A stretch of 26,745 bases of DNA from a virus. The DNA lies in the IMG/VR virus record IMGVR_UViG_3300031673_000399, positions 1 through 26,745 of that record. One strand, given 5' to 3'. Below, in pieces: positions 1-26,745 of this stretch; position 1 is the first letter of the stretch; each line of letters starts with the position of its first letter. Under the pieces are notes generated by a model, which had not been told where the DNA came from, made no database searches, and was given only the letters and a program-made list of their open reading frames with translations. Made by a program: the position numbers and the translations under genes.

Positions 1-419
1 GCATCAACATCCACATCATCACTAACTTTTAGTGATTCTGTGATAAGTGTGTTAATCGCATCATATAAACCAACTTTTTCCAGATTATAATCAGCTTCGG
101 TTATTGTAGCGATAACATTTTCAGTAAGAAACTCATTTAATTTCTGACGTTCAGCTTCGATTTCTTCAATAGTATATACTTCAAACAACTTGATGTTATT
201 ATCAAGATAATCTTTGGCAAACAATTCGTTTTCAATATGTTTGGTTTCGATATTATTATAGACTTTGAACTCCAATTGGAGAATTGGAGATTTTTTTACA
301 ACATCAAAAAAATCGAAAGCAACTTTTTTTGATTCCACGATTAACTTATCGTTGAAATACGACTCTTTTAATTTATTGGAAATTATCAAATTAGCAATTC
401 CTATGTTGACGTTTTTCAT
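1..419 (-). CDS. Unknown protein, N-terminal part (runs off the left edge)
   Basis: The frame is open from the ATG at 419 to the window edge, giving about 139 residues that start MKNVNIGIANLIISNK and contain VAFDFFDVVKKSPILQLEFKVYNN. It lies just downstream of the portal gene on the same strand and has its own GTATTTATAT motif 18 nt before the start. In T4 the genes after gp20 are prohead core and protease genes (67, 68, 21, 22), so a head-assembly role is possible, but I recognise no domain and no protease motif. The visible part is Lys/Glu/Ile/Asn-rich and has no signal peptide or membrane segment. Confidence 0.75.
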   Translation of the reverse strand, partial: MKNVNIGIANLIISNKLKESYFNDKLIVESKKVAFDFFDVVKKSPILQLEFKVYNNIETKHIENELFAKDYLDNNIKLFEVYTIEEIEAERQKLNEFLTENVIATITEADYNLEKVGLYDAINTLITESLKVSDDVDVD

Positions 420-437
420 ATGGTATGATTCGATTTA

Positions 438-447
438 ATATAAATAC
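438..447 (-). promoter_or_regulatory. Late-promoter-like motif GTATTTATAT
   Basis: Read on the minus strand, GTATTTATAT lies 18 nt before the start codon at 419. It belongs to the co-directional GTATTTATAA family seen before most genes in the window. Confidence 0.55.
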
Positions 448-500
448 TATAATTAACTATAAATGCTTACTTTGTGTAATATATTAATTACACACCTAAA

Positions 501-2513
501 TTATTCATCTAACTCAATGTTTTCAATATCCACAATATCAGTATCTTCGGTTTCATTAATTTTTTGCTGACTATTAATGGTTTCACTACCCACCAATAAC
601 TGGTCTATTTCAGCAATCATATCGGTAGCACCTTTATTTAGTTTATCGTTAATCTTGTTATTTTCCTGAATAATTTCCTTCTGTTTAATCTTTTTCTTTT
701 GTTCAGGTTCTTCTGAACTACCGTAAACGAGTTTTTCAAGATGTCTATCATATTCTTCTTCACTCATTTTACCTTCCATCATTGGAGCACCACCGCCTAA
801 CGGAGCACCACCTATGGGTGCGCCCATATCACCACCACCTGCTGGAGCACCACCTAATGGTTCACCACCACCTAATGGTGGCATTCCACCCATATCACCA
901 CCTGCTGGAGCACCGCCTTCTGGTGGTGGCATTCCACCTTCAGTTCCACCCGTGAGAGTCATGTCCTCAATCGGTTCACCGAATCTCTTATCGATATCAG
1001 CAAATAAACCAGATTTCTTAATTGCAACTGGAGAATCTTGAAGTTCTTGCATAACGACTTTTTCCATTTTTTGTTGTTTCAAATCGTCAACAATTTCTCT
1101 GTCACTCATGTTGAAAATCAATCGTTTTGCTGTTGTATGTGACATTGCAGCGATACCACCTTCAGCACGTGTTAATTCAGTATAGGTCTGTGCTTTATCA
1201 CGCATTAATTCAGACTTCAGTAATTCCTGTTGTGTTGAAGGATTTGTAAGTGTGAGTTGAAAACCATTTAGGTCCTCACCAGTATAACCCAATAAATACA
1301 GGTGAATCATCGCCATCTTATTGAGTTCCTGAATCATTGCCTGTTGAATACGATTGACTTTCTTAGCAAATCTAATATCGTATTGTGCCATGTTTTTACC
1401 AGCACCAGCAGCATCTTGGAAACTCAAGAATGGTTTTGGAACACCGAGACCCACAAATAAATTGTCTCTAAGATATTCAATGTCTTGTATTTGGTCGAGG
1501 TTCTGAGCACCCGGGAGTGTCTCTATCCCCGTTTGTGTATTTGCGTTTCTTACAGGTAGGAAATAATCTTCATCATTACCCAAAATATTAAATCTATAGT
1601 CGATTTGACCATCATTTGGTGCTACCTGTGATGTCTTTTTGAATGTGGTAGCAACTTTATAGATATATTCTTCGATATCGTCTTCATCTATGTTTCCAAC
1701 ATCGATTTTAAATACTTTTTTCTCACCAGCACGAATAATACGATAGGTAAGCATTGCGTCTTCAGCCATTACAAGCTGACGAAATACTCTTCTGACCTTA
1801 TTTAAGATTGAAGAACCATATGGTAGATACTTATCATCACCAAGAAGCCTAAAGTGTGCGATTTCAAAAACGTTAAACTCGTCACCAGTCATTCTTTCCT
1901 TGAATTTCACCAATGGTTTGCCGTTTTGTATTCTTTCAAATCTTTCGATTTCGTAATTCACTAATTGCTTAACGTGGGTAATACCTTTTTTACGTTCTCC
2001 GTAGAGTAATACAAAATTATCACCATATTTACAAACATTTCTCACCCAAAATGGTAGGTTTACGTTCACATTAACAGTATCGTAGAAAAATTCTTCCAAT
2101 AACGTCTTTATCCTGTCTTTATTGGAATAAATGTTAAGCATTTTACCATTTAAACCAATGGTGGTGGCTTCTTCCATGAATAAATCCAATGCACTACTGA
2201 TAATTGGATAATATTCCATTCCCTCATAATCAATATATGCTGGGAGTCTGGCTGCTTCATATTGCAATGCCTTCTGGAAACCCCTATCAGTTGTCCTAAA
2301 GAATTTATTTTGAAGTTCTTTCTTCTGCTCTAACTCCAGACCTTTTTTATGTATTTCTTCAGGAGTGTTACCTTTAATAACAATCTTAGACCCTTTTGAG
2401 GGTGTGCTTTGTGATATTGATGGTTGTGCATCTTGAAATCCCATTCCATCAAGATTCAACATCTTATTTAGTTGTTGGTATATAGTCCCTTTATTCTCTT
2501 TTTCGCCAGCCAT
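501..2513 (-). CDS. Portal vertex protein (T4 gp20-like)
   Basis: This 670-aa protein is the head portal, the dodecameric ring through which DNA is packaged and to which the tail attaches. The region TLPGAQNLDQIQDIEYLRDN followed by LFVGLGVPKPFL and the amphipathic stretch KKVNRIQQAMIQELNKMA match the conserved core of T4-type portals. T4 gp20 is 524 aa; the extra length here is mostly C-terminal. Roughly residues 525-580 are a Gly/Pro/Ala/Met-rich repeat (PPEGGAPAGGDMGG type), followed by a charged tail rich in Lys and Glu. It follows the terminase gene, 71 nt downstream on the same strand, but has its own late motif. The Gly/Pro insert is unusual for a portal and may be a flexible tail. Family assignment is firm; the role of the tail is unknown. 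Confidence 0.93.
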   Translation of the reverse strand: MAGEKENKGTIYQQLNKMLNLDGMGFQDAQPSISQSTPSKGSKIVIKGNTPEEIHKKGLELEQKKELQNKFFRTTDRGFQKALQYEAARLPAYIDYEGMEYYPIISSALDLFMEEATTIGLNGKMLNIYSNKDRIKTLLEEFFYDTVNVNVNLPFWVRNVCKYGDNFVLLYGERKKGITHVKQLVNYEIERFERIQNGKPLVKFKERMTGDEFNVFEIAHFRLLGDDKYLPYGSSILNKVRRVFRQLVMAEDAMLTYRIIRAGEKKVFKIDVGNIDEDDIEEYIYKVATTFKKTSQVAPNDGQIDYRFNILGNDEDYFLPVRNANTQTGIETLPGAQNLDQIQDIEYLRDNLFVGLGVPKPFLSFQDAAGAGKNMAQYDIRFAKKVNRIQQAMIQELNKMAMIHLYLLGYTGEDLNGFQLTLTNPSTQQELLKSELMRDKAQTYTELTRAEGGIAAMSHTTAKRLIFNMSDREIVDDLKQQKMEKVVMQELQDSPVAIKKSGLFADIDKRFGEPIEDMTLTGGTEGGMPPPEGGAPAGGDMGGMPPLGGGEPLGGAPAGGGDMGAPIGGAPLGGGAPMMEGKMSEEEYDRHLEKLVYGSSEEPEQKKKIKQKEIIQENNKINDKLNKGATDMIAEIDQLLVGSETINSQQKINETEDTDIVDIENIELDE

Positions 2514-2535
2514 TTTTATAATTTTTTATAGTTTT

Positions 2536-2545
2536 TTATAAATAC
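2536..2545 (-). promoter_or_regulatory. Late-promoter-like motif GTATTTATAA
   Basis: The minus-strand sequence GTATTTATAA lies 22 nt upstream of the portal start codon, followed by an A-rich leader without a Shine-Dalgarno sequence. Confidence 0.6.
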
Positions 2546-2584
2546 TCTGAAATTTTGTAAAAGTCAGTTATTCATAAATACATT

Positions 2585-4711
2585 CTATCTTTTCTTTTTA
2601 TCTTTTATTCCATCAAATAACCATGCATTTCCTTGATATGGGTTTAATGGTGATATACTATTTGGTGAAATCATTGGTTTATGTTTAATTTCCCTCTTAC
2701 TTCCAATCTCACTTATATCATTATTAGTGAGTATAGCATTTAACATTTTTTCGGTAATTCCCTTACTTTGTTTAAATCTTGCCATGTCGAAATTCAATAC
2801 AAATAATCCAATTGCTAAACCCATAATACTATCATCATGGAATGTACGTTTATGGTCAGCAACACGATTTCCAGCCACCGTAACGAATGTTTTTAATTCA
2901 TTTAATAGTCTTGTAGACCTAATAACAACATCCTCTAAATGGATGGCTCTCTGCATTTCAAGCACAACTGATGGACGGTTGTTTCCGATAAAGAAACCGG
3001 GGATTAGGTCTACGTTTGAAACCGCACCATCAGGCATTACTTTCTGACCTCTTTTAATATATCCAGATAACCTGTCTCTTGTTGGTTTATGTGCTACTTC
3101 AGCATAATGAACATTTTCATAACCGATTTCAAGTAGTTTCTCAACAGTATGAACACCATGACCACCAGTAACATCAACAACACAATATGCATCATTATAT
3201 CGTTTTCCGTATTGATATGCGATTTCTGCAAGTTGTTGTGGACTTATTTTTCCGTAATATTCGGCAACCTGTTCGACCTTATGTCGTTTTATTTTAACCT
3301 TTTTTGTTTTTCCGTTTTTCGTAACCACCTTCTCTTCAACCACTTCGGTAGTTTTCAACATATTTAGTGTTGAATTATCCTCTCCGTGCCCGGGCGAGGC
3401 ATCTAATGCCATTATATAATCTTCACCAACAACAGGGTCTTCCCAAACCCACATATTTCCATCAAGATATTCTTGACGTAATGGTGTTTGGATTTCATCA
3501 TCTTGTATTCGTTTAAGATATTCTTCGGCAATAAAGTTGTCACCAGAACCGAGAAATGAACAAAGTAATTCCTGCGCAACTTTACGCATATCACCATTGG
3601 CGTTACGAATCTGTTCATCAAACCATTCATTGGTTGCTTCCCAACCATCTTCTATAAGTTGACTTCGTTGTGCATGTGACCTACCCTCATCTTCTAATTT
3701 GATTTCATTTGTTTTGCCTTTATTTTTAACCCAATACAAACCCTGATTATATCTTGGGTCGTTATACCACCAGAGTTCAACAGCGTGAAAATTGTTTTTA
3801 CTTCGACCATCTTCATCAAGTTCTCTTGCACCCATGAATGTCTTATAGAAAACAGCATCGAGTCCAGATGGTGTACTAACCATGATTGCACGACCACCAG
3901 TTACCAATGAAGGTAGTGCTGCTGTCCAGAACTTATCACCCTTTTCTGCCCATGCTGTTTCATCCCAGAACAACAGTGTTGGTGTCATACCACGTAAAGT
4001 CTTAGATGCGAATGCACCGAGTTTCGAATCGTTATCGTAAATCTTAAGTTTTTGCGTATCTTTTAAGTTCTTTTCGGTATTTCTACCAGTTTTAGGTCTG
4101 AGCCAAGAAGGGCAGCAATCAATGAATTCCACAACATCACTCATTAATTCACCTGTAGCGGTTTCCAGTTTATCGGCAACGATTGCAACGGCTCTGTTTC
4201 TATTAAACATAACATACCATGCAATATATGCACAAGTTGTTGTTGAAACACCAGCCTGACGATATTTATTGGCTACGACAAATCGGTTATCAAGATAACT
4301 TTTAATTAATTCTTTCTGGAAATCAAATAGTTTAAATGGAACAATCATACCAGCAACACCCTGAGTCTGGTCAAAAATTGTTAAATAGGTTTCGATAAAA
4401 TAAATAGGATTTGCAGCGCAACGAACAATTTCGTCTTCTTGTTCTTGAAATGTTAACTCACTGGCTTTTTTTATAACACCTGCTTTGGTGACAATAATAG
4501 GTTCAACATTAGTAGCAGCCTTCCTGAGTTTTCTTGCCTGTTTTCTGGCTTCTTCCTTTTCTCTTTCCTTTTGTGCATCATATGGAATCAATGGAATGTG
4601 TTCGGGAAAATCAGAATCGTCTTTTTCGGGAGTAGAATCTAAATTAAGATTTATATTAATTTTATCTTTTTCAGAAGCAGCGTCTAAATTAAGGTCGAAT
4701 TCGGTACTCAT
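2585..4711 (-). CDS. terL: Terminase large subunit (T4 gp17-like)
   Basis: This 708-aa ATP-driven DNA packaging motor and headful nuclease is longer than T4 gp17 (610 aa). The ATPase domain has a Walker A region KYRQAGVSTT (residues 149-158), in which the usual GK[ST] lysine position is not Lys. The Walker B motif LLFWDE is at 246-251 and the coupling motif STPSG at 279-283. The C-terminal RNase H-like nuclease has acidic residues in ALDASPGHGED (D437), VVDVTGGHG (D513) and FHDDSIMGLA (D626/D627). An N-terminal acidic and then Arg/Lys-rich stretch (residues 1-65) precedes the motor. The portal gene follows directly; the sheath and tube genes that separate 17 and 20 in T4 are absent here. No small terminase is visible nearby. 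Confidence 0.95.
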   Translation of the reverse strand: MSTEFDLNLDAASEKDKININLNLDSTPEKDDSDFPEHIPLIPYDAQKEREKEEARKQARKLRKAATNVEPIIVTKAGVIKKASELTFQEQEDEIVRCAANPIYFIETYLTIFDQTQGVAGMIVPFKLFDFQKELIKSYLDNRFVVANKYRQAGVSTTTCAYIAWYVMFNRNRAVAIVADKLETATGELMSDVVEFIDCCPSWLRPKTGRNTEKNLKDTQKLKIYDNDSKLGAFASKTLRGMTPTLLFWDETAWAEKGDKFWTAALPSLVTGGRAIMVSTPSGLDAVFYKTFMGARELDEDGRSKNNFHAVELWWYNDPRYNQGLYWVKNKGKTNEIKLEDEGRSHAQRSQLIEDGWEATNEWFDEQIRNANGDMRKVAQELLCSFLGSGDNFIAEEYLKRIQDDEIQTPLRQEYLDGNMWVWEDPVVGEDYIMALDASPGHGEDNSTLNMLKTTEVVEEKVVTKNGKTKKVKIKRHKVEQVAEYYGKISPQQLAEIAYQYGKRYNDAYCVVDVTGGHGVHTVEKLLEIGYENVHYAEVAHKPTRDRLSGYIKRGQKVMPDGAVSNVDLIPGFFIGNNRPSVVLEMQRAIHLEDVVIRSTRLLNELKTFVTVAGNRVADHKRTFHDDSIMGLAIGLFVLNFDMARFKQSKGITEKMLNAILTNNDISEIGSKREIKHKPMISPNSISPLNPYQGNAWLFDGIKDKKKR

Positions 4712-4724
4712 TTATAAATATTTA

Positions 4725-4734
4725 TAATAAATAC
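4725..4734 (-). promoter_or_regulatory. Late-promoter-like motif GTATTTATTA before terL
   Basis: The motif lies 13 nt before the terminase start codon. A second TATTTATAA follows it immediately, so the leader is almost pure A/T. Confidence 0.55.
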
Positions 4735-4753
4735 TTACAAACATAAAACCGCA

Positions 4754-4785
4754 AGGCACGGTGTATATCTTGATACATCGTGCCT
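4754..4785 (-). terminator. Strong stem-loop between the 161-aa gene and terL
   Basis: Arms 4754-4766 and 4773-4785 form a 13-bp stem (one G-U pair) with a 6-nt loop. On the minus strand it is followed by TGCGGTTTTATG, a weak T tract. It could terminate the upstream 161-aa gene or close a small RNA starting at the motif at 4822-4831. It also lies in the leader of terL. Confidence 0.5.
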
Positions 4786-4821
4786 CGAAACCCCTTCACC
4801 CTAATCTGGTGCGATGGGCAA

Positions 4822-4831
4822 TTATAAATAC
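4822..4831 (-). promoter_or_regulatory. Late-promoter-like motif GTATTTATAA at a stop codon
   Basis: The motif begins at the TAG stop of the 161-aa gene and points toward terL, 110 nt away. The segment between holds two hairpins (see 4754-4785), so the nearest product may be a short structured RNA. Confidence 0.4.
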
Positions 4832-5316
4832 TAAAATTTCAACGAAGAAGTCTCTACAAATTCATTATTTTTTAAAATCATTTTTCTGGAACTCAGGATT
4901 TCCTTTATCTTCGCCAATGTCATGCCGTAATGAAATACAAGTAATGGTACATCATCATTGTCACCTTCAAACATTTTCTCGTAATCACTGAATGGTGCAG
5001 TACCATCATTCTCTCTTTCAACTTCAAATGCTAATGCATGAATTGTATGATAACCATGCATGTATTCTCTATCAACTGCTTCATGTAAACAAAATAAGTC
5101 AAATGAATCGGTTTTCAGATTGAATATCGCATTGATGTATTCTTCTGTTGGTGGTAACGCATTATTACATGCTGGTGATAAATCCCAACACCAACCTTCA
5201 ACATCGATATTTGTATGGTCTAATGAAAATATGAACTCATATATTCCCTCATATTTTGCATTATAACCCACCTTTAACACATATATCAATTTTAATTTCT
5301 TATCATCGTAGTCCAT
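4831..5316 (-). CDS. Unknown 161-aa acidic protein
   Basis: The protein starts MDYDDKKLKLIYVLKVGYN and ends at a TAG stop. It has a VEGWCWDLSPACNNALPPTEEYINA segment with two Cys and a central LHEAVDREYMHGYHTIHALAFE stretch. I do not recognise a family. It is soluble and acidic, with no signal peptide or membrane segment. It lies upstream of terL on the same strand with its own GTATTTATGA motif 12 nt before the ATG. Several T4-like phages carry unknown small genes beside the packaging genes, so no function is inferred from position. Confidence 0.8.
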   Translation of the reverse strand: MDYDDKKLKLIYVLKVGYNAKYEGIYEFIFSLDHTNIDVEGWCWDLSPACNNALPPTEEYINAIFNLKTDSFDLFCLHEAVDREYMHGYHTIHALAFEVERENDGTAPFSDYEKMFEGDNDDVPLLVFHYGMTLAKIKEILSSRKMILKNNEFVETSSLKF

Positions 5317-5328
5317 AATGTGATTTTC

Positions 5329-5338
5329 TCATAAATAC
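5329..5338 (-). promoter_or_regulatory. Late-promoter-like motif GTATTTATGA
   Basis: The minus-strand motif lies 12 nt before the ATG at 5316 and is followed by GAAAATCAC before the start codon. Confidence 0.55.
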
Positions 5339-5348
5339 TAATAACAAT

Positions 5349-5374
5349 AAAATAAAAAAGCCACTGATGTGGCT
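5349..5374 (-). terminator. Rho-independent terminator overlapping a stop codon
   Basis: AGCCAC (5359-5364) pairs with GTGGCT (5369-5374) around a 4-nt loop. On the minus strand the stem is followed by TTTTTATTTTATT. The stop codon of the 139-aa gene (5374-5376) overlaps the stem by one base. Confidence 0.75.
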
Positions 5375-5793
5375 TAATTTCTATCAAGTTCGAATCCCGT
5401 TTCTTGTTTTATTGCCGATAAAATAATGTCGAATGAAAAGTCGAATTCGAAAAGACTTCTTCTTTCTCTTTGTTTGAGATATCTATATATTATATGGAAT
5501 CCGAACGATAATATTAGAAAAACTACTCCCACATAACCACTCACAAAACTAATCAATACTGCTAATATTCCAAAAATAATGGTCAATATATTTGATATAT
5601 GTTCCCAACTTAAAATGATATTTAATACGTCATTAGAATATTCCGAGAACAGTCTTCGGTATTCCAACCAATTACAATCAGAATTATCTTCTTTAGTTCC
5701 TTGAACTTCAGTAAACAATTCGAGTTCACGTTGTTTCGACCCACCAATGTAGGTTCTTGTGAATTTTAATTTATCAAATTTTCTATGTATCAT
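5374..5793 (-). CDS. Unknown membrane protein with a two-helix hairpin
   Basis: In this 139-aa protein residues 66-84 (SNILTIIFGILAVLISFVS) and 86-104 are hydrophobic and separated by one or two residues. That suggests a hairpin of two membrane helices, with about 60 soluble residues before it and 35 after. No family is recognised. It differs from its neighbours in its promoter: the TTTGTAACAT/TCGTA type, expected to be active at another time than the late motif, 8 nt before the ATG. It is a single-gene unit closed by its own terminator. Confidence 0.78.
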   Translation of the reverse strand: MIHRKFDKLKFTRTYIGGSKQRELELFTEVQGTKEDNSDCNWLEYRRLFSEYSNDVLNIILSWEHISNILTIIFGILAVLISFVSGYVGVVFLILSFGFHIIYRYLKQRERRSLFEFDFSFDIILSAIKQETGFELDRN

Positions 5794-5800
5794 AGGTTCT

Positions 5801-5830
5801 TATACGACAAAGATATAAATATGTTACAAA
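5801..5830 (-). promoter_or_regulatory. Bipartite promoter TTTGTAACAT-N12-GTCGTATA
   Basis: On the minus strand TTTGTAACAT (5830-5821) is followed after 12 nt by GTCGTATA (5808-5801), 8 nt before the ATG at 5793. It is the only minus-strand copy of five. The spacer also contains ATATTTATAT, and the upstream TTTG overlaps the T tract of the preceding terminator. Confidence 0.6.
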
Positions 5831-5857
5831 AAAACCCGAATTTCTTCGGGTTTTTTT
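5828..5857 (-). terminator. Bidirectional Rho-independent terminator
   Basis: CCCGAA (5835-5840) pairs with TTCGGG (5845-5850) with a TTTC loop, flanked by A7 on one side and T7 on the other. It lies just downstream of the 843-aa gene on the minus strand and ends where the next promoter starts. Confidence 0.88.
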
Positions 5858-5880
5858 AATATTAATTAAAATTATAACAA

Positions 5881-8412
5881 TTAAACACCACCTGATTGTG
5901 TTTTTCCCTGTGTTCCACCTGAACCAAATGCGCTCCGTGTTGCAGTGTTTTTAACACTTTGTGGTTGATATACTAACTTTCCAGCCGAATCCAGTCTTAA
6001 TGTTCCACCATTACCATCAACATACTGTTTTAATAAAGCATATTTTTCTGGTATTGGTGTTCTTCGAGACGCATCACCAATAGTACGCATCCTTAGATTA
6101 GTTAGAATAGTATTATATGCTGTATTAAAAAGTGCTTTCACACCTTCAGCATCATTCGGGTCGAGTTTCGTAAACTTTTCCTTTAAACTCCACCCAAAAA
6201 CTTCATTTACTTTTTCTTCGTTAACTTTTTTTTTTACTTCAGATTCAAACAAACCAAATTGTTTATCAATTACCCTATCAAGTTTTTTTAGTCCTTCAGA
6301 TTTCTTATTTTCATTCAGACTTGGTTTTCTAACACCAGCATGTTCTTCAAGTCTCTTACGAATATATTTTCTGATTTTAGCTTCAGATTCATTCATTTCA
6401 ACTTTAACACTGTCCTTTGTCACTTCAACAGTTGTCACTTCAGCACCATCAGGTTTTACAACTCCACCACCCATAGTTTCAAAACCAGCATGCATTCCCA
6501 TTTCTGGTTCTTCACGCTTGGTTAAATCCAATACGTCTTCTTCACTTTCTTCACCTTCTGGTTCAGTACTAACATCAAGAGCATCGATATCCACGTCTTC
6601 ACCTTCTTTTTCTTCACCTTCTTTCATCTCAACTTGAGGTACGTTATCTGGACTGAGTTTTTTACCAGCCTTTTCAGTAACAGTAATATTAACGTCTTCC
6701 TCAATTGCAGCATCTTCCATCATTGGTTGAACTTCAACACTATCAACTGGAATACCTTCTTCCTGTACAGTACTATATTTTCCAAGATTTGCAGCACCAC
6801 CAGAAGCAACCTGATTCTTTATTGTTGTCAAAATACTTCCAACATTAATTGGTTGACCACCAGCTTTTTCCATTCTTTTGTTTAAAGAACCAATTTGAGC
6901 ACCTAAATTAGCAGCAGCTTTTTCAAGTTTCTTTACTTCGCCACCTAATTCGCCAGCATGGTATGTTTGTTTAACATTAGTTGCAGCTTGTTGGATGCCT
7001 TGTCCAACTTGTTGTGCTTTCTGACCAACAGCCTGACCAACAGCCTGTGCACCTTTAACGATACCCTGACCTGCTGCTCTACCAAGATTTTTTAAACCAC
7101 CGAATAGTTCGTTGATTTGTGCATCACGGTCTTCAGCACTGGTTTCATTCATTTCATTTGAAAACGGCTCAACTTGATTTGCGAAATCATCATGTCCGTA
7201 ATCACCTTTAAGTTTTTCTATAATTTCAGGAGTAATAAATAAAGCGATTGCTTTAAAATCTCCATCATTTTGACCTTCACTATGTCCATTAGCGTATCCA
7301 CTAATCATGTTAGTCATTTCTTCTTCACCACATTCTTTAATAGAATCAGCATTATAACCACGTGATTCTGCGTATTGTGCGAAACCACCACATTCTGCAC
7401 ATTGCTGTTCAGCAGCCATTTCTGGTTCTTCTGTTGGTTCAGGTAAACCACCAGTATCTTCAGTGTCTTCAACATTTTGTCCTAAATCTTCAATATCTTC
7501 AGGTGGAACAACTTTGGTGATTTTTTCAGCCATAGCTTTTCTGTCTTCGATATCAATATCAGGAAACTTATCTTTAAACGCAGAAAGGAATGTATTCACA
7601 TATGATTTAACCTGAGAATCAGTTAATTCTGTTTTTCTTAATGTATTGGTTATCTTACCGAGCATTTTTTCAAGCTCTCTTTCTTCTTCACTTTGTGGGT
7701 CTTCGACAGCAATTTCTTCTTCGTCACCAGCAGGAATTTCTTCAGCACCCAATTCTTCGTCACCAGCTAACGGGTCACCTTCTGCACCAGCACCCATTTC
7801 TGCACCACCTAACTCAGCATCACCACCAGCTAATGGGTCACCTTCTGCACCACCTAACTCAACACCATCAGTAGCAACATCTTCTGCACCACCCATAGCA
7901 TCAAGTCCAGCATCCATTTCAGCATCGCCTTCTGGTGCTATTGGTTCAGCAGGAACTTCAGCAGCGTCAGTAGCAGCATCCAAATCATCAACCTTACTTG
8001 CAGCCATTTCAATTTCTTTACCAGCTTTGTCTTCGGTTAACATTTTTTTCTTATCGGCTTTACTACCAGTTTTACTTACTTTGGTTGAAATACCTTCGTT
8101 GATTGTTCTGAACAACATATTTCTTTGTTTCTCAGCTTCTGCCAGTTTTCCATATTGGAATTCTGTTATATTAGCTAATCCACCAATGTACGCAAAATCT
8201 GCAACTGTTTGGTTTTCATTCAATCCACCTTTTTTGATGTAGTATTGATGTTGTTCTTTAACGATACCATATGCAACACCATCGGCTGCTCTTTTGTAAT
8301 CAATCAAAGTACCTAAACCACGGTTCTGAGACTCTTTTATTGAAGTCTTATTAACGTTAGCTAAAGTTTTGATTCTATCGTAATATGCTTCTTCTGATGT
8401 ATGTTTCTTCAT
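5881..8412 (-). CDS. Large acidic protein with internal prohead-protease-like sites; probable head component
   Basis: This 843-aa protein has an N-terminal soluble domain (1-120) and an acidic Ala/Gly-rich repeat region (about 140-260, with GGAEGDPLAGG repeats). A middle part contains a CAECGGFAQYAESRGYNADS motif, then come an Ala/Gln-rich helical stretch (VGQAVGQKAQQVGQGI) and a basic, helical C-terminal region. Sites matching the T4 gp21 rule (I/L)-x-E occur as LNE (64-66), INE (104-106), QINELFGG and SLNENKK. Two of these flank short basic helices such as EAKIRKYIRKRLEE. I infer a scaffold or internal head precursor cut during maturation. The protease itself is not in the window. The late motif lies 40 nt upstream and a strong terminator follows. 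A tail or baseplate role cannot be excluded. Confidence 0.7.
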   Translation of the reverse strand: MKKHTSEEAYYDRIKTLANVNKTSIKESQNRGLGTLIDYKRAADGVAYGIVKEQHQYYIKKGGLNENQTVADFAYIGGLANITEFQYGKLAEAEKQRNMLFRTINEGISTKVSKTGSKADKKKMLTEDKAGKEIEMAASKVDDLDAATDAAEVPAEPIAPEGDAEMDAGLDAMGGAEDVATDGVELGGAEGDPLAGGDAELGGAEMGAGAEGDPLAGDEELGAEEIPAGDEEEIAVEDPQSEEERELEKMLGKITNTLRKTELTDSQVKSYVNTFLSAFKDKFPDIDIEDRKAMAEKITKVVPPEDIEDLGQNVEDTEDTGGLPEPTEEPEMAAEQQCAECGGFAQYAESRGYNADSIKECGEEEMTNMISGYANGHSEGQNDGDFKAIALFITPEIIEKLKGDYGHDDFANQVEPFSNEMNETSAEDRDAQINELFGGLKNLGRAAGQGIVKGAQAVGQAVGQKAQQVGQGIQQAATNVKQTYHAGELGGEVKKLEKAAANLGAQIGSLNKRMEKAGGQPINVGSILTTIKNQVASGGAANLGKYSTVQEEGIPVDSVEVQPMMEDAAIEEDVNITVTEKAGKKLSPDNVPQVEMKEGEEKEGEDVDIDALDVSTEPEGEESEEDVLDLTKREEPEMGMHAGFETMGGGVVKPDGAEVTTVEVTKDSVKVEMNESEAKIRKYIRKRLEEHAGVRKPSLNENKKSEGLKKLDRVIDKQFGLFESEVKKKVNEEKVNEVFGWSLKEKFTKLDPNDAEGVKALFNTAYNTILTNLRMRTIGDASRRTPIPEKYALLKQYVDGNGGTLRLDSAGKLVYQPQSVKNTATRSAFGSGGTQGKTQSGGV

Positions 8413-8452
8413 TTGAATATATTTTTAGTGCAAATTATTTACTTATATTTTT

Positions 8453-8462
8453 TTATAAATAC
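8453..8462 (-). promoter_or_regulatory. Late-promoter-like motif GTATTTATAA
   Basis: The minus-strand motif lies 40 nt upstream of the ATG at 8412, followed by A7 and an A/T-rich leader. Confidence 0.55.
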
Positions 8463-8489
8463 TTTACGAAGACCAAAAAAGTAGTTATG

Positions 8490-8738
8490 TTATATTATTT
8501 CGCTCTTTTGGTCAATTATTTTATGTTTGACGAGCATTTCATATACTCTGGGTGTTATCAGATTTTTTCTCTTAAAGTCCTCAATAACCGATTGATTAAC
8601 CTTTTTATGTGAAACGTTCTCATTTAAGAACTTCACATTTTTATGCAAACTCTCTACTATGTCATAGAAAACTTTTTCTGCTTTTTTTCTTTCGACATAT
8701 TCGTTTAGTTGTGCTTTGGTTACTAAAAATGTTTTCAT
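8490..8738 (-). CDS. Small 82-aa basic helical protein, probably virion-associated
   Basis: The start ATG (8738) is 3 nt after the stop of the nucleotidyltransferase gene, so the two are translationally linked. The sequence is rich in Lys, Val and Glu, with AQLNEYVERKKAEKVF and VKFLNENVSHKK. Both contain LNE, the form of the prohead cleavage rule used by the tagged proteins nearby. The C-terminal part, RKNLITPRVYEMLVKHKIID, looks like a small helical domain. No known family is recognised. Position in the late block and the LNE sites suggest a head protein, as inference. Confidence 0.75.
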   Translation of the reverse strand: MKTFLVTKAQLNEYVERKKAEKVFYDIVESLHKNVKFLNENVSHKKVNQSVIEDFKRKNLITPRVYEMLVKHKIIDQKSEII

Positions 8739-8741
8739 GGT

Positions 8742-9554
8742 TTAATCAATAAATTCATTTAGACTTAATTCCTGTGTGAGAAAATCGTTTTTCATTTTAA
8801 CCATTTTCTCAAGATATCCAGTATTTCTTAAAATTTTAAATACCAGATTTTCTGTTGAAAACTCACCACCTGTATCAAGTCCTGTTTGTCTATATTTTTT
8901 TATTTTATTCTTAAGTGCTTCATGTTTTTTTATAAAGTCTTTCTCACTTCGATTTCCTTCCAAATCCTCAATGGTGTTCATTAGGTCTGCTGATTTTAAT
9001 TGTACATTAGCACTATCAATGTTTACAATTTTCTTAGTTGGTTTTCTAATCCAGTCGTTTTTAACCAATGAATATGTTCCCGAAGAATGGTGTGGTTCTG
9101 CACTGTCTTGAAAATACATTTCAACATCATGTCCCTTCACCTGAATCGGAAGTCTATCTGTCCACAATGCCTTTTTTAATCTGAAGAAATCACCAACAAA
9201 CTCTTTATTTTCGGAAATCTGATTAAAATCAAGAATAACATGAACATCCAAATCAGAATTTTCGTTGTAATTGAAATTAGCAAGACTGCCAGTCAAAATA
9301 ATATCATTGTATTTAAGATTTTCTGCATCACAGAACTCAATAAATCTTTTGGCATTCATTAACAATGTTTTTCTGATGTCAGGTTTTAGTTTATTATCAG
9401 ATTCCCAGATAAGCGGATTCAATGCGTCATGCATTTGAATAGTTGACACATCAACATTATCGGGTTCGACAACTTCTTTCAGAGTATCTGAAATGTTATG
9501 TCCCCTCCAATATTTTCCCGACCAGAAACGTGGATTCTTCTTAACTTCCTTCAT
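8742..9554 (-). CDS. Nucleotidyltransferase-fold protein in the head-gene block
   Basis: The 270-aa protein contains ILTGSLANFNYNENSDLDVHV, the GS-x10-D-x-D signature of the Pol-beta nucleotidyltransferase superfamily (G89 S90, D101, D103). A third acidic position is plausible in GHDVEMYFQD (E145). This fold transfers a nucleotide to a protein, RNA or small molecule; the substrate here is unknown. The C-terminal part is basic and helical and ends with SLNEFID, an LNE site as in the packaged proteins. It lies 23 nt after the acidic 165-aa gene and 3 nt before the 82-aa gene, apparently in one transcript. A host-modifying enzyme carried in the head, like T4 Alt, is one reading; a tRNA or antitoxin-type NTase is another. 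Confidence 0.8.
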   Translation of the reverse strand: MKEVKKNPRFWSGKYWRGHNISDTLKEVVEPDNVDVSTIQMHDALNPLIWESDNKLKPDIRKTLLMNAKRFIEFCDAENLKYNDIILTGSLANFNYNENSDLDVHVILDFNQISENKEFVGDFFRLKKALWTDRLPIQVKGHDVEMYFQDSAEPHHSSGTYSLVKNDWIRKPTKKIVNIDSANVQLKSADLMNTIEDLEGNRSEKDFIKKHEALKNKIKKYRQTGLDTGGEFSTENLVFKILRNTGYLEKMVKMKNDFLTQELSLNEFID

Positions 9555-9577
9555 AGATTCTTATTTAAAAGAATTTG

Positions 9578-10075
9578 TTATTTACCAACTTTTGCAATAG
9601 CAGCAACAGGAACTTTGGGTTTGGCTTCATCCAATTCCTTTTTTTCTTCTTTTTTACCCTCTTCTTCGCCTTCTTCTTCACCTTTTTCGAACTCAGGACT
9701 TTCCTTCTTCTCGTGTTCCTTACCTTCTTCGTCCTTTTCGTCTTCTTTCTCACCCTTTTTCTTATCGAAGTTCCATTCCTGAAGATTTTCTGGTTCAATT
9801 TCACCAGTATCAACACTAATTTCTTCTGGTTCTTCAGCACTTTCTTCACCATGAAGTAGTGCATAAAGTTCATCAACTTTTGCAGTTAATTCCGCAAGTT
9901 TTTCTTCTGGTGATTTTTCTTCAACAGGAGCGTCTTCCATACTTCCCATAGATGGTTCAGCAGGAACTTCAGCAGTTGCTTCTATTTCTTCGAAACCTTC
10001 ATTTAATTTGGGTTTGAATGTTTTATCGAGTCTTCCCATGACTTCGAATAATCTTTGTTTGTCATTTCTTTTCAT
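9578..10075 (-). CDS. Acidic internal head protein with N-terminal capsid-targeting-like tag
   Basis: The 165-aa protein starts with a basic tag (QRLFEVMGRLDKTF at 7-20) ending in KLNE (23-26), which fits the T4 prohead protease rule (I/L)-x-E. After that it is extremely acidic (EEIEATAEVPAEP, then long Glu/Lys runs) and ends with KPKVPVAAIAKVGK. Composition and tag resemble T4 prohead core and internal peptide precursors such as gp67, but with no clear sequence match. The late motif lies 34 nt upstream. The Glu/Lys codon runs create long false reading frames on the other strand. Confidence 0.8.
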   Translation of the reverse strand: MKRNDKQRLFEVMGRLDKTFKPKLNEGFEEIEATAEVPAEPSMGSMEDAPVEEKSPEEKLAELTAKVDELYALLHGEESAEEPEEISVDTGEIEPENLQEWNFDKKKGEKEDEKDEEGKEHEKKESPEFEKGEEEGEEEGKKEEKKELDEAKPKVPVAAIAKVGK

Positions 10076-10109
10076 ATTCTTGATTTTAATTGTTTTTCAT
10101 CTTTATTTA

Positions 10110-10119
10110 TTATAAATAC
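10110..10119 (-). promoter_or_regulatory. Late-promoter-like motif GTATTTATAA
   Basis: The minus-strand motif sits one base past the stop codon of the GP88-like gene and 34 nt before the ATG at 10075. Confidence 0.6.
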
Positions 10120-10120
10120 T

Positions 10121-11245
10121 TTAATGATACAATAGAAACGTTCTTTGCACATCTTTTCTTTGAGCAGCTATATCACCCTGACCCTTTGGTAGCACAATCA
10201 CGTTCCATTTTTGTTCAGTGCCAACAGGTATTTTAAGCATATCATCATACATTATTAAGGTATTCGTATCCACATTGAACTTATCAGCTATTCGTTGCTT
10301 AAGAATATTCAGACTTTCAGGACTGGCTGGAATTAGTTTTCCAGCATCATCAACCTTTAGATGTGCCCTGTCTTTAAGAAACAAGTCTTTAAATAATTCC
10401 GATGGCACGATTTCTGACGTTTTTGCCTTAGACAAATCAACTTTTTCTCTTTCTTTTTCTGCTGCATCAACAGAAAAATTTAATGTCATGTTCGGGTCAT
10501 TGAGATTATAAACGTCACCCATTTTTGTATGAGCATATGATTCGAACTTATATCCTTTTGCCTGTAATTCTTTTGTTATATCAGCAGCAATTTTAAAATA
10601 TTTTTTTGAAAAGAAATCACCAGCATCATTCCATCTAAAAAGCACCTTCTTCCCTTTATTTTTCCAAACAAGCGGTTCAATTTCATGTTTCAGTAGTTTT
10701 TCAAACAATTCGGGGTCATTAAGTAATAGATTTAAAACTCGTGTTTGTTTTCCGAACACATTTGGAAGCATAATATAATTACCACGTCTTGCATAACAAA
10801 CTTTGGCACATGCCCCAGCACCGGGGCAGGTATTTACGACATAAAATTTTTTGTGTTCAATATCATAAACAATACCACGTAATGCGGGAATACCAATATT
10901 AAAAGTAATTGAATTATCAGCACCTGATTTTTCCATTTTTTCATTCTGGCTATATAATTGTGCTGGCATTTTTGTTATGTTTTGAATAAATGCCTGAACA
11001 TCAATTTCACCCTTTTCATCAAATGGGATTGCTTTATTATGAACCAATAATGATGCCTTCGTTCTTTTATCTGATGGAAGTTTTTGATTAGCAAGAATTT
11101 TATTAAAATAATCTTTCAATGCTTCATCATTAATACATTCTTTGGAAACGTCACTGAATTCGCCTTCCCAATCAATCTCATTAATAGGCATTCCTGCGAC
11201 CCTATTCATCATTTCGATAAGTCGCTGTCCACCATATTTCGTCAT
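10121..11245 (-). CDS. GP88-like phage protein with N-terminal capsid-targeting-like tag
   Basis: The 374-aa protein begins with the shared tag (QRLIEMMNRVAGM at 7-19) and INE at 21-23. Its core has the Cys signature NTCPGAGACAKVCYARRGNY (C140, C146, C150), which I associate with the phage gene-product-88 family, a conserved domain of unknown function. Other conserved-looking stretches are VLFRWNDAGDFFSKKYF and FESYAHTKMGDVYNLNDP. Three clustered Cys could bind a metal or an Fe-S cluster; this is not proven. The tag suggests delivery into the capsid, from which the protein could enter the host with the DNA. The late motif lies 14 nt upstream. The family match is from memory of the motif and should be confirmed by a profile search. 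Confidence 0.78.
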   Translation of the reverse strand: MTKYGGQRLIEMMNRVAGMPINEIDWEGEFSDVSKECINDEALKDYFNKILANQKLPSDKRTKASLLVHNKAIPFDEKGEIDVQAFIQNITKMPAQLYSQNEKMEKSGADNSITFNIGIPALRGIVYDIEHKKFYVVNTCPGAGACAKVCYARRGNYIMLPNVFGKQTRVLNLLLNDPELFEKLLKHEIEPLVWKNKGKKVLFRWNDAGDFFSKKYFKIAADITKELQAKGYKFESYAHTKMGDVYNLNDPNMTLNFSVDAAEKEREKVDLSKAKTSEIVPSELFKDLFLKDRAHLKVDDAGKLIPASPESLNILKQRIADKFNVDTNTLIMYDDMLKIPVGTEQKWNVIVLPKGQGDIAAQRKDVQRTFLLYH

Positions 11246-11259
11246 ATGAATTAATTTTT

Positions 11260-11269
11260 CTATAAATAC
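11260..11269 (-). promoter_or_regulatory. Late-promoter-like motif GTATTTATAG
   Basis: The minus-strand motif lies 14 nt before the ATG at 11245. It is divergent from the plus-strand copy at 11294-11303. Confidence 0.6.
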
Positions 11270-11293
11270 AGAATTATTAATTAAAGTCAGTGA

Positions 11294-11303
11294 GTATTTA
11301 TTA
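11294..11303 (+). promoter_or_regulatory. Late-promoter-like motif GTATTTATTA
   Basis: The motif lies 16 nt before the ATG at 11320. Its position argues against the upstream GTG at 11290 as the true start, because the motif would then be inside the gene. Confidence 0.6.
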
Positions 11304-11319
11304 TAAATTCCTGTACAAA

Positions 11320-13362
11320 ATGAATTTAGAATGCTTAAACGACATAATAACCACTAATCTGGCAATACACATTGACCTAACAGACCTAAACTCATGGGAC
11401 TTAAACACTGGTCTAACATCATTCAGTTTAACAAAATGGTCTGGTGCGGTATCAGATGACCTTGATTTAATTGATTTCGGATTAACTGGATTTGATAACG
11501 GTAGAACAAACATTATGTGGAATGGTATTACAATCAGACCACAAGATACATTATTTTCCATGTACAGAGTTGGATATAATGAAGTCTGGAATCCAACAAC
11601 TGGAGAAACAAGCGGGATTACTGCAATAACACAATTTTTACCGATATCAGCAATAACATCAGGCATAAGTGGAAACTATTTTGATTTATCAGGTGGATAT
11701 TTACAGGGATTCTTTAAATTAGAGGATTATAATTATGAGTTGTTACCTGCACGATACGGTAGTGGTATAACAATTGAAACCCTATTATATCTTTATCCCG
11801 ATTCACAGGGTATTTTCTATATGATGGGCGCACGTGCGGAAGATAAATATAATCCGTATTTCAGTGGTGAAACCACAACTGGAAGTACAATTACTGGTGT
11901 CACAACAAGTCTTGATAATTTTCTTGACGCACTTGAACCCCATGAAGTGATTAAACCAGCATTTAGTTCTCCAGAATCTAACATGTATGAAACCCAATAT
12001 CGTGAAATTCCACCTCTTGATAATATCAAGAGCAACGCAATTGCTTTCGAACTAACTCAAGACAAGAAATTAGCATATAAATATGTTAATGCCGATGGTC
12101 TTGTTGTGACAAATACGTCAGCATCAGCAATTTATCCAACAACGGGTTGGACAATGATTACAATGGTTTTCACACCAGATGATATTATCACAGACCCAGC
12201 AGTTTTGGAATGTAAAGAACAAAGATTCGGTAAATTAATATTCTATGTCAATGGTCGTGCAATTTGGATAATTAAGGAGTTCCCAGAATTTTATTTCCAC
12301 GGTTTTACAAACGACAAGGAAAAACAATTAGGTGTACCATATTCAATAAGTTGGGGTGGTGGTAGTTTTGGATTGGCTGAATCTTGGCATTACGATTATC
12401 AAACCTACGTAATATATAATAGTGAAGACCAAAATTATATCGACACAAAATTCTTTGTTGAACCAGACCCGATTCCAACAGAATGTTACACACCACCAAC
12501 TGGTGACACATATCTTGCTGGATTATCTATAAGTGCAGACAGCACAACATTTACATACGTTGAGACCTGTGCACCCGATGTGGAACAACCACTTACAGTA
12601 ATGCGTATCGAATATACTGGTGGAACTGGTAACACGTACTTCGTAAAGTTTATGCAACCAATTTCCGTAATATCAAACCGAGATTATGTCGCCAACCTAT
12701 CTGTATTTGTTGATGGAATTTTTGACAGTGAAGCCACAAATAAAATCAATATATTGACCTATAGTGATGATGTTGATATTAATGTCGTTAGTGATATCGA
12801 ATATGTGTTTCCAGTAACTACAGCATATCTTCAAACTTTATATGGTGCGGGATTACATCCGTTCCCAGACGGACAAGAATATGAATGGGTTGTTGATGGT
12901 ATTATGTATTATGGTGTTTCAGGACTTCAAGTCACACCAGAAAACGCATTAGTTGTTGGATATGGACAAACACCAGAATCAGTGGTCAACTATTATTCAA
13001 CAGGTGACAATACTTGGTTACCAGTAAAAAGCGTTTTCAGAACACCAGATAATACGGGACAGAATTTCATAACTATGGGTTTATTGATTGAAAGTAGTGC
13101 CGAACTCCTAACTGGTGGTACTATTTACATTAAAGATTTTGAATATACTGCTGCTGATATTTTGGTGCAAGACGAAAGAAAATTTGACCTGACTATTGAA
13201 CAAAACTTCGATTATAGTTTCACAGGTGGAATACAGAAACTCAGAGTATATGATAGGGCGTTCACCTCACCAGAAGTATTACACAATGCACTAATTGAAG
13301 TCAAAACCGACCCAACAAAAAACATGTTGGTGAGTAAAGGTGGAAGAATAATTTATAGATAA
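11320..13362 (+). CDS. LamG-like virion surface or tail protein, 680 aa
   Basis: I choose the ATG at 11320 (MNLECLNDIITTNLAIHIDL) over the in-frame GTG at 11290, because the late-promoter motif lies between them. The protein is beta-rich, Thr/Gly/Tyr-rich and lacks membrane segments. A concanavalin A/LamG-like jelly roll is suggested by the repeated pattern GKLIFYVNGRAIWII and by the C-terminal GIQKLRVYDRAFTSPEV, where LamG domains typically end. The tail TKNMLVSKGGRIIYR resembles ends of phage tail or capsid-decoration proteins. Likely role: receptor or glycan binding at the tail or head surface. The next gene overlaps its stop as TAATG. Confidence 0.78.
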   Translation: MNLECLNDIITTNLAIHIDLTDLNSWDLNTGLTSFSLTKWSGAVSDDLDLIDFGLTGFDNGRTNIMWNGITIRPQDTLFSMYRVGYNEVWNPTTGETSGITAITQFLPISAITSGISGNYFDLSGGYLQGFFKLEDYNYELLPARYGSGITIETLLYLYPDSQGIFYMMGARAEDKYNPYFSGETTTGSTITGVTTSLDNFLDALEPHEVIKPAFSSPESNMYETQYREIPPLDNIKSNAIAFELTQDKKLAYKYVNADGLVVTNTSASAIYPTTGWTMITMVFTPDDIITDPAVLECKEQRFGKLIFYVNGRAIWIIKEFPEFYFHGFTNDKEKQLGVPYSISWGGGSFGLAESWHYDYQTYVIYNSEDQNYIDTKFFVEPDPIPTECYTPPTGDTYLAGLSISADSTTFTYVETCAPDVEQPLTVMRIEYTGGTGNTYFVKFMQPISVISNRDYVANLSVFVDGIFDSEATNKINILTYSDDVDINVVSDIEYVFPVTTAYLQTLYGAGLHPFPDGQEYEWVVDGIMYYGVSGLQVTPENALVVGYGQTPESVVNYYSTGDNTWLPVKSVFRTPDNTGQNFITMGLLIESSAELLTGGTIYIKDFEYTAADILVQDERKFDLTIEQNFDYSFTGGIQKLRVYDRAFTSPEVLHNALIEVKTDPTKNMLVSKGGRIIYR

Positions 13363-13565
13363 TGGGTAGGTTGCAGGAAATCTATGAAGGTTGGAAGAAT
13401 TTCACATTCCCAAATCCCACGATTGAGAAAGAAGCGAAAAGAAGAATCGAAATCTGTGTTGGTTGTCCTAAATTAAATGATAGAAATTTTTGTGCATTAT
13501 GTGGTTGTTATATGCCAGCAAAAGCCAGAAGTCCTAAGTCACATTGTAGAATAAAGAAGTGGTGA
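13362..13565 (+). CDS. Small Cys-rich (zinc-ribbon-like) protein
   Basis: The 67-aa protein is translationally coupled by a TAATG overlap to the preceding virion gene. Six Cys occur in the pattern CVGCPKL...FCALCGCYMPAKARSP...CRIKKW. This CxxCP...CxxCGC...C-K-W layout is shared by a family of small phage and Bacteroidota proteins (DUF6171-like, from memory) expected to bind zinc. The N-terminal half (LQEIYEGWKNFTFPNP) is helical. Function is unknown; coupling to the tail-type gene suggests an assembly or chaperone role. It abuts the convergent cupin-like gene with no spacer. Confidence 0.8.
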   Translation: MGRLQEIYEGWKNFTFPNPTIEKEAKRRIEICVGCPKLNDRNFCALCGCYMPAKARSPKSHCRIKKW

Positions 13566-13973
13566 TTAACGATTTGATGTAATCACATATGTGTCTTGCA
13601 ACGCAATACCATGAAATTCATCAGTATCCAGACAGAATTTCTTATATGGTGTTAAATAACGGGTTTGGGTATCTTCAACGATTTCAAGTTTACCACTTAA
13701 ACATGCAATGCATTTGATGTAGTCTCTTTTTTTACGTTCGATTATTGCGCCTTTAGGTAAGAAATAAAATATCGTGATATCTTCTGGTTTATTATCATCA
13801 ATAATTCGTCTGAATTTAATATCATTAATACAATCATCCCATTCAGTAAAGAATCGAATAATAATACCATCACCAATTTCATGAATAGATGGAAGACCTT
13901 TAAGTAATTCAGTTTTTCTCTTACTAATTAACTTGTCAATCTTCTCTAATATTATTTTTTTTTCCTCTGTCAT
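13566..13973 (-). CDS. Cupin-like small protein
   Basis: After an N-terminal coiled helix (residues 1-25), the 135-aa protein has the strand pattern of a single-domain cupin: FYFLPKGAIIERKKRDYIKC, a CLSGKLEIVED hairpin, then LTPYKKFCLDTDEFHGI. The usual metal-binding HxH is not present; H120 is the only obvious candidate, so metal catalysis is doubtful. Its ATG is one base after the stop of the 206-aa gene, so it is probably the second gene of that unit. The stop directly abuts the stop of the Cys-rich gene on the other strand. Confidence 0.7.
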   Translation of the reverse strand: MTEEKKIILEKIDKLISKRKTELLKGLPSIHEIGDGIIIRFFTEWDDCINDIKFRRIIDDNKPEDITIFYFLPKGAIIERKKRDYIKCIACLSGKLEIVEDTQTRYLTPYKKFCLDTDEFHGIALQDTYVITSNR

Positions 13974-13974
13974 T

Positions 13975-14595
13975 TTAACAATATGGTATATTTCGTATAT
14001 TATCTACTTGTTTTAAATCGATTACATAATCACCATGATTTTCAATATTACTTTCACAATATTCCCTAACAAAAAGAGTTTGAATTTTTTCTGGTGCTTT
14101 CTCAAATGCTGTAAATTCGATTTCATCACCATTCATAGTATATAAGGTAACAACGATATTATCCCAATCAATATAATCAATCCAATCACCACCAGAAGGT
14201 GCTTCTGAATCATCAACACTTGCCCCATAACGTCCAGCATTATAGTCGCTATCCATTGTTATTTCAATCCTATCACCATTAAAACCCAAACTAAAATTAA
14301 TTGGTTCTTTTGTTTGGTCATATTTATATTTAATATTTAGATTAATCTCGATATTCAAAGAATTTGGGGTTCTAAAAATTGCACCACCAGCATCATCACT
14401 AATAACATTGTCCGTAATTTCAACAACAATTTTATCGTTTCTATTCAAAAGACTGTCACAAATAAACTGTTTTTGTAGGTCTTCATTTAATAATAAATCC
14501 GTCACCTCTTGTTCCTTAAGGAATTCATCATTACCTAAAAAGTCAAAATTCGATATTTCTTCGTTAATGATTTTGACAAAATCTTTGTTATTCAT
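13975..14595 (-). CDS. Unknown 206-aa acidic protein with basic-helix N-terminus
   Basis: The N-terminus MNNKDFVKIINEEISNFDF is an amphipathic segment. It is followed by FLKE and LLNE, which fit the (I/L)-x-E rule, so this may be a divergent member of the tagged internal-protein set. The core (NLNIEINLNIKYKYDQ, then GGDWIDYIDWDNIVVTLYTM and DEIEFTAFEKAPEKIQTLF) is beta-rich and acidic and looks like a conserved phage protein of unknown function. The late motif lies 13 nt upstream; the cupin-like gene follows with a 1-nt gap. Confidence 0.78.
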   Translation of the reverse strand: MNNKDFVKIINEEISNFDFLGNDEFLKEQEVTDLLLNEDLQKQFICDSLLNRNDKIVVEITDNVISDDAGGAIFRTPNSLNIEINLNIKYKYDQTKEPINFSLGFNGDRIEITMDSDYNAGRYGASVDDSEAPSGGDWIDYIDWDNIVVTLYTMNGDEIEFTAFEKAPEKIQTLFVREYCESNIENHGDYVIDLKQVDNIRNIPYC

Positions 14596-14608
14596 ATGAT
14601 GTTATTTT

Positions 14609-14618
14609 TTATAAATAC
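14609..14618 (-). promoter_or_regulatory. Late-promoter-like motif GTATTTATAA
   Basis: The minus-strand motif lies 13 nt before the ATG at 14595. Confidence 0.6.
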
Positions 14619-14672
14619 ACAAAATATTAGTAAAAAATTATTTTTTATTTGGTAATAAAATGGGGTTGTGGA

Positions 14673-14682
14673 GTATTTATGT
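14673..14682 (+). promoter_or_regulatory. Late-promoter-like motif GTATTTATGT without a gene
   Basis: A plus-strand copy of the motif is followed only by frames of 10-13 codons and, 120 nt later, by a terminator. It probably drives a non-coding RNA. Confidence 0.45.
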
Positions 14683-14836
14683 TTGAAAGTCATTGCTTAA
14701 TTATGTATTAAGTTAGGTCTGAGTAAATCAGGAATGGTTTTTAAATTTTATCGCCAGACAGTGGTTATGTAAAATTTATGACTTGACTAAATTTAGAACA
14801 GGTAATTGCACTCTTAAAACGGGTGCAATTATTTTT
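14683..14836 (+). ncRNA. Candidate small RNA between a late motif and a terminator
   Basis: About 150 nt lie between the motif at 14673 and the terminator at 14805-14836. Only tiny frames (MFESHCLIMY and a 12-codon frame) occur, so no protein is credible. The 3' end would be the 9-bp terminator stem. I see no match to a known RNA family. This is the only stretch of the left half without a credible protein gene. Confidence 0.35.
14805..14836 (+). terminator. Rho-independent terminator
   Basis: ATTGCACTC (14805-14813) pairs with GGGTGCAAT (14821-14829, one G-U pair) around a 7-nt loop and is followed by TATTTTTAT. No protein gene ends just before it. Confidence 0.75.
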
Positions 14837-14848
14837 ATGTATATTTTT

Positions 14849-14858
14849 GTATTTATAA
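14849..14858 (+). promoter_or_regulatory. Late-promoter-like motif GTATTTATAA
   Basis: The motif lies 13 nt before the ATG at 14872, with an A/T-rich leader and no Shine-Dalgarno sequence. Confidence 0.6.
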
Positions 14859-14871
14859 TAAATTTGATATT

Positions 14872-15216
14872 ATGAAAAAAGATAGTACAAAAAAAATGCT
14901 TTTCGAAGCAATGCATAAAGTAGGTGGAATGCCATTGAATGAAGAAGAGTATTCGGATTATTTGGATACAAATTATAGTGCCGATGGTTTAGAGGATGCA
15001 AATGCCGATGAAGATACAAAACAATATATCTACGATTTATATGATGCAGGGAAAAAAGCAATGAATGTTGCAAAAAATGGTAAACTTTATGGTGATGATA
15101 ATGGTGCTGGTGATAGGAATAAACTAATACAAGTCGCTAATACGTCAAGGCAAATGGCATTAGAAATGGGCGCATCTTTGGGGTGGGGAGAAGCAGAATT
15201 ACCGCCTTATAATTAA
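14872..15216 (+). CDS. 114-aa protein with N-terminal capsid-targeting-like tag
   Basis: The first 24 residues form the shared basic tag (LFEAMHKVGGM at 10-20, then P and LNE at 22-24), which fits T4-type prohead cleavage. The mature part would be about 90 residues, acidic at first (YSDYLDTNYSADGLEDANAD) and then helical (TKQYIYDLYDAGKKAMNVAK), ending GWGEAELPPYN. No family is recognised. It is transcribed alone from a late motif, on the opposite strand to most other tagged genes, so the tag is not inherited with an operon. Inferred role: internal head protein injected with the DNA. Confidence 0.78.
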   Translation: MKKDSTKKMLFEAMHKVGGMPLNEEEYSDYLDTNYSADGLEDANADEDTKQYIYDLYDAGKKAMNVAKNGKLYGDDNGAGDRNKLIQVANTSRQMALEMGASLGWGEAELPPYN

Positions 15217-15229
15217 AAAATCAATAATT

Positions 15230-15260
15230 TTTGTAACATTTTCGATTTTTTTTCGTAGAA
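15230..15260 (+). promoter_or_regulatory. Bipartite promoter TTTGTAACAT-N12-TTCGTAGAA before tRNA array 1
   Basis: TTTGTAACAT (15230-15239) and TTCGTA (15252-15257) are 12 nt apart. TTTG matches the Bacteroidota -33 element; the downstream box TAGAAT is less typical. It precedes the leader peptide and attenuator of the first tRNA array. Confidence 0.65.
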
Positions 15261-15265
15261 TGTTT

Positions 15266-15275
15266 GTATTTATGA
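15266..15275 (+). promoter_or_regulatory. Late-promoter-like motif GTATTTATGA overlapping the array-1 promoter region
   Basis: The motif begins 8 nt after the TTCGTA box and 48 nt before the leader peptide, so array 1 may be served by both promoter classes. Confidence 0.4.
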
Positions 15276-15323
15276 TTTTAATGCATATATTTGCATTGTA
15301 TTTAAAAGTTAGTTTTTAGAAAG

Positions 15324-15395
15324 ATGAAAAATTTAGTGAACATACAACCCCAACCGCAACAGCATCCAATTGTTGAATGGGGAAGGTATGCCTGA
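15324..15395 (+). CDS. Leader peptide of tRNA array 1 (23 aa)
   Basis: The short frame MKNLVNIQPQPQQHP... ending VEWGRYA is preceded by AGAAAG. Its first codons and leader closely resemble those of the 28-aa leader at 19849. Codons 18-20 (GAA TGG GGA) contain the arm that can pair with the downstream terminator. Two His/Gln/Pro-rich codon runs (CAA CCC CAA CCG CAA CAG CAT CCA) fall where the array supplies tRNA-Pro, tRNA-His and tRNA-Gln. That is what a tRNA-sensing leader would use. Confidence 0.6.
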   Translation: MKNLVNIQPQPQQHPIVEWGRYA

Positions 15396-15456
15396 ATTTT
15401 TTCGAGAGAAGTTTTAGGTTAAACATGAACCCCATTCGCAAGAGTGGGGTTTTTTT
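15375..15456 (+). promoter_or_regulatory. Attenuator of tRNA array 1
   Basis: GAATGGGG (15375-15382, inside the leader peptide) is perfectly complementary to CCCCATTC (15430-15437). The latter is also the left arm of the terminator (right arm 15442-15450, then T6). The two pairings exclude each other, the layout of a translation-controlled attenuator. The leader is rich in Pro, Gln and His codons, and the tRNAs downstream are Pro, His and Gln. Low charged tRNA would stall the ribosome before the arm, free it to pair, and allow read-through into the array. Confidence 0.6.
15429..15456 (+). terminator. Terminator arm of the array-1 attenuator
   Basis: ACCCCATTC and GAGTGGGGT form a 9-bp stem (one G-U pair) with a GCAA tetraloop and T6. 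Confidence 0.85.
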
Positions 15457-15473
15457 ATTAAAAAATTTAAACA

Positions 15474-15602
15474 ATGGGAAAAGAAAAAAGTAAAGAAAAG
15501 AAACTGAAGAAGTTGAACGACCAATTGAAAAGTCATTCAGATAATCCGAGAATGGTAGCAAATCTGAAGGCAAGAATCTTGACCGTTAGTAAGGGTAAAT
15601 AA
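15474..15602 (+). CDS. Small basic 42-aa protein
   Basis: It starts MGKEKSKEKKLKKLNDQLK and ends ARILTVSKGK; it is strongly basic and helical. It lies between the attenuator and the first tRNA, 6 nt before tRNA-Pro, so it is probably co-transcribed with the array. Size and charge suggest an RNA-binding or ribosome-associated peptide, without further evidence. Confidence 0.6.
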   Translation: MGKEKSKEKKLKKLNDQLKSHSDNPRMVANLKARILTVSKGK

Positions 15603-15608
15603 ATTGTA

Positions 15609-15681
15609 CGGGGTGTAGCGCAGTTGGTAGCGTATCTGGTTTGGGACCAGAGGGTCGTGGGTTCGAGTCCCGCTACCCCGA
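15609..15681 (+). tRNA. tRNA-Pro (UGG)
   Basis: Acceptor CGGGGTG pairs with TACCCCG. Anticodon stem TCTGG/CCAGA carries loop TTTGGGA (TGG). The Pro identity features C1-G72 and A73 are present and the T-loop is canonical. CCA is not encoded. Confidence 0.93.
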
Positions 15682-15688
15682 CAAACAA

Positions 15689-15782
15689 CAGGGAGTGAGC
15701 GAGTGGTTGAAGCTACTGGTCTTGGAAGCCAGTGAGGGCACAAAGGCGTTGTCTTCCGTGGGTTCGAACCCCACCTCCCTGA
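15689..15782 (+). tRNA. Long-variable-arm tRNA with UGG anticodon (identity uncertain)
   Basis: Acceptor CAGGGAG/CTCCCTG is perfect. The D-arm is of Ser/Leu type. The loop CTTGGAA lies between CTGGT and GCCAG, so the anticodon is TGG. The variable arm is 25 nt with a 7-bp stem (GAGGGCA/TGTCTTC). A type II body is normal for Ser, Leu and Tyr, but the anticodon is Pro and C1-G72/A73 are Pro identity elements. It may derive from tRNA-Ser(UGA) by one change in the anticodon. Confidence 0.75.
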
Positions 15783-15787
15783 CAAAT

Positions 15788-15861
15788 GGTGGCTGTAGCT
15801 CAATTGGTAGAGCACCAGATTGTGGTTCTGGACGTTGCGGGTTCGAGTCCCGTCAGTCACC
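15788..15861 (+). tRNA. tRNA-His (GUG)
   Basis: Stem CCAGA/TCTGG carries loop TTGTGGT (GTG). An extra G at 15788 faces C73, the His-specific G-1:C73 pair. Acceptor GTGGCTG pairs with CAGTCAC. Confidence 0.93.
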
Positions 15862-15866
15862 CAAAG

Positions 15867-15996
15867 TATCGTGTGAAAACACGATAAAATGAAAATATCG
15901 TGTCTGGATAGCATAAAATGAAAATATGCATTAATTACACGATATTATACCCGAACAGGTATAAAAGGGTCAAAATTGACTTAATTATACCCGAAC
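15867..15996 (+). repeat. Spacer of nested hairpins and short direct repeats
   Basis: TATCGTGT/ACACGATA (15867-15886) closes a GAAA tetraloop. AATATCGTGT (15894-15903) pairs perfectly with ACACGATATT (15937-15946) around an inner GCATA/TATGC hairpin. ATAAAATGAAAATAT occurs twice (from 15884 and 15913), and TATACCCGAAC occurs twice (15946 and 15986). These look like RNA-processing structures between tRNAs; no gene is seen. Confidence 0.6.
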
Positions 15997-16005
15997 GGGA
16001 TTATT

Positions 16006-16078
16006 CGAGTAGTAGCGAAGTTGGTATCGTGCTGCATTTGGGATGCAGAGACCGCAGGTTCGAGTCCTGCCTATTCGA
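16006..16078 (+). tRNA. tRNA-Pro (UGG), second copy
   Basis: Acceptor CGAGTAG/CTATTCG has C1-G72 and A73. Stem CTGCA/TGCAG carries loop TTTGGGA, identical to the loop of the first tRNA-Pro, while the body differs. Confidence 0.92.
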
Positions 16079-16080
16079 CT

Positions 16081-16156
16081 GTGTTAGTTGCAGATGTTGG
16101 TAGTCTGTGCGTGACTGTGAATCACGTATACGGGGGTTCGATTCCCCTCTAACACC
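16081..16156 (+). tRNA. tRNA with GUG anticodon lacking G-1 (His-like)
   Basis: Acceptor GTGTTAG/CTAACAC is perfect. Stem CGTGA/TCACG carries loop CTGTGAA (GTG); T-stem GGGGG/CCCCT is sound. C73 is present, but the base before position 1 is T, so the G-1 needed by bacterial HisRS is missing from the gene. It is the deviant partner of the His tRNA at 15788. Confidence 0.8.
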
Positions 16157-16163
16157 CAAAATA

Positions 16164-16198
16164 CATGATAAAATAAAGTGATACTTTAGATTATCATG
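16164..16198 (+). repeat. Nested spacer hairpin
   Basis: CATGATA (16164-16170) pairs with TATCATG (16192-16198); inside, AAAGT (16175-16179) pairs with ACTTT (16183-16187) around GAT. The AAAGT-GAT-ACTTT element resembles the palindromes at 20381 and 20442. Confidence 0.5.
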
Positions 16199-16212
16199 GA
16201 AAAACGTGATAT

Positions 16213-16284
16213 TGTCTCGTGGTGTAATGGCAACACAACTCCCTCTGAAGGAGAAAAGTAGGGGTTCGACTCCCTTCGAGACAA
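16213..16284 (+). tRNA. tRNA-Gln (CUG)
   Basis: Acceptor TGTCTCG/CGAGACA has the Gln-typical U1-A72. The loop CTCTGAA (CTG) sits on a 4-bp CTCC/GGAG stem. T-loop and D-stem GTGT/ACAC are canonical. Confidence 0.88.
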
Positions 16285-16289
16285 CAAAT

Positions 16290-16370
16290 TGTCCTCTGGC
16301 AGAACGGCTATTGCATCGCCCTTTGAAGGCGACACCGAAAGGTTTGTGGGTTCGAATCCCACGGGGACAT
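16290..16370 (+). tRNA. tRNA-Gln (UUG) with enlarged variable region
   Basis: Acceptor TGTCCTC/GGGGACA and stem TCGCC/GGCGA with loop CTTTGAA (TTG) are sound. The variable region is 13 nt (CACCGAAAGGTTT) and can form ACC-GAAA-GGT; Gln tRNAs normally have 4-5 nt. The discriminator is T. Confidence 0.75.
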
Positions 16371-16376
16371 CTAAAT

Positions 16377-16463
16377 GGGGGTGTAGCTTAACAAAAAAAG
16401 TGTACACTTGAAAGTGCTGCCATTGGAGGCAGAGATGTAGGTGGAAACCCTACCATCCCACCA
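16377..16463 (+). tRNA. Degenerate tRNA-like RNA with encoded CCA
   Basis: GGGGTG pairs with CATCCC. The T-stem GTAGG/CCTAC carries an abnormal loop TGGAAAC. Stem CTGCC/GGCAG has a 6-nt loop ATTGGA. The D-loop is enlarged to about 22 nt by a palindromic insert (AAGTGTACACTT) and lacks G18-G19. ACCA is encoded at 16460-16463, unlike the canonical neighbours. Its 3' half is clearly related to the RNA at 22291. Confidence 0.5.
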
Positions 16464-16464
16464 T

Positions 16465-16537
16465 TGTCCTCTGGTGTAATTGGCAACACGTCTGATTTTG
16501 GTTCAGAAGAGTGCAAGTTCGAGCCTTGCGGGGACAA
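16465..16537 (+). tRNA. tRNA-Gln (UUG)
   Basis: Acceptor TGTCCTC/GGGGACA; stem TCTGA/TCAGA with loop TTTTGGT (TTG); D-stem GTGT/ACAC. It is the regular partner of the deviant Gln tRNA at 16290, with the same acceptor. Confidence 0.92.
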
Positions 16538-16540
16538 CTA

Positions 16541-16570
16541 TTTGTAACATTTCTTGTTATTCTTCGTATA
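16541..16570 (+). promoter_or_regulatory. Bipartite promoter TTTGTAACAT-N12-TTCGTATA
   Basis: TTTGTAACAT at 16541-16550 and TTCGTATA at 16563-16570 follow directly after tRNA-Gln and precede the three-gene unit starting at 16600. Confidence 0.7.
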
Positions 16571-16599
16571 ATGAATTACATTTGCATAAAAGATTTATT

Positions 16600-16824
16600 A
16601 TGAACGCAGAAGAATTACTTTTATATTTTAAGGAATGTGTTGAAAAATTGGATATTCAAGAGTTTGAACCAATTATCACACCAACCATGTATGACCCAAC
16701 AGAGTTGCAGCATGATGTAACTATTGTTATTATGGAAAAAGTTGAGGGTGGTACTATACCGAGATTCAGTATAAATGTTAAAGATTTGGAAGGAATTCGA
16801 AACTTAAGAAGAATAGGATTATGA
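16600..16824 (+). CDS. Unknown 74-aa protein
   Basis: I choose the ATG at 16600, after the promoter, because a longer frame would run into tRNA-Gln. The protein starts MNAEELLLYFKECVEKLD, with a core EFEPIITPTMYDPTELQHDV and end GIRNLRRIGL. It is acidic with a likely helix then strands. It is the first gene of a three-gene unit; its stop overlaps the next start as ATGA. No family is recognised. Confidence 0.72.
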   Translation: MNAEELLLYFKECVEKLDIQEFEPIITPTMYDPTELQHDVTIVIMEKVEGGTIPRFSINVKDLEGIRNLRRIGL

Positions 16825-16970
16825 GCAAACTAAGAGTAGGACACAAAGAAAATTCATTCCTGAATGGTGAATGGGCGGGACACGTTAGAAAATGGGGTAA
16901 GAAGTGGACTGCTAAAATCCGTAGAAACGTAGATAAGAAAGTAATAAAAAAAGAAACCAATGAGTTATAA
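16821..16970 (+). CDS. Small basic 49-aa protein
   Basis: It starts MSKLRVGHKENSFLNGEWAG and continues with the basic HVRKWGKKWTAKIRRNVDKK. It overlaps the previous gene by 4 nt (ATGA) and the cREC gene by 11 nt, so the three are co-translated. Its net positive charge and Trp residues suggest nucleic-acid binding, for instance to the RNA substrate of the cREC protein, but this is only inference. Confidence 0.7.
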   Translation: MSKLRVGHKENSFLNGEWAGHVRKWGKKWTAKIRRNVDKKVIKKETNEL

Positions 16971-17382
16971 ATTATTCCTTGATGATGTCAGGAGACCAGA
17001 AACCACGTTTCATTACATGGGACTTCAGGTTTTCAACGAACCCGATTGGATTATCGTCAGGAATTATTATGCTTTTATTTCACTTGTTCAAACAAAAGGT
17101 TTACCCGAATTAATTGCTTTCGACCATGACCTTGCTGATGAACATTATAAGCAACAGGATTTTGACTACGACAGGGAAGATTACGAAAAAACTGGATATC
17201 ATTGTGCCAAGTGGCTTATTGATTATTGCATGGACAATAATAAAGAACTCCCGAAAGAAATCATCATACACTCTATGAATCCTTACGGGAGTCGAAATAT
17301 CAAATCATTGTTTGATACTTATATTAAGGTCTATAATCTCAAACACACACCAATTCAAATCCTTGCCAGTCATCTAAGATAA
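16960..17382 (+). CDS. Cyclic-phosphate-processing receiver (cREC) domain protein
   Basis: The 140-aa protein is a stand-alone receiver-like domain. It has LFLDDVRRP (D8, D9) at the N-terminus, DWIIVRNYYAF, the hallmark AFDHDLAD (D55, H56, D57), TGYHCAKWLIDYC and IIHSMNPYGSRNI (H104 to I113). This matches the cREC family, predicted from comparative genomics to process cyclic phosphate ends of RNA or cyclic nucleotides, often beside RNA-repair genes. Here it is the third gene of a unit directly after a tRNA array, which fits repair of cleaved tRNAs. No RNA ligase is seen in the window. Family assignment is good; the reaction is a prediction. Confidence 0.82.
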   Translation: MSYKLFLDDVRRPETTFHYMGLQVFNEPDWIIVRNYYAFISLVQTKGLPELIAFDHDLADEHYKQQDFDYDREDYEKTGYHCAKWLIDYCMDNNKELPKEIIIHSMNPYGSRNIKSLFDTYIKVYNLKHTPIQILASHLR

Positions 17383-17398
17383 ATCTATCTTAAGACAA

Positions 17399-18556
17399 TT
17401 ATCTCTTAGATTTGCCTGTAGAACTTCCACTTGAACTCCTGCTTACACTTCCACTTGAACTTCTACCTACACTTCCACTTGAAACGCTTCTTGAAGGCGT
17501 ACTATAACTTCTACTTGACTGAGTTGCTGGTTTTGAATAACTTTGACTTCTCTGTGGTGTAGAATAAGTACGTGATTGAGTACGTACAGGTGTACGTGTA
17601 ACTGTGCTTCTTTGAGCATTTGAAGATGGTCTTGTTATAATGTTTCTGTTTTGAGTACTTTGCTGTACACCTCTACTTTCAGGTCTGGTTGTAGTAGTTA
17701 TTCTGTTTCGATTTACATTACTGTTATTATATTGTGGACGTGTAGCCATTCTCGGATTACTATACGATGGTGTATAGGTTCTATTGCTTTGATTATATGT
17801 TGGCTTATTCTGTCTTTGAGTATTTACAGCTTGTCTGGTTTCTTGTGGTCGAGTTGCCACAACATTCTTCTTGCTTGCTGTTGGTGCACTCAGGTATCCT
17901 TCACGATATGTATTATTGTATTGTTGATAATAGTTTCTATTGCGACCTAAAGCACTTGAAGCAGCATATCGCTGTCCATGTGGTTGGCTGTAAGACCTAT
18001 TATAATATGTGTTATGTCCCCAATAACCGTAATAAGACCTATTATAATATGGGTTGTAACCCCAATAATTATAGCTATTATATGGATAATACCAATCATT
18101 ATAGTAGAATGGGTCATAATAACCATAATATGGTTGATAATATGGACTCCATAAGTAGCCAAATGTCAATGAAAAACGGAGATTTGGCTGGTTATAATCA
18201 CTGTAATAATTGTTAATTACAACAGGTTCAGCATCTTGTTCGACAACGATGTAAACCGTATCAGTTTTTGTTGTGTCGGGTTCACCAAATCTTTCTCTGT
18301 CTTTCTGTATACGATATTTTTCGTAGTTGCTGAGTTTTCTTATAGTGTCTTGAGGATATACAAATACCTGTGGCAATAAATTAGCATTCTCATAGAGATA
18401 ACGCATTAATTCACGTTCACTCATTTCCTCAAAATTAACATCATCGAAATTAGAAACAATTGCTTCTCCTTCATATACCAATTTTGTTGGTCTTTCTTTT
18501 GCAAATACTGAGAAAGATAACAGTAATGTGAGTGTTAGTAATAATAGTTTTTTCAT
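17399..18556 (-). CDS. Secreted Tyr/Asn/Ser-rich low-complexity protein
   Basis: The 385-aa protein has a signal peptide (MKKLLLLTLTLLLSFSVFA, cleavage near residue 19). A conserved-looking region follows to about residue 125. Residues 130-190 are strongly aromatic, with repeats of the NRSYYGYWG and YYDPFYYNDWYYPYN type. A basic Ser/Thr/Arg/Gln-rich tail ends SGSVGRSSSGSVSRSSSG. Such exported Tyr-rich proteins occur in Bacteroidota genomes; I infer acquisition from a host and export to the periplasm or cell surface of the infected cell. Neither phage promoter motif precedes it, which sets it apart from its neighbours. Superinfection exclusion or surface modification is possible but untested. 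Confidence 0.75.
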   Translation of the reverse strand: MKKLLLLTLTLLLSFSVFAKERPTKLVYEGEAIVSNFDDVNFEEMSERELMRYLYENANLLPQVFVYPQDTIRKLSNYEKYRIQKDRERFGEPDTTKTDTVYIVVEQDAEPVVINNYYSDYNQPNLRFSLTFGYLWSPYYQPYYGYYDPFYYNDWYYPYNSYNYWGYNPYYNRSYYGYWGHNTYYNRSYSQPHGQRYAASSALGRNRNYYQQYNNTYREGYLSAPTASKKNVVATRPQETRQAVNTQRQNKPTYNQSNRTYTPSYSNPRMATRPQYNNSNVNRNRITTTTRPESRGVQQSTQNRNIITRPSSNAQRSTVTRTPVRTQSRTYSTPQRSQSYSKPATQSSRSYSTPSRSVSSGSVGRSSSGSVSRSSSGSSTGKSKR

Positions 18557-18626
18557 AGTGTATGTGTTTCTTAATTAAAAGCAATATATGTGCCAGAGTT
18601 CATTAAAATTAATAATTTAACAATTA

Positions 18627-19190
18627 TTAATGTTTATACATCACCCAATCATTACCATCAATCTCGTATGTTATATCATTGTGTTCAGAACAGAATTCAT
18701 CAACTGCTTGTTTAACTGGTTCGAACGTATAATAATCTATAATCATCACACCACCTTTTCTAAGTTTTGGGAAAAAGTTATCTAAATCTGCTTTAGTTCC
18801 TTCATATCTATGGTCACCATCCACATAAACTAAATCGATTGATTCGTCTTCAAATCTTTTATATGCAATAATAGATGATTCACTTATTACATCAATATCA
18901 TCTAACATATCACATGCTCTCATATTCTCTTCAAATACCCTGTAGACATTCCCACCTAACTTCTTAGCAATTTCTCCTACAGGGAGACCTTCAGTTCCCT
19001 TCCATGTGTCTATGACATAGAATTTAATCTGCTTCTTTTCTTCTTTAATTTTCTGCACCATGTATGCAGTTCCTTTTCCGAACCAAGCACCAATTTCTAC
19101 AAACACACCAGAGTCAAATCCTTTTAAGATTAAGTCGAATTTCTTTTCAAATTTGAACCAACCCGTTATATTTTTATATGTTTGTTGCAT
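18627..19190 (-). CDS. Class I SAM-dependent methyltransferase
   Basis: The 187-aa protein has motif I as VFVEIGAWFGKGTAYM (E32-G40), an acidic ribose-binding position at VIDTWKG (D61), and SIDLVYVDGDHRYEGTKADL (119-136), followed by LRKGGVMIIDYY. This is the Methyltransf_24-like pattern found in phage and sugar-biosynthesis genes, with small-molecule or glycan substrates most likely. It has a late motif only 5 nt upstream of the ATG, divergent from the tagged gene at 19255. The substrate cannot be read from sequence. Confidence 0.85.
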   Translation of the reverse strand: MQQTYKNITGWFKFEKKFDLILKGFDSGVFVEIGAWFGKGTAYMVQKIKEEKKQIKFYVIDTWKGTEGLPVGEIAKKLGGNVYRVFEENMRACDMLDDIDVISESSIIAYKRFEDESIDLVYVDGDHRYEGTKADLDNFFPKLRKGGVMIIDYYTFEPVKQAVDEFCSEHNDITYEIDGNDWVMYKH

Positions 19191-19195
19191 TTCGT

Positions 19196-19205
19196 TTATA
19201 AATAC
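19196..19205 (-). promoter_or_regulatory. Late-promoter-like motif GTATTTATAA
   Basis: The minus-strand motif lies 5 nt before the methyltransferase ATG, the shortest spacing in the window. It would give a nearly leaderless mRNA. Confidence 0.55.
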
Positions 19206-19231
19206 ATGGTAATACTTTTAGCATGGAAAAA

Positions 19232-19241
19232 GTATTTATGA
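19232..19241 (+). promoter_or_regulatory. Late-promoter-like motif GTATTTATGA
   Basis: The motif lies 13 nt before the GTG start at 19255 and is divergent from the copy at 19196-19205. Confidence 0.6.
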
Positions 19242-19254
19242 AAAATCTGATGTT

Positions 19255-19725
19255 GTGAAAAAAGATAATAGACAAAGACTTTTTGAAATGATGAATAAAG
19301 TTGGTGGTATGACACTAACAGAATTCAGTACAGAATCAAAATATGATTACGAAAATAAATATCAGAATTTAATTGAATTCATTGGTGAATCACAAGGATA
19401 TAACAATTTTTTACACACAACTAAAACCGAAGAAAATACCAAATCAATATGTCAAAATGGTTTTCGATTTGAACTATTCCAAAAGACAACCGATTATGTT
19501 GGTAACGTTGCTGCCTTAGTATATATGTTATCTATTAGACAACCATATGGAAATTTCACTATTATTATTCAAATAAGCAGTAGTATTCGTGATTATGAAT
19601 CCATAAGTGAAATGACAACTGATGATGAGGGTAATGAAATATTCATTCTCCCACCACAATATGTTAAAGGATATTATAATAGAACCACAAGAGAAATATT
19701 TCCAAACCCATTATTTAAAAAATAA
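19255..19725 (+). CDS. Tagged protein with a possible ADP-ribosyltransferase-like fold
   Basis: The 156-aa protein starts at GTG. Its first 23 residues are the shared tag (QRLFEMMNKVGGM at 7-19, then T, LTE at 21-23). The mature part contains NNFLHTTKTEENTKSICQNG, which resembles the H-x-T strand and following helix of ART-fold proteins (compare LYHGT...I...GF). Towards the end FILPPQYVKGYYN resembles the strand after the catalytic Glu. In T4 the Alt ADP-ribosyltransferase is delivered from the head through a comparable N-terminal peptide, so the combination is suggestive. The fold call is weak and needs structure prediction; the tag is clear. Confidence 0.72.
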   Translation: MKKDNRQRLFEMMNKVGGMTLTEFSTESKYDYENKYQNLIEFIGESQGYNNFLHTTKTEENTKSICQNGFRFELFQKTTDYVGNVAALVYMLSIRQPYGNFTIIIQISSSIRDYESISEMTTDDEGNEIFILPPQYVKGYYNRTTREIFPNPLFKK

Positions 19726-19775
19726 TGTAGATTTATTCTAAATAATAACTTTTTTTAAAAATAGTTTGCATTTAA

Positions 19776-19805
19776 TGTAACATTTTATACCTTTGCTTCG
19801 TATTT
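19776..19805 (+). promoter_or_regulatory. Bipartite promoter TGTAACAT-N13-TTCGTA before tRNA array 2
   Basis: TGTAACAT (19776-19783) and TTCGTA (19797-19802) are 13 nt apart, one more than in the other copies; a TTTGCA lies just upstream. It precedes the second leader peptide and attenuator. Confidence 0.6.
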
Positions 19806-19848
19806 AGAAGAAACAAATAGTTTTATAACAATTTAAAAATTTGAAACG

Positions 19849-19935
19849 ATGAAAAATTTACTCGACATATTAATGGTAGCCTTAGTTGCAGTCCTATGGG
19901 CAGCAGATGAGGATAGATTATATTCAGTCGGGTAA
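19849..19935 (+). CDS. Leader peptide of tRNA array 2 (28 aa, hydrophobic)
   Basis: It starts MKNLLDILMVALVAV and ends DRLYSVG. Its first codons match the array-1 leader (ATGAAAAATTTA). The last codons and stop (TCA GTC GGG TAA) contain the arm that pairs with the terminator. Unlike leader 1 it looks like a single hydrophobic helix, so it may also be a small membrane peptide. Confidence 0.6.
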   Translation: MKNLLDILMVALVAVLWAADEDRLYSVG

Positions 19936-20000
19936 TTTAGATATTACACACTCCTTTCTTACAAAAGAAACCCGACTGATGAAAATTGGTCGGGTTTTTT
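19925..20000 (+). promoter_or_regulatory. Attenuator of tRNA array 2
   Basis: CAGTCGGGT (19925-19933, last codons of the leader) is perfectly complementary to ACCCGACTG (19970-19978). That segment is also the left arm of the terminator (right arm 19989-19995, then a T tract). A ribosome reaching the stop codon covers the first arm and favours termination; absence of translation there favours read-through. Confidence 0.58.
19970..20000 (+). terminator. Terminator arm of the array-2 attenuator
   Basis: ACCCGAC and GTCGGGT form a 7-bp stem around 12 nt, followed by T5. Confidence 0.82.
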
Positions 20001-20038
20001 GTGTTTGGGTGTGTAGGTTCTTTGACATGTTGGAATTT

Positions 20039-20112
20039 GGTGCGTTAGTTCAGTTGGTTAGAATACCTGCCTGTCACGCAGGGGGTCGTGGGTTCGAGTC
20101 CCATACGCACCG
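20039..20112 (+). tRNA. tRNA-Asp (GUC)
   Basis: Acceptor GGTGCGT/ACGCACC; stem CCTGC/GCAGG with loop CTGTCAC (GTC); discriminator G as expected for Asp. CCA is not encoded. Confidence 0.94.
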
Positions 20113-20120
20113 CTTTTTTA

Positions 20121-20200
20121 CCGTCTTATGTGCTCGACTGGCGTGCGGGAATTAGACTGTCACTCTTCTAAAACGAGGGTTCGAATCCCTCTGGGACGGC
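20121..20200 (+). tRNA. Degenerate tRNA-like RNA, possibly Asp-derived
   Basis: CCGTCTT pairs with GGGACGG, and the T-arm GAGGG-TTCGAAT-CCCTC is canonical. The anticodon arm is irregular: CTGTCAC, the same loop as tRNA-Asp, is flanked by only AGA/TCT, or lies in a 10-nt loop closed by TTAGA/TCTAA. The D-arm is poorly formed. Confidence 0.45.
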
Positions 20201-20202
20201 AA

Positions 20203-20342
20203 AAATGCTCTGTTTACGGTCAATACTTAGAGGGTATTGGGTACGAAGATACACGGGTTAGTGCAAAAAACACATCTGCCTTAAATAAGCAGGAAACTGT
20301 GGCATGAAAAAGCCATCATCCGTAACAAGTAGCAGAGCATTT
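20203..20342 (+). ncRNA. Structured RNA 1 (about 140 nt) in the tRNA array
   Basis: A perfect 10-bp terminal stem (20203-20212 with 20333-20342) encloses a second helix TTACGG/CCGTAA (20214-20219, 20320-20325). Internal hairpins are CAATAC/GTATTG with a 7-nt loop, CTGC/GCAG and TGGC/GCCA. There is no T-arm and no reading frame. I match it to no known RNA family. Confidence 0.6.
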
Positions 20343-20350
20343 ACCTTATA

Positions 20351-20479
20351 TTTACTGTTATAGCGGTAAAAATGTATTAAAAAGTGTCATATATGATACT
20401 TTTGTACCATTATAATGGTTATTTTACTGCTAAAACAGTAAAAAGTGCCATATATGATACTTTTTAACCATTATAATGT
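20351..20479 (+). repeat. Tandem repeat of three palindromes, period 61 bp
   Basis: Each unit has a TTTACTG-type hairpin (20351-20370; perfect TTTTACTG/CAGTAAAA at 20422-20443). This is followed by a 22-bp near-palindrome centred on CATATATG (20381-20402; 20442-20463) and ACCATTATAATGGT (perfect at 20406-20419; imperfect at 20467-20479). No coding frame is seen. Confidence 0.7.
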
Positions 20480-20498
20480 GATTTTCATGATATTTAAT

Positions 20499-20571
20499 GC
20501 TGCGGTAGGCAAATTGGCAAGTCGTCAGACCTTCAATCTGATAATTGCGGGTTCGAGTCCCGTCCGCAGTA
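20499..20571 (+). tRNA. tRNA-Glu (UUC) with C33
   Basis: Acceptor GCTGCGG/CCGCAGT; perfect stem TCAGA/TCTGA with loop CCTTCAA, anticodon TTC. The near-universal U33 is replaced by C. It is the deviant partner of the tRNA at 20662. Confidence 0.82.
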
Positions 20572-20599
20572 CGAGGTTCGGTATGAAATAGAAGGTTTA

Positions 20600-20657
20600 C
20601 GAGATTTGTTCATATCGAGGTTTAGTGATTCCAAGAGCGTCCGCTTAAAAAATCTCG
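20600..20657 (+). repeat. Spacer stem between the Glu tRNAs
   Basis: CGAGATTT (20600-20607) pairs perfectly with AAATCTCG (20650-20657); a small AGCG/CGCT hairpin lies inside. TATGAA/TTCATA gives a competing fold. No gene is seen. Confidence 0.45.
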
Positions 20658-20661
20658 CCAT

Positions 20662-20733
20662 GCTCGGTTCGTCTAACGGTTAGGACGCAAGGTTTTCATC
20701 CTTGCAATAGGGGTTCGATTCCCCTACCGAGTA
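20662..20733 (+). tRNA. tRNA-Glu (UUC)
   Basis: Acceptor GCTCGGT/ACCGAGT; stem CAAGG/CCTTG with loop TTTTCAT (TTC, U33 present); T-loop canonical. Confidence 0.93.
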
Positions 20734-20790
20734 CAAAATGCTTAACGTATTAAGTGATTTTAAATAAAAAATGCTGAATGCATTAAGCAA

Positions 20791-20843
20791 AATGTTGCAT
20801 ATTATCCCCAGAATACCTATATTTGGGGAAAATATGCCACATT
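20791..20843 (+). promoter_or_regulatory. Long hairpin abutting a start codon
   Basis: GCATATT pairs with AATATGC, outer ATGT with ACAT, and inner CCCC with GGGG, giving one long interrupted hairpin that ends at the ATG of the RmlD-like gene. It could hide the start region or be an RNA-processing site. CTTAA/TTAAG and a TGCT...AGCA hairpin lie just upstream. Confidence 0.5.
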
Positions 20844-21533
20844 ATGAAAATATTAGTTTTAGGTGACGGATTATTGGGTTCAGAAATAATCAAACAAACA
20901 GGCTGGGAATATTTATCAGCAAAAAAAGACGGAATTGATGTCGTGAAAGACTTTGATGATTTGGAAGACAAAATTATGGATATCAACCCAGATGTTGTTG
21001 TAAATTGTATTGGATGGACAGACACATACTCAAAAGAAAGACAAAAACATTGGGAAATTAATTATGAATTTGTCGCAAATCTTGCAAGTTTATGCGACAC
21101 GGAATCCATGAAATTAGTCCATATATCAACGGATTACATCTACGCAAATAGCGAAGGGGGGTCGGCAAAAAAAGAGACTGATGTTCCAGTTCATCAAAAA
21201 ACTTGGTATACATATACAAAGTTACTTTCGGATGCACATGTTCAATTACGTGTATCAGATTATCTGATGGTTAGATGTAGTTTCAAACCCAAACCATTTC
21301 CTTATGAAAAAGCGTTTGGAAACGTTAAAGGAAATTTTGATTACGTTGATGTAATCGCTGGTCAGATAATCGACTTAATAAATGAAGAACGAACTGGTGT
21401 ATGGAATATCGGGACTGAGTTCAAATCGATTTATCAACTCGCAGTTCAAACAGTTCCAGATATCGGTAATTGGTACAGTGACAAATTGCCGACAATTGAA
21501 ATGGATTTAAGTAAATTTAATAATAGAAAATGA
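20844..21533 (+). CDS. RmlD-like NAD(P)-dependent sugar reductase (extended SDR)
   Basis: I start at the ATG at 20844 rather than the in-frame TTG at 20823, because the TTG lies inside the preceding hairpin. The 229-aa protein has the nucleotide-binding GDGLLG (G7-G12), VVNCIGWTD, KLVHISTDYIY (90-100) and the catalytic YTYTK (Y122, K126). This is the dTDP-4-dehydrorhamnose reductase-like subfamily, shorter than cellular RmlD (about 290 aa), with the C-terminal substrate domain reduced. Likely role: modification of a nucleotide sugar, perhaps for virion or surface glycans. It is coupled by ATGA to the 53-aa gene. Its place inside a tRNA array is unusual. Confidence 0.85.
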   Translation: MKILVLGDGLLGSEIIKQTGWEYLSAKKDGIDVVKDFDDLEDKIMDINPDVVVNCIGWTDTYSKERQKHWEINYEFVANLASLCDTESMKLVHISTDYIYANSEGGSAKKETDVPVHQKTWYTYTKLLSDAHVQLRVSDYLMVRCSFKPKPFPYEKAFGNVKGNFDYVDVIAGQIIDLINEERTGVWNIGTEFKSIYQLAVQTVPDIGNWYSDKLPTIEMDLSKFNNRK

Positions 21534-21691
21534 GTATCAAAATATTAGACGAACTTATTGAAGAATATGGTGATGAAGAATTAATTAAGAATTATCGTGA
21601 ATATAGCGATAGACTGGATAAAGCACCAGCACCATGTTCATTCATAATATGTTCAGCAGAACTCGCAGAAGTTCTCAATTCGCTTCCTTAA
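21530..21691 (+). CDS. Unknown 53-aa acidic protein overlapping a tRNA
   Basis: It starts MSIKILDELIEEYGDEELI, contains two Cys (APCSFIICSAE) and ends EVLNSLP. It overlaps the reductase stop by ATGA. Its last three codons (CTT CCT TAA) are the acceptor strand and positions 8-10 of tRNA-Val at 21682. Function unknown. Confidence 0.72.
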   Translation: MSIKILDELIEEYGDEELIKNYREYSDRLDKAPAPCSFIICSAELAEVLNSLP

Positions 21692-21755
21692 CTCAGTCTG
21701 GGAGAGTGTCTGTATTACAAACAGAAAGTCGTAGGTTCAAACCCTACAGGAAGTA
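21682..21755 (+). tRNA. tRNA-Val (UAC) overlapping a gene end
   Basis: Acceptor GCTTCCT/AGGAAGT (G1-U72 wobble); stem TCTGT/ACAGA with loop ATTACAA (TAC); D-stem ACTC/GAGT. The 5' ten bases are shared with the end of the 53-aa gene. Confidence 0.88.
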
Positions 21756-21778
21756 CAACTAATTGCAATGGTTCTTAA

Positions 21779-21793
21779 CGGGTTCGATTCCCG
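21779..21793 (+). pseudogene. Orphan T-arm (tRNA remnant)
   Basis: CGGG-TTCGATT-CCCG has the canonical T-arm form but no matching acceptor, D-arm or anticodon arm on either side. It may be the leftover 3' half of a deleted tRNA gene. Confidence 0.45.
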
Positions 21794-21845
21794 CTCGTCA
21801 GGAGTAATTACCTAACGGGATGGTGTGAAGTGGCACGGCACAAAC

Positions 21846-21920
21846 GCTCCTTTAGCTCAGTTGGTTCAGAGCATTTGCCTTACAAGCAAGGGGTCGTAGG
21901 TTCGAATCCTACAGGGAGCA
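21846..21920 (+). tRNA. tRNA-Val (UAC), second copy
   Basis: Acceptor GCTCCTT/AGGGAGC; stem TTTGC/GCAAG with loop CTTACAA (TAC); D-stem GCTC/GAGC. It differs from the first Val tRNA in both stems. Confidence 0.92.
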
Positions 21921-21924
21921 CAAG

Positions 21925-22009
21925 AATCGATGGATATTTGCCAATATCGGTATATAAGCCTATAAAATACATTTATCGGCTTGTGAGCCTATAAACTTAT
22001 CCATCGGTT
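21925..22009 (+). repeat. Large nested spacer hairpin
   Basis: A 12-bp outer stem (21925-21936 with 21998-22009, one G-U pair) encloses AAGCC-T-ATAAA paired with TTTAT-C-GGCTT (21956-21982). AGCCTATAA occurs twice. It is probably an RNA-processing element; no gene is seen. Confidence 0.5.
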
Positions 22010-22020
22010 CAAAGGAATCC

Positions 22021-22102
22021 CCTCTCATGGTGGAATTGGTAGACACGCATGTCTTAGGAACATGTGCCGTAAGGTGTGTCGGTTCGAGTCCGACTGAGAG
22101 GA
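22021..22102 (+). tRNA. tRNA-Leu (UAG)
   Basis: Acceptor CCTCTCA/TGAGAGG; stem CATGT/ACATG with loop CTTAGGA (TAG); long variable arm (TGCCGTAAGGTGT); A73. Leu tRNAs usually have G1-C72; here C1-G72. Confidence 0.9.
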
Positions 22103-22111
22103 CAATAGCAT

Positions 22112-22194
22112 GGGGATGTGCTGGAATGGTATACAGGGCGGTTTGAGAGACCGTTGCTCGAAAGGGCGTAGGGGTTCGACTCCCCTCATCCTCA
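22112..22194 (+). tRNA. tRNA-Leu (GAG)
   Basis: Acceptor GGGGATG/CATCCTC; stem GCGGT/ACCGT with loop TTGAGAG (GAG); long variable arm (TGCTCGAAAGGGCGT); A73. Confidence 0.9.
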
Positions 22195-22197
22195 CAA

Positions 22198-22280
22198 GCG
22201 AGAAACTGTGGGGTTGATGTTCCTCCCATTAAGGAATGTCCTCTAAGATATACCGTGCACAGGTAGTTTTAGGGTCTCGC
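22198..22280 (+). ncRNA. Structured RNA 2 (83 nt) with a CAU-containing hairpin
   Basis: GCGAGA pairs with TCTCGC at the ends. TTCCT/AGGAA forms a 5-bp stem with a 7-nt loop CCCATTA that has CAT at the anticodon position. A second hairpin is CTCTAA/TTAGGG enclosing TACC/GGTA. There is no canonical T-arm. It lies directly before the CAU tRNA-like RNA at 22291, so it may be an anticodon-arm mimic or a highly degraded tRNA. Confidence 0.45.
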
Positions 22281-22290
22281 AACCAATAAT

Positions 22291-22359
22291 GGGGTATGTG
22301 TTAAGTCTTTAAGTCGGGTTCATGACCGAAGTAGGTTAAAATCCTGCCATATTCCACCA
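22291..22359 (+). tRNA. tRNA-like RNA, probable CAU anticodon, encoded CCA
   Basis: GGGGTAT pairs with ATATTCC and ACCA is encoded. The anticodon arm TCGG/CCGA has an 8-nt loop GTTCATGA. The T-stem GTAGG/CCTGC has loop TTAAAAT, in which C56 is lost, and the D-region has no GG. At about 66 nt before CCA it is short. Its T-arm and 3' end resemble those of the RNA at 16377. Confidence 0.55.
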
Positions 22360-22360
22360 T

Positions 22361-22434
22361 GCGGACGTAGCCGAACTGGTATAGGCAACGGTCTCAGACA
22401 CCGTAATTTGTGGGTTCGAATCCCACCATCCGTA
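22361..22434 (+). tRNA. tRNA with Leu anticodon CAG but short variable loop
   Basis: Acceptor GCGGACG/CATCCGT has one A-C mismatch. Stem ACGGT/ACCGT carries loop CTCAGAC (CAG); D-stem GCC/GGC; variable loop only AATTT. Bacterial Leu tRNAs are type II, so this is atypical. CCA is encoded at 22435-22437. Confidence 0.78.
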
Positions 22435-22440
22435 CCACAT

Positions 22441-22515
22441 GGGGCATTAGCTCAGTTGGCTTAGAGCACCTGCCTTGCACGCAGGGGGTCAAGGGTTCGA
22501 CTCCCTTATGCTCCA
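22441..22515 (+). tRNA. tRNA-Ala (UGC)
   Basis: Acceptor GGGGCAT/ATGCTCC contains the Ala identity pair G3-U70; stem CCTGC/GCAGG with loop CTTGCAC (TGC). Confidence 0.95.
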
Positions 22516-22578
22516 CGATAGGGGAGACTTTTAGGATTTTATAGGACTCAGTGAGAGATAAGCATAAAAATCCAACAC

Positions 22579-22654
22579 GGGGCAGTGGTGACAACGGCTA
22601 ACACGGTAGGTTTGCAACCTGTAGATGAGGGTTCGATTCCCTTCTGCTCCACCA
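22579..22654 (+). tRNA. tRNA-Ala (UGC), second copy with encoded CCA
   Basis: Acceptor GGGGCAG/CTGCTCC again has G3-U70. Stem GTAGG/CCTGT has loop TTTGCAA (TGC), with two wobble pairs in the stem. D-stem GTG/CAC. CCA is encoded. Confidence 0.85.
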
Positions 22655-22739
22655 AACAATGGGTTTAACATAGTGGCGAGTGTTGACCGTAAGTCCTGCG
22701 TGGCTGGTAACGGTGGTTCGATTCCATCAGCCTGTTGTT
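22655..22739 (+). tRNA. Degenerate tRNA-like RNA, anticodon unclear
   Basis: AACAA and TTGTT close the ends; T-arm GGTGG-TTCGATT-CCATC is canonical, and AACA/TGTT could be a D-arm. The middle (GACCGTAAGTCCTGCGTGG) does not give a clean 5-bp anticodon stem. Confidence 0.4.
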
Positions 22740-22744
22740 TAAAT

Positions 22745-22818
22745 GGCACTGTACTCCAACTGGTAGAGGGGGCAGACTTAAAACCTGTAAAGTGTGGGTT
22801 CGAATCCCACCAGTGCTA
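22745..22818 (+). tRNA. tRNA with Leu anticodon UAA but short variable loop
   Basis: Acceptor GGCACTG/CAGTGCT; D-stem CTCC/GGGG. Loop CTTAAAA (TAA) is closed by an A31-C39 mismatch on a 4-bp stem. The variable loop is AAAGT (type I). It is the deviant partner of the type II tRNA-Leu(UAA) at 26495. Confidence 0.78.
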
Positions 22819-22822
22819 CTTA

Positions 22823-22841
22823 GTTGTCTGGATATTCCAGA
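22823..22841 (+). repeat. Hairpin TGTCTGGA/TCCAGACA upstream of the membrane-protein gene
   Basis: A perfect 8-bp stem with a TAT loop. A near-identical hairpin (GTCTGGA/TCCAGAC) follows the same gene at 23340-23356. Confidence 0.6.
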
Positions 22842-22843
22842 CA

Positions 22844-22853
22844 GTATTTATAA
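22844..22853 (+). promoter_or_regulatory. Late-promoter-like motif GTATTTATAA
   Basis: The motif lies 11 nt before the ATG at 22865, directly after the flanking hairpin. Confidence 0.6.
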
Positions 22854-22864
22854 TAAATTAAAAT

Positions 22865-23335
22865 ATGCCATCAACAATCTTATTTTCACTTATGGTATCG
22901 GTTTTCGTGTCATACGTGTTATTTATTTGGATAAAGTACGGAATTCAAAAAAGTATTTCCGAAAGCTATTACGTGCTTCAAAAAGAAAAAAAAGGTTTTT
23001 TATTTATTTTATTTACTTGGTTATTTGCATTTCCCGCAATGATATTAGGTGATAGTTATCTCATGACACTTGCTGGTGGTGGAATAGTGTTTGTGGGTGC
23101 AGCAGCAGCCATGCATAAGTTTCCAACAAGAGCAGTTCATATGATAGGTGCAGTTGGTGGAATGATTCTGGCTTGTCTTGCAATGATAGTTCAATATCAT
23201 ATGTGGTACATGACAGTGGGAGTAGCTGTACTTATTTTACTTTCATTGCTTCTGGATAAAAAACATTTTATGTGGTGGGCAGAACTTATAATTTTCACCG
23301 CAATCAGTATTGTATTAGGCATCTCAATATTTTAA
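22865..23335 (+). CDS. Unknown integral membrane protein, about 5 helices
   Basis: The 156-aa protein is almost entirely hydrophobic. Helices lie at about residues 5-24, 44-61, 66-84, 90-110, 114-130 and possibly 137-155, joined by short loops. The longest loop, after helix 1, is basic (KYGIQKSISESYYVLQKEKKG). No family or catalytic motif is recognised. It is a single gene with a late motif, inserted between tRNAs and flanked on both sides by the same hairpin. Possible roles include lysis timing or superinfection exclusion; none is supported directly. Confidence 0.8.
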   Translation: MPSTILFSLMVSVFVSYVLFIWIKYGIQKSISESYYVLQKEKKGFLFILFTWLFAFPAMILGDSYLMTLAGGGIVFVGAAAAMHKFPTRAVHMIGAVGGMILACLAMIVQYHMWYMTVGVAVLILLSLLLDKKHFMWWAELIIFTAISIVLGISIF

Positions 23336-23339
23336 AATC

Positions 23340-23356
23340 GTCTGGAATCTCCAGAC
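23340..23356 (+). repeat. Hairpin GTCTGGA/TCCAGAC downstream of the membrane-protein gene
   Basis: A perfect 7-bp stem with an ATC loop, the same stem as at 22823-22841. No T tract follows, so it is not a typical terminator. Confidence 0.6.
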
Positions 23357-23360
23357 AACA

Positions 23361-23435
23361 CACATCGGTAGTTCAGTTGGTAGAATAGTGGTCTCCAAAA
23401 CCAAAGGTCGGGAGTTCGAGTCTCTCTCGGTGTGC
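23361..23435 (+). tRNA. tRNA-Trp (CCA)
   Basis: Acceptor CACATCG/CGGTGTG; stem TGGT/ACCA with loop CTCCAAA (CCA). T-loop canonical; discriminator C. Confidence 0.9.
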
Positions 23436-23441
23436 AACATG

Positions 23442-23511
23442 TGTCTGTCGTCCAATGGCTAAGATAATGGCTTCCAAACCCAAAGATGAGGGTTCGACTC
23501 CTTCCAGACAT
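23442..23511 (+). tRNA. tRNA with CCA anticodon and disrupted anticodon stem (Trp-like)
   Basis: TGTCTG pairs with CAGACA. Loop TTCCAAA (CCA) is closed by a C31-C39 mismatch, leaving TGG/CCA. T-arm GAGGG-TTCGACT-CCTTC. It is the deviant partner of tRNA-Trp at 23361. Confidence 0.68.
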
Positions 23512-23516
23512 GCAAA

Positions 23517-23648
23517 TGAAGTAGTGGTAAAAATCGCAGGTGCGTGCCACAGGTTGGCGTTCAGTCCAAATGAACTAAGTGTACAATCACCACTGAGGGC
23601 AGAAGTGTTCCCAAGAGCAATATCAGTTAGTGGCATGTCACTACTTCA
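23517..23648 (+). ncRNA. Structured RNA 3: tRNA-like with a Trp-type anticodon arm
   Basis: A perfect 10-bp terminal stem (23517-23526 with 23639-23648) encloses a D-arm-like hairpin GCCA-CAGGT-TGGC (23546-23558). This is followed at once by GTTCA-GTCCAAA-TGAAC (23559-23575), a perfect 5-bp stem with U33 and CCA at the anticodon position. The 3' half holds CCACTGA/TCAGT..GTGG around GGG/CCC. The order of arms is tRNA-like, but all except the anticodon arm are enlarged or altered. Confidence 0.5.
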
Positions 23649-23662
23649 GAAAATCAGATATT

Positions 23663-23692
23663 TTTGTAACATTCCTTGTTTTTCTTCGTATA
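23663..23692 (+). promoter_or_regulatory. Bipartite promoter TTTGTAACAT-N12-TTCGTATA
   Basis: TGTAACAT (23665-23672) and TTCGTA (23685-23690) are 12 nt apart. It precedes the unit beginning at 23736. Confidence 0.68.
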
Positions 23693-23711
23693 AATATCTA
23701 CTTTAGCGGAA

Positions 23712-23721
23712 CTATTTATAA
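23712..23721 (+). promoter_or_regulatory. Late-promoter-like motif CTATTTATAA
   Basis: The motif lies 14 nt before the ATG at 23736, downstream of the bipartite promoter, so this gene has both classes in tandem. Confidence 0.5.
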
Positions 23722-23735
23722 TAAAATAAATATTA

Positions 23736-24479
23736 ATGTATATTATCAGTAAACATAAGGATTATTATGATGGTGTTGTCGGCAGTGTTGGCATGGATAA
23801 AACACTTGTGTATGAACGCAATCTGATTGAAATCGAAAACCAACGAGAAATGCCGAAGGAGTTTCATGGTAATTTTGGATGGAGTAGAAATTATGATAAC
23901 CATTTTTTAAATCTTGGTTATAGTGATACTGAAAGACATTGTAAAAAATATGAGAAAGCCAAATTCTTTCTTATTGGATTCTGTGGAAAACTTTATTTGG
24001 GTTGGAGACTCTTATATTCTGTGGAAGAATTCGATGTAGAAAAAGGGGCGATGACCAAAGTACCGAAAGTCGATATTATCTATGGATATGAAAATGTTAA
24101 AGATTTTATTAGAGGGGGATTTTGGAGACATAATTTTAAAGATGATGTCGAATACGTATTAAATTACGACCCAATTAATATGTTCAGGGAAATAAATGCA
24201 CCAGTTTTTGTTTACGATAATGATGCAGTTATAAAACGTGGTGATTATGGTCGTCAATTAAATTCGGGAATATTCATCGTCAATCCGATATTAAAGGATT
24301 TTGAGTTTTATAAAGTAGTTGACACATTTCAAGCATTTCAGGAAATCAGCATGTTTCTTGGTGGAGTACTTGGTAGGGGAGAAAAGGAAATTGTAGAAGT
24401 AAGCGACAAAAATAAAATCACTCAACACGGATTTGATTATAAATGGAGTTTTAGAAAAGAACCAGAAAATAAGAAATAA
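23736..24479 (+). CDS. Conserved phage protein of unknown function
   Basis: The 247-aa protein starts MYIISKHKDYYDGVVGSVG and contains DKTLVYER, FFLIGFCGKLYLGW, FVYDND, ILKDFEFYKVVDTFQAFQEI and MFLGGVLG, ending HGFDYKWSFRKEPE. I recognise this pattern as a conserved protein found in many large tailed phages, always of unknown function. It is soluble, without a signal peptide. It has both promoter classes upstream and overlaps the next start as TAATG. Confidence 0.85.
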   Translation: MYIISKHKDYYDGVVGSVGMDKTLVYERNLIEIENQREMPKEFHGNFGWSRNYDNHFLNLGYSDTERHCKKYEKAKFFLIGFCGKLYLGWRLLYSVEEFDVEKGAMTKVPKVDIIYGYENVKDFIRGGFWRHNFKDDVEYVLNYDPINMFREINAPVFVYDNDAVIKRGDYGRQLNSGIFIVNPILKDFEFYKVVDTFQAFQEISMFLGGVLGRGEKEIVEVSDKNKITQHGFDYKWSFRKEPENKK

Positions 24480-24595
24480 TGTCAGATAATACATTTCACA
24501 TATTAAGTATAATACTTATCGCAATGATAATTATTAATCCATTTGAACGAATGTTTTGGAAATGGATTGTAAAAAAAAGAAAAAAAAACGGTTAA
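24479..24595 (+). CDS. Small membrane peptide, probably the first part of a frame-interrupted gene
   Basis: The 38-aa frame MSDNTFHILSIILIAM... has one membrane helix (residues 6-20) and a basic end (WKWIVKKRKKNG). It stops just after an A8-G-A8 tract (24571-24588). A continuation in another frame runs to 24734 without a start codon of its own (see the next entry). Confidence 0.6.
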   Translation: MSDNTFHILSIILIAMIIINPFERMFWKWIVKKRKKNG

Positions 24596-24734
24596 CTCTA
24601 AATATTATCAAACCATTGAAGTTAAAGGAACTACTGAACCTAAAGAATTAACGGAAGAAGAATTCAAACGTGGTGAACAAGGTATAGTTTGGATGGACAA
24701 TAAAACAGGTAAATTAGTGTTTAAAAATAAATAA
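24596..24734 (+). pseudogene. Out-of-frame continuation of the 38-aa peptide
   Basis: The frame encodes NSKYYQTIEVKGTTEPKEL... ending KTGKLVFKNK with protein-like composition. It has no ATG, GTG or TTG start before an internal ATG late in the frame. Loss of one A in the A8-G-A8 tract would fuse it to the preceding peptide, giving about 83 aa: a membrane anchor plus a soluble tail. It could be a real mutation, an assembly error or slippage-dependent expression. Confidence 0.5.
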
Positions 24735-24737
24735 ATT

Positions 24738-25109
24738 ATGGCAGCAGAATCACACGAAGAAATGGTAAGAAGGTTGATTACGCAACGACAAAGTTGTGCA
24801 CAAATAAGACCTAATGCATATAGTTGCGCACAAAGTTACGAATCACATACTTTTGAACCCAGAAAAAAAACTGATGAAGAAATTGCTATTAATGTTTTGA
24901 CTGAAGAAAACGCAAAACTAAAAGAACAATATGCTGATTTGGTGAAAAAGACAACCATATTGGTTAAAGAATATCGAAGATTAGAAGAAGAAAACAAAGT
25001 CTTTAAACAGAAAAAAGCAAAACAAGATTCTGTTAAAGAAGCATTTAATGGCGTTGGAAAGGCTGCTCGTGATGTCTGGGATAAAATCATTTTATGGTTT
25101 AATACTTAA
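24738..25109 (+). CDS. Unknown 123-aa coiled-coil protein
   Basis: It starts MAAESHEEMVRRLITQRQ and contains an imperfect repeat with Cys (SCAQIRPNAY, SCAQSYESHT). A long charged coiled coil (about residues 50-95, LTEENAKLKEQYADLVKK and on) follows, then an amphipathic end VWDKIILWFNT. The Cys pair could bind metal or form a dimer. No family is recognised. It is 3 nt after the preceding frame and close to the next gene, probably one unit. Confidence 0.75.
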   Translation: MAAESHEEMVRRLITQRQSCAQIRPNAYSCAQSYESHTFEPRKKTDEEIAINVLTEENAKLKEQYADLVKKTTILVKEYRRLEEENKVFKQKKAKQDSVKEAFNGVGKAARDVWDKIILWFNT

Positions 25110-25112
25110 TGA

Positions 25113-25376
25113 ATGGAAGAAACAATAGAAAAAATTGACATAATACCAGCAGTATTCGTAAAATATAGAGAAGATGGAAATGTTCTTTTGAAATGTTTAC
25201 AAGGTGAAGAAACAGTAGATAGGGCATTTGAACCCAAAATGTTCAAAGGAATTGAAAATCCTAAGTATTTACTTCTTGGAGTTATAACAGGTGGAAATAC
25301 AATGAGACTCACAATATGTGATGGTAGTGAATTTGAAAAGTTATATAAAAAACATTGGAACGTTCTTTTAAAATAA
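25113..25376 (+). CDS. Unknown 87-aa protein
   Basis: It starts MEETIEKIDIIPAVFVKYRE; the core NVLLKCLQGEETVDRAFEPKMF and KYLLLGVITGGNTMRLTIC suggests a small beta-rich domain. It ends one base before the tmRNA. No family is recognised. Confidence 0.75.
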   Translation: MEETIEKIDIIPAVFVKYREDGNVLLKCLQGEETVDRAFEPKMFKGIENPKYLLLGVITGGNTMRLTICDGSEFEKLYKKHWNVLLK

Positions 25377-25377
25377 T

Positions 25378-25733
25378 GGGGGTGCTTGGTATTGACAGCA
25401 CGACAGAGTGGTATAGTAAGCAAGTAGTAGTTGAATCGGACTACTTTAAAAAGGTTCAAAACAATAAATGCAGAAGACATAATGTCTATTCCAACTTCTC
25501 TAACGAGAGGTAATGTAGTATTCGCAAGAAACGCTGAACTTGCAATCGCAGCATAGGAAGCAGAAAAAACAGCAAAGAACCCCTTTTTCGGTAGGGTAAA
25601 CCGAATCTATAATTCGGCAGCATAGGCTAAAAAGTGTCGATAATTTGGAAAGTTAGAAAACTTTATCCTAAACTTGTAGAAAACGTATTAGTCTCGTGTT
25701 TGGACGGGGGTTCGACTCCCCCCACCTCCACCA
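25378..25733 (+). ncRNA. ssrA: tmRNA (phage-encoded)
   Basis: This 356-nt RNA rescues stalled ribosomes. The 5' end GGGGGTG pairs fully with CACCTCC near the 3' end, with A73 and an encoded CCA. G3-U70 marks charging by alanyl-tRNA synthetase. The T-arm GGGGG-TTCGACT-CCCCC is canonical. The tag frame GCA AGA AAC GCT GAA CTT GCA ATC GCA GCA TAG (25524-25556) gives ARNAELAIAA. Candidate pseudoknot stems follow (for example ACCGAAT/ATTCGG). The resume codon is inferred from GCA after TAGTATTC. Bacterial tags usually end in ALAA; this ends in AIAA. Confidence 0.93.
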
Positions 25734-25756
25734 AATTAACATTTAAAACTGAAGTG

Positions 25757-26179
25757 ATGGACATTAAAGCATTGGAGGCGTATCTCGACTCGCCAGAAGG
25801 AAAAGCAAAAACTGAAGAATTTTTCAACGAACTCGCTGAAAAACAAAAACTGAAAGAAGCCAGATATTTGCGTTTCGAGAAATGGTTGGAAACCAATGAT
25901 TTCGACAAACTCATGTATCGGTTGATTCTGGAACACGGTGATGAGTGGCGTGAAAAATGTTGGCATAAGGGTTATGAAGTCTATTCGAACAACAAATTAA
26001 GATTTGTTACCTCATATGTGTTTGATAATCTCGCACCAATTAGTGTTCCTAAACTCGAAAACATGTTCCCTACAGAAATTAGGTTCTTCAAGGGATATTA
26101 TTTCAGAATAATGCACGGACAGGGTTCGGTATTTGATTTATATAATGGTGATGATTTTAAACATTTATTAAGCGCATGA
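25757..26179 (+). CDS. Unknown 140-aa protein
   Basis: I use the ATG at 25757; a longer frame would start inside the tmRNA. The protein starts MDIKALEAYLDSPEGKAKTE, with helical LAEKQKLKEARYLRFEKWLE and a C-terminal region with HKGYEVYSNNKLRFVTSYVF. It is acidic and basic in patches and soluble. No family is recognised. It overlaps the next start as ATGA. Confidence 0.78.
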   Translation: MDIKALEAYLDSPEGKAKTEEFFNELAEKQKLKEARYLRFEKWLETNDFDKLMYRLILEHGDEWREKCWHKGYEVYSNNKLRFVTSYVFDNLAPISVPKLENMFPTEIRFFKGYYFRIMHGQGSVFDLYNGDDFKHLLSA

Positions 26180-26493
26180 AAGCATATTATAAATTAGTAA
26201 GAGATAAGATTCCAGACATCATTAAAGCTGATAATGGTAAGTGTAAATTTCATATCGCCAAAAAAGATGAATTCGAAATCCTGTTATTTGCTAAACTACG
26301 TGAAGAAATGGATGAATTAATGGGAAATGTTTGTGCTGAAGAAATTGCTGATTTACTTGAAGTAATTGAGGCTGTTGCAAGATTAAAAGGAATTACTCTT
26401 GATGAAATTAAGCAATATAAAATAGATAAAAAAGCCGTTAATGGTGGGTTCAGTAAAAAAATTGTGTTAGAAGTTGCAACGGAGAAACAATAA
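26176..26493 (+). CDS. MazG/PRA-PH-like nucleotide pyrophosphohydrolase
   Basis: The 105-aa protein starts with YYKLVRDKIPDIIKAD, the conserved opening of the phosphoribosyl-ATP pyrophosphohydrolase-like branch of the all-alpha NTP pyrophosphatase superfamily. It has the metal-binding pattern REEMDEL...EEIADLLEVIEAV and ends with GGFSKKIVL. Expected role: hydrolysis of an NTP or alarmone-like nucleotide. Such enzymes are common in phages, where they may clean nucleotide pools or lower (p)ppGpp. It is coupled by ATGA to the preceding gene and is followed after one base by tRNA-Leu. Confidence 0.85.
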   Translation: MKAYYKLVRDKIPDIIKADNGKCKFHIAKKDEFEILLFAKLREEMDELMGNVCAEEIADLLEVIEAVARLKGITLDEIKQYKIDKKAVNGGFSKKIVLEVATEKQ

Positions 26494-26494
26494 T

Positions 26495-26583
26495 GGCGGG
26501 ATGGTGGAATTGGTAGACACGCTGGACTTAAAATCCAGTGGGCAGTAATGTCCGTGTGGGTTCGAGTCCCATTCCCGCTACCA
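26495..26583 (+). tRNA. tRNA-Leu (UAA), type II
   Basis: Acceptor GGCGGGA/TCCCGCT (G1-U72 wobble); stem CTGGA/TCCAG with loop CTTAAAA (TAA); long variable arm (TGGGCAGTAATGTCCGT); A73; CCA encoded. Confidence 0.94.
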
Positions 26584-26594
26584 AAATTAAGGTT

Positions 26595-26745
26595 ATGGAT
26601 ATTGAAAAGAAAATAAGGGTTGCTGTAAGAAAAGAAATTCGTCAGGATTGTCGCAAAGAAGCACTGGAAATACTCAGACTTTGTGATGAAAAAGACCGTC
26701 AGGACTTTCTCAAGTATTATGATGAAGACAAAGGCAATATTTGCT
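26595..26745 (+). CDS. Unknown protein, N-terminal part (runs off the right edge)
   Basis: The frame is open from the ATG at 26595 to the edge, 50 codons. It starts MDIEKKIRVAVRKEIRQDC and continues with a charged helix (EALEILRLCDEKDRQDF). No family can be assigned from this part. It is 11 nt after tRNA-Leu. Confidence 0.6.
   Translation, partial: MDIEKKIRVAVRKEIRQDCRKEALEILRLCDEKDRQDFLKYYDEDKGNIC

Follow-up and report, generated by a model that had tools for sequence, protein, structure and literature searches.

A common N-terminal tag on four genes of the window

In the 26,745-base virus record analysed here (the window), four genes, distributed over 10 kb and both strands, open with the same N-terminal tag of 23-26 residues. 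The gene at 9578..10075 (minus strand) encodes a Glu/Lys-rich protein of 165 amino acids and belongs to the commonest tagged family, which accounts for 43 of the 152 tagged ORFs described below. Its tag, MKRNDKQRLFEVMGRLDKTFKPKLNE (9998..10075, minus), is predicted to be cut after LNE and represents a second subtype, with DKTFKP in place of the GGM seen in the other three. The gene at 10121..11245 (minus) encodes a 374-residue protein with a GP88 domain (Pfam PF17338, E 2.1e-23) and begins with the GGM-subtype tag MTKYGGQRLIEMMNRVAGMPINE (11177..11245, minus; predicted cut after INE). On the plus strand, 14872..15216 encodes a 114-residue protein without an assigned function, consisting of the GGM-subtype tag MKKDSTKKMLFEAMHKVGGMPLNE (14872..14943; predicted cut after LNE) and a tail that resembles part of tagged L056 (7708-7971). 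The fourth gene (19255..19725, plus, GTG start) encodes a 156-residue protein, also without an assigned function, that has tagged homologs in three other contigs; its GGM-subtype tag, MKKDNRQRLFEMMNKVGGMTLTE (19255..19323, plus), is predicted to be cut after LTE.

The first-pass annotation had described these four proteins as sharing an N-terminal tag on otherwise unrelated sequences. All four tags are present at these protein starts, with scores of 7e-14 to 8e-11 against a tag profile whose seeds include these four, and BLASTP found no match among the remainders (best E 0.57). The labels proposed for the remainders fared unevenly: GP88 is supported by the Pfam match, while an ADP-ribosyltransferase (ART) fold for 19255-19725 was not confirmed, with no Pfam, PHROG, or PDB match and a model pLDDT of 44. 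An AlphaFold model of the GP88 protein has low confidence over residues 1-35, after which the confident fold starts, so that the tag is modeled as a disordered segment outside the fold. A fold search with this model returned no PDB match below 0.001 and only weak barrel matches, which include IspG and radical-SAM enzymes, none of them significant. GP88 proteins also keep three cysteines in a C-x5-C-x3-C arrangement (residues 140-150 of the protein at 10121-11245, minus).

Elsewhere in the window are a T4-type portal protein (gp20; 501..2513, minus; PF07230, E 1.3e-62) and a T4-type terminase large subunit (2585..4711, minus; PF03237, E 1.3e-7, and PHROGs). A T4-like head module, comprising homologs of gp17, gp20, gp21, and gp23, is present across the window and its relative G008. 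Adjoining the tagged genes are genes for an 843-residue protein (5881-8412, minus) and an 82-residue protein (8490-8738, minus) that are rich in [LI]NE, an enrichment seen in the window and in relatives. These two may be prohead core proteins that are cut many times, for which the enrichment is only suggestive. Between 15609 and 26583 the window also contains 23 tRNA genes, many of which sit side by side in pairs with one anticodon, together with a tmRNA whose tag peptide reads AEDIMSIPTSLTRGNVVFARNAELAIAA.

Spread, late expression, and age of the tag

The first-pass annotation had called for a search of related phages, and there many unrelated proteins turned out to bear the tag. In IMG/VR contigs, DNA patterns covering parts of the tag had 9, 54, and 7 matching stretches, and the profile finds the tag in most of these. 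An HMM built on the 18-residue tag core, applied to 18,128 ORFs from the window, 16 larger records, and 37 smaller contigs, found 153 tag domains on 152 ORFs. Shuffled and reversed sets of 18,128 ORFs each gave no domain at E<0.05, and the 2,499 control ORFs gave none either, which rules out local coincidence. All but one of the domains (152 of 153) stand at a protein start. The exception lies in G018 (26135-27325, plus), where a protein has both an N-terminal and an internal tag, each before an LNE site (ALNE for the internal copy), as if two tagged proteins had been joined into a polyprotein for the protease to separate.

The tag is laid out as a basic start, an RLFExM-[K/R]V stretch, a short spacer, and [L/I]xE, with three spacer subtypes (GGMP, DKTFKPK, and NPDF). 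Large records carry 1-10 tagged genes, and the set varies between phages; among those above 200 kb there are 5 in G013, 6 in G008, 10 in G007, 6 in G012, 4 in G010, and 1 in G011. The tails form 30-35 BLAST-distinct families, depending on the cut-off, a count made partly on contig fragments and in which distant homologs may figure as separate families. A short N-terminal sequence, predicted to be a propeptide, is thus common to otherwise unrelated proteins of one phage.

Besides the Glu/Lys-rich proteins, tagged proteins include GP88, Cupin_2, AAA_33 (P-loop) kinase, and ART-PolyVal domains, the last being an ADP-ribosyltransferase that carries the tag in a relative (PF18760, 2.3e-8). Inspection of the sequences shows, in two further tagged proteins, HELVH motifs of the kind found in zinc proteases. 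If the tag addresses proteins to the prohead core, its bearers could be core or scaffold parts that are discarded at maturation instead of cargo ejected into the host. The commonest tagged protein is Glu/Lys-rich, as T4 core proteins are, and the [LI]NE enrichment of the neighboring 843- and 82-residue proteins is that of multiply cut core proteins. No scaffold role would be expected, however, for the folded enzymes among the tails (ART-PolyVal, kinase, cupin, and GP88), and the variation of the tagged set between phages also argues against discarded core parts, which we consider unlikely.

The late motif attributed to all four genes of the window is indeed there: GTATTTAT lies 16-44 bases upstream of each on its own strand, at 10112..10119 and 11262..11269 (minus) for the genes starting at 10075 and 11245 and at 14849..14856 and 19232..19239 (plus) for those starting at 14872 and 19255. 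The window contains 18 copies, where 2.4 are expected. Across the contigs, 50 of 80 tagged genes have GTATTTAT no more than 45 bases upstream, compared to 440 of 2,253 other genes (p 2.7e-16); only 1 of the 80 has it there in the opposite orientation. The motif also precedes portal, terminase, scaffold-position, and tail genes. This enrichment suggests that the tagged genes are most likely late genes, like the head genes. The T4 late consensus TATAAATA, unlike GTATTTAT, did not separate tagged genes from others.

The frequent joint occurrence of motif and tag, and the position of the genes on both strands, would also be expected of a passive leader, in which a late promoter and the first codons were copied together by recombination without any function at the protein level. 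Within one genome, though, identical tag residues share a codon in 52.7% of cases, where 53.9% is expected for independently chosen codons. The residues are kept while their synonymous codons differ as much as they would if chosen independently, which indicates that the likeness of the tags is maintained by selection and rules out recent copying of gene starts. Many late genes, moreover, have the motif without the tag. A passive leader is therefore largely refuted, and we assign it almost no probability.

Some domains exist in both tagged and untagged forms. The P-loop kinase is tagged in G007 and G017 and untagged in G015, a small domain is tagged in G016 and untagged in G007 and G012, and one domain follows the RLFE tag in G013 (180817), whereas its G012 copy (168625) starts with another short sequence, MNNILKIIREVFQDFIKEA. 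The earlier description of the tag as a movable module is supported by these pairs, but the codon comparison shows that the tags are old and selected, not recently copied. That the tag might be part of a longer homologous domain, which the first-pass annotation had named as grounds for rejecting its proposal, is ruled out by the BLAST comparison of the tails, by the untagged homologs, and by the disordered tag in the GP88 model.

Candidate cleavage site and prohead protease

An [L/I]xE site follows the LFE core by 8-24 residues in 134 of the 152 tagged ORFs and in 28 of 35 family representatives. The background is 13-15% for equally long windows taken from other parts of these proteins and 18-24% for shuffled windows. 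Among the 17 distinct N termini of the GP88 family, all have E at P1 and 16 have L or I at P3, whereas P2 is occupied by 7 different residues and P1' by 8. A fixed E and L/I together with free P2 and P1' positions is the pattern of a protease site. In T4, gp21 cleaves after L/I-x-E (PMC9026906). The proposal that the tag ends in such a site, based on the LNE, INE, LNE, and LTE of the four window genes, therefore extends to most copies, and it agrees with a site in the major capsid protein.

This capsid protein, a gp23 homolog, has a conserved M[I/L]NE followed by S at the predicted cut, about 60 residues in, in 13 records, and the change from I to L is one that the L/I-x-E rule allows. T4 gp23 is cut at residue 65, a comparable place, with N termini in the two proteins too different for the sites to be aligned.

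A gp21-type prohead protease (Peptidase_S77), whose identification had been proposed as a check, is encoded in 14 of the 16 records that bear the tag and reach 60 kb or more, and no such gene lies within the window. No S77 gene was found in the other two large records, G011 and G018, which are possibly fragments. The G008 protease, encoded at 22025-22726, matches the structure of T4 gp21 (5JBL, E 3.5e-12), with the serine within a common SRGxGS stretch. In gene order, a 540-residue scaffold candidate stands between the protease and the major capsid protein. In G009, G010, G014, G016, G020, and G021, the protease gene is broken in frame by about 400 codons (for example, G020 29988-31679), probably by an intein; a portal (G013, 1100 amino acids) and a terminase (G002) likewise look intein-bearing.

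These sites also bear on whether the tag could be a localization signal for some other place, such as a membrane assembly site, a replication compartment, or the tail, with [L/I]xE a chance acidic end of a helix. A head location for the tagged proteins is deduced by analogy, and the tagged P-loop kinases at G007 96561 and G017 32153 have no [L/I]xE site, both of which leave some room for such a signal. On the other hand, [L/I]xE persists across subtypes whose spacers vary in length and sequence, the same motif occurs in the major capsid protein, and a gp21-type protease is present, which together make a destination other than the head quite improbable.

Likeness to known head-import systems

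We think it likely, with considerable confidence, that a group of large uncultured T4-like phages uses the tag as a capsid-targeting sequence (CTS), unlike the T4 CTS in sequence and the same in its working, which the prohead protease would remove from proteins loaded for ejection. As the prohead grows, the basic part of the tag would attach to its scaffold core and bring the protein inside, and the protease would cut after [L/I]xE during maturation and release the mature protein. This protein would then remain with the DNA until ejected into the host, where enzymes such as the ADP-ribosyltransferase, kinase, GP88, and cupin proteins may act early. The Glu/Lys-rich tagged proteins could be core or DNA-packing proteins. 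The first-pass annotation had suggested a head-import system equivalent to that of T4 and built on another tag; the spread of the tag, the gp21-type protease, and the L/I-x-E sites support this, with import and cleavage inferred by analogy.

In T4, the first 10 residues of IPIII are reported to be enough for import into the core, after which the protease removes them (PMC9026906, section 10). Like the T4 CTS, found on IPI, IPII, IPIII, and as the Alt propeptide, and cut according to the gp21 rule (PMC9026906, PMC3012670), the tag is a short N-terminal segment on unrelated proteins with an [I/L]xE end, and the two systems share a gp21-family protease and an ADP-ribosyltransferase among the (here putative) cargo. 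They differ in that there is no sequence similarity (T4 IPII and IPIII read MKTYQEFIAE), in length (22-27 residues for the tag versus 10-19 in T4), and in the number of families served, 30-35 across the tag-bearing group versus three internal proteins and Alt in T4. A further difference is that the tag-bearing genomes hold several subtypes as well as a second tag class. The tag profile does not find the T4 internal proteins, and in the T4 genome it gives only a stretch of gp30.8 (E 0.0125) that is internal, not N-terminal, and that we judge to be chance. The tag is thus outside the T4 CTS sequence family, while by analogy it would work like a T4 CTS.

The profile also found nothing in Flavobacterium phage immuto, Microcystis phage Mel-JY01, or LR756508, which with T4 make up a set that includes the nearest portal relatives. 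By tblastn with a short query the tag was not found in the INPHARED phages, and 25 bacterial contigs with an RLDKTFKP pattern had no tag by profile. No description of the RLFE tag was found in the literature searched, though an earlier one may exist.

In phage P1, an N-terminal packaging signal sends the large protein DarB to the head, and 30 residues suffice (PMC9024508). The tag resembles this in its predicted use of N-terminal residues as a head address; the Dar proteins have no consensus among them (PMC9024508), in contrast to the one consensus on many proteins here. In phiKZ and SPN3US, many internal head proteins are processed after Glu by a gp21 relative (gp175/gp245), as is predicted here, but the phiKZ motif is S/A-x-E, and the parts of the review dealing with these phages describe no common short tag (PMC9026906), unlike the [L/I]xE and common tag of the present group.

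The second N-terminal tag class, M..xIINEEI..(Y/F)LNE, is about as long as the T4 CTS. It opens genes at 13975..14595 of the window (minus strand, MNNKDFVKIINEEI...), G002 29345-30028, G007 50427-50858, and G012 114904-115338, and a scaffold-position protein starts with it as well. The pattern II.E[EQSN][ILMVF] occurs 8.5 times per 1000 in the first ten residues, compared to 0.7 per 1000 past residue 40. A looser motif marks 48 genes in 22 tail families, some of them by chance, and the late motif lies upstream of 23 of 30 second-class genes. We see about an even chance that the RLFE tag and the short IINEEI tag are two unrelated, interchangeable head-import tags, in use at once, that jointly bring in a large set of effectors particular to each phage, so that the tags would list ejected proteins from sequence.

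T4 set out the principle of a removable N-terminal head address with a handful of proteins, and the tag appears to be an independent address that follows the same logic on 30-35 families. If this is correct, a second tag, unrelated to that of T4, would be available for loading proteins into phage heads. The tag would also give the mature N termini of the loaded proteins and predict which uncharacterized phage proteins are carried in the head and pass into the host along with the DNA; counter-defense and host-takeover proteins would be expected among them.
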